NCBI GenBank assembly: GCA_016218305.1
Contig: JACREJ010000058.1
Location: 1-64,000 of the forward strand
DNA length: 64,000 nucleotides
DNA from: Gemmatimonadota bacterium
GTDB taxonomy: Bacteria > Gemmatimonadota > Gemmatimonadetes > Gemmatimonadales > Gemmatimonadaceae
Direction: 5' to 3'
The notes under the pieces were generated by a model that made no database searches, was not told the origin of the DNA, and saw only the letters and a program-made list of their open reading frames with translations. This document shows, piece after piece, positions 1 through 64,000 of the stretch. Made by a program: the position numbers and the translations under genes. How positions within the stretch are numbered: the stretch's first letter is position 1; every line of letters starts with the position of its first letter.

Positions 1-264
1 CTCCTCGATGGCCTGGCGGCCGATCTCGGGACGCGCCCCGGCGCCGAGCCCGCGGGTGAGCTTCTTGCCGATCTGGATCTTGACGTCGGACTTCGAGTTG
101 AGCAGCGCCTGCGCGTCCGTGTTGACGGAGATGAACTCCACGCCTTCGAGCAACTCCTCGATCATGCGGTTGACGGCATTGCCGCCGCCGCCACCAACGC
201 CCACCACCTTCATGCGGGCGCCGCTCGGCCCTGATGTCTGCTCGAGTTCGAAGTTCAGTGGCAT
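1..264 (-). CDS. ftsZ: Cell division protein FtsZ, N-terminal 88 codons (runs off window)
   Basis: FtsZ is the tubulin-like GTPase that polymerises into the cytoplasmic Z ring and recruits the divisome. The visible part starts ATG at 264 and reads MPLNFELEQ, then [15 protein letters not shown] (residues 20-34), the first nucleotide-binding loop of FtsZ. The family segments [15 protein letters not shown] and [11 protein letters not shown] follow, and the frame is open to base 1. The N-terminal extension before the first beta strand is short, about 17 residues. It is the last gene of a dcw cluster but is separated from ftsA by about 295 bp holding a palindrome and its own promoter-like sequence, so it is probably also transcribed alone. 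Only the C-terminal part is unseen. Confidence 0.97.
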
Positions 265-314
265 GCGAGGTTGACTCCGTCGCGATGTTCAGGGGGCGCA
301 AGTTCGGACGCGGA

Positions 315-343
315 AATATACGCGTCGGCGCGTGTCGCACCAA
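315..343 (-). promoter_or_regulatory. Candidate ftsZ promoter
   Basis: On the minus strand TTGGTG (338-343) lies 17 bp before TATATT (315-320). The transcript would have a leader of roughly 45 nt before the ftsZ ATG at 264. The spacing is ideal and the -10 box good, but the -35 box matches consensus at only about half its positions. Confidence 0.4.
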
Positions 344-434
344 TGAGTGGACGACCTACCGAGGCAAAAGGCAAACGGGGCGAATCCACGCGCGGTACAG
401 GCGAAACACATTTGTGATCTGGACAGAAATGCAG

Positions 435-550
435 CAGAGAGACAGGCAAGAAACAACAGCGGACCGTCAGCGGCGCGAACATCGTTCGCCCCACTCACGG
501 TCCCGCTCCAACCCCTGTTGTCTCTCTGTTGTTTCTCTGTTGTCTCTCTG
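435..550. repeat. Long imperfect palindrome with 11-bp tandem repeats between ftsA and ftsZ
   Basis: Four 11-bp units alternating CTGTTGTCTCT and CTGTTGTTTCT fill 515-558. Bases 435-459 are the reverse complement of 526-550 at 21 of 25 positions. Inside them 461-480 pairs with 484-503 at 17 of 20 positions around an ATC loop. The whole can fold as one long hairpin. It lies just after the ftsA stop and before the ftsZ promoter, so it may end or attenuate ftsA transcripts. It looks like a mobile or structural intergenic repeat rather than a simple terminator, because no T tract follows. Confidence 0.75.
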
Positions 551-559
551 TTGTTTCTC

Positions 560-1825
560 TTAGAAGAAGTCCTGCAGGTAGGTCTTCACCCGCCCCGCCA
601 GCCCTGCAAACGTCGGCGCCGCATCCGACATGCTCAGTCGCTTCCCCTTCCCCGAAATGGCGCCCTGCGCCACGCGGCCGGCCCCGTACTGCACCAGCCC
701 GACCGCCGTCGCATAGCGCGGCGCCTGCACGCTGTCGGCCAGTCCGCCGAGGAACTCGCCCGGCACGCCGATGCGCGCGCCGATGCCGAACACCTCGCTT
801 GCGAGCTCGGCCATCCCTGGCATCGCCCCCACGCCGCCCGTCACCACGACGCCGGCCGCGAGGCGCTTGAGGAAGCCGGCCTCCTCGATGTCACGCACCG
901 CCAGCTCGTAGATCTCCGACGTCCGCTGGTGGATGATGTGGGCCAGAAGTTCGCGCGGGATCTGGCGGTCGCCCTGCGCCACCGTGCTCGGCAGGCGGAT
1001 GATCTCACCGTGCTGCACCATGGGCTCGTAGGCGCAGCCGTACGCCTCCTTCAGCCGCTCGGCGTCCGTCTGCGTGACCCCCAGCCCGTGCACGATGTCG
1101 CTCGACACGTTGTTGCCGCCGTACCCGATGGTGCCGAGGTGGCGGATCTTCCCCTCGTGGAACACGGCGAGATCGGTGGTGCCGGCGCCGACTTCCACCA
1201 GCGCCACGCCCAGTTCTTTCTCGTCCTCGGTGAGCACGCTCAGCGCCGCTGCCAGCGGCTCGAGCACCAGCTCCTGCACCTTGTACCCTGCCCGTTCCAC
1301 GCTCTTGCGCAGGTTCATCGCCGGCGACGAGCCAATGGTGACAAGGTACATCTCGGTCTCAAGCCGCGTCCCGATCATGCCGATGGGATCGCGAATGCCG
1401 AGGTTCTTGTCGACGGTGTACTCCTGCGGGATGGCGTGGATGAGCTCGCGGTCCTGCGCGATGGGCTGCGCCCGCGCCACGGCATTCGCCCGCTCCACGT
1501 CGTTGCGCGAGATCTCGGCGCCCGTCACGGAGGCAATGCCCTTGCTGGTCACCGCCTGCACGTGCTCGCCGGCGATGCCGCAGAAGACGCTCTCCACCTT
1601 GGCGCCGGCCATCTGCTCGGCGTCAGCGAGCGCCTTGTTGATGCAGCGCATGGTCTCTTCAATGTCGGCCACCACGCCGCGGCGCATGCCGGTGGTGCGG
1701 GCCTGGCCCACGCCGAGGATGTTGACGCTGGGATGCCTGGGCAGGTCGCCCACGACTTCCGCGATGATGGCGGTGGTCTTGGCCGAGCCGATGTCGAGTC
1801 CGGCGACGAGGCGGTCGAGGTTCAT
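560..1825 (-). CDS. ftsA: Cell division protein FtsA
   Basis: FtsA is the actin-like ATPase that tethers FtsZ filaments to the inner membrane and activates septal synthesis. The 421-residue product has the phosphate-1 loop GLDIGSAKT (9-17), a 1C-subdomain stretch, the phosphate-2 motif EVGAGTTD (211-218) and the adenosine motif VVVTGGVGAMPG. It ends in an amphipathic helix (AGRVKTYLQDFF), the usual membrane-targeting sequence. Length is normal for the family. Its ATG overlaps the ftsQ stop by 4 bases (ATGA), implying translational coupling. Downstream lies the ftsA-ftsZ palindrome, so coupling to ftsZ is loose. Confidence 0.97.
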   Translation of the reverse strand: MNLDRLVAGLDIGSAKTTAIIAEVVGDLPRHPSVNILGVGQARTTGMRRGVVADIEETMRCINKALADAEQMAGAKVESVFCGIAGEHVQAVTSKGIASVTGAEISRNDVERANAVARAQPIAQDRELIHAIPQEYTVDKNLGIRDPIGMIGTRLETEMYLVTIGSSPAMNLRKSVERAGYKVQELVLEPLAAALSVLTEDEKELGVALVEVGAGTTDLAVFHEGKIRHLGTIGYGGNNVSSDIVHGLGVTQTDAERLKEAYGCAYEPMVQHGEIIRLPSTVAQGDRQIPRELLAHIIHQRTSEIYELAVRDIEEAGFLKRLAAGVVVTGGVGAMPGMAELASEVFGIGARIGVPGEFLGGLADSVQAPRYATAVGLVQYGAGRVAQGAISGKGKRLSMSDAAPTFAGLAGRVKTYLQDFF

Positions 1826-2532
1826 GGGAGTCTGGCGATGACCTGGTCACGGTAACGCAGGTCGAGCTCGACGGCGCGCCGTCCACGGCGCATCAAGTCG
1901 CGTTCGACCGGCAGGATATCCGACAGGCGCGCCGCGGTGAGATCGCGTGCGCCAAGAACATTCAGGGAGTCCACCTGCACGGACAGCTCGCCGTGCGCGA
2001 GGCGGCGCACGTCATTGATCCGGGCGAACAGCTGCGGGGTTTCCTGCTGCACGTCGCCGAGGAGCCGCAGGGCCGCCACGTCGCGCGCAGAAACCACCGG
2101 CAGGTCGAGGTCGACCATCGTCGGGTCGATCGGCAGCGGGCGACCGGCGGCATCGTACGGCGCCAGCCCCGCCCCGGTCGGCACGAGCGCCACCGGCGGC
2201 ACTTCCGTGATGTGCACTACCAGCGTGCCGGGGAGCCGCCGCGTGATGCGCACGCGGCGCACCTGCGGATGCTCCGCGATCCGCCGTTCCCAGCGGTCCG
2301 CGTCGTCCCAGATGGACGCCGCGGTGTCCACCTTCATTCGCGAAACGATCTGGTCCGGCGCGATGTAACGCGCCCCCTCGATCTCCACCTTGCGGGCGCG
2401 GAAGAAGGCCATGCGCCGGGCCACTTCACGGACGGCAAACGGCGAGACGACGACCGCCAGCACCCCTGCGACCAGCAGGGCGCGCCGCGCGTAGACGCGA
2501 AATTTCGACGGCGGGTGGGCGGTGTCGTCCAT
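1822..2532 (-). CDS. ftsQ: Cell division protein FtsQ/DivIB
   Basis: FtsQ is a bitopic inner-membrane divisome protein that links early and late division proteins through FtsL and FtsB. The 236-residue product has a short cytoplasmic tail, one membrane segment (about 18-35) and a POTRA-like domain beginning at VEIEGARYIAPDQI. The characteristic WERRIAEHPQVRRVRITR and PGTLVVHITEVPPVALV stretches follow. The gene starts ATG at 2532. A TATAGT box ends four bases upstream, so an internal leaderless transcript is plausible in addition to read-through from murC, 92 bp away. Confidence 0.93.
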   Translation of the reverse strand: MDDTAHPPSKFRVYARRALLVAGVLAVVVSPFAVREVARRMAFFRARKVEIEGARYIAPDQIVSRMKVDTAASIWDDADRWERRIAEHPQVRRVRITRRLPGTLVVHITEVPPVALVPTGAGLAPYDAAGRPLPIDPTMVDLDLPVVSARDVAALRLLGDVQQETPQLFARINDVRRLAHGELSVQVDSLNVLGARDLTAARLSDILPVERDLMRRGRRAVELDLRYRDQVIARLP

Positions 2533-2536
2533 GACA

Positions 2537-2542
2537 ACTATA
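2537..2542 (-). promoter_or_regulatory. -10 box immediately upstream of ftsQ
   Basis: TATAGT on the minus strand ends four bases before the ftsQ ATG, a spacing that fits a leaderless mRNA. No convincing -35 box is seen (TTCCGG about 18 bp upstream). It would let ftsQ-ftsA be expressed apart from the upstream mur genes. Confidence 0.4.
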
Positions 2543-2580
2543 GACGAGCCGGGGCGCCACCCGGAAACAGTCGCGCCCTC

Positions 2581-2610
2581 CCCTTCGTGTCCCTTCGCGC
2601 CCTTTGCAGC
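2581..2610. repeat. 10-bp tandem repeat in murC-ftsQ gap
   Basis: Three near-identical 10-bp units of the form CCCTTCGTGT, CCCTTCGCGC and CCTTTGCAGC lie in the 92-bp gap after the murC stop. Such CCTTCGCG-type units are low-complexity intergenic repeats, and no coding role is visible. Confidence 0.55.
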
Positions 2611-2624
2611 TTTGTAGTATCAGT

Positions 2625-3998
2625 TCACCCCAGCAGCGCGGCGAGCTCCGGCCCGGTCTTGGTCACGTCCCCCGCCCCGATCGTGATCACCACGTCGCCC
2701 GACTGCACGAACCTGGCCATCGCGTCGGCCGCTTCGCCGCGCGGTCCCATCCACGTGGGCGCGTGCCCCGCCTTGGCGGCCCAGTCGGCGATGAGCTGCG
2801 AGGTCACCCCCGGCATCGGTTGTTCGCGCGCCGGGTAAATATCGCAGAGGAAGAGCGCGTCAGCGGCGGCCAGCGCCTCGCCGAACTGGGGCGCAAAGTC
2901 GCGCGTCCGGCTGAACAGGTGCGGCTGGAAGCAGACCACCAGGCGACGCCCGGCAAAGGCGTCGCGCGCCGCCGCCAGCGTGGCCCGAATCTCCGTGGGG
3001 TGATGGGCGTAATCGTCGATGATCTCGATGCCCCGCACCGCCCCTATCCGCTGAAAGCGACGCTCGGCGCCGGCCAGCGACGCAAAGGCCGGCGCCATCT
3101 GCGCGACCTTCAGCCCGTACGTGCCGATGCCCACCGCCAGCGCCGCCAGCGCATTGCGGACGTTGTGCTCGCCGGGAAGCGCGAGCGCGATCGTCCCGGC
3201 CGGCTTGCCATCGAAGACGACATCGAACGTCGTCCCACCATCGACGCTGCGCAGGTTCACGGCCCGCAGGCGCGCGTCGGGACTGGTGATGCCGTAGCGG
3301 ATTACTTCGGCCGTGGCGGGCGACGGCAGCGCGTTGGCCCCGGCGTCGTCGGCGCAGAGCACGACCCAGCGGGCGCGGCCCACGAACTCGGCGAAGGTGC
3401 GCGCGATGTCCTCGAGATCGGCGTAGATGTCGAGGTGGTCGGCTTCCATGTTCGTGACGACCGCCACCTGCGGCCAGAGGGCGAGGAACGACCGGTCGTA
3501 CTCATCGGCCTCCACGACGAACGCCGACTCGCCGCCGTACTTGAGATTGCCGCCCCACGCCGCCACGCGCGCGCCCACCACGCCGGTGGGCGACAGTCCG
3601 GCGGCGGCCAGCGCCTCGGTGGTCATCACCGTCGTGGTACTTTTGCCATGCGTGCCCGCAATGCCGATCAGCGTGCCGCCGGCGCAGCACTCGGCCAGCG
3701 CCTCGGCGCGCCGCACCAGCGGCACGCCGCGCTCGCGCGCGCGCTCGAGTTCGGGGTGGTCCTTGGGCATCGCACTCGTGTAGACGGCGGCGCGGGCGCC
3801 CTCGAGGTGCGCGGGGTCGTGCCCCGCCTGCACCCGTACACCGACGCGCTCGAGGTCGGCAACGCCGGCCGCATTCTGGTCGCAGCCGGTCACCGCGATG
3901 CCGCGATGCACGAGCAGCTCCGCCAGCGCACTCATCCCTGCACCGGCCACGCCGATGAAGTGAACGGGCCGCTTGTCCGCGCGGTCAATCAGGGGCAT
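2625..3998 (-). CDS. murC: UDP-N-acetylmuramate--L-alanine ligase MurC
   Basis: MurC adds L-alanine to UDP-MurNAc using ATP, the first cytoplasmic step of the stem peptide. The 457-residue protein has the UDP-binding start HFIGVAGAGMSALA, the ATP loop GTHGKSTTT (115-123), EADEYDRSF (163-171) and NMEADHLD, all MurC signatures. The C-terminal domain carries DDYAHHPTEI. The chosen ATG at 3998 gives the standard N-terminus MPLIDRADKRPVHFIG; the frame stays open upstream only as antisense-like sequence inside murG. It lies 5 bp after murG. murB, often next, is absent. Confidence 0.97.
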   Translation of the reverse strand: MPLIDRADKRPVHFIGVAGAGMSALAELLVHRGIAVTGCDQNAAGVADLERVGVRVQAGHDPAHLEGARAAVYTSAMPKDHPELERARERGVPLVRRAEALAECCAGGTLIGIAGTHGKSTTTVMTTEALAAAGLSPTGVVGARVAAWGGNLKYGGESAFVVEADEYDRSFLALWPQVAVVTNMEADHLDIYADLEDIARTFAEFVGRARWVVLCADDAGANALPSPATAEVIRYGITSPDARLRAVNLRSVDGGTTFDVVFDGKPAGTIALALPGEHNVRNALAALAVGIGTYGLKVAQMAPAFASLAGAERRFQRIGAVRGIEIIDDYAHHPTEIRATLAAARDAFAGRRLVVCFQPHLFSRTRDFAPQFGEALAAADALFLCDIYPAREQPMPGVTSQLIADWAAKAGHAPTWMGPRGEAADAMARFVQSGDVVITIGAGDVTKTGPELAALLG

Positions 3999-4003
3999 AG
4001 GCG

Positions 4004-5113
4004 CTACCCGAGCGTCGGAGGTTGGTCGATCAGGGCGCTGATGCGTCGCGCAATCTCCTCGGCGGCACGCGGCCTGCCGCGCGCGCGCGCGGCGTCGGAC
4101 ATGGCGCGCAGGCGTACCGAATCCGCGAGCAGGCCGCGCACGGTGGCATCGAGCCGCTCGACGGTGAGGTCGGCTTGCGCGAGGTGCACCCCTGCCCCCG
4201 CGCCGGCGATCACCGCGGCGTTCTTGGCCTGATGGTCCGCGGCCGCGGTGGGGAGCGGCACGAGAATCATGGGGATGCCCCACGCCGACAGTTCGCTGGT
4301 CCCCATCATGCCGGCGCGGACCAGCGCCACGTCGCAGGCGGCGTACGCTTCGGCGATCGGCGCCAGGTACGGCACGACGCGCACGTCGGCGCGATCGTAC
4401 TGCTGGAACGAATGATACTGCCCCTTCCCGGTCGCCCAGATGACGCAGAGGCTTGGGGGCAGTCCGGCATCCACCCACGATGCCATGACCTTGTTGATCG
4501 CCCGCGCCCCCTGGCTGCCGCCAAAGACGAGGAGCACGCGCGCGCTCGCGGGAAAGCCCCAGCGCTCGCGCGCCATCCGTTCATCCGGATGAATGTCGGG
4601 CGGCGGCTCGATGGGATTGCCGGTGTCGATGTACTCACAGCGTCCCACGGGGAGCGTGGCGGCGGCCTCGGGAAAGCCAAGATACGCCTGCGTCGTGAAG
4701 CGCGCACTGAGGCGCGCGGTTAATCCGGGATAGGCGTCGCCCATGTGCTGCACCACGGGGATGCCACGTCGCCACGCATAGAGCATGGCGAGTCCCGACG
4801 CGTAGCCGCCTGTGCCGACGGCGAGTTGCGGGCGCTGGTCGCGCCGCAGCCGCCCGAGGGCGCCCCAGGCGCCGAACGCGCCACGCACCGTGCGCCAGTT
4901 CTTCCAGACGCGCGGCCGATAGAGCGGATGCAGGTCGAGCAGCGTGTGCGGAAACTCGGTGGTGGGCAGGACGTCGCGTTCGATGCCGCGCAGCGCGCCA
5001 ATGAAATACGGCGCCACATCGGGACGAAGGCGCACCAGCGCGCGGGCGATGGCGAGCCCGGGGTACAGGTGACCGCCCGTGCCGCCGCCGGCAAACCAGA
5101 CGGTGATCGGCAT
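4004..5113 (-). CDS. murG: UDP-GlcNAc:lipid I GlcNAc transferase MurG
   Basis: MurG transfers GlcNAc to undecaprenyl-PP-MurNAc-pentapeptide on the inner face of the cytoplasmic membrane, making lipid II. The 369-residue GT28-family product starts MPITVWFAGGGTGGHLYPG, with the lipid/membrane-side glycine loop GGGTGGH at 9-15. The C-terminal domain carries VFGGSQGARAIN and a GT28 nucleotide-sugar region (RAGMMGTSELSAWGIPMILVP). The ATG at 5113 overlaps the ftsW stop by one base (TGATG). Length matches the family. It sits in the usual dcw order between ftsW and murC. Confidence 0.96.
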   Translation of the reverse strand: MPITVWFAGGGTGGHLYPGLAIARALVRLRPDVAPYFIGALRGIERDVLPTTEFPHTLLDLHPLYRPRVWKNWRTVRGAFGAWGALGRLRRDQRPQLAVGTGGYASGLAMLYAWRRGIPVVQHMGDAYPGLTARLSARFTTQAYLGFPEAAATLPVGRCEYIDTGNPIEPPPDIHPDERMARERWGFPASARVLLVFGGSQGARAINKVMASWVDAGLPPSLCVIWATGKGQYHSFQQYDRADVRVVPYLAPIAEAYAACDVALVRAGMMGTSELSAWGIPMILVPLPTAAADHQAKNAAVIAGAGAGVHLAQADLTVERLDATVRGLLADSVRLRAMSDAARARGRPRAAEEIARRISALIDQPPTLG

Positions 5114-6333
5114 CAGTACCGCGCGCCAGCCGCCGCCATGCCTGGCGCGGCGCGCGTAGGATCGGTGGCGGGCTCGCCGTACAGGCGCTCGCGCGCGCTG
5201 CCGATGTTCACGAGGATCCCCGTCATCAGCAGCGAAAGCAGCAGGTTGGATCGGCCATACGAGATGAACGGCAGCGTCAGGCCGGTGGTCGGGAGCAGGC
5301 CGATGGCGACGCCAAGATGCAGGTACGCGGTCGTCACCATCGTGAACGTGATGCCGATGGCGAGCAGGCGCTGGAAGGGCGTGCGCGCCTGCGCGGCGAT
5401 GCGGAAGCCGAGCCAGCAGTACGCAGCGAAGAGCAGCGTGACGCCGGTGATGCCGATGAAGCCCCACTCCTCGCCGATGTTGCCGCCAATGAAGTCATTG
5501 TACGGCAGCGGCAGGAATCCGTACTGCTGCCGTCCTTCGCCGTACCCGACGCCGAACAGCCCGCCTGACCCGACCGCGATGAGCGACTGCTGCAGCTGGA
5601 AGTTGACCTCGCGATGCACCGCCCCGGCCTCCGAGAAGCCGAGGAGCCGCTCGAGCACGTACTGCAGGCGCTGGACCTGGCTCCACAGCACGGGCACCGA
5701 GACGAGGCCGAGAAAGACGAAGTGGCCCACACGCACGCCGCCCGCGAAGAGGATCACGCCCATCAGCAGGACGTAGTAGACCGCGACGGACAGGTCGGGC
5801 TCGAGCGCGGCGAGCACGGCCAGCGCGCCGACGACGAGCAGGATGGGGAACATCCCCTTGGAGAGATGGCGCAGTTGGTCGCCCTTCTTCACCACGAGCA
5901 TCGCCGTCCAGGCAATGACGGCGAGCTTGGCATACTCCGACGGCTGGATGGAGCCGCCAAACAGGAAGCGGCGAGAGCCGTGAATCGGCGGCGCGATGCT
6001 CCGGGTAAACGGGAGCACGCACAGCAGCATCAGGAGGAGGGCGCCGAGCATCAGGGGCCACGCCATGTCGCGCCACCATTCGGCGTCGCGCTTGGCGGCG
6101 AGCATGAAGAGGACGGTGCCGACGCCGATGCCGGCGAGCTGGCGCGCGAGGAAGTGCCAGCTCGGGTGCCCGGACTGCATGGCGACCATGGCGCTGGCGC
6201 TGTACAGCGTCGCCAGGCCGAACGCGAGGAGCGCCGCCGTGCACATGATGAGGGCGCGCGCCTCGACGCTGGTGCGCCAGCGCTCGCGCGAAACGGCGCC
6301 CGTCGAGGCGCGCGGCATCGTGGTGGCGCTCAC
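5113..6333 (-). CDS. ftsW: SEDS peptidoglycan glycosyltransferase FtsW
   Basis: FtsW polymerises lipid II at the septum together with the class B PBP FtsI. The 406-residue protein has about ten membrane helices after a 25-residue cytoplasmic tail. SEDS signatures are visible: QPSEYAKLAVI, LEPDLSVAVYYV with the EPD loop near the catalytic aspartate, YNDFIGGNIGEEWGFIG and TTGLTLPFISYGRSNLL. The protein is FtsW rather than RodA by its position between murD and murG. Its ATG overlaps the murD stop by 4 bases. Confidence 0.95.
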   Translation of the reverse strand: MSATTMPRASTGAVSRERWRTSVEARALIMCTAALLAFGLATLYSASAMVAMQSGHPSWHFLARQLAGIGVGTVLFMLAAKRDAEWWRDMAWPLMLGALLLMLLCVLPFTRSIAPPIHGSRRFLFGGSIQPSEYAKLAVIAWTAMLVVKKGDQLRHLSKGMFPILLVVGALAVLAALEPDLSVAVYYVLLMGVILFAGGVRVGHFVFLGLVSVPVLWSQVQRLQYVLERLLGFSEAGAVHREVNFQLQQSLIAVGSGGLFGVGYGEGRQQYGFLPLPYNDFIGGNIGEEWGFIGITGVTLLFAAYCWLGFRIAAQARTPFQRLLAIGITFTMVTTAYLHLGVAIGLLPTTGLTLPFISYGRSNLLLSLLMTGILVNIGSARERLYGEPATDPTRAAPGMAAAGARY

Positions 6334-7703
6334 GCGGGGGCCTGCGCCAGCTGGCGGAACGCGTCGCCGCGGGCTTCGTAGTTGGTGAACATGTCGAAAC
6401 TCGAACAGGCGGGGGCGAGCAACACCGCGTCGCCCGGCGTGGCCGCCGCGCGCGCGCGATGCATGACGTCCTCAAAGGACGATCCGCACCGTGCGAGCGG
6501 CACGTGCCCCTGCAAGTCGGCCGCGATCAGCGGCTCGGCCTCGCCATAGGCGATCACCAGCTTGGCGTGCGCCCGGAGCGGCGCGAGCAGCGCCGTGTAG
6601 GGCTCGCCCTTGTGCTTGCCGCCCAGCAGGACGACCGTGGGCCGGGTCATGGACTCGATGGCCACGCGCGCCGACGACACGTTGGTCGCCTTGGAGTCGT
6701 TGATCCACTGCACGCCGCCCGCGTCGGCCACGACCTCGAGCCGGTGCGGCAGTCCGCGGAAGGAACGCACCGCGGCAGCAAGCACCGCACGGGCGGCCTT
6801 CGACTGGTGCGCCGCGTCGGCCACCATGACGGCGAGCACGGCGGCCAGCGTGTTCTCCACGTTGTGCCACCCGAGCAGCGGCAGGTCGTGTCGCCCGATG
6901 AGCGGCTCCTTGAACAGCATCAGCGCGTCGCGCGCCCCGTCGTAGTGCGCCGCGCAGAAGGCGTCGAGGCGCGAGAAGGCCCACCGCGTGCCGGAACGCT
7001 CCATCGCGAGCTCACGGGCGCGCGGATCGTCGGCGTTCACCACCCAGCGCGAGGCGGCCGACGCGTTGCGATAGAGCAGCGCCTTGTCGGCGTAGTAGTC
7101 CTCCACCGTCGCGTACCGATCGAGGTGGTCGGGGCTCAGGTTGGTGAGCACCCCCACATCCGGTCGCAGTCCCGGCGTGTCGTGCAGCTGGAACGACGAG
7201 ACCTCAAGTGCAATCCACTCCGGGCGCTCACCGGCGAGGGCGACGTCGCTGAGGGCGCGCCCGATGTTGCCGGCCGCCACGGTGCGGTGCCCCAGCGCGG
7301 CCAGCAGGTGGGCGGCCAGCGCGGTCACGGTGCTCTTGCCGTTGGTCCCGGTGACAGCGATGTACGGGACGCCGCGCAGCAGGTGCAGGGCGACCTCGAG
7401 CTCGCCGACCACAGCGACGCCAGACTCGCGCGCGGCGGCGATGGGCAGGGCCTCAGGCGGCACGCCGGGACTCACCACGACCAGCGACGCCGCGCGAATG
7501 CGCGCCATGTCGTGTCGGCCGCCATCCGCAGAGATCCCCTCGGCGCGCAACGCGGCGGCCGCCTGCGCCACCACGTCGCCGCTCCCCGCGTCGGAGGCGT
7601 AGACACGCGCCCCTTCACGCGCGAGGAGCCGGGCGACAGCGATGCCGCTGCGGCCCAGCCCGATGACGGCGACCTCGCCGCGAGTCAGCGCCGCTTCAAT
7701 CAC
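6330..7703 (-). CDS. murD: UDP-MurNAc-L-alanine--D-glutamate ligase MurD
   Basis: MurD adds D-glutamate to UDP-MurNAc-L-Ala with ATP. The 457-residue product has an N-terminal UDP-binding loop (VIGLGRSGIAVARLL), the ATP loop TGTNGKST (118-125), EVSSFQL (167-173) and NLSPDHLDRY. In the C-terminal domain are INDSKATN and LLGGKHKGEPY, which are MurD-specific. I chose the GTG at 7703, which overlaps the mraY stop as GTGA and gives the normal short N-terminus. No better ATG lies near it. Confidence 0.95.
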   Translation of the reverse strand: MIEAALTRGEVAVIGLGRSGIAVARLLAREGARVYASDAGSGDVVAQAAAALRAEGISADGGRHDMARIRAASLVVVSPGVPPEALPIAAARESGVAVVGELEVALHLLRGVPYIAVTGTNGKSTVTALAAHLLAALGHRTVAAGNIGRALSDVALAGERPEWIALEVSSFQLHDTPGLRPDVGVLTNLSPDHLDRYATVEDYYADKALLYRNASAASRWVVNADDPRARELAMERSGTRWAFSRLDAFCAAHYDGARDALMLFKEPLIGRHDLPLLGWHNVENTLAAVLAVMVADAAHQSKAARAVLAAAVRSFRGLPHRLEVVADAGGVQWINDSKATNVSSARVAIESMTRPTVVLLGGKHKGEPYTALLAPLRAHAKLVIAYGEAEPLIAADLQGHVPLARCGSSFEDVMHRARAAATPGDAVLLAPACSSFDMFTNYEARGDAFRQLAQAPA

Positions 7704-8833
7704 CGGAGCTTCAGCGTGCTCAGCGCCAGGAAGGCGCAGAGAATGCCGAGAATCCAGAACCGGACCACGACCTGCGTCTCCGGCCAGCCCGAGAGCTCGA
7801 AGTGATGATGAATCGGTGCTCGTCGGAAGACGCGGTTCTGCCGCGCGTATTCGATGCCGTAGCGGCGCTTGCGCCACTTGAACATCCCGCGCTGCAGGAT
7901 CACCGAGGTGGTCTCGGCCACGAACACGCCGCCGATGATCAGCACCAGAAATTCGCTCTTCAGCAGGATCGCCACCGCGCTCAGCGCGCCGCCCAGCGCC
8001 AGCGACCCCGTGTCGCCCATGAAGACCTGCGCCGGGTTGCAGTTGTACCAGAGGAACCCGACGCAGGCGCCGAACACCGCCGAACAGAAGATCGTGAGCT
8101 CGCCGGAGCCGCGCAGGTAGAACACGAGCAGCGCCTGGCTGGTGTCGTAGCGTCCCATCACGTACGCGAAGATGGCGAGCGTCGCCATGGCGATGGCCAT
8201 GAGCCCCGCCGCGAGCCCGTCGAGCCCGTCGGTGAGGTTCACCGCGTTGCTGGTGCCCGTCATGACGAACGTGACGAACGCGACATAGAGCAGGCCGAAC
8301 GTCGGGACGATCAGCAGGTACTTGTAGAACGGCAGCGTGGTGGACGCGCCGGGGAGGTTGTTGATGGGGAACTGCCACAGGTACAGGCCCAGCAGCAGGC
8401 CGATGGTCACCTGCCCCGCCAGCTTCCAGCGCTCCACCAGGCCCGTGTTCTCCTTGCCCTCACGCTTCTGCTTGAGCTTGAGGTAGTCGTCGAGGAAGCC
8501 GATGCCGCCCATCCACAGCGTGACGATGAGCGCGATCCACACGTACTTGTTGTTCAGCCGCATCCACAGGAGCGTGGGCAGCAGCGTTGCCACGAGGATG
8601 ATCAGCCCGCCCATGGTGGGCGTGGTTCCCTTGCCGGCGTGCGAGTCGGGCGTCCCCTGGCGCACCACCTGGTGCAGCGCCATGTGCCGCAGCCGGTTGA
8701 TGATGATGGGGCCGAAGATGAACGACACGAGCAGCGCCGTCACCGCCGCTCCGGCCGCGCGGAACGAGATGTACCGGACGACGTTCAGCGGACTGAGGTG
8801 GTCCCGGAGCGGATAGAGGAGCTCGTACAGCAT
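7700..8833 (-). CDS. mraY: Phospho-N-acetylmuramoyl-pentapeptide transferase MraY
   Basis: MraY transfers phospho-MurNAc-pentapeptide to undecaprenyl phosphate, forming lipid I in the inner membrane. The 377-residue protein has about ten membrane helices and all family signatures: GTPTMGG-like TTPTMGGL, DDYLK (115-119) with the Mg-binding aspartates, NLTDGLDGL (199-207), FMGDTGSLALGG (from 271) and the HHH motif (342-344). The ATG at 8833 gives the typical MLYELLYPLRDHLSPLN start and overlaps the murF stop by one base (TAATG). Confidence 0.97.
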   Translation of the reverse strand: MLYELLYPLRDHLSPLNVVRYISFRAAGAAVTALLVSFIFGPIIINRLRHMALHQVVRQGTPDSHAGKGTTPTMGGLIILVATLLPTLLWMRLNNKYVWIALIVTLWMGGIGFLDDYLKLKQKREGKENTGLVERWKLAGQVTIGLLLGLYLWQFPINNLPGASTTLPFYKYLLIVPTFGLLYVAFVTFVMTGTSNAVNLTDGLDGLAAGLMAIAMATLAIFAYVMGRYDTSQALLVFYLRGSGELTIFCSAVFGACVGFLWYNCNPAQVFMGDTGSLALGGALSAVAILLKSEFLVLIIGGVFVAETTSVILQRGMFKWRKRRYGIEYARQNRVFRRAPIHHHFELSGWPETQVVVRFWILGILCAFLALSTLKLR

Positions 8834-10191
8834 TATGTGGGGGAAGCCCAGGCCTGCAGGTGGGGAAGCAACCGCTCCAGCCGCACACCGCGCGAGGCCT
8901 TCAGCAGGATCGCGGCGTCCGGTTGGAGCCTCTGCATGAGGACTGGCCACAGGTCGTCGACGTCACCGGCCGTGACGACGCGCGCATCCCCCGCCCCCAC
9001 GGCGGCGAGCGCCTCCTGAAATTCGCCGATGCCGGCCACCACGTCGGCCCCGCTCGCCAGTGCGACGCGCGCGATGTCGCGGTGCAGCTGCGCCGCCGTC
9101 GGGCCAAGTTCGCGCATCGTGCCGAGCACGGCCACGCGCTGGCGTCCGACCCCGACGGCGGCGAGCAGCGCGAGCGCCGCACGCGCCGAGCCCGGGTTCG
9201 CGTTGTAGGCGTCGTTGATCAGCAGCGCCGTGCCCAGCGGCTCCACCGACGACCGCATCGGAGGCTGCGGCATCTGCGCGATGCCGCCCGCGGCGTCGGC
9301 CACCGGAAGGCCGAACTCGCGCGCCGTGGCGAGCGCCAGCATGGCGTTGCGCAGGTTGTGCTCGCCGCGCAGCGCGACGGCCACGCGCACACCGTCCAGC
9401 TGCAGCCAGCCGGTGCCGTCGGCGTTGAGGCCGTGTGCGCTTGCCGCCACATCGCCCGCGCCGAGGCCGGCCGTCACGACGCGGCGAGCGCGGCGGCGTG
9501 CCTCGGCGATGAGCGCCGCTTCATGGGCCGGGACGACGGCGACGTCCACCCCGTCGAGCAGTGACGCTTCCTCGGCCAGCACGCCGGCGAGGTCGCCAAA
9601 GCCTTCGAGATGCTCTTCCTGTACGCAGGTGATCACCGCGACGTCGGGTGCGACGATGGCGCGCAGCAGCGCGATCTCACCGGGGACGTTGGTGCCCACC
9701 TCCACCACCGCGCAGTCAGCCCCCGGAGGGAGCGCCAGCAGGGTGAGGGGCGTGCCGACCTGGTTGTTGAGATTGCCCGTCGTCGCGTGGACGTGATGGC
9801 GTGCGCCGAGCGCCGCCTTCAGCAGTTCCTTGGTGGACGTCTTTCCGTTGGAGCCGCCGACGGCCACGACCGGCAGCGTCCAGGCGGCGCGATAGAAATG
9901 ACCGAGCGCTCCCAGCGCGTGCAGCGTGTCGTCCACGGCGAAGACGGGAACGCCAAGACCCACGGCGCGCGCGGCGTCATGCACGACGAGCGCGGCGGCG
10001 CCCGCCCGCACGGCGTCGGGGAGGAAGTCGTGCGCATCGAAGCGCTCGCCGGCGAGGGCCACGAACAGGTCGCCGGCCTGCAGCGTGCGCGTGTCCGTGC
10101 CGACCGCGCGGAGCGCACGATCGGTGCCGCCGAACGCCGGCAGGCCGAGGGCCTGCGCCACCCGCGCGAGGGTCCAGAACTCGTGGTGCAT
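8833..10191 (-). CDS. murF: UDP-MurNAc-tripeptide--D-alanyl-D-alanine ligase MurF
   Basis: MurF attaches D-Ala-D-Ala to the UDP-MurNAc-tripeptide, completing the cytoplasmic precursor. The 452-residue protein has the MurF N-domain (DTRTLQAGDLFVAL), the ATP loop GGSNGKTSTKELL (around 112-124; the GSNGKT form is typical of MurF), NLNNQVGTPLTLL and the C-terminal NDAYNANPGS motif. It starts ATG at 10191, four bases after murE. No ddl gene is linked in this window. Confidence 0.96.
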   Translation of the reverse strand: MHHEFWTLARVAQALGLPAFGGTDRALRAVGTDTRTLQAGDLFVALAGERFDAHDFLPDAVRAGAAALVVHDAARAVGLGVPVFAVDDTLHALGALGHFYRAAWTLPVVAVGGSNGKTSTKELLKAALGARHHVHATTGNLNNQVGTPLTLLALPPGADCAVVEVGTNVPGEIALLRAIVAPDVAVITCVQEEHLEGFGDLAGVLAEEASLLDGVDVAVVPAHEAALIAEARRRARRVVTAGLGAGDVAASAHGLNADGTGWLQLDGVRVAVALRGEHNLRNAMLALATAREFGLPVADAAGGIAQMPQPPMRSSVEPLGTALLINDAYNANPGSARAALALLAAVGVGRQRVAVLGTMRELGPTAAQLHRDIARVALASGADVVAGIGEFQEALAAVGAGDARVVTAGDVDDLWPVLMQRLQPDAAILLKASRGVRLERLLPHLQAWASPT

Positions 10192-10194
10192 GCG

Positions 10195-11667
10195 CTACTC
10201 CGCCCCCAGCAGGCCACGCACGATGGCCGCTTCATCGAAGGGATACGACGTCGTCCCGCGGATCTGATAGGTCTCGTGCCCCTTCCCCGCCAGGAGCACG
10301 ACGTCGCGCGCCGGATCGGCCATCGCGATGGCGGCGGCGATGGCGGTGCGGCGGTCCTCGATGCGCTCGTAGCTGCCGGCCGGCAGGGCGGCGCAGATGT
10401 CGTCGAGGATGCGCTCCGGATCTTCGGTGCGCGGATTGTCGCTCGTCACCACCACGGCGTCGGCGAGGCGGTGTGCGACCGCCGCCATCATGGGGCGCTT
10501 GCCCTTGTCGCGGTCGCCGCCGCACCCGAAGAGCGCGATCAACCGCCCCGGCGTGAACGGGCGCAGCGCGAGAAGCGCGCGTTCGAGGGCGTCTGGCGTG
10601 TGGGCGTAGTCGCGCAGCACGGTGGGATGCTCGCTCAGGATCTCCAGCCGTCCCGGCACCTGCGGGAGCGTCGCCAGCCGCGCGGCCACCGTCTCGACAT
10701 CGAGGCCGACGGCGAGGCCAGCCGCTGCCGCCGCGAGCGCATTGGCCACATTGAAGTCGCCGATGAGCGGTAGCGCCACGTCCGCGCGATGCGCGCCGTG
10801 CGCCAGCGTCCATTGGCTGCCCCGCGGGTGGAACGTCACCGACTCGGCGCACACGTCGGCGTCAACAGCCTGCACGGCAAACGTCAGGTGTCGCGGGGTG
10901 CTGGGGAGCTGCTTCCATGCTGGATCATCGGCGTTGGACACCAGCACGCCCTCGCCCGTCAGGCAGCTGACGAGCAGCGCCTTGGCGCGGAAATACGCCT
11001 CGAAGGTCTGGTGGTAGTCGAGGTGATCGCGCGTCAGGTTCGTGAAGACCGCGGCCGCGAAGCGCAATCCCTCCACGCGTCCCTGGTCGAGCGCGTGCGA
11101 CGAGGTCTCCATGGCCACCGACTTCACCCCGGCGTCCACGAGCGCGCGCAACAGGCGCTGCAACTCGATGGGCCCCGGCGTGGTCAGCCCACCGCCGCCC
11201 GGCAACGGCTCCCCTGCGCTGCCCACGAGCACGCCGAGCGTCCCAATGCTGGCGGCGCGCGCTCCGGGCGCGTCGAGCAGATGGCGCAGCATGCTGACGG
11301 TGGTCGTCTTGCCGTTGGTGCCCGTGACGCCGACGAGCCGCAGGAACGACGCCGGCTCGCCGTAGAATGCGGCGGCCGCAATCGCGGCGGCGCGGCGGCC
11401 GTCGCGCACCACCAGCGCGGGGAGCGGCGTTGCCGCCGCGTCCTCGACGATCGCCAGCGCAGCGCCGGCCTGTGCGGCGGCGTCGAGGAAGGCGTGCCCG
11501 TCGCGCTGCGTGCCGCGCACCGCCACGAACGCCCCGCCGCGCGGAACCGCGCGCGAGTCGTCCGTGATGCCGGCGATGCGGGACGGCAACGGGCCCCGCC
11601 GCGCCGCGAGGAGGCCGGCGCTCTCCAGCGCCAGCGCGACCTGCTCCACCGAGGCACTGCGGCTCAT
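10195..11667 (-). CDS. murE: UDP-MurNAc-L-Ala-D-Glu--meso-DAP ligase MurE
   Basis: MurE adds the third residue of the stem peptide. The 490-residue product has DDSRAVPRGGAFVAV in the N-domain, the ATP loop TGTNGKTTT (115-123), METSSHALDQGR, NLTRDHLDYH and YAHTPDALE. The substrate motif DNPR (410-413), followed by TEDP, indicates meso-diaminopimelate rather than lysine. That predicts DAP-type peptidoglycan. The ATG at 11667 overlaps the ftsI stop by 4 bases. A longer upstream reading is glycine/arginine-rich and is not convincing. Confidence 0.96.
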   Translation of the reverse strand: MSRSASVEQVALALESAGLLAARRGPLPSRIAGITDDSRAVPRGGAFVAVRGTQRDGHAFLDAAAQAGAALAIVEDAAATPLPALVVRDGRRAAAIAAAAFYGEPASFLRLVGVTGTNGKTTTVSMLRHLLDAPGARAASIGTLGVLVGSAGEPLPGGGGLTTPGPIELQRLLRALVDAGVKSVAMETSSHALDQGRVEGLRFAAAVFTNLTRDHLDYHQTFEAYFRAKALLVSCLTGEGVLVSNADDPAWKQLPSTPRHLTFAVQAVDADVCAESVTFHPRGSQWTLAHGAHRADVALPLIGDFNVANALAAAAAGLAVGLDVETVAARLATLPQVPGRLEILSEHPTVLRDYAHTPDALERALLALRPFTPGRLIALFGCGGDRDKGKRPMMAAVAHRLADAVVVTSDNPRTEDPERILDDICAALPAGSYERIEDRRTAIAAAIAMADPARDVVLLAGKGHETYQIRGTTSYPFDEAAIVRGLLGAE

Positions 11668-13631
11668 CGCGCCACCGTCACGGTCACGCGACTTCCCGCC
11701 GCCGCCACCGCGCCGGCCGCCGGCCACTGCGCCGCGTGCTCGCCGCGCGCAAATGCCACGCGGAAGCCGGCGCGATGCAGCATGCGCGCCGCGGCGCGGC
11801 GCGAGAGCCCCGTCACCTGCGGCACGACGCGTGCGCCGGCCACCACCGGCGACACCCGCACCGGCTGCCCCAGCGTCACTTCGTACGGCACGCTGCCGGC
11901 GCTCTCCGTCACGACGACCTCTTCGGCGACGTCGCGCACCGGCTCTTCGGGCGGCGGCGCCGCCGCGACGCGACGTGGCGAACTGGCCAGCCCGTCGCGG
12001 TCGAGGGCCGCGTCGCGCGCGGCGATGGCGGCCTCGAGCACCGTCTTCGACACCGGCGCCGCGGCCTTGCCGCCGTAGATGCTCTTTCGCGGACTGTCGA
12101 TCTTCACGAGGATGACGATCTGCGGCGCCTCGGCCGGAAACATCCCGACGAAGCTCGCCGTGTACTCACCCTTCACGTAGTGCTTGTTGCGCGCCACCTT
12201 GGCCGTGCCGGTCTTGCCCGCCACGTCGAACGTGGCCAGCGAGGTCCCCACCGCCGTGCCGCTGTCGAGCACGCCCTTGAGCAGGGTGCGCATCGTCCGC
12301 GCCGCGTCGGGTGACATCAGCCGTCGCACGACGCGGCGCTCGTGGCGGTAGACCACGGTGCCGTCCGGGGCGCGCACCTCGCGCACCAGCGCGGGCTGCA
12401 GCAGTTCACCGCCGTTGGCGATGGCCGCGTACGCCGCCGCCAGCTGCAGGGGCGTGACCAGGATCTCGTAGCCCATCGCCAGTGAGGCGGGCGTCTTGCT
12501 GGACCACTGCGCGGGAAGCGACAGGCGTCCCGGCGACTCGGACGGATAGGTGGTGCCGGTCGGCGCGCCGAAGCCGGCGTCGCGCAGCAGTTCGTACTGC
12601 TCCCGCGGCGTCATGCGCTGCGCGAACTGGATGATGCCGATGTTGGACGAATGCCGGATCACGTCGGCGAGGGAGAACGCCGCGCCCTTGTGGTCATCCT
12701 CGATGATGCGGCCGTCCAGGTTCCACTTGCCGCCATGGGTGTTCACGACTTCATCCACCCGCGCACGGCCGTGGTCGAGGAGCCAGGTCGCGATGAACGG
12801 CTTGAGCGTGGAGCCCGGTTCATACGGCTCGGTGAGCGCCGTGGCCGCCGTGGAGCGCGGGTCGGCGCGGCGGCTCGCCATCGCGCGCACCTCGCCCGTC
12901 TGCGCGTCGAGGACGACGATGTCGCCGCCGGCCGCGTCCTGCGCCGTCACCGCGTCATTGAGGGCGCGCTCGGCGATATCCTGCAGGCCGGCGCTGATGG
13001 TAAGCGTCACGCTGTGCCCCGGTCGCGCGGCGGCGCCGTCTTCGGACGGCGACGCGAAGCGGCGTCCCTTGCTGTCGCGCAGCAGCGATTCGTGCCCTGC
13101 CCGCCCGCGGAGCAGCGCGTCGAGTGCGAGCTCGACGCCGTCCAGGGGGATACTGCCGTCGGCCGTGCGGCCAATGATGCGCCGCAGCCCCTCCGACGGC
13201 GGGGCGACGCGGTTGAGCACCGGCTCCGGATGCACGCCGCGCGTCGCCGTGATCAGGCCGACGTCCGTGGGAAGGAAGAGCCCGGGTACCTCCACCCACT
13301 TCAGCGTCGTATCGGTGGCGCGCGCCACCCACGACTCGGCGATGCCGGCGCGCCGCATCAGCGTGCCAAGCTGCGCGGGGTTGCGCACCTCGCGCGGCGC
13401 GATGCGCAGGCGCACCATCTCGCGGCTCTCCACCAGCACGGCGCCGCCGGCGTCGCGGATGGCGCCGCGCGGCGCAGGAAGCGGAGCGGCCGCCACCTGC
13501 TGATCGCGCGCGCGTGCGCTCCACTGCGCACCGTCGAGCAGCTGCACCTGCGCGGCGCGGACGATCACCGCCAGCGCGAAGAGCGCGAGGGCGGCGTGGA
13601 TCAGGCGCGGGCGGTTAGCGAACAGCGACAC
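11664..13631 (-). CDS. ftsI: Septal class B penicillin-binding protein FtsI, one PASTA domain
   Basis: This is the septal transpeptidase that crosslinks peptidoglycan in the periplasm with FtsW. The 655-residue protein has an N-terminal membrane anchor (about 9-28), a dimerisation/pedestal domain and a transpeptidase domain. Catalytic motifs are STLK (274-277, serine nucleophile), SSN (328-330) and KTGT (473-476). Residues about 585-655 form one PASTA repeat, uncommon outside Gram-positives. The GTG at 13631 is the best start because it sits directly before the anchor; it overlaps ftsL by 17 bases. No ATG is found before the anchor. Confidence 0.93.
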   Translation of the reverse strand: MSLFANRPRLIHAALALFALAVIVRAAQVQLLDGAQWSARARDQQVAAAPLPAPRGAIRDAGGAVLVESREMVRLRIAPREVRNPAQLGTLMRRAGIAESWVARATDTTLKWVEVPGLFLPTDVGLITATRGVHPEPVLNRVAPPSEGLRRIIGRTADGSIPLDGVELALDALLRGRAGHESLLRDSKGRRFASPSEDGAAARPGHSVTLTISAGLQDIAERALNDAVTAQDAAGGDIVVLDAQTGEVRAMASRRADPRSTAATALTEPYEPGSTLKPFIATWLLDHGRARVDEVVNTHGGKWNLDGRIIEDDHKGAAFSLADVIRHSSNIGIIQFAQRMTPREQYELLRDAGFGAPTGTTYPSESPGRLSLPAQWSSKTPASLAMGYEILVTPLQLAAAYAAIANGGELLQPALVREVRAPDGTVVYRHERRVVRRLMSPDAARTMRTLLKGVLDSGTAVGTSLATFDVAGKTGTAKVARNKHYVKGEYTASFVGMFPAEAPQIVILVKIDSPRKSIYGGKAAAPVSKTVLEAAIAARDAALDRDGLASSPRRVAAAPPPEEPVRDVAEEVVVTESAGSVPYEVTLGQPVRVSPVVAGARVVPQVTGLSRRAAARMLHRAGFRVAFARGEHAAQWPAAGAVAAAGSRVTVTVAR

Positions 13632-13902
13632 GGGGCGATCGCCGCAGCGTGACGACGAGACTGTCGCCGGGGACGCGCATGTGCAGCCGCTCCTCCGCCA
13701 CGCGCCCCAGGCGCTCCATGCTGATGGCGGTGCGGATGTCGCCGTCGAGCTTGGCGCGCTGCGCCGCCAGCGCGGTGCGCCGCGCCTCGAGATGCTCGAT
13801 GGCGCGCGCGCGCGACACGCCCAGGCTGCGGCGCCAGACGACGCCGGTGGCCAGCACGACGAAGCCGGCGAGTGCGAGGAAGACCACGGTGCGTCCGCGC
13901 AT
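13615..13902 (-). CDS. ftsL: FtsL-like divisome protein
   Basis: A 95-residue bitopic protein with a membrane segment at about 7-23 and a periplasmic helix rich in A, R, L and E (EARRTALAAQRAKLDGDI), predicted to form a coiled coil. In the divisome FtsL with FtsB and FtsQ activates FtsWI. Sequence is poorly conserved in this family, so the call rests mainly on size, topology and its place between rsmH and ftsI. It starts ATG one base after the rsmH stop. Confidence 0.85.
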   Translation of the reverse strand: MRGRTVVFLALAGFVVLATGVVWRRSLGVSRARAIEHLEARRTALAAQRAKLDGDIRTAISMERLGRVAEERLHMRVPGDSLVVTLRRSPRVAVR

Positions 13903-13903
13903 C

Positions 13904-14917
13904 TCAGTCCTCCCGCCGGAAGGCGCGCAGGTGCGCGCTGCGGGCGCGCACGTTGTGCGCCACCTCGGCGTCGGCCGCCGTGATCGGCTTGCGGGTGAGC
14001 AGGGTGCCCAGTGGGCGGCCTCGGCAGGTACACATGGGTTGCCTTGGTGGACAGACGCACGACGACGCCCACTCGCGGAAGGCCAGCTTCACGAGCCGGT
14101 CTTCCCCCGAGTGGTAGGCGATCACTGCGAGGACGCCCCGCGGGGCGAGACGGTCACGCAGGGTCGGCAGCGCACGCGCGAGGCCCGCGAGTTCGTCGTT
14201 CACCGCGATCCGGACGGCCTGAAAGAGCCGCGCAAAGTCGCCTGGTCCGCTGCGCGGCCCGAGCACGGCGCGAATGGCCCCCACCAGGTCGTCGCTGATG
14301 GCAAACGGGCGATGCTCGCGGCGGTGCACCACCTCCCGCGCCAGCCGCCCGCCCTTGGGCTCGTCGCCGTATTCCTTGAAGGCGCGCGTCAACTCGGCGA
14401 CGTCGGCGTGGTTGAGGAAGTCGGCGGCGGAATCCCAGCCGGACGCGCTGACGGCGGACCGTGGACCGCCGTCGGTTGGTCGATCTACCATCTGCCATCG
14501 ACCATCTACCGTCACTGTCACCGCGCTCGAATCCATCGCCCCGCCGAGCGGCGCCCCCTCCCGGAACGAGAACCCCCGCGCGTCATCGTCGATCTGGTGC
14601 GACGAGACGCCGAGGTCGAGCAGGATGGCGTCGAAGCGGGCATCCGGCGGCAGCAGCGCATCCGCGTCGGCGTAGTTGCCGCTCACGGCACGGAAACGCC
14701 CCGCCTCAATGGCCGGTTGCAGGCGGCGCGATGCCTCGGAGATCGCAGCCGGGTCGCGATCGATGCCCGTGACATCCATGCCGGCTTCGAGCAGCGCCGC
14801 GCTGTGCCCCCCGCCCCCCAGCGTGCCGTCGAGCGCGCGCGAAGCGCCGGCGAAGAGGGCGAGGATCTCCTCGACCAGCACCGGCGCATGGTACGCAGTG
14901 TCAAAGCGCGTGGTCAC
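13904..14917 (-). CDS. rsmH: 16S rRNA (cytosine-1402-N4)-methyltransferase RsmH with in-frame insertion
   Basis: RsmH (MraW) methylates C1402 of 16S rRNA in the decoding centre. The product is 337 residues, against roughly 300-310 in most relatives. Motifs are HAPVLVEEIL, the SAM loop GTLGGGGHS (31-39), LLDLGVSSHQID, FQAVRIAVNDEL and IAYHSGEDRLVK. The excess is residues about 129-162, inserted between APLGGAMD and SAADFLN, where relatives have a short loop (family pattern PLDMRMD...TAADLLN). The inserted DNA is repeat-like. It starts GTG at 14917 with a TATAGT box at 14941-14946 and leads the dcw operon; mraZ is missing. Confidence 0.94.
   Translation of the reverse strand: MTTRFDTAYHAPVLVEEILALFAGASRALDGTLGGGGHSAALLEAGMDVTGIDRDPAAISEASRRLQPAIEAGRFRAVSGNYADADALLPPDARFDAILLDLGVSSHQIDDDARGFSFREGAPLGGAMDSSAVTVTVDGRWQMVDRPTDGGPRSAVSASGWDSAADFLNHADVAELTRAFKEYGDEPKGGRLAREVVHRREHRPFAISDDLVGAIRAVLGPRSGPGDFARLFQAVRIAVNDELAGLARALPTLRDRLAPRGVLAVIAYHSGEDRLVKLAFREWASSCVCPPRQPMCTCRGRPLGTLLTRKPITAADAEVAHNVRARSAHLRAFRRED
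14432..14533. repeat. Repeat-like in-frame insertion inside rsmH
   Basis: This segment contains a hairpin (GACGGCGG... with ...CCGCCGTC, arms around 14450-14472) followed by iterated GATCTACCATC / GACCATCTACC units up to 14511. Such low-complexity units look like intergenic repeats, yet here they are translated in frame as about 34 extra residues in a loop of RsmH. Family-length comparison and base composition support insertion. Exact ends are uncertain. Confidence 0.6.
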
Positions 14918-14940
14918 AAGTGGTTCGCGGGGGAAGGCGT

Positions 14941-14946
14941 ACTATA
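14941..14946 (-). promoter_or_regulatory. Candidate dcw operon promoter (-10)
   Basis: TATAGT on the minus strand lies 23 bases before the rsmH GTG. No good -35 was found; TTCGAC occurs 20 bp upstream. A perfect 14-bp palindrome, GCGCGTGCACGCGC at 15000-15013, lies about 55 bp further upstream and could be an operator. Confidence 0.4.
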
Positions 14947-15035
14947 GAGACGATGGAGCCGACCCGGTCGAAACGTCGCACCAGCCCTCGCGCGCGTGGG
15001 CGCGTGCACGCGCACGCGAGCACCCCACACGCAGA

Positions 15036-15060
15036 ACGGGCGGCCCACTGGGCCGCCCGT
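15036..15060 (-). terminator. Hairpin downstream of TPR gene
   Basis: A perfect 11-bp stem (ACGGGCGGCCC and its complement) with a 3-base ACT loop lies 25 bp after the stop of the TPR gene. No T tract follows on the minus strand, so it may act as a transcript 3' end stabiliser or a Rho-assisted stop. Confidence 0.6.
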
Positions 15061-15085
15061 CTGTCGTTGCATCGGTGTTGCTCGC

Positions 15086-16852
15086 CTATGGCTTGGGCGC
15101 CGCGCAGTACGCCTTGACCATCTGCTCGCCACTCGTCATCAACTGTGGGAGGATGGGCATCAGCTGCGCGACCGTCTGCGGCGAAACGCGTCCGCCACGA
15201 ACCATGTTCTCCTGCGCAATGGCGATGTACTCCTGGCCAATCTTCGCCAGCTCGCACGACTTCGTCTTCGGGGCATCCGTCAGCGCCGCCGCCGAGACGT
15301 AGAACGCCGAAACCGCCTTCAGGAAGCCTGCCGTGTTCTTGCTCTCAACCTGCGTGAGAGTGGAATCGGCGAACATGACCCACGGCATCACCCTGAGGTT
15401 CGCGTCGATTGCTTCACGGTAGTCTTCCGACGTCTTCGTGGACTGGGACTTGTTGAACGCATCGCCACCGAGCCTGAAGAGCCGGTTGCCGATCGTCAGC
15501 GCGTAGCCGCCGACCGCCTGGCCGTCCTCACCCGCCGCCTTGGCCTCGCGCAGGGCATTGAGCGTGCTGTCCGGCAGCTTGAGTTCGTCAAAGGTGCGCG
15601 CGATGAGCATGCGGATCGACGGCGCCTTCGGGTCGATCGAAAGGATCTTCCGGAAGGTTGCAATCGCCTGCTGCTGCTGCGCGGTCTTCAGCTGTTCCTG
15701 GCCGAGCATTGACAGGATCGTCGTGTTCGTGGGGAACTTCGCCGCACCCTGCGCCGCGATGTCGGCCGCCTTCTGGAAGGCGCTGTCGCCATCGAACGCG
15801 GCCACCATCTTCGTGAAGTAGGTCGTATCGGCCAGCGAGGTGTCGATCTTCACCATCTCCTCGCCCAGCGCCGTGCCGGCCGCCACGTCCTTCGACGCGA
15901 GGTAGATGAGGAAGCCGAGCTTCATGAGGCGCACGTCGCCCGGGTTGTCCTTGATGGCTTGCGCGATGATCGGCTTGGCCATCTCCGACTTGCCGCTGGC
16001 AGCCAGCGCATTGACGACTTCGTCCACCAGGCGGGTGTTGGTCGGATCCGTCGCCAGCAGCCGCACGAGCATCTCGGTGGACTGGTCCTGGTCGCCCTTG
16101 TCCTTGTACGCCTGCGCGGCATAGGCCAGCGCGACCTTGTTCTTGGGATCGTGCTTCAGGACCTCGAGCGCGACCGCGATGAGCGAATCGGGCGGCTGCT
16201 TGAAGCCGGCGCGCACGTTGAGTTCGCACAGTCGCGCGATCGTCGCCTGCGGGTACGCCGCCACGCCAGCGCGCGCCGCGGCGATCGCCTCGGCCGGCTT
16301 GTTGTCGCGGCCCAGCATGTTGCACTTCTTCTCGTGGTCGATCTGCTTGCGCGCGTCCTGCAGGCTCTTCGAAAGCGCCGACGCCACGCGGGCCAGTCGG
16401 TCGCCTTCGGCCGGCGGCAGCGGCTGCGTCAGCCCGGCGTCGCGCGTCAGGGTCAGACTCGCGTGGATGATGAAGCCCGTGGCCGTCTTCTCGACCGTTC
16501 CCTCGACGTATTCGTCCGTCCGCAGGAGCTTCGCGAGGCTGCCGAGATCGCCCGACGACAGCGCCTCGTCGTAGGGATAGCCCGACTGCTCGACCACCGT
16601 CTTGTAGTCCGCGGACGAGATCACCGTCAGCATGCGGAACGGAATGTCCGCGTTGAAGCGGCTCCGCAGCTCCTCGGAGGCCTGCACCGAGAGCTTCTTG
16701 TCGCTGCTCCGCAGCGTGCCGACGACCAGACGGGGGGCATTCGGGTTCGGGGTGCGGGTCGCCTGGGCGGACGCCACCGGGGCGACGCCCACAATCAGGA
16801 CCGTCGCCGCAACCATCGAACGAGCGTAGCCAAGCCGTGCCTTCACAGTCAT
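15086..16852 (-). CDS. Exported TPR protein with CsgG/TolB-like N-domain
   Basis: The product has up to 588 residues. A signal peptide ends near ASA (residue 29). A domain of about 130 residues follows (RLVVGTLRSSDKKLSVQ..., EYVEGTVEKTATGFIIHASLTL) resembling the CsgG/TolB N-terminal fold. Then come many TPR-like repeats to the C-terminus. It probably acts in the periplasm or at the outer membrane as a scaffold; the precise role is unknown. The motif GGAGGAG touches the first ATG (16852), too close for normal initiation, whereas the GTG two codons later is about 8 bases from GGAGG, so the true start may be 16846. It follows tRNA-Val on the same strand and ends at a hairpin. Confidence 0.8.
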   Translation of the reverse strand: MTVKARLGYARSMVAATVLIVGVAPVASAQATRTPNPNAPRLVVGTLRSSDKKLSVQASEELRSRFNADIPFRMLTVISSADYKTVVEQSGYPYDEALSSGDLGSLAKLLRTDEYVEGTVEKTATGFIIHASLTLTRDAGLTQPLPPAEGDRLARVASALSKSLQDARKQIDHEKKCNMLGRDNKPAEAIAAARAGVAAYPQATIARLCELNVRAGFKQPPDSLIAVALEVLKHDPKNKVALAYAAQAYKDKGDQDQSTEMLVRLLATDPTNTRLVDEVVNALAASGKSEMAKPIIAQAIKDNPGDVRLMKLGFLIYLASKDVAAGTALGEEMVKIDTSLADTTYFTKMVAAFDGDSAFQKAADIAAQGAAKFPTNTTILSMLGQEQLKTAQQQQAIATFRKILSIDPKAPSIRMLIARTFDELKLPDSTLNALREAKAAGEDGQAVGGYALTIGNRLFRLGGDAFNKSQSTKTSEDYREAIDANLRVMPWVMFADSTLTQVESKNTAGFLKAVSAFYVSAAALTDAPKTKSCELAKIGQEYIAIAQENMVRGGRVSPQTVAQLMPILPQLMTSGEQMVKAYCAAPKP

Positions 16853-16927
16853 CTCCTCCGAACGTTGAATCCTTCTACCCGGCCGGGGCCAATGCGGTCC
16901 CTGATCGGTATCCAGACAACTAAACAG

Positions 16928-17001
16928 TGGGCGAAGAGGGACTCGAACCCCCGACTCCCTGCGTGTAAGGCAGGTGCTCTAACCAGCTGAGCTATTCGCC
17001 C
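16928..17001 (-). tRNA. tRNA-Val (anticodon TAC)
   Basis: The minus strand folds as a complete cloverleaf. The acceptor stem is GGGCGAA/TTCGCCC. The D arm is GCTC...GAGC with the GG of the loop. The anticodon stem CCTGC/GCAGG encloses CTTACAC, giving anticodon TAC for GTA/GTG valine codons. The T arm contains GGTTCGAGTCC. The discriminator is A at 16928 and CCA is not encoded. It lies between a small membrane-protein gene and the exported TPR gene, all on one strand. Confidence 0.97.
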
Positions 17002-17024
17002 TGAGCACCCCGCCCGTGCCGATG

Positions 17025-17198
17025 CTACTTCGCGAGGATTGCCCGCGGCACCAGCACGCAGTAGCCCAGCACAAGCAGGATGGGAGCGATCGTCTCGCCC
17101 CCTCGCGCGAGGTCAGCATAGCCGAGAACGAGCGTCAGCAACGCCGCCCCCCACCACATCACCGCGCCGGATACCCGCCGGTCCTGTGCGTTCGCCAT
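17025..17198 (-). CDS. Small two-helix membrane protein, unknown function
   Basis: A 57-residue open frame starts MANAQDRRVSGAVMWWGAA, with two hydrophobic stretches: about 13-27 (VMWWGAALLTLVLGY) and 38-50 (APILLVLGYCVLV), joined by a short DLARGGET loop. The strong promoter directly upstream, with a perfect TTGACA box and the start codon nine bases after the -10, supports a real gene. Function is unknown. It may share a transcript with tRNA-Val 24 bp downstream. Confidence 0.65.
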   Translation of the reverse strand: MANAQDRRVSGAVMWWGAALLTLVLGYADLARGGETIAPILLVLGYCVLVPRAILAK

Positions 17199-17207
17199 AA
17201 GCGCTTG

Positions 17208-17236
17208 AGGTTATTCCAGTTGGGCTATGCTGTCAA
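17208..17236 (-). promoter_or_regulatory. Promoter with perfect -35 for small membrane protein and tRNA-Val
   Basis: TTGACA (17231-17236) is followed by a 17-bp spacer and TAACCT (17208-17213), which ends nine bases before the ATG at 17198. The geometry predicts a leader of only 2-3 nt. It is the best-matching -35 I found in the window. Confidence 0.55.
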
Positions 17237-17274
17237 GCAATTCGCCGAGAACGGCCACATACAATAATCGAAAC

Positions 17275-18267
17275 CTAATGCGGGCCCCCTCCCCCGTCCT
17301 CTCCCAGCAGGGCGGCGAGGGCGCTGGCCCGCTCCCGCTCGGCCTGCGCCGCGTCCGCCGCCCGCATCGCCTCGAGCCGGCGCCGGTTGCGCCGCCGCCG
17401 CATGAACCAGAGCGGGCCGACCATCAGCATCACGAAGACAGCGCCGAGACTCACGTCCGTGACAAGGGCGAGGCCGCCGTACCGGCGGCGCGTCGCCTTC
17501 TGCCAGTGCGCTTCAAAGCCGCCGAGGGTCATCCCGAACGCCTGGCGCATGGCGCGTTCGAGCGAGCGCTCCCGGTCCCAGTACGCGAAGAACAGCGTCA
17601 GGCCACGCTCGCGGTCGAGCGCGGCCAGCTCCGCAACGGCCCGATACGAAAAGGCGTAGGCGGCCTGGGCGGTTCCCGACCCCCGCTGGAACGCCGAGTC
17701 GAGACCCGCGAACGTCGGCGGCCGCCCGAAGGCGATGGCGAGGGCGAAGTTCGTCGCCAGGACCTCGTCGCGCCCCCACTCTCCGGCCGCGTACGAGGCG
17801 TATCCCTCATCGAACCAGCGGGGCGGCAACTCGCCGAGGAACTCGTGCAGCGCGAGGTGCGCCAGCTCGTGCCGGAGCACCGAGAGGGCGTCGCCTCCCT
17901 TGCCGCCGCGATGCCCGTGCAGCACGATGCGGCGCTCCAGCGGAAACGCGAAGGCCTGCCCCCATTCCGGCGCGCCGTCGCCCGCCCATCGACGGAACGT
18001 GGCATCGTCGGGCGCCACCCAGATGGCGACGCGCACGCGCGGCCTCGGAAGACCCGGGAACGTGTCGCGGGCCTCGGCTGACGCGGCAAGTGAGGCGGCG
18101 AGCCGGGCATCGGTGGGCGCGTGGTGCACCGTGAACCGGCCGCGCTCGAGGCGCAGCAGCCCGGCACCGTCGTCCTGTGGCAGCGCGCCGGCTTGTGCGG
18201 CGCACGCCGCGACCGCCCAGGCCGCCAGCATGAGCGCGCGGAGGCCGGCCGCCGCGCGCCGGCGCAT
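17275..18267 (-). CDS. Peptidase MA-like metallopeptidase with C-terminal membrane anchor
   Basis: A 330-residue product with a signal peptide (LMLAAWAVAACAAQAGA) and a gluzincin-like domain containing HELAH (133-137). The pattern WFDEGYASY (151-159) supplies a likely third zinc ligand, Glu154. Near the C-terminus a membrane segment (about 266-285) is followed by an arginine-rich, presumably cytoplasmic, tail. It resembles the Peptidase_MA_2 family. Substrate is unknown. It is the last gene of the cheY-mglA operon, with a one-base overlap (TGATG) to the TPR gene before it. Confidence 0.8.
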   Translation of the reverse strand: MRRRAAAGLRALMLAAWAVAACAAQAGALPQDDGAGLLRLERGRFTVHHAPTDARLAASLAASAEARDTFPGLPRPRVRVAIWVAPDDATFRRWAGDGAPEWGQAFAFPLERRIVLHGHRGGKGGDALSVLRHELAHLALHEFLGELPPRWFDEGYASYAAGEWGRDEVLATNFALAIAFGRPPTFAGLDSAFQRGSGTAQAAYAFSYRAVAELAALDRERGLTLFFAYWDRERSLERAMRQAFGMTLGGFEAHWQKATRRRYGGLALVTDVSLGAVFVMLMVGPLWFMRRRRNRRRLEAMRAADAAQAERERASALAALLGEDGGGGPH

Positions 18268-19151
18268 CACGGAATGCGCGGCGGCTCCCCGCCCGCCTCC
18301 ACGGTCGCCAGCACCTCGGCGCAGCGCTTGCCCCATGGATTGAACTTGTTGGTGGCGTGCCCGGTGCTCCACGCCGCCTTCGCCTCGTCGAACTCGCCGT
18401 TGTACCAGTGCGCGCGGCCGAGTTCGTAGTACGCTTCGATGAGGTTGGGCCCCAGCGTCAGCGTCTTCTTGAAGAAGCTCTGCGCGTCCTCGAACATCTC
18501 GCGCTCGAGGTAGACGAGCCCGAGGTAGAAATGGGCGTACAGCATCGCCTTCTTGTCGTTGTCGAGGCGAATCGCCTTCGACAGGTGCTCAATGGCTTCG
18601 CCGAAGATGCGCTTCTTCAGGCAGATGTAGCCGACATTGATCCGGGCCAGCGCGTTGGCCGGCTGGCGCATCAGCACCTTCTGGAAGTTCATCAGCGCTT
18701 CGTCGTACTTCTCCTGCAGCATCTGCGCCCAGCCGAGGAGCGCTTCGCTCTGCGGGTCGTTGGGCGACAGCTCCAGCGCGCGCTTGAGCGCCGTCTCGGC
18801 GGCCTCGTAGTCGCCGAGCGAGAGCCGGCTCCACCCTTTCTCGATGAACGTCGAGGCGCCAATGTGATCGGCGTGCACCACCGGCTTCTCGCCGCTGAAC
18901 TCCGGCGCATTGGTGGCCGCGTCGGCCTGCTGCGCCTTGAACTTGTCCACCAGGCGCTTGACGTCGTCCTTCAATGCGCTCATCCCGGTGAGCGCGGCCG
19001 TGAGGTCCGCGACCCCCTGCTCCAGCGTACGGAACAGCGCGATGATCTCCTGGCGTGTTGCGTCCCGATCGCCCGCGGCGAGCCCGGTGTCGAGCTTCTG
19101 CTCGATCGCAGCGAACTGCGCGGCCAGCGTGTCCAGCGGTGGAACCGTCAC
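18267..19151 (-). CDS. Cytoplasmic TPR protein
   Basis: A 294-residue protein with a helical N-terminal third (LAAQFAAIEQKLDTGLAAG, a likely coiled coil) and about four TPR units from residue 105 on (KGWSRLSLGDYEAAETALK, LLGWAQMLQEKYDEALMNF, NVGYICLKKRIFGEAIEHL, YELGRAHWYNGEFDEAKAA). No signal peptide is seen. It starts GTG at 19151, overlapping the preceding stop as GTGA. It is presumably a protein-interaction scaffold for the operon; the partner is unknown. Confidence 0.8.
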   Translation of the reverse strand: MTVPPLDTLAAQFAAIEQKLDTGLAAGDRDATRQEIIALFRTLEQGVADLTAALTGMSALKDDVKRLVDKFKAQQADAATNAPEFSGEKPVVHADHIGASTFIEKGWSRLSLGDYEAAETALKRALELSPNDPQSEALLGWAQMLQEKYDEALMNFQKVLMRQPANALARINVGYICLKKRIFGEAIEHLSKAIRLDNDKKAMLYAHFYLGLVYLEREMFEDAQSFFKKTLTLGPNLIEAYYELGRAHWYNGEFDEAKAAWSTGHATNKFNPWGKRCAEVLATVEAGGEPPRIP

Positions 19152-20770
19152 GACTCCCTCCGCACCATCTCGAGGTTCGCCTGCAGGTGCGAGTCCGTGG
19201 GATCCAGCGCGAGCGCCTGCTCCCAGCACCGGATGGCCTCGTCCCTTTCATCCCGCTTGAGGCGGATATGGCCGAGCTTGCGCCAGACATCGGGCCCAAG
19301 CCGTTCGTTGAACTTCACTGCGCGCAGATACGACTCGAGCGCCTCGTCGAGCTGGCCGCCGCGATAGTAGAGGTCACCGAGATTCTTGTGGAGCTGCGGA
19401 AGTCCGGCGTCCTCATGGAGGCCGTTCTCGACCGCCGCCTTGGCCTCGTCGGCGCGGCCCTTCTCGGCCAGCGCAACCGCGAGGTTGTTGAAGAGCGTGG
19501 ACGAATGCGGATGCGTCTGGGTGCCTTCGGTGAGCAGTGAGATCGCCTTGTCGAGGTGGCCGCCCAGTGCCGCCGCGAGCGCGGCATAGTGGAACCAGAC
19601 CGCCGCCGGGGGACGCTGGCCGAAGAGCGGCCGCGCCTCCATGAGCGCCGCGTCCGCCTCGGTCGCGTTGCCGGCGCGCAGCTGCAGCACACCGATCCCC
19701 ATCAGGACCCGCGGGTCCTGTCCGCCGCCGCGCTTCATGGCCTCGTCGAGTGCGTGGCGCGCCTCGTCCACGCGTCCCAACTGCTCCAGCGAGAGCGCGA
19801 GGTTGTGGAACACCGCCGACTTCGCGAGGCGCGAAGCCGCGACGGCTTGGAACTCCGCGACCGCGTCGGCATACCTGCCCTGGCGCACGTGCACGAGCCC
19901 GAGGTAGAACCGCGCCGCGCTGTCCGTGGCGCGCAGGTCGAGCACGCGGCGGAACTCCCGCACGCTCTCATCGAGCATCCCCGCCTTGTAGAACGCGAGG
20001 CCGAGGTTCCGGTGCTCTTCCACGCGCTCGTCCGGCGCGCCGGGCTCGGTGGTCTTGGCGGTCTTGCCCACGCGGTGCAGGAAGCCGGCCGTCACCAGCC
20101 CATACAGCGCCTTGCCGACCTCGAACTCCACCATGCCGGTCTCGTCCACGAGCGCCGCCACGTCGCGCCGCCCGTCGATGAGCGGCACCACCGTCTCCTG
20201 CTCGGGGGTCAGCGCCACGCCGCTGTCGGCGAGCCGCTTGCGGTCGATCTCGAAGACGATGTCAAAGCCCGGGATCTTCTTCTCGATCAGGCTCCATTCG
20301 TCCACCCGGCGCGCCCCCTCGAGGAGGAGCGATTCCGGGTTGATGGAGACGACGAAGTCCTGCTCCTCGGGGCGGATGTCGGCCTCGAAGTTGAACGTGC
20401 CCTGCGTCCACGTGAACAGGAAGTAGACGGCTTCCTCGATCTGCAGGCGGATCTGCTTGTGCAGGTCGTCGCGCGAGATGATGCGCCGGTCCACCAGGAT
20501 CTCGCCGAGGCGCTTGTCCCGCTCGTGCGCCTGGGCGGCGATGCCCTCCTCCAGCTGCGCCTGGGTGATCACGCCGCTCTTCATCAGGATGTCGCCGAGG
20601 CGGTCGCGGCGATTCACGATGGCGGCGTACGAAATCTTGCCCTTGTCGAAGTAGATCGAGCCGAAGTTATTGCGATGGGTCACCGACAGGCAGCCGGTCT
20701 TCTTGCCCATCGAGAGCAGCTGCAGGACGTCGGGAAGGCTCGCTTCCTTGAGGCTGCCGCGGATGGCCAT
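19148..20770 (-). CDS. DUF4388 (PATAN)-TPR protein
   Basis: A 540-residue protein starting MAIRGSLKEASLPDVLQLLS, the DUF4388/PATAN opening (PatA N-terminal domain; KTGCLSV and IYFDKGKISYA follow). Residues about 60-230 contain the linked helical segment GDILMKSGVITQAQLEE and a winged-helix-like stretch (VPLIDGRRDVAALVDET) of the type that accompanies DUF4388. Residues about 250-540 form TPR repeats. DUF4388 is known to co-occur with response regulators and MglA/roadblock genes. A second DUF4388 gene lies at 24988-25953. It starts ATG one base into the end of the AAA+ gene. Confidence 0.85.
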   Translation of the reverse strand: MAIRGSLKEASLPDVLQLLSMGKKTGCLSVTHRNNFGSIYFDKGKISYAAIVNRRDRLGDILMKSGVITQAQLEEGIAAQAHERDKRLGEILVDRRIISRDDLHKQIRLQIEEAVYFLFTWTQGTFNFEADIRPEEQDFVVSINPESLLLEGARRVDEWSLIEKKIPGFDIVFEIDRKRLADSGVALTPEQETVVPLIDGRRDVAALVDETGMVEFEVGKALYGLVTAGFLHRVGKTAKTTEPGAPDERVEEHRNLGLAFYKAGMLDESVREFRRVLDLRATDSAARFYLGLVHVRQGRYADAVAEFQAVAASRLAKSAVFHNLALSLEQLGRVDEARHALDEAMKRGGGQDPRVLMGIGVLQLRAGNATEADAALMEARPLFGQRPPAAVWFHYAALAAALGGHLDKAISLLTEGTQTHPHSSTLFNNLAVALAEKGRADEAKAAVENGLHEDAGLPQLHKNLGDLYYRGGQLDEALESYLRAVKFNERLGPDVWRKLGHIRLKRDERDEAIRCWEQALALDPTDSHLQANLEMVRRES

Positions 20771-22620
20771 CAGCGCATCTCCTCAACGAGCCGCGCCCCG
20801 GCGTCGGGCCAATCGAACACGACGCGCTCGTGGTCGAGGAACGGATCGCCGGCGGGGACGGCCGCCGAGATGCGCGGCGGCCGCGGCTCCACGGCGGGCC
20901 CGCCCAGCTCGGCGCGCACCAAGTCGACGGTGAGCGGCTTGCCGTACAGGTCCGCAGCGGCGCCCAGCCGTGTGACGACGCCGATGATCTCGCGTACGCT
21001 CTGCACCGGATGCTCGCCAAGCAGGCGCAGGACGTCCTCGTCGGCGGCGCGTCCCGCCTCGGCGAGGAATCGCGCGAACAGCCGTTCGCGCAGGACGCGG
21101 TCGGGCGACTGGATGGGGACGACCAGGCCGCCCTCGAATCGCGAGCGCAGGCGCGCCTCGAGATCGGTGATGTCGGCCGGCACGCGATCGCTGGTCAGCA
21201 CCACCTGCTTGCCGCCCTCGATCATCGCGTTGAAGATGCCGAAGAACTCCTCCTGCGTGCGCTCCTTGCCGCCGAGGAACTGGATGTCGTCGACGATCAG
21301 GGCGGAGGCGGAGCGATACCGCGCGCGCCAGCGGTCCACGTTGCCGGTGTGCACCGCTTCGATGAGCTCGTCCACGAGCTGCTGCGAGTTGACATACGCC
21401 ACCGCGCCCGCCGCCCCGCCCTGCTGCATCAGCGCATTGCCGATGGCGTTGGCGAGGTGCGTCTTGCCCACGCCGCTCGGGCCGTATAGTACGAGCGGGT
21501 TGTAGCGGCGCGCCGGCTCTGCGACCACCGCATCGGCGGCATGCACGGCGAGCTGGTTCGAGGCGCCCACCTCGAACGCGTCGCGCGCGAACGCGGGACT
21601 CGGTCCCTTGGTCGGCAGCGCTCCCGTCAGCGCGTGCTCCACCAGGTCCTCGGCCTCCGGCATCCGCTCGGGATCGCGGAAAACCGCGTGGCCGACGAGC
21701 GAGGGATCCACCTGCCGCGCCTGCCGCTCGAGGTTGCGCAGGTGCTCCACCGCCGCGGTGAACGTCGCGGTGAGGCCCGCCACGTCAGGGGCGCGCGGCA
21801 GGTCCAGGGCGCGCTCCAGCACGGCGGTGCGGTAGCCCTCCGCCTGCCAGAAGGCGATGGCTTCGCGCAGCCGTCCGCGCCACGACTCGACCTGCTGCTG
21901 CACCACCACCTGCACGTCGCTGAGGAAGCTGTCGAACTCGCCGGCATCGAGCTGCGGCGCCGGCCGGTGCTGCCGGGAGGCGATGGGGGCGAGCGCCGCG
22001 CGCAGCTCGTCGATGTCACGGTACTCGCGCGCCGCGAGGTCTTGCACCACATCGGGCGTCAGCTCCAGTCCGGCCTCGGTGGCCATGCGCTGCAGGATCA
22101 CGGCGCGCGTCTCGTAGTCAGGGGGCGCGACGTCCACCAACAGGCCCTGCGACAGCGTCTGCGACAGCGCGTCTTCCACCTCGGCGATCCCCGACGGCAG
22201 CCGGTCGGCGACGAGCACCACCTGCGTGTTGTGCTCGACGAGCGCGTCAATGACGCGCGCCAGCGCCAGCTGCGCGGACGGATGCCCCTCGAGCGCGTGC
22301 ACGTTGTCGAGCAGGAGCATGCCGGCATGCGTGTACGAACCCAGGAAGGCGTCAACGGATCCGGCGGCGACGGACGCCGCATGTCCGGCTACGAAGTGCG
22401 CGCCGTCCTCGCGGCGCACCTCGAGTTCGGGCCACAGCGCCGTGGCAAGGTCGGCCACCGCGCCGAGCAGGTGCGACTTGCCGAGGCCGTGCGCCCCGTA
22501 GATGAACAGCGGGTTGTAGGTCGAGCCCGGCGATTCCGCGACGGCGCGCGCGGCCGCCGCCGCGAGGCGGTTGTTGGCCCCGACGACGAAGCGGTCGAAC
22601 GTTTCGCGCGGCTCGGTCAC
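20770..22620 (-). CDS. Tandem DnaA-type AAA+ ATPase without DNA-binding domain
   Basis: A 616-residue protein with two DnaA-like AAA+ modules. Module 2 (about 348-555) is canonical: YNPLVLYGPSGVGKTH (Walker A, 380-387), LIVDDIQFL (Walker B, 441-449), TQEEFFGIFNAM, LTSD sensor 1, RLRSRFEGG (490-498, arginine finger) and VREIIG (542-547, sensor 2). Module 1 (about 9-215) keeps Walker A GAHGLGKS (42-49) but has LLDN instead of DD, no arginine-finger RSRF (it reads LSQTLSQGL) and Asp in place of the sensor-2 arginine. Helices and a WQAEGY stretch link them. Domain IV of DnaA is missing, so it is not the replication initiator. GTG start, four bases after mglA. Confidence 0.88.
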   Translation of the reverse strand: MTEPRETFDRFVVGANNRLAAAAARAVAESPGSTYNPLFIYGAHGLGKSHLLGAVADLATALWPELEVRREDGAHFVAGHAASVAAGSVDAFLGSYTHAGMLLLDNVHALEGHPSAQLALARVIDALVEHNTQVVLVADRLPSGIAEVEDALSQTLSQGLLVDVAPPDYETRAVILQRMATEAGLELTPDVVQDLAAREYRDIDELRAALAPIASRQHRPAPQLDAGEFDSFLSDVQVVVQQQVESWRGRLREAIAFWQAEGYRTAVLERALDLPRAPDVAGLTATFTAAVEHLRNLERQARQVDPSLVGHAVFRDPERMPEAEDLVEHALTGALPTKGPSPAFARDAFEVGASNQLAVHAADAVVAEPARRYNPLVLYGPSGVGKTHLANAIGNALMQQGGAAGAVAYVNSQQLVDELIEAVHTGNVDRWRARYRSASALIVDDIQFLGGKERTQEEFFGIFNAMIEGGKQVVLTSDRVPADITDLEARLRSRFEGGLVVPIQSPDRVLRERLFARFLAEAGRAADEDVLRLLGEHPVQSVREIIGVVTRLGAAADLYGKPLTVDLVRAELGGPAVEPRPPRISAAVPAGDPFLDHERVVFDWPDAGARLVEEMR

Positions 22621-22624
22621 CTAA

Positions 22625-23221
22625 TCAGCCCTTCGATGCGCCGAGGCGGCGCAGCACGAGTTCGGAAATGGAGCGCAGCGTCTCGAAGACGCCGGCGCCG
22701 TGCAGCGCGTCCGCCTCGAACGACGGCACGCCGCGGAAGTTGAGCGCGTCCTCCAGCGTCGGCAGCGGCAGCAGCAGGTCCGGCGGGAGGTCCCGCTTGT
22801 TGTACTGCAGCACCAGCGGCACGCTGCGCGCGTCCACGCCGTGCTCGGCGAGGTTGGCATGCAGGTCCTGCAGGCTCTCGATGTTCTCCTCGAGCTGGCG
22901 CGACTGGCTGTCGGCCACGAAGACAACGCCGTCGGCGCCCTGCAGCACGAGCCGGCGCGTGGTCTGGTAGTACACCTGGCCAGGAACCGTGTAGAGCTGG
23001 AAGCGCGTGGTGAAGCCGGAGATGGTCCCAAGGTCGAGCGGGAGGAAGTCGAAGAAGAGCGTACGATCGGTCTGCGTCGCCAGCGACACCATCTGCCCTT
23101 TCCGGTCGGAAGGGACCTGGCTGTAAATGTAATGCAGGTTCGTCGTCTTTCCCGACCGTCCCGGCCCGTAGTAGACGATCTTGCACGTGATCTCGCGCGT
23201 GGCGTAGTTGACCAGACTCAT
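22625..23221 (-). CDS. mglA: MglA-like small Ras-like GTPase
   Basis: A 198-residue GTPase of the MglA family, the switch that sets front-rear polarity in myxobacteria. Motifs are YYGPGRSGKTTNLHYIY (P-loop GPGRSGKT, 19-26), TVPGQVYYQTTRRLVLQGADG (switch 2/PGQ at 80-82) and QYNKRD (guanine specificity, 141-144). As in other MglA proteins a threonine-rich FFDFLPLDLGTISGF stretch replaces the usual switch 1. It sits between the MglB-like gene (30 bp upstream) and the tandem AAA+ gene. No lipidation motif is seen; it is cytoplasmic. Confidence 0.93.
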   Translation of the reverse strand: MSLVNYATREITCKIVYYGPGRSGKTTNLHYIYSQVPSDRKGQMVSLATQTDRTLFFDFLPLDLGTISGFTTRFQLYTVPGQVYYQTTRRLVLQGADGVVFVADSQSRQLEENIESLQDLHANLAEHGVDARSVPLVLQYNKRDLPPDLLLPLPTLEDALNFRGVPSFEADALHGAGVFETLRSISELVLRRLGASKG

Positions 23222-23251
23222 AGGGACGAGGCAGAGGCAGGGGACATCGGA

Positions 23252-23725
23252 CTACGCCCGCCCGAACAACTGGGCCAGGTTGCGGTTGAGGTCGCGCTCG
23301 AAATTCTCCGCCAGGGCAGGCGGCCCTGCAGTGGGCACGGCTGGGGCGGACGCCGCCACCCGGGCCCGGAATTCCTCGAGAAACAGCTGCACCAGGCCCA
23401 GCGAACTCTCGCGGTCGAACACGGCGAGCAGCAAGAGGGTGCCGGACTGCGTGGCGATGGCCCCCAGGAAAATCTGCCGATCGCGCCCCATGTAGTGAAG
23501 CGCGGAGAACGGCGTGCCCTCGAGCTGCCGCCCGAGCTCCGCAGACGTGGCGTGGATGGCCGAGGCGAGCGCGCAGGCCGTCATGACGTCCACCGAGCGG
23601 GCGAAGCCGTACTGCCCCAGCACCTGCCCGCTGGGATGCATCAGCACGGCAATCTCGACGCGCGCGTCGTCCACGAACTGCTTGAGCGGCGTCTCCACCC
23701 AGCCGGCGGCCACGGAGAGCTTCAT
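23252..23725 (-). CDS. Roadblock/LC7 protein, MglB-like
   Basis: A 157-residue Roadblock/LC7 domain protein. The pattern is typical: an N-terminal helix, VEIAVLMHPSGQVLGQYGF, CALASAIHATSAELGRQL and a final LLLLAVFDRESSLGLVQLFL strand-helix. A proline/alanine linker and a C-terminal helix of about 20 residues follow. Its position directly before mglA makes it the probable MglB, the GTPase-activating partner of MglA. The start ATG at 23725 overlaps the previous stop by 4 bases. Confidence 0.85.
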   Translation of the reverse strand: MKLSVAAGWVETPLKQFVDDARVEIAVLMHPSGQVLGQYGFARSVDVMTACALASAIHATSAELGRQLEGTPFSALHYMGRDRQIFLGAIATQSGTLLLLAVFDRESSLGLVQLFLEEFRARVAASAPAVPTAGPPALAENFERDLNRNLAQLFGRA

Positions 23726-24069
23726 GGCAGACGCTCCGCGGCCCGCAACAGTTCCACGCGCAGGAGGCCGACGTTGACCCGCGACTCGCAGACCACCACG
23801 AGCACCAGGTCCTGCCCGCCGGCGGTGCAGACCCTGCCCTGTTCCGCCGTGAGCTCGAGAAAGCTCGTCGCACCGAACCCGGCGGCGGCGGCCGATCGCC
23901 GGGCCTTGCGATAAAGCGACGCGGCCAGCGCGGCAAAGGCGTCGCCGTTCACGCCGATCTGCAGCGTGGACTCCACGATGATCCCGTCGTCGAGGCCCAC
24001 GACCATCGCCCCCAGCACGCCGCGGTGCCGGATGAGCGACTCGGTGAGCAGCGCGAACGGGGCGCTCAT
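23722..24069 (-). CDS. Second roadblock/LC7 protein
   Basis: A 115-residue protein with one Roadblock/LC7-like domain: SLIRHRGVLGAMVVGLDDGIIV, AALAASLYRKARRSAAAAG and LVLVVVCESRVNVGLLRVELLRAAE. It has no extension beyond the domain. It lies between a TPR-roadblock gene and the MglB-like gene with 4-base overlaps on both sides. It could pair with the MglB-like protein or compete with it for MglA; that is inference from position. Confidence 0.8.
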   Translation of the reverse strand: MSAPFALLTESLIRHRGVLGAMVVGLDDGIIVESTLQIGVNGDAFAALAASLYRKARRSAAAAGFGATSFLELTAEQGRVCTAGGQDLVLVVVCESRVNVGLLRVELLRAAERLP

Positions 24070-24998
24070 CGCGCGCCCTCCGCCCACTCGGCGGCGCGCT
24101 CCACCGCGCGGTCGAGCACACGCCGCACGAAACCGAGCGGCGTGGGGCGCGCCGCCGCCACGAGCGCCACGCCGTCCCGGCTGGGCGCCATCGCCACCGA
24201 GGCCGCTTCGGTCTCGAAGATGATCTGGCGCCAGGCGCCGAGTCCGAGGTGGCGCATGGCGCGCCCCGCTTCGTCGCTCACGCCCGAGAGTTGCGCCCCG
24301 ATGATGGCAGCGAGATCGCGCCCGTCGGCGGAGACATAGCGTCCGGCGAGCACGAGGCCGTCCCCGTCGAGAAGGAGCGCCGCGCTGCGTGTTCCCTCCA
24401 GCAGGTCGTCGAAGAGCGCGCCGGCGTCCGCTTCCGGGCGCGGCACCTCCATCGGCAGTCCGATGGTCGGGCGCGCGGTGCGCAGGCTGTCCTCCGCCAC
24501 GGCCGCGCGCGCCGCGTCGCCGGCGCCGTAGTCCGCTGAGACCGCCTGCCGCGAGACCTGCATCGTGGCGCGATCGGTCGCGCTGTCGCGCTCCGTGAGC
24601 GCCGCCTGCACGGTCTGCAGCGCCGCGGCCAGCGACCCGTCCGCAGGACTGGCGGCGAGCGCCGCGCTCAGGTGGGCCGCGGCCTCCTCGAGGCGCCCCA
24701 GCTGGAAGCAGATGAAGCCGAGCCCCTTCCGCGCGCCGGGATCCCCCGGTGCCAGTCGCAGCACCGTTTCCCACTCGACGATCGCACGCTCGAGCTCGCC
24801 GCGGTCGACGGAGACGCGCGCCACGAGGTCGTGCGCATCGGCTCGCTCCGGATGCCGTTCCGCGCCGCGGAGCGCCACGCGCAGCGCGACGTCGAGCTCG
24901 CCGCGCCGCCGCAGCGCCTCGCCGAGCGCGACGAAGGCCAGGCTCGCCGGATCGGCCGCCAGCGCCTCGCTGAGCGCGCGAATGTCGTCAGTTGCCAC
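24066..24998 (-). CDS. TPR-roadblock fusion protein
   Basis: A 310-residue protein: residues about 1-125 are TPR repeats (LRRRGELDVALRVALRGAERHPER, RGELERAIVEWETVLRLAPGD, LGRLEEAAAHLSAAL). An acidic linker follows. Residues about 195-310 are a Roadblock/LC7 domain (GTRSAALLLDGDGLVLAGRYV, ASVAMAPSRDGVALVAAARPTPLGFVRRVLDRA). The GTG at 24998 overlaps the DUF4388 gene by 11 bases and is the only sensible start. It is the third roadblock domain in a row before mglA. Confidence 0.8.
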   Translation of the reverse strand: MATDDIRALSEALAADPASLAFVALGEALRRRGELDVALRVALRGAERHPERADAHDLVARVSVDRGELERAIVEWETVLRLAPGDPGARKGLGFICFQLGRLEEAAAHLSAALAASPADGSLAAALQTVQAALTERDSATDRATMQVSRQAVSADYGAGDAARAAVAEDSLRTARPTIGLPMEVPRPEADAGALFDDLLEGTRSAALLLDGDGLVLAGRYVSADGRDLAAIIGAQLSGVSDEAGRAMRHLGLGAWRQIIFETEAASVAMAPSRDGVALVAAARPTPLGFVRRVLDRAVERAAEWAEGAR

Positions 24999-25953
24999 GG
25001 AGCACCTCCAGCGCCCGCCGCAACTGCTCGACGGCCTCGACGCCATCGCGCACGGCCGGCGCGTCCCGGTCCGACGCATGCGTCGCCAGATACTGCGTCC
25101 AGACACGCAGGGCGTCGTCGAGCCGCCCGCCGGCAGCGGCGGCCAATCCCTGCAGCACCAGCGCGCGGGCCGCCGCCTGTCGTTCGACCTCTTCCTCCGA
25201 GCGGAGCTCCGACAGGCGCGAGCGGCGCTCCGCCGGACGCAGCGAGACGACACCGGTGCTCAGCAGGCCGTACACGATCTTGGCGACGTCGAATTCGCTG
25301 CGCGCCAGTTCCACCGCGATGCGGCGGAGGTCGCGCTGGCCGTCGATCATCGTCAGCACTTCCCATTCACCCGGCAGCAGGTCGAGCTGGCCCGCATGGT
25401 CGTCGCCGGCCTCCGCGAACTGCGGCACCACGGCGAGGTTGGGCACACGGTCGGCGATGCGCGACCACTCATCGATGCGCCGTGCCGCCTCCATCAGCAC
25501 CGACTCGGTCGAGACGGCGATCGATGGATTGTCCGGGAACGCCGACGCGCTCGCCTCCTCGAAGCGGAAGTGCCCCTCGCGCCAGCTCATCAGCTCGAAG
25601 ACCACGGCCTCCGCCTGGCGGCGGACAGACTGCTCCACGTCGCGCGTCGAGACGGCGCCCAGCGCGATCAGAATCTCGCCGATGCGCCGCCGGTCGCCCT
25701 GCTCCGTCTGCAGTTCGCGCGCTGCGGCGAGCTCCGTCTCCGTGATCTTGCCGGCCTTCAGCAGCATCTCGCCGAACGGATACGGATTGCTGCGAATGGA
25801 GGCGTACGCGATGCGCCCGGCGTGGAACGCCACCACGCCCTCGTTGTCGCGCAGCTCCGACACCACGCGCAGCACGCCCGTCTTCCGGCTGAGGTCGAGG
25901 AGCTGGAAGACGTCATGGATGCCGAGTTCGCGGAGTGGGCCTTCGATGGCCAT
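24988..25953 (-). CDS. DUF4388 (PATAN) protein
   Basis: A 321-residue protein starting MAIEGPLRELGIHDVFQLLDL, closely paralogous in its opening to the DUF4388-TPR gene at 19148. DUF4388 spans about 1-110 (KTGVLRV, VVAFHAGRIAYASI, GEMLLKAGKITETELAAA). The associated region to about 240 has MIDGQRDLRRIAVEL and ends in a short helical tail. It probably senses or docks with a partner of the MglA system. It starts ATG at the end of the giant TPR gene with a one-base overlap. Confidence 0.82.
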   Translation of the reverse strand: MAIEGPLRELGIHDVFQLLDLSRKTGVLRVVSELRDNEGVVAFHAGRIAYASIRSNPYPFGEMLLKAGKITETELAAARELQTEQGDRRRIGEILIALGAVSTRDVEQSVRRQAEAVVFELMSWREGHFRFEEASASAFPDNPSIAVSTESVLMEAARRIDEWSRIADRVPNLAVVPQFAEAGDDHAGQLDLLPGEWEVLTMIDGQRDLRRIAVELARSEFDVAKIVYGLLSTGVVSLRPAERRSRLSELRSEEEVERQAAARALVLQGLAAAAGGRLDDALRVWTQYLATHASDRDAPAVRDGVEAVEQLRRALEVLRGN

Positions 25954-28664
25954 CAGCCCCCTCCCCCGGCGCGCCGGCCGAACACCTGCAGCAGGTCCTG
26001 CGCCGTGCGCATCTCGCGGCGGGCACGCCGCGCGTACTCACCCGCCGGCTCGAGGTCGATGACGCGCTGCCAGGCCGCGATCGCCTCCCGGAACCGCTTG
26101 TCGCCGGCGGCCAGCACGCCGTCGTAGAAGATGGCCCCGGCGTGCGTGGCGTCGAAGCGCAGCACCCGCGTGAACGCCGTGCGGGCATCGCCGGCGCGTC
26201 CCATCGTGAGCAGCGTTTCTCCGAGGGCGATGAGTGCCTCGAAGTTGTACGGGTCGCGCTGGAGCAGGTCGGCGAGCAGGTTCACCGCCTCCTGCGCGCG
26301 CCCCGTCACCCGTTTGAGGCTGGCCAGCTCGAGCGTCGCCTCCGCATACGTCGGCACCGTGTCGAGCGCCGTCACCAGCTCGCGCTCGGCCTCGTCCCAC
26401 GACGACTTGCGCACGAGCAGGCGGGCGAGCTCGAAGCGCACCGCCGCAAAATCACGGTCGAGCGACAACGCGTGGCGATAGGCCGCGATGGCCCCCTCGA
26501 GGTCGCCGACCGAGCGCGCGATGTTGCCGATCCAGCGCAGCACCTCGGCGCGCTGCGGGGCGAGGCGCCGCGCGAGGTCGAGCGCCTCGAGCGCGGCGGC
26601 CGGGTCGCCCGCCTCGAAGCGCGCCGACGCCGCGAGCATCAGCGCGTCCACGTCCTCGGGCGCCGCCTCCAGGATCTGCTCCGCGGCGAGGCGCGCCTCG
26701 GCGCCGCGGCTGAGCATCATCAGGGCCTGCGCCTCGCCGCGCAGCGCGCGCATGTGCCCCGGCCGCGCCTGGCGCGCGGCACGGAAACGCTCCAGCGCAT
26801 CGCCGTACGCGCCCTGTCGGTAGAGCACGTCACCGAACAGCGCGTAGCCGTCGGCCACGTCGGCGCCGCGCGCCATGGCACGGCTCGTCTCGGCCGTGGC
26901 CCGGTCGTACAGTCCCTTGGTGAGGTAGTCGGCCGCCATCGCGTACGGGTCCACCTCCATCACCACGGTCGGCGCGGGGGCCGGCGGCGGCGCGAGCTCC
27001 TTGAACAACGTGTCGAGGAGCGTCGGGTCGAAAGCGAATTGACCGACCTCGCCGCTCATCCGCTGTTCGCCGCCGAGATCCGGCACCACCGACAGGTCGG
27101 GATCCTCGTACTCGAGATCGATGGCGAGCGAGAACTTCTGCGGCACATAGTACGGGTCGAGCTCGAGCGCGCGACGCGTCTCGCGCAGCGCCCCGTCGAA
27201 GTCGCCAAGGTTCGACAGCGCGAAGCTCATGTTGTAGTGCGCCTCGGCGAAGTCGGGGCGCGTCTGGATGGCGCGCGCAAAGGCGTTGCGCGCGTCTTCG
27301 AACTTGCGGAGGTCGGCGAGCACGAGCCCGACGCCGTTCCACGCCACCGCATTGTCGCTCTCGGTGACCAGCACCTGGCGATAGGCCTCGAGCGCCAGCT
27401 GCGCGCGCTTGGCGCGCGAGAGCAGCAGCGCGAGGTTGAGCCGCGCCTTGGCGAAGCCCGGGTTGGCGGTGAGGGCCGCGCGGAACGCGCCGATGGCGGC
27501 GTCACGATCGCCGGCATGGAACAGCGCCACGCCAAGGTTGTTGGAGGCCAGCGCGTATCGTGGGTCCACCGCCAGCGCGCGCTGGTAGTCGGCGGCCGCC
27601 TCGGCATGCCGACCCTGCTGATGCAGCGCAACGCCGTGCTCGTTCCAGAGCTTCGGGCTGTCCTGGCGGTCGGCCAGCAGCTGGTCATAGATCGCGAGCG
27701 CCGCGGCCGGATCCTGCCGCAGCAGATGCACCTCGGCCGTGGCCTGGAGCACGAGCGGCCGGTCCTCACCGCGCTCGATCGCCATCGCATACTCGCGGAG
27801 CGCCTCGGCGAAGTATCCCTTCTGGCGGAACGCGAGGCCGAGGTTGTAGTGCGCGAGGCCGTCGCCCTCCGTCACCGTCATGCGCTGCAGCGCGCGCGTG
27901 CTGCGGGCGCTCCGCAGCGCCTCGTACGCGCCGGGATCGTACTTGTCGATCGCCAGGTTGGCCTGCGCGCGCGACAACGCCGGGTTGAGCTGCACGGCGC
28001 GCTTGCTCGCGGCGAGCGCATCGTCCGGCCGGCCCATGTCGCCGTAGATGAACCCGAGCAGGTAGTGCGCATCGGGATTCTCCGGATTCAGCTGGATGGC
28101 GTGCTGCAGCGAGACGAGTGCCTCCTCCGCGAGGCCCTGGTTGTAGAGCGTCTCCCCGAGATAGAACGCCACCACCGAACTGGTGGGATCCATCTCGAGC
28201 GCGCGCACGAACCAGCGCCGCGCATCGTCGAGCCGCCCGACGGCCTTCTCGGCCAGTCCGAGCTGCACGATGGCGCCGAGGTCCTGGTCGTCGTACCGCA
28301 GCAGCTCCTGAAACTCGCGGATCGCGTCCTCGCTCTCGCCAAGCTGCGCGTAGGCGCGCCCGAGCTCCCAGCGGGCATCGCGATCGTCGGCGCGCACCCG
28401 CAGCCGCTCTTTCAGCTCGGCAACGCGGCGGTCGTAGTAGCCCGAACTCGTGTACGCGATCTCGAGGTTCCGCTGCGCGACCTGCATCTGCGGGTCGAGC
28501 TCCAGCGCCTTCGTGAAGGCCTGCACGGCCTCCTCGGCGAGGCCCTTGTTGTGGAAGAGCACGCCGAGGTTGTTGTGCGCGCCCGCATCCGACGGATCGA
28601 TGCGGCGCGCGAGTGCCCGCAGGACGTCGCGGTCCCGGGAGGAGGTCAGCGACGGTCCGCTCAC
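25953..28664 (-). CDS. 903-residue TPR protein
   Basis: A 903-residue protein built almost wholly from TPR units (for example NNLGVLFHNKGLAEEAVQAF, WELGRAYAQLGESEDAIREF, YNLGLAFRQKGYFAEALREY, NNLGVALFHAGDRDAAIGAF). A break near 525-570 contains a proline/alanine-rich linker (ELAPPPAPAPTVVMEVD). I count over 20 units. There is no signal peptide or membrane segment. It is likely a large cytoplasmic scaffold joining the Che and Mgl parts of the operon; that role is inferred from position. It starts GTG at 28664, overlapping the cheC stop as GTGA. Confidence 0.85.
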   Translation of the reverse strand: MSGPSLTSSRDRDVLRALARRIDPSDAGAHNNLGVLFHNKGLAEEAVQAFTKALELDPQMQVAQRNLEIAYTSSGYYDRRVAELKERLRVRADDRDARWELGRAYAQLGESEDAIREFQELLRYDDQDLGAIVQLGLAEKAVGRLDDARRWFVRALEMDPTSSVVAFYLGETLYNQGLAEEALVSLQHAIQLNPENPDAHYLLGFIYGDMGRPDDALAASKRAVQLNPALSRAQANLAIDKYDPGAYEALRSARSTRALQRMTVTEGDGLAHYNLGLAFRQKGYFAEALREYAMAIERGEDRPLVLQATAEVHLLRQDPAAALAIYDQLLADRQDSPKLWNEHGVALHQQGRHAEAAADYQRALAVDPRYALASNNLGVALFHAGDRDAAIGAFRAALTANPGFAKARLNLALLLSRAKRAQLALEAYRQVLVTESDNAVAWNGVGLVLADLRKFEDARNAFARAIQTRPDFAEAHYNMSFALSNLGDFDGALRETRRALELDPYYVPQKFSLAIDLEYEDPDLSVVPDLGGEQRMSGEVGQFAFDPTLLDTLFKELAPPPAPAPTVVMEVDPYAMAADYLTKGLYDRATAETSRAMARGADVADGYALFGDVLYRQGAYGDALERFRAARQARPGHMRALRGEAQALMMLSRGAEARLAAEQILEAAPEDVDALMLAASARFEAGDPAAALEALDLARRLAPQRAEVLRWIGNIARSVGDLEGAIAAYRHALSLDRDFAAVRFELARLLVRKSSWDEAERELVTALDTVPTYAEATLELASLKRVTGRAQEAVNLLADLLQRDPYNFEALIALGETLLTMGRAGDARTAFTRVLRFDATHAGAIFYDGVLAAGDKRFREAIAAWQRVIDLEPAGEYARRARREMRTAQDLLQVFGRRAGGGG

Positions 28665-29281
28665 CCCAGCCGCACCGCGTGCAGGATATGGTCGAGCGAG
28701 TCGGCGTCCGGCAGCATGAAGTACAGGCCGCGCAGCGGCTCGTCGCGGTCCTTCAGGAAGAACTCGGTTTCCATGACGAACACCACCGACGCCGCGCTGC
28801 TCGACGCGCGCACCGTGTCGGCCAGCGCGGCGTGCGAGAGACCCACCGCCAGCTCCGGCGGGGTCGGCAGCAGCACCATGCCCATGAACTCGGCCAGCGC
28901 GTTCAGGTAGGCGGAGCTCAGGATGTTGCCGGCTTCCTGCACGGCCGACTGCTCGTACGCGCCCACTTCGGTAAACGTCCCCGCCGGCTGACGCGACATC
29001 AGCTCAGCGAGGCGCATGGCGCTCGTGTGCGAGAAGGTGAGGACGCTCAGTCCCTTGAGGTCGCCGACCATCTTGAGCAGCACCGCCGCCACCGGCTCCG
29101 TACTCGACGACAGCAGCACGGGCAGCTCCGCGACGCCCGACACGGCAAGGCGCGGCACGCTGATCATGATCGTCTCGTCCGTCATCTGCGACAGCGCGGT
29201 GGCGGCGTGCCCTGCCCCGATGTTGGCGACTTCGCGCAGGGCGTCGAGCTGGCGAGCGCTCAGGTTCCGGACATCGTCCAT
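28661..29281 (-). CDS. cheC: CheC-family phosphatase
   Basis: CheC dephosphorylates CheY-P. The 206-residue protein has both phosphatase motifs intact: DALREVAN (Asp13, Glu17, Asn20) and SAVQEAGN (Ser112, Glu116, Asn119), in the CheC/FliY/CheX arrangement. It lacks the FliN domain of FliY. Its presence between cheA and the TPR gene predicts active removal of phosphate from the CheY at 30818. Usual CheC partners (CheD) are not in the window. It starts 12 bp after cheA. Confidence 0.93.
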   Translation of the reverse strand: MDDVRNLSARQLDALREVANIGAGHAATALSQMTDETIMISVPRLAVSGVAELPVLLSSSTEPVAAVLLKMVGDLKGLSVLTFSHTSAMRLAELMSRQPAGTFTEVGAYEQSAVQEAGNILSSAYLNALAEFMGMVLLPTPPELAVGLSHAALADTVRASSSAASVVFVMETEFFLKDRDEPLRGLYFMLPDADSLDHILHAVRLG

Positions 29282-29293
29282 GGGTGCCGTCCT

Positions 29294-30790
29294 CTAGAAG
29301 CGCAGCGTGATGGTCGTGCCCCGACCGGGCACCGAGTCCAGCTCGACTGTCCCACCGAGATGCCGCACGCGGGACTGCACCGCATCCACGCCAACCCCGC
29401 GGCCGGAGTACCCGCTCACCGTCGGCGCCGTGGAGAAGCCCGGGCGCGCGATGAGGCGCAACAGCGTGGTCCCGTCGAGTTCGGTGATTTCCGGCCCAAC
29501 GAGGCCAAGTTCCCGCGCCCGCGCCAGCACGCGCTCGCGGTCGATGCCGCGCCCGTCGTCGTGCACGCGCACCAGCGCGGCCGATCCATCGCGCGCCACG
29601 CTGAGCACCACGCGCCCCGCACGCGGCTTCCCCAGCGCCTCGCGCACGTCGGGCGCCTCGATACCGTGGTCTACCGCGTTGCGCAGCAGGTGCATCACCG
29701 GCTCGCCGATCTCGTCGAGCAGGAAGCGGTCGATCTCGGTGTCCTTGCCGTCGACGGTGAACTCGATCTCCTTGCACAGCTGCCGCGCCGCGTCGCGCAC
29801 GAGGCGCGGAAAGCGGTCGAAGACATGCCAGGCCGGCACGCGGCGGCTCGCCATCACCTCGGCCTGCAGGTCGCTGATGAGCCGCGAGGTGCGCGTGATC
29901 TCCTCGTCGAGCGCCGCGTCGCCGCGGCCGGCGGCAAGCTGCAGCAGGCGGCCGCGCGCCGCGGCCAGCTCGGCGATGAGGTTCACCATCGCGTCGAGCC
30001 GCGCCAGCTCGATGCGCACGTAGCGCGTGCCGGAAGCGGCCGTCGAGGTGTCCTGCTCCGGCGTCAGGCGCATGGGCGCGCGCTGCCGCCCCCGTCCCGT
30101 GGACACCTCGACATGCTCGACGTCGCCTGTGGACGCGATCGCCGCCTCGATCTCCACCGCCGGCGTTGTGGAGACGAGGCGGAACGCAAAGGCCTGCGCG
30201 GATTCCGCCGCCTGCAGTTCCGCCGCCGGCGGCGAGACCGCCACGACGTCGCCCAGCGTGCGCGCCCGCTGCAGCGCCATGAACGCGCGCACGCCGGGGA
30301 AGACGGTGTCGGCCCGCTGCCGCACACGCACGAGGACGCCCGGCCCCTCATCGACCAGGTGCGCGGCGATGGCCGCCGCGCCGAGATCCGTGGACGCGTC
30401 GCGCGTTGCCGCCTCCACGCCCACGCGCCGCAGCTGCGCCAGCGCCGTGGCGAGCGCCGGCGGCTCGCTCGCCCCCTCCACCGCGCGCCCGATCCCCGCC
30501 TCCAGGGCGTCCGTCGCGGCGAAGAGCACGTCCATCAGCTCCGGGCTGATGCCCTGCGTCCCCGCTCGCACGCGGTCGAGCAGGCTCTCCAGCTCGTGGG
30601 CGAACGCAGCCACCGCGTCGTAGCCCATGGAGGCGCTCATCCCCTTGAGCGTGTGCACGGCGCGAAAGAGCACGTGCACGGGCTGGGTGTCCCCGGGCCT
30701 CGATTCGAGTTCGAGGAGCGCGCTGTTCATCTCCGAGAGCTGGACGCGGCTCTCGGATCGAAACAGGTCAGCGTAGCGGCGGGGGTCCAC
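29294..30790 (-). CDS. cheA: CheA-type histidine kinase lacking the P5 (CheW-binding) domain
   Basis: A 498-residue kinase. P1/Hpt (1-110) has the phosphorylated His46 in FRAVHTLKGMSA. About 140-235 resembles the P2 CheY-binding domain. P3 dimerisation lies at about 250-320. P4 ATPase has HLLRNAVDHGIE, DDGRGID and GRGVGVDAV. The chain stops at GRGTTITLRF, exactly where P4 ends and P5 would begin. With no P5 it cannot join a normal CheW/MCP array. No frameshift remnant of P5 follows: cheC begins 12 bp on. GTG start at 30790. Confidence 0.92.
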   Translation of the reverse strand: MDPRRYADLFRSESRVQLSEMNSALLELESRPGDTQPVHVLFRAVHTLKGMSASMGYDAVAAFAHELESLLDRVRAGTQGISPELMDVLFAATDALEAGIGRAVEGASEPPALATALAQLRRVGVEAATRDASTDLGAAAIAAHLVDEGPGVLVRVRQRADTVFPGVRAFMALQRARTLGDVVAVSPPAAELQAAESAQAFAFRLVSTTPAVEIEAAIASTGDVEHVEVSTGRGRQRAPMRLTPEQDTSTAASGTRYVRIELARLDAMVNLIAELAAARGRLLQLAAGRGDAALDEEITRTSRLISDLQAEVMASRRVPAWHVFDRFPRLVRDAARQLCKEIEFTVDGKDTEIDRFLLDEIGEPVMHLLRNAVDHGIEAPDVREALGKPRAGRVVLSVARDGSAALVRVHDDGRGIDRERVLARARELGLVGPEITELDGTTLLRLIARPGFSTAPTVSGYSGRGVGVDAVQSRVRHLGGTVELDSVPGRGTTITLRF

Positions 30791-30817
30791 GCGGCGGCTC
30801 GTTGGTCGTCCGGCCCG

Positions 30818-31177
30818 TCAGCCGAGCACGCGTCGCACGGCCTCCAGCACGCGACTCGGCTGGAACGGCTTGACGACGAAGTCCTTGGCGCCGGCCTGGA
30901 TGGCCTCGACCACCAACGCCTGCTGGCCCATGGCCGAGCACATGAGCACGCGCGCGTTCGGGTCGAACGCCGTGATGGCGCGCACCGCGTCGATGCCGCC
31001 CATGTCGGGCATCACGATGTCCATCGTGACGATGTCGGGCTTGAGCTGCTTGTACTTCTCCACGGCCTGCGTCCCCGTGTCGGCCTCGCCCACCACCTCG
31101 AAGCCAGCGCGCCGGAGGATGTCACCCACCATCGTCCGCATGAAGATCGCGTCGTCACAAATGAGCACCGTCGGCAC
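30818..31177 (-). CDS. cheY: CheY-type single-domain response regulator
   Basis: A 119-residue receiver domain with acidic pocket Asp8/Asp9, phosphoacceptor Asp53 in VTMDIVMPDMGG, Ser81 in MCSAMGQQ and Lys103 in VVKPF. It is closest to Gram-positive/Thermotoga-type CheY (PTVLICDDAIFMRTM). I chose the GTG at 31177; further upstream frame is unlike the family. It heads the 13-gene operon, and a TATAGA box at 31309-31314 (inside the end of the upstream gene) is a possible -10. Confidence 0.93.
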   Translation of the reverse strand: MPTVLICDDAIFMRTMVGDILRRAGFEVVGEADTGTQAVEKYKQLKPDIVTMDIVMPDMGGIDAVRAITAFDPNARVLMCSAMGQQALVVEAIQAGAKDFVVKPFQPSRVLEAVRRVLG

Positions 31178-31296
31178 TGAAGACCCCCGCTGCGAGAAGA
31201 CGACCAGCCATTGCCGTGCGAGCGCCCATAGAGCCTGAGCGGGCAGGCCCACCGGCGCCTACCCGCTTCGAACTGCCCTAGCGTCTCGCCGTGCGT

Positions 31297-32295
31297 TCAG
31301 CGATCGGCTCTATAGAAGCCAAAGTACTCCAGGGGATTCGGCGAGGCAATCAAATCGGGGAGTTCGGCGACGGTCTGGAGACAGGTGCGGAGGGCCTCCG
31401 GCAGGGGGGATCGGAACTCGAGCGCCGCGCCCGACACCGGATGGCTGAAGGCCAGCCACGCCGCGTGCAGGAAGTGCCGCTGCGGCGGCAGGCCCACCAC
31501 CTTGCGCGCGCCGCCGCCGCCGTAGTTGTCGTCGCCCACGATCGGATGCCCGATGGACGCCAGGTGCACGCGGATCTGGTGCGTGCGGCCGCTGTGCAGG
31601 TGGCAGCGCAACAGGTCCGTGGACTCGAAGCGCGCGAGCCGCACGAAGTCGGTGCGCGCCGGACGCCCGCCCGCCGTGACCGCCATGCGCACCCGATCGT
31701 TCGGATCGCGCCCGATCGGCCGATCCACCGTCGTCGTGTCGTCCCCGAGGTGTCCCCAGCACAGCGCCGCATACCGGCGCATCACGCGCCGCTCGGAGAT
31801 CGCCTTGCTCAGCACGCGCAGCGCCTGGTCGGTCTTGGCCACGACCATGAGCCCCGACGTGTCCTTGTCGAGCCGGTGCACGAGCCCGGCGCGCTCCTCG
31901 GCCGCGCCCTCGGCGAGTCCCTGGCCGCGCCCCTTGAGGGCGTTGACGAGGGTCCCGGTCCAGTTGCCGGGCGCGGGGTGCACCACCATGCCGGCGGCCT
32001 TGTCCACGACGATCAGGTGTTCGTCCTCAAAGACCACCGAGACAGGGAGCTGCTCGGGCAGCACCTCGCGCCCCGGCGGTGGCGGAACATCCACGACGAC
32101 GCGGGCGCCGCGGTCGGCGCGAAAGCTCGCCTTCTGGCGCGCTCCGTCCACCAGGACGTGCCCGTTCGCGACGAGCGTTGCCGCCTGGCTGCGCGACAGG
32201 CCGAGACGTTGGGCAACGAGGAGGTCGAGGCGCGGCGCGCCGTCCTCTGCGACGGTGAACTCGTGGTGTGCGCCCGCCGCGGCGGAGCCGGTCAC
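31297..32295 (-). CDS. RluD-family ribosomal large-subunit pseudouridine synthase
   Basis: A 332-residue RluA/RluD-family enzyme converting uridines of 23S rRNA to pseudouridine. An S4 RNA-binding domain at about 15-75 (RLDLLVAQRLGLSRSQAA) is followed by the catalytic domain with GLVHRLDKDTSGLMVVAK, catalytic Asp143, and LHSGRTHQIRVHLASIGHPIVGD. RluD is the most likely subtype because of the S4 domain. It starts GTG at 32295, seven bases after lspA, and is the last gene of the yggS-to-rluD operon. Confidence 0.92.
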   Translation of the reverse strand: MTGSAAAGAHHEFTVAEDGAPRLDLLVAQRLGLSRSQAATLVANGHVLVDGARQKASFRADRGARVVVDVPPPPGREVLPEQLPVSVVFEDEHLIVVDKAAGMVVHPAPGNWTGTLVNALKGRGQGLAEGAAEERAGLVHRLDKDTSGLMVVAKTDQALRVLSKAISERRVMRRYAALCWGHLGDDTTTVDRPIGRDPNDRVRMAVTAGGRPARTDFVRLARFESTDLLRCHLHSGRTHQIRVHLASIGHPIVGDDNYGGGGARKVVGLPPQRHFLHAAWLAFSHPVSGAALEFRSPLPEALRTCLQTVAELPDLIASPNPLEYFGFYRADR

Positions 32296-32302
32296 GCCGC
32301 CG

Positions 32303-32824
32303 CTAACCGGAGGTGCCGGTGGGCGACTGGTCCGCCACCGATTGCACGGACGCCTGCAGCGCCGCCGGCGCCGCGTCCGCGCTCCAGAGCACCCAGCCGA
32401 GCAGGATCGCGCCGCTCGTCACCGCGATGTCGGCGAGGTTGAACGTCGGCCAGCGCCAAACGCCGACGCCGATGTCGATGAAGTCCACCACGCCACGCGC
32501 GGACTTGAGGCGGTCGAGCAGGTTGCCCATGGCGCCGCCGGCGACGAGCGCCAGCGCGAGCGTTCGCGCGCGGTGCGCGAGCGGCGTGTCGACATACAGC
32601 CGCCAGAGCACCGTGAGCGCGACCAGCGTGAGCGCGACAAAGATCCAGCGCGACTGCGCGCCGAGGTGCAGCCCGAACGCGGCGCCCGGATTGTAGACCA
32701 GCGTCAGGCGCACGCCGTCGCCGAAGAGCGGACGCGGCAGGTAGGCCGGCGCCAGCCGGTCCACCGCCAGGACTTTCGTGAAGGCGTCCGCGAGCAGCAC
32801 GCTCGCGGCGACGCCCCAGAACAT
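32303..32824 (-). CDS. lspA: Lipoprotein signal peptidase LspA
   Basis: LspA cleaves lipoprotein signal peptides in the inner membrane, an aspartic protease. The 173-residue protein has four membrane segments and the conserved blocks VYNPGAAFGL, GGAMGNLLDRL, GVVDFID and FNLADIAVTSG, the last two carrying the catalytic aspartates. The start at 32824 (MFWGVAASVLLAD) is the first fitting the family. The window encodes at least one predicted substrate, the FKBP lipoprotein at 56399. Confidence 0.94.
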   Translation of the reverse strand: MFWGVAASVLLADAFTKVLAVDRLAPAYLPRPLFGDGVRLTLVYNPGAAFGLHLGAQSRWIFVALTLVALTVLWRLYVDTPLAHRARTLALALVAGGAMGNLLDRLKSARGVVDFIDIGVGVWRWPTFNLADIAVTSGAILLGWVLWSADAAPAALQASVQSVADQSPTGTSG

Positions 32825-32831
32825 GCCCGGC

Positions 32832-33251
32832 TTACTTCTTGGCATCTTCCTCGCGCTGCTTGCAGTCGAAGCAGAAACGAGCGTGCGGCAGCGCCTCGAG
32901 GCGCTCGACCGCGATCTCACCGCCGCAGTGCTGGCACTGCCCGAAGGTCTCCGGGCTCTTGTAGAGCCGACGCAGCGCCTGGTTCACGTGCCAGAGATAG
33001 CGTCCCTCCTTCGAGGCGAACAGGAACGCCTTCTCGCGCTCCATCGCGTCGGTGCCCTGGTCCGCCATGTGGAAGGAGTAGCTCGAGAGGTCGCCGTCGG
33101 CGCCCTGCTGCGTGTTGCTCAGCGTCTCATCCCACTGGCCGAGTTCCTTGAGCACCCGCTTCCGCTCATCGAGCAGGAGCTTCAGGAAGACCTGCAGCTG
33201 CTTCTTGTTGTGCGGCTTGAACTTCTTCTCACCGCCGGTCTGAGGCGCCAT
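32832..33251 (-). CDS. DksA/TraR-family zinc-finger protein
   Basis: A 139-residue protein with a coiled-coil N-terminal half (LKLLLDERKRVLKELGQWDE) and a C4 zinc finger: Cys106, Cys109, Cys127 and Cys130 in QCQHCGG...FCFDC. DksA-type proteins bind the RNA polymerase secondary channel and modulate transcription with ppGpp. The tip acidic pattern of DksA (DxxDxA) appears as GTDAMEREKA, so activity may differ. It lies two bases after ileS and seven before lspA. Confidence 0.85.
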   Translation of the reverse strand: MAPQTGGEKKFKPHNKKQLQVFLKLLLDERKRVLKELGQWDETLSNTQQGADGDLSSYSFHMADQGTDAMEREKAFLFASKEGRYLWHVNQALRRLYKSPETFGQCQHCGGEIAVERLEALPHARFCFDCKQREEDAKK

Positions 33252-33253
33252 CG

Positions 33254-36200
33254 TCAGGATACCTTCTGGAGAGCGAGGGATACGAGCACGCCATCGAGAT
33301 CGGCGGACGTGCCGGGGGGGAATTTAACCTCGGACGCGTCACCGAGGTGCAATTGCACCGTCAGCGTCTCGTCACAGATCCAGCCGCGATGGGCGTCCAC
33401 CGCGTCGTGCAGCGCGGGCGGCCCGGCCACCCACAGCGTGATGCGATCGCTGACGTTCAGCCCGGACTCCTTGCGGAAGCGCTGCACGCGGCTCACCAGC
33501 TCGCGCGCCAGCCCTTCGCGTTTCAGGGCGTCGCTGAGGGTCGGGTCGATGGCCGCGAACCGCATGCCGTCCTGGGACACGACGAGCGAACCGCTCGCCT
33601 TGCGCACCACCGTCAGGTCCTCGGCGTCCAGCGGGTGCGAGTGTCCGCCCACCGTGAGGTGCACCGGTTCGCCGCGCTCGAAGGCCAGCAGCGTGGCGCT
33701 GTGCAGCCCCTGCACCGCCTTGGCCGCCTGCGGCGTCTCCTTGCCCCACTTCTTGCCGAGGGCGCGGAAGTTCGCCTTCGCCTCGAGCGCCACCAGCGAG
33801 TCGGCGGACCCGAGGAACTCCACCGCCTTGACGTTGAGCTCGGTGACGAGCAGCGGGACGAGCTGGTCGAGCAGCGCCTGCGGCGCCGTGCCGCCCGAGA
33901 CGCACACGAGCCGGGCGAGCGGCTGACGCACCTTGATGCCGGCTTCCTCGCGCGCCGCGCGGCCCAGCGTGGCCAGGGCGCGCACCTCGGCCATGGCCGC
34001 CTCGAGCGCCGTGTCGCGTACCGGCGCGGTCGCGCGCGTGAAGTCGGCCAGGTGCACGGACGAGCCGGTAAGCGACCGGTGGATCCAGTCGCTCACGAAC
34101 GGCGCGAACGGCGCCAGCAGGCGCGCCACCACCGTGAGCACTTCATGCAGCGTGGCGAACGCGGCGCGGTTGTCGGCGCGGTCCACGTCATAGAAGCGCG
34201 CGCGCGACAGGCGCACGTACCAGTTGGCCACGTCCTCGGTGACGAACTCCATGAGCGCGCGCGACGCCGCCGTCGCGTCGAAGCGCTGGAGCTCGGCATC
34301 CACCGCCGCTTCCACGGCGCTGAGCCGCGAGAGGATCCAGCGGTCGAGGAGCGGCCGGTCGGCCACGACAGGGTCCGCCGCACTCGGCTCCCAGCCGAAG
34401 TTCGCGTACTGTGCGAAGATGCCGCTGTAGACGTTCTTCAGCGTCACGAGGAACCGGCCGGCCGTCTCGCGGATCACCTGCTCGTCGAAGCGGCGCGGCA
34501 CCCAGATCTGGCTCGACGAGACGAGGAAGAGCCGCACGGCGTCGGCGCCGTGGCGCTCGATCACCTGCCACGGGTCCACGGTGTTGCCGCGCGTCTTCGA
34601 CATCTTCTGGCCGTTGGCGTCGAGCACGAGGTCGTTCACGACCACGGCGCGATACGGCTCGGCGACGCCCGTGGCCAGGAAGTGGCCGCCCGACTTGTGG
34701 TTGTCCACCGCGTAGCCGTCCACCTCGCGCGGCGTCGCCGCGTCCGGGTGGGCGTGCCCCTCCGCCCCACGCTGCTCGCGTCGCTCATCTCCCGTCTTCC
34801 GTCCGTCCGTCGGATGCAGCGCATCGCCGAGTCCGGTGGCGATGGCCAGCAGCGAGTAGAACCAGCCGCGCGTCTGGTCCACGCCCTCCGCGATGAAGTC
34901 GCCGGGGTACTGGCGCGCGAACTCCTCGCGGTTCTCGAACGGATAGTGCCACTGCGCGAACGGCATCGACCCCGAATCGAACCAGGTGTCGATCACCTCA
35001 GGCACGCGACGCATCGTCCCGTCGCATTCGCTGCACGTCCAGGTGTAGCCGTCGATGTGCGGCTTGTGCGGGTCGAAGTCGGCGCCGAGGGCGTGCCCGG
35101 TCTGCACGGCGAGATGCGCGAAGCTCCCGATCACCTCGCGGTGCGAGGCGTCGGCGTCGCACACCCAGACCGGCAGCGGCGTGCCCCAGAAGCGGTCGCG
35201 CGAGATGGCCCAGTCGATGTTGTTCTCGAGCCACGACCCGAAACGCCCGGCGCCCATCTCGGGGGGATTCCAGTTCACCTGCGCGTTGCGTTCCAGCATC
35301 GCGTCCTTCACCGCCGTGGTGCGCACGAACCACGACGACCGCGCGAAGTAGAGCAACGGCGTCTTGCAGCGCCAGCAGTGGGGATAGCTGTGCGTGAAGC
35401 GTCCATCCTTGAACAGCACGCCGCGCCGCTTGAGCTCTTCGATGATCACCGGATCGGCGGCTTTCACGAACTGCCCGCCCACCAGCGGCATCTCCGCCGG
35501 GAACTCGCCGCGCGCATTGACCGGCTGGAGGAACGCGAGGTCGTACTGCTGGCCGGCCTGGTAGTCGTCGGCGCCAAACGCCGGCGCGAGGTGCACCACG
35601 CCCGTGCCGTCGTCGGCGGACACGAAGCCCGTCGTCACGACGATCTCGCGCGCGCCCTCGCCATACGCCACCCAGTCGAGCGGACGCTGGTAGCGCGCCC
35701 CGGCGAGCGCGGTGCCCGGAAACGTCGCGACGACATCCCAGCGATCGCGCCAGTCGGCGCCCATCACCGCCGGCACGCGCGATTCGGCGAGGATCAGGTT
35801 GAAGTCCGCCCCCTTCGTGCGGCGGATCTCGACGTACGTGAGGTCGGGACTCACCGCGAGCGCGGCGTTGGACACCAGCGTCCACGGCGTCGTGGTCCAC
35901 ACGAGGATGCGGCGCTCGACGTCCGCGCCGCTCTCACGCAGCGGCAGCTGCAGGTAGACCGACGGATCCTCGACGTCCTCGTACCCCTGCGCCACTTCGT
36001 GGCTCGACAGCGCCGTGCCGCAGCGCGGGCAATACGGGAGGATCTTGTGCCCCTGGTACAGCAGGCCCTTGGCGTGGAGCATCGAGAGCGCCCACCAGAC
36101 GCTCTCGATGTACGAGTTGTGGTACGTGACGTACGCCTGCTCGTAGTCGAGCCAGAACGCGATGCGGTTCGAGAGCTTCTCCCAGTCCTCGCGGTACTTG

Positions 36201-36586
36201 AACACGCTCTCGCGGCAGCGCCGGTTGAACTCGCCGACGCCCACGCGCTCGATGTCCTGCTTGCCGCTGATGCCGAGCGCCTTCTCGACCTCGATTTCCA
36301 CGGGGAGGCCGTGCGTGTCCCAGCCCGCCTTGCGGTCCACGCGGAAGCCCTTCATCGCGCGGTGGCGGCAGAAGAGGTCCTTGATGGTGCGCGCGAAGAC
36401 GTGGTGGATGCCCGGCTTGCCGTTGGCCGTCGGCGGCCCCTCAAAGAAGACCCAGCGCGGCGCATCGGCGCGCGCGGCGAGCGAGGCCTCGAACAGCTTC
36501 TCGTCCCGCCAGCGGTCGAGCAGTTCGCGCTCGACGTCGTCGGCCGGGCGATCGGTCGGCAGCGGCGCAAATCGGACGGCGGTCAC
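33254..36586 (-). CDS. ileS: Isoleucine--tRNA ligase, type 2 (eukaryote-like), with insertion
   Basis: A 1110-residue class I synthetase. The HIGH motif appears as [11 protein letters not shown] (residues about 52-62) and KMSK at 661-664 followed by [22 protein letters not shown] and [17 protein letters not shown] are typical of the eukaryote-like IleRS2 group, which is commonly mupirocin-resistant. About 50 residues (589-641) between [12 protein letters not shown] and [14 protein letters not shown] have no counterpart in the family pattern and contain repeat-like DNA. GTG start at 36586 overlapping the punA stop as GTGA. Confidence 0.95.
34667..34820. repeat. Probable in-frame insertion inside ileS
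   Basis: This stretch encodes about 50 extra, charge- and glycine-rich residues ([17 protein letters not shown]...) just before the VNDLVLD block of IleRS. On the plus strand it contains iterated CTTCCGTCCGTCCGTC-type units, which look like intergenic low-complexity repeats. Ends are approximate and the insertion could instead be an ancestral lineage-specific loop. Confidence 0.45.
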
Positions 36587-37431
36587 AGGCGCTCCAGGAC
36601 GCCGCGCACCAGCGTCTCGAGATGTGGTTCGGCGGCGCCGGCGGTGGCTATGATCCGCTCGAGATTCGCCGGCTCGAGCGTGTCGGGCAGGCACTGGTCG
36701 GTGATGATCGAGAGCCCGAGCACGCGCATGCCCGACTGCACGGCCACGATGACCTCGGGCACCGTGCTCATGCCCACGACGTCGGCGCCCAGCGCGCGCA
36801 GCATGCGGTACTCGGCGCGCGTCTCCAGGTTCGGGCCCGGCACCGCCACGTACACGCCCTCGCGCAGCGTGAGGCCGCGCTCGGCCGCCACCTGCCGCGC
36901 GAGGGCGCACAGCGCGGCGTCGTACGGTGCGCTCATGTCGGGAAAGCGGTCGCCGAATGCGGCCTCATGCGGCCCGATGAGCGGGTTGTCGCCGAGCAGG
37001 TTGATGTGGTCGCTGATGAGCATCAGGTCGCCCGGCGCCCAGAGCGGGTGCATGCCGCCGCACGCGTTTGACGCAATGAGCGTCGTCGCCCCCAGCGCGC
37101 GGAGCACGCGCACCGGAAAGGTGACCTGCTGCAGCGCGTAGCCTTCGTAGCGGTGGAACCGGCCCTGCATCGCCACGACGCGGCGGCCGGCGAGCGTGCC
37201 CACCAGCAGGCGACCGGCGTGCGACTCCACCGTGGACAGCGGGAAGCCCGGAATGTCGCCGTACGGGATGGTGCACTCGACGGCGATGGCCTTGCCGACG
37301 CCGCCGAGGCCGGTGCCGAGAATCAGCGCCGCGTCCGGGACGAGCGCCGTGCGTGCACGCACGGCGGCGACCGCCGCGTCAACGGCGGCGGCAGTATGGG
37401 CGTGCTCGGAGCCTGGGAAACGAACGGACAT
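36583..37431 (-). CDS. punA: Purine-nucleoside phosphorylase (PNP-I)
   Basis: A 282-residue trimeric-type PNP that phosphorolyses inosine and guanosine in purine salvage. Signatures are [59 protein letters not shown] and [13 protein letters not shown]. Length is normal. It lies eight bases after divIVA and overlaps ileS. Confidence 0.95.
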
Positions 37432-37439
37432 GGGCTTGG

Positions 37440-38009
37440 CTACTTCGCCTCGTCTCCGTCATTGCCGCCCGCATCGAGCCAACTCGGCGCCTTCTCCTTC
37501 TTGTCGCTTCCCGCGCCCTCCACCCTGGCCGGACGCTCGGGGGCGGGCGATTCCTCGGCGATCTTCAACTCGCTCGCCTGCCGCTCGGTGAAAGCGCGCC
37601 ACTGCGCCAGGTACGACTTGCGCGCGCGCTCGAGCGCGTCGACCTGCTCCTCGAGGCGACGCACCGCGCGGCGCGATTCCTCGATGAGCTTCTCGCCTTC
37701 GGCGCGCGCTTCGCGCAGGATCAGCTGCGCCTCCCGCTCGGCCTGCTCGCGCGTCTCGGCGCGCAGCTGCTGGGCGGTGATGAGGGCGTCGTTGAGCGCC
37801 TTGTCGCGCTCGCGGAACGCGCGCAGCTGCTCGTGAAAGCCCTTGGCCTTCGCCTCGAGCTCCGAGTTGGCGCGCGTCAGCCGCTCCAGCTCCTCGGCCA
37901 CCTGGTCGCGGAACTGGTCCACGCGCGCCTTGTCGTAGCCGCGCAGCGCCGACCCGAAGTCGAAGCGCCGCACGTCAACTGGCGTGAGATGAAAGACATC
38001 GTCGCTCAT
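37440..38009 (-). CDS. divIVA: DivIVA-like protein
   Basis: A 189-residue coiled-coil protein starting with the DivIVA N-terminal block: [26 protein letters not shown] (the family pattern is TP.DI....F....rGYd..eVd.Fl). Long heptad coiled coil runs from about 35 to 150, followed by a charged tail. DivIVA proteins sense negative membrane curvature and organise poles or septa. It overlaps the yggS stop by one base and may complement the MglA polarity genes 6 kb away (inference). Confidence 0.88.
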
Positions 38010-38683
38010 CAGTGCCTCTCCCCGAACAGGACCGTTCCCAGCCGCACCATCGTGGCGCCTTCCTCGATTGCGATCTCGAAATCCCCCGACATCCCCATCG
38101 ACAGCTCAGTGGCGGGATGCCCGGCGGCGCGCAGCGCCTCGCGCGCCTCGCGCGCCCCGGCGAAGACCCGCCGCAACGTCGCCTCGTCCGCATCCAACGG
38201 CGCCATGGTCATGGCCCCGATCACGCGAACGCCGCCCAACCCCTTCAACCGCTCTGCCTCGCGGGCCACGTCCGCCAACTCGTGACCCCCTTTGGTCTCC
38301 TCCCCTGCCACGTTCACCTGCAACAGCACGTCCACCGGCCGGCCGCGTCGTCGCCCGAACTCGTCCACCGCATCGGCCAGGCGGCTGCTGTCGAGGGCGT
38401 GCAGCAGCCAGAAATGGTCGAGCGCCTTCACCTTGTTGCGCTGCAGGTGGCCGATGAGGTGCCAGCGCACCGCCACCGAAACCGCCGCCTGCTTGTCCAG
38501 CGCCTCCTGCACCCGGTTCTCGCCGACGTCCTCGATGCCGCAGGCCTGAACGGCCGCGACGGCCTCCGGCCCGTGGGTCTTCGTCACCGCGACGAGCCGC
38601 ACCGCCTGCCCGTGCCCGCCCCGGCGCACGGCCTCAGCAATGCGGCCCCTGACCTCGGCCACGCGATCAACCAAGTCCTGCAT
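38009..38683 (-). CDS. yggS: YggS-family PLP homeostasis protein
   Basis: A 224-residue PLP-binding protein of the YggS/PROSC (PLPBP) family, which buffers pyridoxal phosphate. It has LVAVTKTHGPEAV with Lys35 as the PLP lysine, GENRVQEAL, WHLIGHLQRNKVK, LQVNVAGEETKGG and ELSMGMSGDFEIAIEEGATMVRLG. The ATG at 38683 gives the family N-terminus. TATTTT ends eight bases before it. It heads the operon yggS-divIVA-punA-ileS-dksA family-lspA-rluD family. Confidence 0.95.
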   Translation of the reverse strand: MQDLVDRVAEVRGRIAEAVRRGGHGQAVRLVAVTKTHGPEAVAAVQACGIEDVGENRVQEALDKQAAVSVAVRWHLIGHLQRNKVKALDHFWLLHALDSSRLADAVDEFGRRRGRPVDVLLQVNVAGEETKGGHELADVAREAERLKGLGGVRVIGAMTMAPLDADEATLRRVFAGAREAREALRAAGHPATELSMGMSGDFEIAIEEGATMVRLGTVLFGERH

Positions 38684-38691
38684 AGCCTTGA

Positions 38692-38697
38692 AAAATA
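38692..38697 (-). promoter_or_regulatory. -10 box before yggS
   Basis: TATTTT on the minus strand, eight bases before the yggS ATG, at the edge of an inverted repeat. Predicts a leader of 0-2 nt; AAGG just before the ATG could also serve as a weak ribosome-binding site. Confidence 0.4.
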
Positions 38698-38734
38698 GAC
38701 GGTTGAGTCGGAATAGCGATAGGCGGGGACGATA

Positions 38735-38932
38735 GGGATTGGGAGCTCGGATTGGGATTGACGATGGGGATTTCTGATGGGGATTCACGATCCGGATGGG
38801 AATGGCCCGGCATCCGCGCGACGCCGGGCCATCCGAACTCCCAATCACGAATCGAAATCGGTAACCCCAATCGGTAATCCCAATCGGTAATCCCAATCGG
38901 CAATCCCAATCCGAGCTCTCAATCCCCAATCG
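38735..38932. repeat. GATTGGGATT-type inverted repeat, copy 1
   Basis: The outer arms 38735-38759 and 38902-38926 are complementary at 24 of 25 positions (core GAGCTCGGATTGGGATT). Further in, the right arm holds three 13-bp units CAATCGGTAATCC. The centre is a 10-bp hairpin ATGGCCCGGC / GCCGGGCCAT. It begins 4 bp after the ftsH stop and ends 48 bp before yggS. The element can fold as one long hairpin and shares its ends with the copy at 50764-51010. Confidence 0.75.
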
Positions 38933-38935
38933 CCG

Positions 38936-40918
<1,983 letters not shown>

Positions 40919-40938
40919 GTCTTGGGTTATGGACGTCG

Positions 40939-40967
40939 GCCGGGGCGCGCCACACGGCGCACCCGGC
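40939..40967 (-). terminator. Hairpin between hpt and ftsH
   Basis: GC-rich arms of about 12-13 bp (GCCGGGGCGCGCC and GGCGCACCCGGC) around an ACAC loop, 12 bp after the hpt stop. One arm has a bulged base. No T tract; it is a partial stop or processing site at best. Confidence 0.45.
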
Positions 40968-40978
40968 GCTGCCAGCCG

Positions 40979-41530
40979 TCAGGCGAGGCTGGCGATGTAC
41001 GGAACGTGACGGAAGTTCTCGGCGTGATCGAGCCCGTAACCCACCAGGAACTCATTCGGCGCGTCGAACCCCACAAACTTCACCGGGTGCTCCAGGTGCT
41101 CCGCGATGTGCTTGTGCAGCAGCGCGCAGATCTGCAGCGACCGCGGACGTCGCATCTCGAGGAGCTCCACCAGCTTCTGCATGGTGCGCCCCGAGTCCAC
41201 GATATCCTCTACGAGGAGAACGTGCTTCCCCTCCAGGTTGGTTTCCGGATCATAGAGCAATCGGACGTTTCCAGACGAGACCGTGTCGGCGCCGTAGGAG
41301 CCGGCCACGATGAAGTCCACCTGCAGGGGGCGCGGGATCTGCCGCACCAGGTCCGCGGTGAACATGAAGCTCCCCTTGAGCAGGCCGAGCGCGAGCAGCT
41401 CGCCATCCGGATACTCGGCGCCAATCTCGCGGCCGAGCTCGACGACGCGGTCGGCGATCTGACGCTCCGAGAAGACGATGCGCTTGACCTCGCGCCCCAT
41501 CAGGCGCGGGTCGGCTGGACTGGTGGTCAT
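40979..41530 (-). CDS. hpt: Hypoxanthine phosphoribosyltransferase
   Basis: A 183-residue type I PRTase that makes IMP or GMP from bases and PRPP. It has the family blocks LLKGSFMFTADLVRQI, VDFIVAGSYG, the PRPP loop VLLVEDIVDSGRT and VGFDAPNEFLVGYGLDHAENFR. It pairs functionally with the PNP at 36583. The ATG at 41530 is preceded by TATATT with an 8-base gap. Order tilS-hpt-ftsH is common in bacteria. Confidence 0.96.
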   Translation of the reverse strand: MTTSPADPRLMGREVKRIVFSERQIADRVVELGREIGAEYPDGELLALGLLKGSFMFTADLVRQIPRPLQVDFIVAGSYGADTVSSGNVRLLYDPETNLEGKHVLLVEDIVDSGRTMQKLVELLEMRRPRSLQICALLHKHIAEHLEHPVKFVGFDAPNEFLVGYGLDHAENFRHVPYIASLA

Positions 41531-41538
41531 GGGATGTA

Positions 41539-41544
41539 AATATA
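41539..41544 (-). promoter_or_regulatory. -10 box before hpt
   Basis: TATATT on the minus strand, eight bases upstream of the hpt ATG; it implies a leaderless or 1-3 nt leader transcript for hpt-ftsH, independent of tilS. Confidence 0.4.
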
Positions 41545-41569
41545 GTAGGGCGTCAGACCCAACGTTCCC

Positions 41570-42508
41570 TTAGCCGCCGGATTCCCGACCCGCCCCGCGC
41601 ACCACAAAGGTCCGCGCCGTCCGCTCGGCCACCACGCCACCGGAGAGCGGGATCTGCTGTCCGGGCCGGGCCCGAACGGTCCACGACGCCAGCCGTTCGA
41701 TGCCCCGACGGTCGAGCACGAAGCCCGCACGACCGGCCACCTCTGGCCAGACGACCGCGAGCCCCTCCGGCGTCAGTGACGCCAGGGCTTCGGCGCCCAC
41801 GACCACCGCGTCGCCCGTCCGACGAGCGCCAAGTCCGTCTACCAGTTCGGCCAGTTGAGCGCGCCACGCCGCGGCGCGACGCCCCACGGTCACGAGCGCC
41901 GCGCGAAATCCGGGGCGGACCCGCTCCGCGGCCTCGAGGAGGTCGGTGCGTAGGCGGTTGCGGAGGTAGACCGGATCGGCATTCGACGGATCATCAACGA
42001 AGGGAATGCCCACGCGGAGCGCGTAGCGGGTGACCTCCTCGCGGTCGATGTCGAGAAACGGGCGCACCACGCCAGCCGATGGCCACGCCATGGCGGCGAG
42101 CCCACGGGCCGACGCGTCGCGCAGGATGCGCATGGCAACCGTCTCCGCCTGGTCGTCGCGTGTGTGTGCCGTCGCGATGGTCGCCCGGCGCTCCTCGGCC
42201 ACCGCCCGCAGGAAGGCCCATCGCGCCTCGCGCAGGGCCGATTCCGCGGCCCGGGGCGCCCCCAGGCGGTCCGGCGCGCGCCCAGCGACCACCGAAATGC
42301 CACGCCCCATGCACTCGCGGACCACCAGTTCCACGGCTTCCGCGGCCGCCTCACCCGTGCCGTGATCGAAGGTGGCTACGGCCGACAACGCGCCGGGGCG
42401 CGCCTCGGCGAAGGCGTGGAGCAGGGCCATGGAGTCCCGCCCGCCGGACACCGCGAGCAGGTACGGACCCTCGGGCAGCGCGTGGAGCGCTTTCGCGAAT
42501 GCGTTCAC
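41570..42508 (-). CDS. tilS: tRNA(Ile)-lysidine synthase TilS
   Basis: A 312-residue N-type PP-loop enzyme that lysidinylates C34 of tRNA-Ile(CAU). It has LLAVSGGRDSMALLHAFAEA (SGGxDS PP-loop), ATAHTRDDQAETVAMRILR and a DDPSNADPVYLRNRLR block, all TilS signatures. The C-terminal substrate domain is shorter than in E. coli. I chose the GTG at 42508, where family similarity begins; TATCTT lies six bases upstream. It is divergent from a small membrane-protein gene. Confidence 0.95.
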   Translation of the reverse strand: MNAFAKALHALPEGPYLLAVSGGRDSMALLHAFAEARPGALSAVATFDHGTGEAAAEAVELVVRECMGRGISVVAGRAPDRLGAPRAAESALREARWAFLRAVAEERRATIATAHTRDDQAETVAMRILRDASARGLAAMAWPSAGVVRPFLDIDREEVTRYALRVGIPFVDDPSNADPVYLRNRLRTDLLEAAERVRPGFRAALVTVGRRAAAWRAQLAELVDGLGARRTGDAVVVGAEALASLTPEGLAVVWPEVAGRAGFVLDRRGIERLASWTVRARPGQQIPLSGGVVAERTARTFVVRGAGRESGG

Positions 42509-42513
42509 CCTGC

Positions 42514-42520
42514 TAAGATA
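42514..42520. promoter_or_regulatory. Overlapping divergent -10 boxes between tilS and small membrane gene
   Basis: TATCTT on the minus strand (42515-42520) ends six bases before the tilS GTG; TAAGAT on the plus strand (42514-42519) overlaps it and could serve the small gene at 42590. The shared palindromic AAGATATC suggests a compact divergent promoter. Confidence 0.35.
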
Positions 42521-42589
42521 TCCTCGCGGAAATCGCCTGCGGCACTGCGCCCGCAATCGCGCGAGAACCTCTCACCATCGGATCACAGC

Positions 42590-42772
42590 GTGGAATCGAG
42601 CTACGGCGGACCCCTGGGGACCCTGATTGCCGGCGTCGGCATGTGCGCCTTCTACCTGGCGCTGATCTGGATCAACTCGCTGCTCGGTCTGTTCCTGACA
42701 CCGTTCTTCCTGATGCCGCTCACGTGGATCCAGGACGCGTGGAACGCCCGCCGGAAGGCGGCGCGGGCCTGA
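42590..42772 (+). CDS. Small membrane protein, unknown function
   Basis: A 60-residue frame starting GTG: one long or two short membrane helices (LIAGVGMCAFYLALIWI and LLGLFLTPFFLMPLTWI) followed by a basic tail NARRKAARA. It ends 22 bp before a canonical terminator, which supports a real transcript. Divergent from tilS. I recognise no family. There is no clear ribosome-binding site. Confidence 0.6.
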   Translation: MESSYGGPLGTLIAGVGMCAFYLALIWINSLLGLFLTPFFLMPLTWIQDAWNARRKAARA

Positions 42773-42794
42773 CCACGGGCGGCGAAGGAAAGCG

Positions 42795-42821
42795 ACGGGC
42801 CGGCAGACGCCGGCCCGTTTT
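42795..42821 (+). terminator. Intrinsic terminator after small membrane gene
   Basis: Perfect 10-bp stem ACGGGCCGGC / GCCGGCCCGT with an AGAC loop and TTTT following. Classical Rho-independent form. Confidence 0.85.
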
Positions 42822-43470
42822 CAATTCCGTGCGATCCGATGCGCACCGCCCGAATGACAGATGCGGACAACTGGAAATAAGAATATTTGTGATCAAACGC
42901 AGGATCGCTGAATCGTGACCGTATGGGGCCGTGGATCGTATGATGTTCGGTGGGCGGGAGACGGCGGACATCCAGCGACGTCCGGGCCTGTCCTCCCATT
43001 GCACGTGGATAGCTGCAGATTGTGATGATGCGCGACGATTGAGGCCGTATGCAGCCCGTTGCATGAGTTTCCTGCATGAAGATCCGCCGAAATGCATATA
43101 GAATCCACGCGAACTTACTTCGGTAAGTTCGCATTTTTGTTTCAGTTATAGATTGTCGACTAATCTGATCACTGACATCAGCGATCCGATCGGCCGTTGA
43201 CAGGCCCTTCTTAGTCAGTGTGAGCGGGGATGTACATGTTCTGAGCTCCCTCGTGCCGCTGTCAACATGTTGGACCGCCCCTACCCCGCCGATCTCTGGT
43301 TCTCCCAGCCGCTCCATCGCATCCGCCTAGGGGCATCGGCGGCTTTGGCTCCGAATCCACAGTTTGTACAAGGAGAGCGAGGAGTCACACATCTGGCTCA
43401 GCCTAAATGGCTGCACCTGATCACAGCTCCTCCTGACCTTCCGGCCCTCCCCCGCCCTTCAGGCACCGGG
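42822..43470. other. Gene-poor 650 bp, lower GC, containing an orphan terminator
   Basis: I see no convincing gene here on either strand. The base composition is visibly more AT-rich than the rest (for example around 42880-42900 and 43090-43160). The possible frames have atypical amino acid content and no domain-like sequence. The only structured element is the terminator at 43109-43138. The stretch may hold a short RNA ending there, or be decayed DNA next to the broken gene at 43471. Confidence 0.5.
43109..43138 (+). terminator. Strong orphan intrinsic terminator
   Basis: A perfect 10-bp stem (GCGAACTTAC and complement) closed by a TTCG tetraloop, then A and TTTTT. This is the most canonical terminator in the window, yet no gene ends upstream of it on the plus strand: the previous plus-strand gene already has its own terminator at 42795. 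It implies a separate transcript from 42830-43108. Confidence 0.85.
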
Positions 43471-43790
43471 TTAGCGGACGGCGACGATGAGGAAGCTGGC
43501 TGCCAACGGGTAGCCCGTGACGGACACGGTCTCGGTCCCGGAACCCGGCGCCAGGCCCGCGGAGAGGAAGCAGGTCGCGAAGGGCTGGCCTTCGGCTTCC
43601 GTGATCATCCGGCCATCCCCCACGGCCGTCCCACGGTCCACCCAGGCACCCGCAACGGGGCGTCCCGCGGCGCCATGGACGGCCAGAACCAGCGGCGTAT
43701 TGGACGGCCAGAACCAGCGGCTGCGGGAAGCTCTGAGACGCGATGGATCGCCGAAACAGGCGGATAGCGCACCAAGCGCGGCAGCGGCCG
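43471..43790 (-). pseudogene. Remnant of a Big_1/Ig-like domain gene, disrupted
   Basis: The C-terminal 70 codons read as an Ig-like domain (PLVLAVHGAAGRPVAGAWV, ITEAEGQPFATCFLSAGL, GTETVSVTG, SFLIVAVR, stop at 43471-43473). Upstream, a 20-bp sequence is directly repeated (43676-43695 and 43701-43720, 25-bp period), and the two copies are read in different frames, SQSFPQPLVLAV versus PLVLAVHG. The in-frame upstream sequence ALGALSACFGDPS looks like a lipoprotein signal but has no ATG, GTG or TTG before it. I judge it a decayed lipoprotein gene with a 25-bp tandem duplication. An intact short gene using a rare start is less likely. Confidence 0.55.
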
Positions 43791-43799
43791 GAATGCACG

Positions 43800-43829
43800 G
43801 CGGGGCCCGGGCAGAAACCCGGGCCCCGC
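43800..43829 (-). terminator. Hairpin downstream of pntB
   Basis: A perfect 11-12 bp stem (CGGGGCCCGGG and complement) with a CAGAAA-type six-base loop, about 30 bp after the pntB stop. No T tract on the minus strand; probably the end of the pnt operon. Confidence 0.6.
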
Positions 43830-43860
43830 TGCGATCCCACCGGTTCGACGGTGGCGGTGC

Positions 43861-45264
43861 CTACTCCAGCACGCGCACTTCGTTGATCAGCGTCAGCAGC
43901 GACTTCTTGGCGTCGCCGAAGAGCATCTGCGTCTTCGAATCGTAGAAGAGCTCGTTCTCGATGCCGGCGAAGCCGGGGTTCATCGACCGCTTCATCACGA
44001 TGATGTGCTGCGCCTTGTCCGCGTCGAGGATCGGCATCCCGTAGATGGGGCTCGACGTGTCATGGCGCGCGGCCGGGTTCACCACGTCATTGGCGCCGAT
44101 CACGATCGCCACGTCCGCGCGATCGAAGTTGGGGTTGATCTGATCGAGGTCCTGGAGCGCCTCGTACGGCACGTTGGCCTCGGCGAGCAGCACGTTCATG
44201 TGCCCCGGCATGCGGCCGGCCACCGGGTGAATGGCGTACAGCACCTCCACCCCGCGCTTATGGAGCAGGTCGGCCAGTTCGCGCACCTGGTGCTGCGCCT
44301 GCGCCACCGCCATGCCGTACCCCGGCACCACGATGACGAGCTTGCCGTAGCCGAGGAGCGCCGCGGTGTCTTCCGGCGTGATGGTGCGCACGCCTTTGGC
44401 CCGCATGGCCGCGCCCTTGTCACCGCCGCTGCCGGCCACCACCACGCCCACGCCGCCGAAGAGCACGTTCCAGATAGAACGGTTCATCGCCTTGCACATG
44501 ATGTTCGTCAGGATGATGCCTGACGCACCCACGAGCGCGCCGGTGATGATGAGGCCGTGGTTGTTGATCACGAAGCCGGTCATCGCCGCGGCGATGCCCG
44601 AGTAGCTGTTCAGCAGGCAGATCACGACCGGCTGGTCGGCGCCGCCGATGGCGATCACCAGCTGGACGCCGAGGATCAGCGACGCGACGTTGAGCACGAT
44701 GAACGCCCACATCGTCCCCGGGTTGTACCCGAGGTAGATGCCCATCGCGGCGACGGTCAGGATCAGGCCGATGGAGAGCGCATGCCGCCCCGGGAAGAGC
44801 ACCGGGCGGTCCGGCACCAGCCACCCCTGCAGCTTAAGCGCGGCCACGACCGAGCCGGCGATGGTCACGCCGCCGACGAGCGACGACAGGTAGATCGTGA
44901 CCGCCGTGCCGGTGGTCAGCGTCTGGCCCGGCTGGATGAGCCGGTACCACTCGGCCGCGGCGACGAGCAGCGACGCGCCACCGCCGAAGCCGTTGAGGAG
45001 GCCGACCATCTGCGGCATCGCGGTCATCTTCACCGCATACGCCATCCAGATGCCGAGCACCGTACCGATGAGCAGGCCGATGGCGATGAGGCCGTACGAC
45101 ACGATCTGCTTGTCGAGCAGCGTGACGACGATGGCAATGAGCATGCCGAACGCCGAGAGGACGTTGCCCTTGCGCGCCCGCAGGGGCGACGAGAGCCACT
45201 TGAGGCCGATGATGAAGATGACGGCCGCGAGCAGGTAGGCGAGTTCCGCCAGATGCTGCATCAT
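43861..45264 (-). CDS. pntB: NAD(P) transhydrogenase subunit beta PntB
   Basis: A 467-residue protein: about nine membrane helices (1-265) forming part of the proton channel, then the NADP(H)-binding domain III (about 290-467) with VPGYGMAVAQAQHQVREL, GRMPGHMNVLLAEA, VIGANDVVNPAA and a final IENELFYDSKT.MLFGDAK block. The enzyme reduces NADP+ with NADH using the proton motive force. It overlaps pntA2 by 4 bases. Confidence 0.97.
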   Translation of the reverse strand: MMQHLAELAYLLAAVIFIIGLKWLSSPLRARKGNVLSAFGMLIAIVVTLLDKQIVSYGLIAIGLLIGTVLGIWMAYAVKMTAMPQMVGLLNGFGGGASLLVAAAEWYRLIQPGQTLTTGTAVTIYLSSLVGGVTIAGSVVAALKLQGWLVPDRPVLFPGRHALSIGLILTVAAMGIYLGYNPGTMWAFIVLNVASLILGVQLVIAIGGADQPVVICLLNSYSGIAAAMTGFVINNHGLIITGALVGASGIILTNIMCKAMNRSIWNVLFGGVGVVVAGSGGDKGAAMRAKGVRTITPEDTAALLGYGKLVIVVPGYGMAVAQAQHQVRELADLLHKRGVEVLYAIHPVAGRMPGHMNVLLAEANVPYEALQDLDQINPNFDRADVAIVIGANDVVNPAARHDTSSPIYGMPILDADKAQHIIVMKRSMNPGFAGIENELFYDSKTQMLFGDAKKSLLTLINEVRVLE

Positions 45265-45569
45265 GACTTGGCCTCCGGCTCGTCCTTCTTCTTCGACCCG
45301 AACATCGCCAGCATCCGGTCGCTGACGAGGTAACCGCCGACCACGTTGATCATCGCGAAGACGACGGCGATGACACCGAAGACGTTCGAGAGCTCCGGCG
45401 TGACCATGCCGACGACGGTCATCGAGCCGACGATCGTGATGCCGGAGATGGCGTTGGACGCCGACGTCAGCGGGGTGTGCAGGAGCGAGGGCACCTTGTT
45501 GATCACTTCGAAGCCCACGAAGCTCGCGAGCACGAAGACCACGATGCCGCCAATCAGGGCGTCAGTCAC
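45261..45569 (-). CDS. NAD(P) transhydrogenase membrane subunit alpha-2 (PntA C-terminal domain)
   Basis: A 102-residue protein with three membrane helices (GGIVVFVLASFVGFEVI; NAISGITIVGSMTVVG; VFGVIAVVFAMINVVGGYLV) and a charged tail. It equals the C-terminal membrane part of E. coli PntA, here a separate gene as in Rhodospirillum-type three-subunit transhydrogenases (PntAB). Four-base overlaps on both sides indicate a strict operon. Confidence 0.94.
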   Translation of the reverse strand: MTDALIGGIVVFVLASFVGFEVINKVPSLLHTPLTSASNAISGITIVGSMTVVGMVTPELSNVFGVIAVVFAMINVVGGYLVSDRMLAMFGSKKKDEPEAKS

Positions 45570-46684
45570 TGGGCACCTCCCTTCACGCTCATGGCCTTCA
45601 CGATCTCATCCTCGGGATTGAGAGCGAGCGCGCCGTCCTTGACGACGTACTGCAGCACGCTCAGGGTGTTCTTGCTGTACAGCAGGCTGGCGTGCGTCGG
45701 CATGGAGCTGGCCACGTTCACCGGCCCGCAGACCGTGACGAAGTTGTCGGTCACGTACGTCTCGCCGGGCTTGGTGATGGCGCAGTTGCCACCCTGCTCC
45801 GCGGCGAGGTCCACGATCACGGCGCCGTGCTTCATGGCGGCGACCATCTCGGCCGTCACCAGCGTGGGCGCCTTCTTGCCCGGCACCGACGCCGACAGGA
45901 TGAGGCAGTCGGACTCGGCGACGTGCTTGGCGAGCGCGGCCGCGGTCGCCTTCTTGGCTTCCTCGGACTGCTCCTTGGCGTATCCGCCGGCGTCCTGCGC
46001 GTCCTTGCTCACCAGGTCGGCGGCCACGAAGGTGGCGCCGAGGCTGAGCACTTCCTCGCGGGCCGCGTCACGAATGTCGAACGCCCGCACGTTGGCGCCG
46101 AGCCGGCGCGACGTGGCGATGGCCTGAAGGCCGGCGACGCCCGCGCCGATGACGAAGACCGTAGCCGGCGGAATGGTGCCGGCCGCCGTCGTGAGCATCG
46201 GCAGGAACTTGGGCAGCGTCTGCGCCCCCAGCAGCGCGGCGCGGTATCCCGACACCGTTGCCTGGCTGGAGAGCGCGTCCATGACCTGCGCGCGCGTCGT
46301 GCGGGGCACGAGGTTCATCGACATCACCGTGATGTTGCGCGCCACGAGCGCCTGGACCACGGCGGCGTCGGCGACCGGCTGCAGGAAGCTGATCACCAGC
46401 GCGCCCTGCTTGATCTGGCCCGCCTCGTCAACGGTCGGCGGCTGCACCTTCAGCACGGCATCGGCGCTGCCGTACAGGGAGGCCGCATCGGCCACGACGG
46501 TCGCGCCAGCCTTCTCGTACGCGGCGTCGGTGTAGTGCGCCGCAGTGCCCGCCCCCGCCTGCACCTTGACGGTCAGTCCGGCCTTCACGAGCCGGCCCGC
46601 GTCTGCTGGGACGAGCGCGACGCGCAGTTCGCCGGGCTTGCTCTCCCGGGGAACAGCCACTGTCACGCTGTTTTGAGTGGTCAT
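45566..46684 (-). CDS. pntA: NAD(P) transhydrogenase subunit alpha-1 (soluble NAD-binding)
   Basis: A 372-residue soluble domain I that binds NAD(H). Signatures are VPRESKPGELRVAL, VKVQAGAG, the Rossmann loop VFVIGAGVAGLQAIATSRRLGA (GAGVAG), AFDIRDAAREEV and VIVDLAAEQGGNCA. It lacks the C-terminal membrane helices, which are on the next gene. ATG at 46684. A hairpin with 11-bp arms lies 70-95 bp upstream. Confidence 0.96.
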   Translation of the reverse strand: MTTQNSVTVAVPRESKPGELRVALVPADAGRLVKAGLTVKVQAGAGTAAHYTDAAYEKAGATVVADAASLYGSADAVLKVQPPTVDEAGQIKQGALVISFLQPVADAAVVQALVARNITVMSMNLVPRTTRAQVMDALSSQATVSGYRAALLGAQTLPKFLPMLTTAAGTIPPATVFVIGAGVAGLQAIATSRRLGANVRAFDIRDAAREEVLSLGATFVAADLVSKDAQDAGGYAKEQSEEAKKATAAALAKHVAESDCLILSASVPGKKAPTLVTAEMVAAMKHGAVIVDLAAEQGGNCAITKPGETYVTDNFVTVCGPVNVASSMPTHASLLYSKNTLSVLQYVVKDGALALNPEDEIVKAMSVKGGAQ

Positions 46685-46753
46685 GAGCTTTCAGATTGGG
46701 GTGTAAGAACTTGGAGGACTGAGTTCAGCGCGGGACGACATTCGTTATTAGCG

Positions 46754-46779
46754 CCCTGGTCCGGCGTACCGGATCAGGG
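46754..46779. promoter_or_regulatory. Inverted repeat between pntA and amidase
   Basis: CCCTGGTCCGG and CCGGATCAGGG form an 11-bp stem with one G-T wobble around a CGTA loop. It lies in the 311-bp divergent gap (46685-46995), in which I see no gene and otherwise only a possible TAATAA -10 box for pntA near 46745. Could be a regulator-binding site or an RNA hairpin. Confidence 0.4.
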
Positions 46780-46995
46780 TCCCGCGACCTAGAAGATTAG
46801 GGGCTTCCCTGCCGCGACGCGTTCAGCAAAATCGCTAGATCGCATACGGAAAACGCCTGACTTGAATTTCTGTTGGGGGTGGGTTCCGCGCTACTGCTTC
46901 CTGACACGGCAAGGCCGGCGACCTGTGAGGCCGGTCGCGACGAATCCAGGCGGGCCGTAGGTTCCGGGATTCCCTCTCATCTCCGGTACCTCCCG

Positions 46996-48696
46996 ATGGC
47001 CGCCGATTTCGAACGTACCAGCGCCCTCCCGCGCGATGTCACGCGTCGCGATTTCGTGGCGACCGCAGCAGCCGCCGCGGCGGCGGCTGTCACGACCGCG
47101 GCGACCCCCGTTTCTGCGTTGGCGGCGGCGCCACGCTCGCCGGCGCCTACGACCGATTCGCCCGAGCGCGAGGACGCCCTGTTCGAGAAGAGCGTCGCCG
47201 AACTCGGCGCGCTGATGGCCCGGGGCGAACTCACGTCGCGCGCGCTCACGGAGCGCTACCTGCAGCGCATCCGGTCCTGGGACCAACAGGGACCGCGGAT
47301 CAATGCGGTCATCGAGCTGAATCCCGACGCGGCGGCCATGGCCGACGCGCTCGACGCGGAGCGCCGGGCCGGCCGCGTGCGCGGCCCGCTGCACGGCATT
47401 CCGGTGCTCATCAAGGACAACAGTGACAGCGCCGACAAAATGCGCACGACGGCGGGGTCGCTGGCGCTGGCCGACAGCACGCCGCTGCGAGATGCCTTCA
47501 TTGTGACGCGCCTGCGCGAGGCCGGCGCGGTGCTGCTCGGTAAGACGAACCTGAGTGAATGGGCGAACTACCGGTCCACGCACTCCACCAGCGGCTGGAG
47601 CGGGCGCGGCGGGCTGACGCACCACCCGTACGTGCTCAGCCGCAACACCAGCGGATCGAGTTCGGGCACCGCCGCCGGCATCGCCTCCGACTTCGCCACG
47701 GTGGGGATCGGCACGGAGACGGACGGCTCCATCATATCGCCGGCGTCGATCTGCGGACTGGTGGGGATCAAACCGACCGTCGGGCTGTGGAGCCGCTCGG
47801 GCATCATCCCCATTGCGGCGTCACAGGACACGGCCGGGCCCATGTGCCGGACGGTGGCCGATGCCGCGGCATTGCTGGGCGTGCTGGCGGGCGTTGATGC
47901 GCGCGACCAGGCGACCCGGGCCAGCGTGGGACGCGTTTCGGCAGATTACACGACGTTTCTCCAGGCCGACAGTCTGCGCGGCGCGCGCATCGGCGTGGCG
48001 CGGGCGCAGGCGGGGTTCCATCTCGATGTAGACCGTGCGTTTAATGACGCGATTGCCGCGATGCAGGACGCGGGCGCGGTGATCATCGACCCGGCCTCCT
48101 TGCCGACGCCGTCGGAGCTTGGGTCCGCCGAACTCACTGTGCTGGACTACGAGTTCAAGGCCGGGCTCAACGCCTACCTCGCAGCACGCGGCGCCGGCGT
48201 AGCCGTGCGGACACTTGCGGAGTTGATCGCGTGGAACGAGCGGGAAAAGGAGCGCGAGATGCCGTGGTTCGGGCAGGAGATCTTCATTCGCGCGCAGCAG
48301 AGCGGCCCGCTGACTGACAAGAAGTACCTCGCCGCCCGCGCTACGTGCCTGCGGCTGACACGCACGCTGGGCATTGATGCCGTCATGGCGAAGCACCGGC
48401 TCGACGCCATTGTGCTGCCGTCGAACCAGCCGGCGTGGACCACCGACCTGCTGAACGGCGATCACTTCACGGGCGGGGACACCACGTATGCCGCGGTCTC
48501 CGGGTATCCGAGCATCACGGTGCCCATGGGGATGGTGCTCGACGTGCTGCCGGTGGGCGTGAGCTTCATCGGACGTGCGTGGGAGGAAGGGCGGTTGATC
48601 TCGTACGCGTTTGCGTTTGAACAGGCCACAAAAGCGCGGAAGTCCCCGATGTACCGGATGACGACGGTCCCGGCGAAATACGACGGGCGCCCCTAG
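46996..48696 (+). CDS. Amidase-signature hydrolase with Tat signal
   Basis: A 566-residue protein. The N-terminus has TRRDFVATAAAAAAAA, a Tat-like twin-arginine signal with an Ala-rich core and ALAAAP cleavage region, so it is exported folded. The amidase-signature domain has IPVLIKDN (Lys140), SGSSSGTAAG (cis-Ser221) and TETDGSIISP (Ser245), the Lys-Ser-Ser triad. Substrate is unknown; relatives act on peptide amides and carboxylic amides, and the sequence lacks GatA context. The start at 46996 puts the Tat signal at residue 17. Confidence 0.88.
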   Translation: MAADFERTSALPRDVTRRDFVATAAAAAAAAVTTAATPVSALAAAPRSPAPTTDSPEREDALFEKSVAELGALMARGELTSRALTERYLQRIRSWDQQGPRINAVIELNPDAAAMADALDAERRAGRVRGPLHGIPVLIKDNSDSADKMRTTAGSLALADSTPLRDAFIVTRLREAGAVLLGKTNLSEWANYRSTHSTSGWSGRGGLTHHPYVLSRNTSGSSSGTAAGIASDFATVGIGTETDGSIISPASICGLVGIKPTVGLWSRSGIIPIAASQDTAGPMCRTVADAAALLGVLAGVDARDQATRASVGRVSADYTTFLQADSLRGARIGVARAQAGFHLDVDRAFNDAIAAMQDAGAVIIDPASLPTPSELGSAELTVLDYEFKAGLNAYLAARGAGVAVRTLAELIAWNEREKEREMPWFGQEIFIRAQQSGPLTDKKYLAARATCLRLTRTLGIDAVMAKHRLDAIVLPSNQPAWTTDLLNGDHFTGGDTTYAAVSGYPSITVPMGMVLDVLPVGVSFIGRAWEEGRLISYAFAFEQATKARKSPMYRMTTVPAKYDGRP

Positions 48697-48703
48697 AAAC
48701 TGG

Positions 48704-50752
48704 CTATTGCTCCAAAATGAACGCGTACCGTTCCGCGATTTCCCTCAGACGCTCGTAGCGACCGCTCGCGCCACCATGCCCCGCCCCCATGTTCATCTTC
48801 AGCAGGAGCGGCTCGGTCCCCGTGGCGGTGGCGCGCAGCCTGGCCACCCACTTCGCGGGCTCCCAGAACGCCACGCGCGAGTCGTTGACGCCGCTCGTGA
48901 CGAGCAGGCGCGGGTACGCCTGCGGCGCGACGTTGTCGTACGGGGAGTAGGCGCGGATGCAGGCGTACGCCTCGGGTTCGCGCGGGTTGCCCCACTGCAG
49001 CCACTCCTGCGCCGTCAGCGGAATGGACGCGTCGAGCATCGTGTTGACCACGTCCACGAACGGCACGTCGGCGACGATCGTGCGGAACAGGTCGGGGCGC
49101 AGGTTGGCGACGACGCCCATGAGCAGGCCGCCGGCGCTGCCGCCGTGCGCGGCGAGCCGGTCGGGGGCTGTGTAGCGCTCCCGCACCAGATGATCGGCGA
49201 CGTCAATGAAGTCGGTGAAGGTGTTCATCTTCTTCATCATCTTCCCGTCGTCATACCAGGCGCGCCCCATTTCCTGTCCGCCGCGCACGTGCGCGATGGC
49301 GAACGCAAAACCCCGGTCGAGCAGCGAGACGCGATTGGAGTTGAAGGTGGGCTCCACCGTGTAGCCGTACGAGCCGTACGCGTACAGCAGCAGGGGGCGT
49401 GACCCGTCGCGCGTGAAGGGCGTGCGATACACGATCGACACGGGGACGCGCGTCCCATCGCGCGCCACGGCCTCGATGCGCTCGATCGTGTACACCGACT
49501 CATCGTACCCGCCCAGCACCGGCTCCTTCTTACGCTCGGTGCGCGCGCGGGTGCGCAGGCCGTAGTCGAAGACGGTGTCCGGCGTGACGAGCGACGAGTA
49601 CGTGAAGCGTAGCTCGGACTGGTCGAACTCCGGATTGGCCCCCACCTCGATGCCGTAGGCGGCCTGCGGAAACTCGACGTAGTGTGTCTCGTCCCGCTCG
49701 AGGTCGGTCACCCGCAGCGTCCGGAGCCCGCGCTGCCGCTCCTGCACCACGACGAACCGCCGGAATACGTGCACGTCCTCGACAAACGCCTCGGCGCGAT
49801 GCGGCAGCCACTCCTCCCACGCGCCGGGATCGGCGAGCGGCGCGCGCATGACCTTGAAGTTGGGCGCGCCTTCGTTGGTGCAGACGTACAGCCAGCCGTC
49901 CCCCGGTTCCACATCATATTCCACCAGGTCGCGCCTCGCACGGACCAGCACGGGCGGCGCGGCGGGGTGCGCGGCATCCACGAGGCGCACCTCGCCATCC
50001 GTGAAGGACGACGACGTGATGACCACGAAGGCCCCGGACCGTGCGCGGTGCACACCGACATTGTTCAGCACGCCGGGCTCGTGAAAGACCTCGGCGTCTG
50101 CGGCCTGCGCGTCGCCAAGCCGGTGACGCCAGACGCGGTCCGTGCGCTTGGCCTCGTCGGTGGTCGCGTAGAAGATCGTCCGGCTGTCGGAGGCCCACGC
50201 GAGCCCGAAGCCGAGCTTCTCCACGCGCTCGGGCAGCCACTCGCCCGTGGTGAGGTCGCGCACGCGAAGCGTGAAGTCCTCGTAGCCCGCGACATCCTCG
50301 AGCAGGGCGAGCAGGCGATGGTCGGGACTGACCTCGAGCGCGCCGAGCTGGTAGAACTCGCGCCCAGCGGCCTCGACGTTCTCGTCGAAGTACACCTCCT
50401 CGGGCGCGTCGGGGCTCGCGCGACGCCGGCAGAAGATGGGATACGCTTTTCCCTGCTCCGTGCGCCGGTAGTAGAGCCACTCGCCGCGGCGCACCGGGAC
50501 GGTGGTGTCGTCCTCCTGGATGCGGGCGAGCATTTCCTGATACAGCAGTTCCTGCAGCGGCTTGGTGTGCGCCGTCATCGCCGCGGTGTACGCGTTCTCC
50601 GCCTCGAGGTACGCGGTCACGGCCGGGTCCTCGCGGTCGCGCATCCACGCGTACGGATCCACGCGGTGCTCGCCGTGGAGCAGTTCCGTGCGCTCGACGC
50701 GATTGGCGATGGGCGGTTTCGGGCGTTGGTGCGGGGGGAGGTCGGGCGTCAC
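48704..50752 (-). CDS. ptrB: Oligopeptidase B (prolyl oligopeptidase family, S9A)
   Basis: A 682-residue serine peptidase. The N-terminal beta-propeller (HGEHRVDPYAWMRD, TEQGKAYPIF) is followed by the alpha/beta-hydrolase domain with LLYAYGSYG, HVRGGQEMGRAWYDDGKM, catalytic serine in AAHGGSAGGLLMG, an aspartate near GVNDSRVAFWEPAKW and histidine in GAGHGGASGR. The EWLQWGNP and Asp/Glu-rich features fit oligopeptidase B (cleavage after Arg/Lys). No signal peptide; cytoplasmic. GTG start at 50752, next to an inverted repeat. Confidence 0.92.
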   Translation of the reverse strand: MTPDLPPHQRPKPPIANRVERTELLHGEHRVDPYAWMRDREDPAVTAYLEAENAYTAAMTAHTKPLQELLYQEMLARIQEDDTTVPVRRGEWLYYRRTEQGKAYPIFCRRRASPDAPEEVYFDENVEAAGREFYQLGALEVSPDHRLLALLEDVAGYEDFTLRVRDLTTGEWLPERVEKLGFGLAWASDSRTIFYATTDEAKRTDRVWRHRLGDAQAADAEVFHEPGVLNNVGVHRARSGAFVVITSSSFTDGEVRLVDAAHPAAPPVLVRARRDLVEYDVEPGDGWLYVCTNEGAPNFKVMRAPLADPGAWEEWLPHRAEAFVEDVHVFRRFVVVQERQRGLRTLRVTDLERDETHYVEFPQAAYGIEVGANPEFDQSELRFTYSSLVTPDTVFDYGLRTRARTERKKEPVLGGYDESVYTIERIEAVARDGTRVPVSIVYRTPFTRDGSRPLLLYAYGSYGYTVEPTFNSNRVSLLDRGFAFAIAHVRGGQEMGRAWYDDGKMMKKMNTFTDFIDVADHLVRERYTAPDRLAAHGGSAGGLLMGVVANLRPDLFRTIVADVPFVDVVNTMLDASIPLTAQEWLQWGNPREPEAYACIRAYSPYDNVAPQAYPRLLVTSGVNDSRVAFWEPAKWVARLRATATGTEPLLLKMNMGAGHGGASGRYERLREIAERYAFILEQ

Positions 50753-50763
50753 GGGCGATTTTG

Positions 50764-51010
50764 GATTATGAGCTCGGATGGGGATTCGCGATTGGGATTG
50801 CGATTTGGATTAGTGATTCGGATTGGGATTGTAATGTAGGCGGAGGCGGCGGCGACCGACGCGGGCCACCGACCCGTGCGACCATTGCCGACATCGCATT
50901 GGCCTGCGGGTGCTCCTCGCGCCGCGGCGGGACAATCGCCATCCAAATCACCAATCCCCATCGCCAATCCAAATCGCAAATCCCAATCCGAGCTCTTCAA
51001 TCTCCAATCG
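50764..51010. repeat. GATTGGGATT-type inverted repeat, copy 2
   Basis: The left arm (50764-50830) is built of GAGCTCGGAT, GGGGATT, CGATTGGGATT and GCGATTTGGATT units. The right arm (50934-51010) is their reverse complement at most positions. The centre is about 100 bp of unrelated GC-rich sequence. The right end (AATCCCAATCCGAGCTC, then TTCAATCTCCAATCG) matches the end of the copy at 38902-38932. It separates the ptrB and DUF4442 genes and contains -10-like boxes for ptrB. Confidence 0.75.
50765..50770 (-). promoter_or_regulatory. -10 box before ptrB within the inverted repeat
   Basis: CATAAT on the minus strand, twelve bases before the ptrB GTG; a leader of about five bases is predicted. 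The box lies inside the terminal part of repeat copy 2. Confidence 0.35.
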
Positions 51011-51018
51011 TTCTTAAC

Positions 51019-51024
51019 TAGCTT
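51019..51024 (+). promoter_or_regulatory. -10 box before DUF4442 gene
   Basis: TAGCTT, six bases before the ATG at 51031, just outside the end of repeat copy 2. Spacing fits a leaderless mRNA. Confidence 0.35.
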
Positions 51025-51030
51025 CTGCGC

Positions 51031-51510
51031 ATGCGAAACGACTCCCCCGGCGAGGCCATCCTCACCCAATGGCGGCGGCTCTCGGCGCTCCCCGGCGGGC
51101 GGTGGCTCTTCAGCAAGCTGCTCGGGTGGCAGGTGCCATACTCGGGCTCGGTCGCTCCCCGCGTGCTCCTGCTCGAACCGGGACGTGCGCGCGTGCGCAT
51201 TCAGGAACGGCGGGCGCTGCGGCAGCACCTCGGTTCGGTGCACGCCATCGCCCTCATGAACGTGGCCGAACTGGCCAGCGGTCTCGCCATGCTCGGCGCG
51301 CTGCCCGCGGGCATGCGGGGCATCGTCACGAAGATCAGCATCGAGTACTTCAAGAAGGCGCGCGGCACGCTGGTGGCCGAAAGTCGCTGCGAGGTGTCGC
51401 CGGACCTGCCGGAAGGTGAGTACGACTTTCATTCTGAGGTGCAGGACGCGGCGGGGGACCTGGTGGCCCGCGCCACGGTGACGTGGAAACTCGGGCCGGT
51501 GCCCAAATGA
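51031..51510 (+). CDS. DUF4442 hotdog-fold protein
   Basis: A 159-residue protein of the DUF4442 family, related to PaaI/acyl-CoA thioesterases (hotdog fold). Recognisable segments are PYSGSVAPRVLLLEPGRARVRI, GSVHAIALMNVAELASGLAML and KISIEYFKKARGTLVAES. It likely acts on an acyl-CoA or fatty acyl thioester. It overlaps the next gene by 3 bases (ATGA). Confidence 0.82.
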   Translation: MRNDSPGEAILTQWRRLSALPGGRWLFSKLLGWQVPYSGSVAPRVLLLEPGRARVRIQERRALRQHLGSVHAIALMNVAELASGLAMLGALPAGMRGIVTKISIEYFKKARGTLVAESRCEVSPDLPEGEYDFHSEVQDAAGDLVARATVTWKLGPVPK

Positions 51511-52502
51511 ACCGCGAAGTCCAGCAGACATTCCTGCAGCAGACGGGCGCCGCGGTGCCGCTGATCTGCGGACCGATGTTCCCCTGCAGCAACCCGGAGC
51601 TCGTGGCCGCCGTGTCGGCGGCGGGCGGCATCGGCGTGGTGCAGCCGATCTCGCTCACCTACGTGCACGGTCACGAGTATCGCGAGGGACTGCGCCTCAT
51701 CAACCGGCTCGCGCAGCGTCGTCCGATCGGCTTCAACGCGCTGGTGGAGAAGTCATCGCGCGTCTACGAACAGCGGATGATCCGCTGGGTGGACATCGCC
51801 CTCGAGGAGGGCGTGCGCTTCTTCATCACGTCGCTCGGCAACCCGCGCTGGGTGGTGGACAAGGTCCACGCCGCCGGCGGCGTGGTCTACCACGACGTCA
51901 TCAACCGGCGCTGGGGGGAGAAGGGGCGCGACGGCGGCGTGGACGGACTCATCGCAGTGAACAACCGCGCCGGCGGCCACTTGGGCGACAAGGACCCGCG
52001 CGCCCTGCTCGACGAGCTCGCACCGCTCGGCCTGCCGGTCGTCGCCGCCGGCGGCGTCGGCAATGCCGCCGAGTTCGCGCAGGTGCTCAGCCTGGGGTAC
52101 GCCGCGGTGCAGGTCGGGACGCGCTTCATCGCCGCCACGGAGTGCAAGTCCGGCGCGTCGTACAAGCAGGCGATCGTCGCGGCCAAGGAACGTGACATTG
52201 TCAGCACCCAGCGGCTCACGGGCGTGCCCGTGGCCGTGATCAACACGCCCTACATCCAGCGGCTCGGCACCCACATCAACGGCTTCTGGCGCTGGATGTT
52301 CAAGGGGCGCAAGACCAAACACTGGGCGCGCACCTATTTTGGCCTGCTCGGCCTGTGGCGCCTCAAGCGCGACCAGCAGCGCTCGGGCACGGGAGGCGGC
52401 GAGTACTGGCAGGCCGGGCGCAGCGTCGAGACCATCAATGACGTGTTGCCCGCCGGCGAGATCGTGCGGAATTTCGAGGCCGCGTGGCGCGCCGCGCCCT
52501 GA
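51507..52502 (+). CDS. Nitronate monooxygenase/2-nitropropane dioxygenase-like flavoprotein
   Basis: A 331-residue TIM-barrel FMN enzyme: CGPMFPCSNPELVAAVSAAGGIGVVQP at the N-terminus, then NRAGGHLGDKDPRALLDEL, PVVAAGGVGNAAEFAQVLSLGYAAVQVGTRF, which are the NMO phosphate-binding blocks. Catalytic histidine is probably in AGGH. In some relatives the family also includes enoyl-ACP reductase FabK and trans-AT PKS enzymes, and the neighbouring thioesterase-like gene makes a lipid role possible. Confidence 0.88.
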   Translation: MNREVQQTFLQQTGAAVPLICGPMFPCSNPELVAAVSAAGGIGVVQPISLTYVHGHEYREGLRLINRLAQRRPIGFNALVEKSSRVYEQRMIRWVDIALEEGVRFFITSLGNPRWVVDKVHAAGGVVYHDVINRRWGEKGRDGGVDGLIAVNNRAGGHLGDKDPRALLDELAPLGLPVVAAGGVGNAAEFAQVLSLGYAAVQVGTRFIAATECKSGASYKQAIVAAKERDIVSTQRLTGVPVAVINTPYIQRLGTHINGFWRWMFKGRKTKHWARTYFGLLGLWRLKRDQQRSGTGGGEYWQAGRSVETINDVLPAGEIVRNFEAAWRAAP

Positions 52503-52543
52503 GGCGACTCGTCGCGCGACGCGATCCTCCTCATGCCCCTGCA

Positions 52544-52588
52544 CCACACCCTGCACCCTTCCCCTTTCCACACCCTGCACCCTTCCCC
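52544..52588. repeat. Direct repeat, 24-bp period
   Basis: The 21-bp sequence beginning CCACACCCTGCACCCTTCCC occurs at 52544-52564 and 52568-52588, separated by TTT. It fills the 110-bp gap between the nitronate monooxygenase-like and AIM24-type genes. A GAGGA ribosome-binding site follows at 52600. Confidence 0.75.
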
Positions 52589-52612
52589 CGCACCTGTTGT
52601 GAGGACAGAGCC

Positions 52613-53407
52613 ATGCCCGCTGACGTCATTGACTATCGCTTGATCGGCGACGACCTCCAGGGCGTCGTCATTACGCTCGATCCCGGCGAGGGCGTCATCG
52701 CCGAGGCGGGCGCGATGCTGTACATGGACGACGGAATCCAGATGGCGACGACGCTCGATCCCAACAACCAGGGCGGCGGGCTGTTCGGCAAGCTGCTGGG
52801 GGCCGGCAAGCGCATCCTGACCGGCGAGTCCTTCTTCATCACGATGTTCGGCAACGGCGGCGCGCGCCGGGCCGATGTCGCGTTTGCGGCGCCGGTGCCC
52901 GGCAAGATCAGGGCGCTCGACCTGCGCGAATGGGGCGGCGAGATCATCGCGCAGAAGGATTCGTTCCTCTGCGCGGCGCGCGGCATCAGCCTCGACATCG
53001 CGTTCACACGGCGCATCGGGGCGGGCTTCTTCGGGGGCGAAGGCTTCATCCTGCAGCGCCTCAACGGCGACGGCCTCGCCTTCGTGCACGCGTGCGGCGC
53101 GGTGATCGAGCGCGACCTGAAGCCAGGGGAGCAGCTCCGCGTGGACACGGGCTGCCTGGTGGCGATGCAGAGCTCGGTGGACTACGACATCCGCACCGTC
53201 CCCGGCATCAAGAACGCGTTGTTCGGCGGCGAAGGCATCTTCCTCGTCCATCTGACTGGGCCGGGCAAGGTGATCCTGCAGACGCTGCCGTTCGCGCGCA
53301 TGGCCGACAAGATCATTGCGGCCTCGCGCCTCGGCATGGGGCAGCGACGCGACGAAGGCAGCGTGCTCGGGCCGCTCGGCGACATCCTGAGCGGGGACCG
53401 GCGGTGA
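52613..53407 (+). CDS. AIM24/TIGR00266-family protein
   Basis: A 264-residue beta-rich protein with repeated blocks: VVITLDPGEGVIAEAGAMLYM, SFFITMFGNGGARRADVAFAAPVPGKI, DSFLCAARGISLDIAF, GEGFILQRLNGDGLAFVHACG, EQLRVDTGCLVAMQSSV and GGEGIFLVHLTGPGKVILQTLP. This is the AIM24/TIGR00266 pattern. Function in bacteria is unclear. GAGGACAG precedes the ATG by 7-9 bases. The next gene starts GTG overlapping its stop (GTGA). Confidence 0.88.
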   Translation: MPADVIDYRLIGDDLQGVVITLDPGEGVIAEAGAMLYMDDGIQMATTLDPNNQGGGLFGKLLGAGKRILTGESFFITMFGNGGARRADVAFAAPVPGKIRALDLREWGGEIIAQKDSFLCAARGISLDIAFTRRIGAGFFGGEGFILQRLNGDGLAFVHACGAVIERDLKPGEQLRVDTGCLVAMQSSVDYDIRTVPGIKNALFGGEGIFLVHLTGPGKVILQTLPFARMADKIIAASRLGMGQRRDEGSVLGPLGDILSGDRR

Positions 53408-55932
53408 ACGAACGCGCGCCCATCGCCACCGTCATGACGCGCGCCAGCCAGGTTGCGACGCTGCTGTTGTCGGGCGCCGCGTTGGCCGGCGCGCTCTACC
53501 TCGGGGCCGTCCCCCTGGGGCGCGCGCCGGCGGTCGGGGCGTTCCTTGATCCGGCGCACGGCATCTGGGCCGTGGCGCGCACGGCCGAACTGCCGCGTGA
53601 GGCGTCACTGCGCATCGCCGGGTTGAAGGATAGCGTGGCCGTGAGGTACGACGAGCGCGGCGTGCCGCATATCTTCGCGCAGAACGAGGAAGACCTGATG
53701 CGCGCGTTCGGCTTTGTCGTCGCGCGCGACCGGCTCTTCCAGATGGAGCTGCAGACGCGCGCCGTGGCGGGCACGCTGAGCGAGATGGTGGGAGCGACCG
53801 CGCTCGAGGCCGATCGCGAGGCGCGCGCGCAGGGGCTGGCGTGGGGGGCGATGCGCAAGTGGAACGCGATCCCGGACACGTCGGAACACCGCCGACTGGT
53901 CACCGCATACGGCGACGGCGTCAACGCGTACATCGCGCAGATGAACGCAGCCGACCTCCCATTCGAATACCGCCTGCTCGGGGCGAAACCGCAGGCGTGG
54001 AAACCCGAGTACACGTACTACCTGCTCGCGCGCATGTCACTCACGCTCGCGTGGAATGACGAGGAGCTGCGCCGGGCCGGCGTCGAGGCGCTCGTGGGAA
54101 CGCGCGCCGCGGATGCGCTCTTCCCCGTCGAATCGCCGATTCAGGAACCGATCCAGCCGGTCGCCGGACGGCGCGGACCGCGCATGGCGGGCGGGGTGCT
54201 CCCGCCGCCGGCGCCTCACGACACGGCGCGACTCGCTGTCGCCGAGAGCGTCCAGCGCGCGGCGGCGTCGGCGACGCTCAGCGCCCTGCGCGGGGACGGC
54301 AGCGGCGAGGTGGCCGTGGGGAGCAACAACTGGGCCGTCGCGCCGTCGCGCGCCGCCGCCGGTCGCGCGCTGCTCAGCGGCGACCCGCACCTGCAGTTGA
54401 CGCTGCCGTCCATCTGGTACGAGGTGCACCTGCAGGTGCCGGGGGTGATCGACACGTACGGCGTGACGATTCCGGGCGGTCCGATCGTGCCCATCGGTTT
54501 CAACCGCTCGATGGCCTGGACGGCGACGAACACGGGCGCGGACGTGCTGGACTACTACGAGGAGAAGGTGGACGACCGGCGCCGTCCCTCGCGGTACGAG
54601 CTCGACGGCGCCTGGAAACCGCTGGAGTTGCGCATCGAGGCGGTGCGGGGACGCAGTGGACGCGTGCTGCGCACCGACACCATCTACCACACGCATCGCG
54701 GCCCGATGATCCGCGCCGGCGGCAAGTGGCTGTCGCGCCGCTGGACGGCGCTCGACGTCTCGGACGAGGGCCGCGTCCTGCGGCTCGCCAACACGGCGCG
54801 CTCGGTGGACGAGTGGATGACGGTGATGGGGGACTACGCGGTGCCGGCGCAGAACTTCCTCACCGCCGACACGCTGGGACACATCGCCATCCGCTCGACG
54901 GGACACTACCCGGTGCGCGGCGGGGACGCGCGCGGTGATCGCATCACGGACGGCACCAGGAGCGCCAATGACTGGCGTGGGTTCTGGCCGCTCAATCGCT
55001 ATCCCCAGGCGCTCGACCCGGCGCAGGGATTCCTTGCCTCAGCCAACCAGCAGCCCAAGGACCCGCAGGTGGATCCCGGCTACCTCGGCTCCAATTGGCC
55101 GTCGCCGTTCCGCGCGATGCGCATCAACAGGCTGCTGCGGTCGGACTCGGCGGTGACGCCCGACGCGATGCGCCGCTTCCAGACCGACCCGACAAGCTAG
55201 CTGACGGAGTTCTTCCTGCCGCCGATGTTCGACGCGGTGGCCCGCGCGTCGGTGATGGGCGAGGTGGATACGGCAGCGGTGCGCGGCGCCGCCCTGCTGC
55301 GCGAGTGGGACGGCCGCTTCACGCCCGAGAACGAACGCTCCGTGCTCTACGACGTCATGATGGAGGAGCTGGGACGGCGCACCTGGGATGAACTCCGCGG
55401 CGCGACCAACGTGCGGCGCGCCCCCACGCCGGGCTCCACCGTGCTCGCGCAGTTGATGCAGGACGCCGACTCGCCCTGGTGGGACGACCGCGCCACGCCG
55501 ACGCGGGAGACGCGCGACAGCCTGCTCGTTGCGAGCATTGGCGCCGCCTACCGTCGTGTGGTGCAGCGATACGGGCCGCCCGGCCCTCGCTGGCAGTGGT
55601 CGCGCATCCGCACGGCCACCATCAACCACATGCTGGGCGTGCCGGGGCTGGGGCGCTCGCGGATTCCCATGCCCTCGGGCCGGGGCACGTTGAGTCCCTC
55701 AGACGGCAACGGATCGCACGGCGCGAGCTGGCGGTTCGTGGTGGAGCTCTCCCCGGAGGTGCGCGCCTGGGGAACCTATCCCGGCGGACAGTCGGGCAAC
55801 CCGGTGAGCGATCGATACGACGACCGCCTCCCGTCCTGGACGGCCGGTCGTCTCGACACGCTGCGCTTCCCGCGCAGCGCCGCCGAACTCGCGTCGCCTC
55901 GCGCGGCGCTCACCCTGCATCCGGAGCGCTGA
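53404..55932 (+). pseudogene. Penicillin acylase family hydrolase interrupted by in-frame TAG
   Basis: Read through, the gene encodes 842 residues of the penicillin acylase (Ntn-hydrolase) family, acting on N-acyl amides or acyl-homoserine lactones in the periplasm. It has an N-terminal signal/anchor (VATLLLSGAALAGALYLGAV), FVVARDRLFQMELQTRAVAG, and the autocatalytic Ser307 in VGSNNWAV. Codon 599 (55198-55200) is TAG; the frame then continues with LTEFFLPPMF for 243 codons of clearly related sequence, ending RYDDRLPSWTAGRLDTLRFP at a normal stop. A CAG-to-TAG change is likely. It could be a nonsense allele, sequencing error or suppressed stop. GTG start. Confidence 0.85.
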
Positions 55933-55935
55933 CGC

Positions 55936-56283
55936 ATGCAGTGGTTCAAGCACCTCATCGGGTTGACGCTCGCGATCGCCGCTGGCACCTGGGTTGGCGG
56001 CTGGTGGATGGTGCCCGTCATCGCCGGGGCGTACGGCGCGTGGGGCGCGCACCGCGCGTCCGCCGTGCTGACGGCGATGCTTGCCGGGGCCGGTGCGTGG
56101 GGCCTGCTGCTCGCGTACAACGCGTCGGTCGGGCCGGTGCTCCGCCTCACGCAGCTGTTCGGCACCATGTTCCGGATGTCGGGTATCACCCTCGTCGTCC
56201 TGACGGTGGCCTACGCGGCGCTGCTGGCGGTCTCCGCCGCGGCATTCGCGCGTGGACTGCGACGGCTGGCGACGCCGGCGTAG
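55936..56283 (+). CDS. Small inner-membrane protein, unknown function
   Basis: A 115-residue protein of about four membrane helices (LTLAIAAGTWVGGWW; AVLTAMLAGAGAWGLLLAY; ITLVVLTVAYAALLAVSAAAF). It begins three bases after the acylase gene end and is presumably in its operon. I recognise no family. ATG at 55936. Confidence 0.72.
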   Translation: MQWFKHLIGLTLAIAAGTWVGGWWMVPVIAGAYGAWGAHRASAVLTAMLAGAGAWGLLLAYNASVGPVLRLTQLFGTMFRMSGITLVVLTVAYAALLAVSAAAFARGLRRLATPA

Positions 56284-56398
56284 GGCGAGACCGGCTGGGG
56301 TTGGAGCCTCAGCCCCTGCCCTTTCGGGCCCGCATCGGTGCAATTTACAGGCGGCTCGGCGACGTCGTGCCGCCCCTCCTCCTCCTGATCGAACCATT

Positions 56399-56896
56399 AT
56401 GCGCGCAGTTCGCCCCGTCCTGCTGATCACCGCCGCCATTCTCCTCGCGGGCTGCAATGGCAGCAACGACGGCATCACCGTCGTCGACGACAATGTCTAC
56501 ACCGCCGACCCGGCGACGTCCTCGTACGCCGCGGCGCTGAACGTCACGATCTCGTCGATGACGAAGACGGCGAGCGGGCTGTACTACAAGGACCTTGTCG
56601 TCGGCACCGGGGCGACGGCGGCCGCCGGATACACGGTGCGCGTGGCGTACAGCGGCTGGCTCGTCAACGGCCAGCAGTTCGACACCACCGACGGCAAGAC
56701 GCCGGGCTACTTCGAGTTCCTGCTGAACGCCGGCCGCGTCATCAAGGGGTGGGACGAAGGCGTGCAGGGCATGAAGGTGGGCGGACGGCGCCAGCTGGTG
56801 ATTCCGCCGGGCCTCGGCTACGGCGAGACCGGGTCGGGCACGATTCCGGGCAACGCCGTGCTCGTCTTCGAAATCGTGCTTTTGCAGGTTCGCTGA
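56399..56896 (+). CDS. FKBP-type peptidyl-prolyl isomerase lipoprotein
   Basis: A 165-residue protein with a lipoprotein signal LLITAAILLAGC (lipid-modified Cys19) and one FKBP domain: TASGLYYKDLVVGTGATA, VRVAYSGWLVNGQQFDTT, FLLNAGRVIKGWDEGVQGMKVGGRRQLVIPPGLGYGE, PGNAVLVFEIVLL. Active-site aromatic and aspartate residues (Y, FD, W, Y) are present. It probably folds secreted or outer-membrane proteins. It would be processed by LspA. Confidence 0.93.
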   Translation: MRAVRPVLLITAAILLAGCNGSNDGITVVDDNVYTADPATSSYAAALNVTISSMTKTASGLYYKDLVVGTGATAAAGYTVRVAYSGWLVNGQQFDTTDGKTPGYFEFLLNAGRVIKGWDEGVQGMKVGGRRQLVIPPGLGYGETGSGTIPGNAVLVFEIVLLQVR

Positions 56897-56901
56897 GCAT
56901 C

Positions 56902-56923
56902 GCGCGGCCCGCACGGGCCGCGC
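56902..56923. terminator. Bidirectional hairpin between convergent genes
   Basis: Perfect 9-bp stem GCGCGGCCC / GGGCCGCGC with a GCAC loop, exactly between the FKBP stop (56896) and the kinase stop (56928). It may serve both transcripts. Confidence 0.6.
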
Positions 56924-56927
56924 CGGA

Positions 56928-59996
<3,069 letters not shown>

Positions 59997-60005
59997 GGGT
60001 GGAGA

Positions 60006-60011
60006 AAGATA
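60006..60011 (-). promoter_or_regulatory. -10 box before the hybrid kinase
   Basis: TATCTT on the minus strand with nine bases to the ATG at 59996; predicts a leader of about 2-3 nt, separating this gene from the riboswitch-controlled receptor upstream. Confidence 0.35.
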
Positions 60012-60050
60012 CGCATGGCGCGACGGACGGGAACACCGCCGGCCCCGCGG

Positions 60051-62081
60051 CTAGAAGGCCCGTCTCACGCTGACCATCAGGTGCCGGGTGGCAAACGGGA
60101 ACACGTAGTTGGTCCCGCCCCCGGCGTAGCCCCCGCCATAGGCCAGCCGGTCGAGCACGTTGTTGACGCGCACGGTCACCGTCGAGGCGCCCCGCGCCCA
60201 GGCGAGCCCAGCGTCCGCCAGCGCGTATCCCGGCAGGACCGCGGTGGCATCGCCGGTGTTCGTGAGCGGCGATGACGCCACCTCGCGCGCCTCGCCCTCG
60301 AGCGTCAGCCCCCACGGAAGGCGCCACGTCAGCGCCTGCGTGGCCACCACCCGCGGCGTCATTCGTGACCGGACGTTCCGGTGTTCGACTCCGCTCGACT
60401 GGTCGGTGAAACGCCGGATCCGGGCGTCCGTCAACGCCAGCGTGGCGTCGAGCGACAGCCGCGGCGACGCCTCCCAGCGGACCTCTGCTTCCAGGCCTCG
60501 CCGGTGCGACCCACCCACATTGACGCGCAGCGGAGAGCCGGTGAGGCTCAGCGCCCCCACGGCGGCGATCTCCTCGCGAAACTCCATGGCGAAGACGTTG
60601 GCTGACGCGCGCACGGTGCCCCCGGTCCAGGAGACGCCCGCCTCGTAGTCCACGACGTGCTCAGGCTGCACGCGGTCCAAGGGCAGGATCGAACCGGCAT
60701 TCGAATCATCGAGATTGTCGGCGCCCGCGAACATGTCGTCGCGCGTCGGCTCGCGGCGCACCGAGCCCACCGACGCGAAGAGGGACAACGCCGACGTCGG
60801 CCGCCAGGTCAGGCCGACGCGCGGATTCAGGAAGATCCAGTCGCGCTCGGGACCGTCCACGCGCGCGTTGCGGTCTGGCACGTAACGAAAGCCGGCGCGC
60901 CGCACCTGCACGTCACCGAACAACGTCGCCCGCCCCGCCGTGTACGCCAGCTTGGCGAAGGCGGTCTGTTCGTTCTTGTGGCCCGTGTTGTCGTACACGC
61001 GCTGATCGAGTGCCGGCCAGATCGTCAGGAAATGGTCACGGTGGTACCGCATGACGTGCGCGCCGGCGTCCGCCGCGAGCGCGCCACGTCGATACGAGAA
61101 GGTGCTGAGCGCGCCCAACCAGCTATACGACAGGTTGAAGCGCCAGAGGTCCGGATCCACCCGCACATCGAACCAGCCGCCCGCGCCCTGACGGTAGACC
61201 GTGGTGGTCCAGACGGCATGTTCGCCGATGGCGCGCACGTGCTGCAGGTTCCAGAACACCTGGGAAAAACGGTCGCGCTCATCGGTCCCCATCGGGTTGA
61301 CCCGGGGGTCGTCGCGCACCGTCGCCTCATCGGCGGCGTAGTACGAGGAGCGCAGCTTAGAGAGCCCCGCGAAGGCGGTGAACTTCACCACGTCGCGGTT
61401 GCCGTACCAGGCGGCCGAGAAGAAGCCCGAGGAGGCGTTGTTCCCCGAATGACGGCGGAATCCGTCCGTCTCGTGCGCCGAGGCGCGTGCCGCCATCGCC
61501 CACCGGCCGCCGGTGAGCCCCGAGCGCCACTGCAGCGCGGCCCGGCGCGTGTCGAAACTCCCCCCGGAGAGCTGCAGCTCGCCGCCCCGCCGCGCCGACG
61601 CGAGGTCGAGCGACTGGAAATTCACCGAGCCCGCGTAGGCCGCCGTGCCGAAGGCGCTGGTGCCCGTGCCGCGCTGCACCTGCACCGACTGCACGCTGTT
61701 GGCGAAGTCGGGCACGTTGGAAAAATAGAAGGCCTGGTCCTCGGGATCGTTCAGGGGAATGCCGTCGAACGACAGGCTGACACGATTCTGGTCGAGGCCG
61801 CGCATGCGCAGGTAGCTGTACCCGGTGAACGACCCGCTCTCCGAATACGCGGTGACGCCGGGAACGCGCATGAGCAGCAGCGGCGCATCCTGCCCGGTGT
61901 AGCCGCGCTGGAGTTCGTCACGCGAAAGGGTGCGCTCGCTCAGCGGCGCGGCGCCGGCGGCGCGCACCGCCCGCACGGTGACGCGCTCGAGCGTGTCGGC
62001 GCGCACAAGCCGGACGGAGTCCGGGCGCTGCGGCACCTGCAGGGCGGCGAGCGCCGCGAGGACGATCGTGAATGATGGCAT
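60051..62081 (-). CDS. TonB-dependent outer-membrane receptor under TPP riboswitch
   Basis: A 676-residue protein: signal peptide ([15 protein letters not shown]), plug domain ([64 protein letters not shown]), and a 22-strand barrel ending in an aromatic C-terminus ([11 protein letters not shown]). A TPP riboswitch lies upstream, so the likely substrate is thiamin or a precursor, imported with TonB energy. I chose the ATG at 62081 before the signal peptide. No obvious Shine-Dalgarno. The start lies about 118 bases after the riboswitch. Confidence 0.92.
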
Positions 62082-62121
62082 GGCCGGTTCGCGAAAGAGG
62101 TTGCGATCCGGAAGTGGGCCC

Positions 62122-62158
62122 GGCCGGGCGGAGCGCGAATAGAACGCGCCACCCGGCC
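62122..62158 (-). promoter_or_regulatory. Strong hairpin in receptor leader, possible riboswitch expression platform
   Basis: On the minus strand GGCCGGGTGGCGC pairs with GCGCTCCGCCCGGCC around a short AT-containing loop, lying between the aptamer and the ATG. No T tract follows, so control could be by Rho access or translation rather than intrinsic termination. Confidence 0.45.
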
Positions 62159-62198
62159 GAGTGGGTGGCGCAACGGAAGCCGCCGCGACACGCCGCAC

Positions 62199-62273
62199 TC
62201 CCTACGCCGGAATGATCCGGATCAGGTTCCAAGGGACTTTCTCAACTTCGGCGGACGCCGAAGTACCCCTGGC
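62199..62273 (-). ncRNA. TPP riboswitch aptamer
   Basis: On the minus strand the order is AGGGG, a variable stem (ACTTCGGC...GCCGAAGT), TTGAGA, then AAGTCCCTTGGAACCTGATC, CGGATCATTCCGGCGTAGGGA. This contains the invariant CTGAGA-like TGAGA (with a U for C), the CCCTTGGAACCTGATC block and the CCGGCGTAGGGA 3' end of the THI element. TPP binding to such RNAs usually lowers downstream expression. It controls the TonB receptor. Confidence 0.93.
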
Positions 62274-62285
62274 GGCAATGACCGA

Positions 62286-62313
62286 ATTCTAGCGCGTGTC
62301 GCGCACCACGCAA
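62286..62313 (-). promoter_or_regulatory. Promoter for the TPP-controlled receptor
   Basis: TAGAAT (62286-62291) with TTGCGT 16 bp upstream (62308-62313) on the minus strand. Transcription would start around 62279, just before the TPP aptamer. It is divergent from the kinase gene at 62361. Confidence 0.5.
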
Positions 62314-62360
62314 CGCCCCCGCTTGCCACACCCCGCACGACCAGCGACCTTCTTCCCCCA

Positions 62361-64000
62361 ATGAGGGCCATCCGCCAGCGCTTCTTCGACTCCCCCGCCG
62401 CCGCACGCGCCGTCGTCTGGACGACGCTCGTGCTGACGGTCGTGGTCGGCGCCGTCTCGCTGGTCATCCTGGAGGGGCGCATCCGGGACGCCGACGAGGC
62501 GCTGCTGCAGTCGCGGCGCGACGAACGCCGGACGGAGATCCAGCGCTGGCACCGCGACCTCGTGCGCGCGAGCCACGCCATCGCCAACGCGCCGCGCGTG
62601 CTCCCCGCCCTGCGCGCGCAGCTGGGCGGTCGCGGCGACCGCGCCGCGGTCGGCGCCGCCGAAAGCGCCATGGCCACCGCCCTCGAAGCGCAGGGATGGC
62701 TGAACTGGGCGCTCGTGGACAGCGCCGGGCGGGTCGTCGCGGCATCCGGGATCACGCCGGACGAAGCGTCCGCCCGCTGGAAGGAGGCGGCCCGCCTGCA
62801 CCGCGCGAGCGGCGGCGTCACCGTCGTGAGCGCCCCCGCCCCGCTGCCGCGCGCCGCGGTCGTCTCCGGCGATCGCCTCGACGCCGGCGAGCCGTTCGTC
62901 ACCGTCGCCACCCCGGTGCTCGATGACGCGGGCCGGCATCTGGGCGCCGTCCTGTTCGACGCGCCCATGGCGGTGCGGCTCGACGTCAGCCGCACCTGGA
63001 AGACGGGCGATGTCTACCTCGTGCGGCGCGATGGCATCTTCGCGAGCGTGCCGCGCTTCAGCGTCGCGCTCGCCCGGGCCGGGGTGGTGGAGCCGGGATC
63101 GGGCTCGGTGGCGTTCCGCGTCCCGGTGCGCGACCCTGGCGTCAAACTCGGTGCGCAGCAGGTCGCCCCCGGCGCCGCGGAGCGCTGGCCGCTCACGCGC
63201 GCCGCGGCGCTCGTGACGCAGGGGTCCACCGACGTGGACATGGACGGGTACCGCAACTACCGCGGCGTCACCGTCGTGGGGGCGTGGACGTTCATTCCGG
63301 AAATCGACGCCGGGCTCGTCTTTGAACTCGACGCGGCCGAGGCCTTCGCGCAGGCGCGCATCCTGCGCTGGCTCTACGGCGCGCTCTGCGTCGCGCTGCT
63401 CAGCAACGCGGGCGTCGCCGTGCTCAACCGGCGCCGCGCCCAGCGCCAGCGTGCGCTGCGCAAGGCCGCCGAGGCGTCGCTGCGCGCCGCCAAGGAGCGC
63501 GCCGAGGCGGCGTCGCAGGCGAAGAGCGAGTTCCTCGCCACGATGAGCCACGAGATCCGCACCCCGATGAACGGCGTCATCGGCATGACGGCGCTGCTCG
63601 CCGAGACGACGCTCACCGCCGAGCAGCGCTCCTATCTCGAGACGGCGCAGCGCTCGGCCGACCACCTGCTCAGCGTCATCAACGACATCCTCGACTTCTC
63701 GAAGATCGAGGCCGGCAAGCTCGGGCTCGATCCGATTCCCTTCGACCTGCACATCGCGGTGTCCGAGGTGGCCGACGTCATCGCGCCGCGGGCGCGCGAC
63801 AAGGGCATCGAGATCGTGGTGCGCATCGCGCCGGGGACGCCGCGCCGCTTCATCGGCGACAGCGGCCGCCTGCGGCAGGTCCTGCTCAACCTCGCGGGGA
63901 ACGCGGTCAAGTTCACCGAACGCGGACACGTGCTCCTGGACGTCGAGTCGCGCGAGGTGGATGACGGCCACGCCAGCCTCCTGGTCAGCGTGCACGACAC
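62361..64000 (+). CDS. Sensor histidine kinase, 5' part (runs off window)
   Basis: At least 546 codons, open to the window end. The ATG at 62361 starts [20 protein letters not shown], then membrane helix 1 (about 20-38), a periplasmic sensor of about 290 residues ([21 protein letters not shown] resembles a double-Cache/CHASE-like domain), and membrane helix 2 near 335-350. HisKA follows with His397 in [14 protein letters not shown], then the start of HATPase ([26 protein letters not shown]). A hybrid kinase like the one at 56928 is probable; receivers would lie beyond the window. Diverges from the TPP-controlled receptor. Confidence 0.9.

Follow-up and report, generated by a model that had tools for sequence, protein, structure and literature searches.

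DnaA-type ATPases are known from replication and its control. What, then, is a gene for two fused modules of this type doing in the middle of a signalling cluster? The question is raised by the window, a 64,000-nucleotide stretch of a Gemmatimonadota contig, in which a single open frame with a GTG start encodes a tandem DnaA-type AAA+ protein (tDnaA; Table 1). Its two matches to PF00308 are far beyond chance (E=4e-91 for the whole protein), and Bac_DnaA_C/domain IV (PF08299) was matched neither in the protein nor in its draft genome. An earlier sequence-only reading had described two fused DnaA AAA+ modules, one of them degenerate, without a DNA-binding domain, and that description was borne out.

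Table 1. Features of tDnaA and of the surrounding gene cluster (positions in the window)
Feature	Position	Strand	Evidence or remark
Tandem DnaA-type AAA+ protein (tDnaA), 616 aa	20770..22620	(-)	ORF; PF00308 matches; homologues class-wide
AAA+ module 1, residues 5-213	21982..22608	(-)	PF00308 at 22132-22611, 132.7 bits; M1 clade 100/100
Module 1 P-loop, residues 42-49 (K48 S49)	22474..22497	(-)	K48 in 106/106 two-module homologues
Module 1 Walker B, D105-N106	22303..22308	(-)	N in place of catalytic acid, motif 'LLLDN'
Module 1 box VII/arginine-finger positions A151, T155, lost	22156..22170	(-)	Lost in 8/8 genus members
Helical linker, residues 214-343	21592..21981	(-)	AlphaFold2 helices; no known family in Pfam and no PDB relative in searches of both
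Linker motif 1, residues 226-249, EFxxFLsDvxxxVxxxVExW	21874..21945	(-)	Retained in homologues without both AAA+ modules
AAA+ module 2, residues 344-560, canonical here	20941..21591	(-)	PF00308 at 21118-21591, 178 bits; M2 clade 100/97
Module 2 P-loop, residues 380-387 (G380..K386T387)	21460..21483	(-)	
Module 2 box VII Arg490 and arginine finger Arg494, in 'RLRSRF'	21139..21153	(-)	
C-terminal tail motif, residues 594-616, xxxEKvVWxWPxxxxRlIEExR	20773..20841	(-)	Kept in mini-proteins
320-aa TPR protein	18267..19229	(-)	Domain search, synteny
DUF4388 and TPR protein, universal neighbour	19148..20770	(-)	ATG overlaps tDnaA stop (TGATG)
MglA-like small GTPase	22625..23221	(-)	Arf / Gtr1_RagA matches; conserved neighbour; co-occurrence
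TPR/roadblock-type proteins	23252..25253	(-)	Robl_LC7 confirmed only for 24066-25253; synteny
Second DUF4388 protein	24988..25953	(-)	
903-aa TPR protein	25953..28664	(-)	
CheC-like phosphatase	28661..29281	(-)	PF04509
CheA-like kinase	29294..30790	(-)	Hpt, P2, dimerisation, HATPase; no CheW domain seen
CheY-like receiver	30818..31252	(-)	

Each module resembles DnaA domain III (8bv3, 8btg, 2z4r) in both sequence and fold. A phmmer comparison of tDnaA with DnaA domain III gave E about 1e-48, and the best Foldseek matches of the AlphaFold2 monomer were DnaA domain III (8btg, 8bv3), with a TM of 0.92 to 8bv3. The model contains two confident AAA+ folds and a helical linker (mean pLDDT 87.5), but at a pTM of 0.56 it does not set the relative orientation of the modules. 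The linker thus has the helices that had been claimed for it, and it lacks the domain IV helix-turn-helix. Intact modules share with DnaA the Walker A and B motifs, the box VII finger and sensor 2; tDnaA differs in having two modules per chain, no domains I and IV, a linker of no known family, a conserved tail and another gene neighbourhood. Two AAA+ modules with divided roles are also found in p97/Cdc48 and Rix7, which appeared as weak full-length Foldseek matches, but these proteins belong to another AAA+ clade and their TM is only about 0.3.

A family-profile search placed tDnaA in 88 of 160 sampled Gemmatimonadota genomes. In trees that included DnaA from many phyla, and in which ordinary DnaA genes from the contig scan served as outgroups and negative controls, the module 1 sequences formed one clade (100/100) and the module 2 sequences another (100/97). 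Both modules are, by this phylogeny, DnaA-derived, and the refuting case named in the sequence-only reading, a module 1 not of DnaA type, did not hold, since module 1 branches with DnaA. The two clades were sisters in the best tree, with support of 98/75 when Hda and DnaC were included and 95/84 when they were not. These trees are most simply read as one tandem duplication that preceded the diversification of the class, and independent capture of two DnaA genes is disfavoured by the joint clade. Because an AU test still allowed the pairing of either module 1 (p 0.28) or module 2 (p 0.30) with Gemmatimonadota DnaA, a single duplication is favoured rather than proven. The family is apparently undescribed; literature searches on tandem DnaA AAA+ proteins, Gemmatimonadota and DUF4388 returned nothing relevant, and no published account or characterisation of such a tandem protein was found in the literature searched, which covered few subscription journals.

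Module 2 of the window's protein is as fully DnaA-like as had been stated, with the P-loop, the Walker B pair (D444D445), the arginine finger and sensor 2 (R543) all at the claimed residues. Module 1 had been said to keep its P-loop and to lose the Walker B acid pair, the arginine finger and the sensor-2 arginine. The P-loop is indeed kept and the finger and sensor 2 are indeed gone (the sensor-2 position is D204), but the Walker B pair is not lost, since D105 is kept and only D106 is changed, to N.

These defects are not typical of the family. We counted conservation in 106 two-module tDnaA homologues, with changes counted on the tree. In module 1, Lys48 and Asp105 were invariant (106/106), residue 106 was D in 103 proteins, E in one and N in two (the window species and one sister), and the finger was kept in 95 of 106, its loss in 11 rows corresponding to 4 changes. 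Loss of both the module 1 finger and sensor 2 extends through the window's genus (8/8 sequences) and is unusual among two-module proteins. Module 2, by the same counts, had lost the P-loop Lys386 in 25 of 106, the second Walker B acid in 28 rows (11 changes) and sensor 2 in 50 rows (9 changes), while Arg490 was kept in 105 and Arg494 in 103 of the 106. In family f7, 23 of 23 species have a scrambled P-loop and Walker B in module 2, yet R490, R494 and D478 are invariant; the f7 member that we modelled is without the module-2 lid. Across the class, the conservation pattern marks module 1 as the conserved, predicted nucleotide site and module 2 as the usual eroder. ATP binding by module 1, as proposed in the sequence-only reading, is accordingly still probable, but the picture of an inert module 1 beside an active module 2 is a quirk of the window's genus. 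Even there module 1 is not junk: a long stem change was followed by constraint, with dN/dS of 0.11-0.28 against 0.09-0.20 for module 2, and this purifying selection ruled out a decaying pseudo-domain.

The established mechanism in DnaA is a head-to-tail contact, whereby a protomer's finger recognises the ATP bound to the adjacent protomer (PMC5742627). Given this precedent, the kept pocket of module 1 and the kept finger of module 2 are best read as one composite ATP site, with nucleotide bound by module 1 and a finger donated by module 2. Module 2 had earlier been expected to act on a separate neighbour; the pattern suggests instead that its finger would complete the ATP site of module 1. The single-module forms (families f8 and f10, genus g17 and genome G149) count against a composite site, as they keep the module 1 P-loop and have no module 2 finger. 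The module 2 finger could alternatively be kept for the fold or for a partner contact.

A more general alternative is that the AAA+ modules serve as passive scaffolds, or for oligomerisation, and do not switch with nucleotide, their motifs being inherited constraint. The repeated erosion and loss of modules, which makes them expendable in some lineages, would fit such a role. The invariance of Lys48 and Asp105 throughout 106 proteins would be unexpected, however, as would the retention of R490 and R494 beside a destroyed module 2 P-loop, and we regard passive scaffolding as unlikely.

The neighbouring genes indicate what a composite switch might serve. All lie on the minus strand, in the order CheY, CheA, CheC, 903-aa TPR, DUF4388, TPR/roadblock, MglA, tDnaA, DUF4388-TPR and TPR. 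MglA lies upstream, its stop 4 nt from the tDnaA start, so the genetic linkage to MglA had been correctly recognised. MglA is associated with tDnaA, but it is not the constant partner, a place that belongs to the DUF4388-TPR gene. At 124 loci the tDnaA/DUF4388-TPR junction was mostly -1 nt and almost always no more than a few nt, and DUF4388-TPR was present in every genome tested for it that has tDnaA in any form. The overlap of the tDnaA stop with the DUF4388-TPR start in the window had gone unmentioned in the sequence-only reading. Both DUF4388 proteins of the cluster score above the NCBIfam threshold for a c-di-GMP motif of the MshE type.

In most families MglA lies next to tDnaA; in f7 it is located elsewhere. 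Among genomes of f7, f4 and f6, 27 had both MglA and tDnaA, none had tDnaA alone, 10 had MglA alone and 37 had neither (Fisher p 6e-12 with kinship ignored, and with nine of the tDnaA-negative genomes scored only by a less sensitive single-protein query). In genus g79, some species have both genes and others have neither. Two genomes (G093 and G098) count against our best explanation, since their tDnaA/DUF4388-TPR gene pair remains and the cluster MglA is gone. The PilT family (TIGR01420) was matched in all tDnaA genomes tested (below the cut-off in G081) but also in most genomes without tDnaA, which leaves the link to pili weak; an exclusive pilus link was rejected, the PilT distribution being too broad for it.

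Which part of tDnaA forms its core is suggested by relatives that have discarded the motors. One-module forms occur in the lineages named above, and loss is clear in G149, several of whose genus mates have two modules; G024 retains just the linker and tail. Nine genomes (G014, G084, G152, G191, G016, G193, G212, G093 and G098) have a tDnaA gene without any AAA+ module: at the syntenic position, directly upstream of DUF4388-TPR, it encodes a mini-protein of ~60-105 aa that contains only linker motif 1 and the tail. In the tail of the family's longer proteins, W604 and E598 are near-invariant. Profiles derived from two-module proteins matched these minis with E of 5e-6 to 0.05 for motif 1 and 2e-7 to 0.1 for the tail; the G016 tail fell under the reporting limit of the tail-only profile and was matched by the full-length profile. 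In a control of 1.36 Mb of DNA, only two genuine tDnaA genes rose above noise. The core of tDnaA is thus probably motif 1 plus the tail, not the motor modules.

The explanation that we favour, with modest confidence, makes tDnaA an adaptor in a polarity module of chemosensory, MglA and TPR proteins, carrying a DnaA-derived composite ATP switch. Linker motif 1 and the tail would dock to the co-translated DUF4388-TPR protein, perhaps also to MglA, and the duplicated DnaA domain III atop this two-motif core would form the switch. Module 1 would bind ATP, and the module 2 finger, from the same or the next molecule, would complete the site; ATP would then set an open or closed, or an oligomeric, state and so time the engagement of a partner by the tail. 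In the window's genus, the finger and sensor 2 of module 1 are gone, as is the catalytic acid in two of the species; module 1 should therefore hold ATP for a long time, and module 2 may still bind or hydrolyse ATP of its own. The family, its duplication, the conservation pattern, the gene pairing, the co-occurrence and the forms without AAA+ modules are read directly from sequence; the composite site, the docking, the control of oligomers and a pilus or polarity output we infer. More tentatively, we propose an evolutionary course in which a composite switch working outside replication was grafted onto the adaptor, degenerated variously by lineage and was discarded several times, leaving an adaptor of ~60 residues.

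The output is probably type IV pili, surface movement or polarity, by analogy with Myxococcus, where MglA-GTP controls type IV pili through SgmX, a TPR protein (PMC7519303). That system and the tDnaA cluster have in common a small GTPase, a TPR effector and chemosensory input. The tDnaA cluster differs in its DUF4388-TPR partner, and the part of the MglA-SgmX literature covered here describes no DnaA-type AAA+ protein. In the tDnaA family a DnaA-type ATPase has been duplicated and enlisted, across much of a phylum, in a system of Ras-like GTPase, chemosensory and TPR proteins. Its forms make a natural series, from two active modules through an active module with a finger-only one, and then a single module, to none; the series dissects the AAA+ features that an adaptor requires and opens the composite-site hypothesis to direct testing.

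Could tDnaA instead act on nucleic acid, binding single-stranded DNA or RNA via module 2 in a spiral like that of DnaA? Module 2 of 101 of 106 proteins, f7 included, keeps the counterpart of Arg245, a single-strand-binding residue of DnaA. Module 1, however, has Glu at this position in most members, the Val211 equivalent varies, domain IV is absent, tDnaA sits among signalling genes, and some forms lack any AAA+ module. We consider nucleic-acid binding quite improbable.

Slightly less credible still is an Hda-like regulator, in which the module 2 finger would inactivate cellular ATP-DnaA and couple the signalling cluster with replication. Hda, too, is an AAA+ protein related to DnaA (PMC5742627), Hda/HdaA lacks domain IV as tDnaA does, and tDnaA has a DnaA-type module 2 with an intact finger and coexists with canonical DnaA. 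But Hda has one module and a clamp site at its N-terminus, whereas tDnaA is tandem and shows no such motif at any N-terminus of the family (only 5 scattered, chance-like matches), and its score against the Hda equivalog TIGR03420 (162.7 bits) is below the cut-off of 194.8. The gene is also missing from many DnaA-bearing genomes, tracking MglA and DUF4388-TPR instead, and nine relatives have kept it while losing both AAA+ modules. The analogy with Hda drawn in the sequence-only reading is therefore not supported, while its proposal of a DnaA-derived protein with a role outside replication fits the position in a signalling cluster and the full DnaA of relatives.

That tDnaA is the genome's replacement DnaA has a negligible probability: its own draft has no other PF00308 match and no PF08299, but this draft measures 2.0 Mb where most genus mates have 3.0-3.8 Mb and most likely misses a contig, tDnaA has no DNA-binding domain, and several genus mates carry full-length DnaA (E about 1e-73) beside the tandem protein, which rules a replacement initiator out. 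A replication initiator DnaA would be expected to have a single AAA+ module and to be its genome's sole initiator; tDnaA is tandem, and its relatives carry a separate full DnaA. Annotators should be warned that tDnaA genes can be called dnaA in error, as the two modules together score 421 bits against TIGR00362 (DnaA), exceeding the cut-off of 343.9.

The two DUF4388 proteins encoded in the signalling cluster both matched the NCBIfam model for an MshE-related c-di-GMP motif above its cut-off of 38 bits, with scores of 47.2 bits for DUF4388-TPR (window 19148-20770) and 40.9 bits for the second protein (24988-25953). Some related genomes carry a mini-version of the tandem DnaA-type AAA+ protein (tDnaA) that lacks the AAA+ modules, and in some of these DUF4388-TPR appears to be without the part bearing this motif. 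The minis listed below were probably overlooked by annotation pipelines.

AAA+-less mini-versions of tDnaA in related genomes
Feature	Locus and position	Placement
AAA+-less mini tDnaA	L254:6881-7081	between signalling genes and DUF4388-TPR
AAA+-less mini tDnaA	L242:8923-9144	between signalling genes and DUF4388-TPR
AAA+-less mini tDnaA	L247:9570-9806	between signalling genes and DUF4388-TPR

The cluster CheA (window 29294-30790) ends with its ATPase domain, and no CheW domain was seen in it; in contrast, CheA open frames in related families run to ∼650–700 aa. No canonical dnaA was found in the window's own 2.0 Mb draft genome (no PF00308 outside tDnaA and no PF08299), yet the estimated completeness of this draft is 91.7%.

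Many genomes of family f1 have a second MglA in addition to the cluster copy. In a family f7 genome, MglA (L267:7247-7825) is flanked by recR and pgsA/cinA-like genes, distant from tDnaA. In most relatives, a receiver-domain gene separates DUF4388-TPR from the 320-aa TPR gene (18267-19229 in the window); it is missing in the window and in some genus mates. Downstream on the same strand (560-14917), division/cell-wall type genes (FtsA-, FtsQ-, mur- and RsmH-like) were recognized by eye, and RsmH adjoins the signalling cluster in several relatives too.
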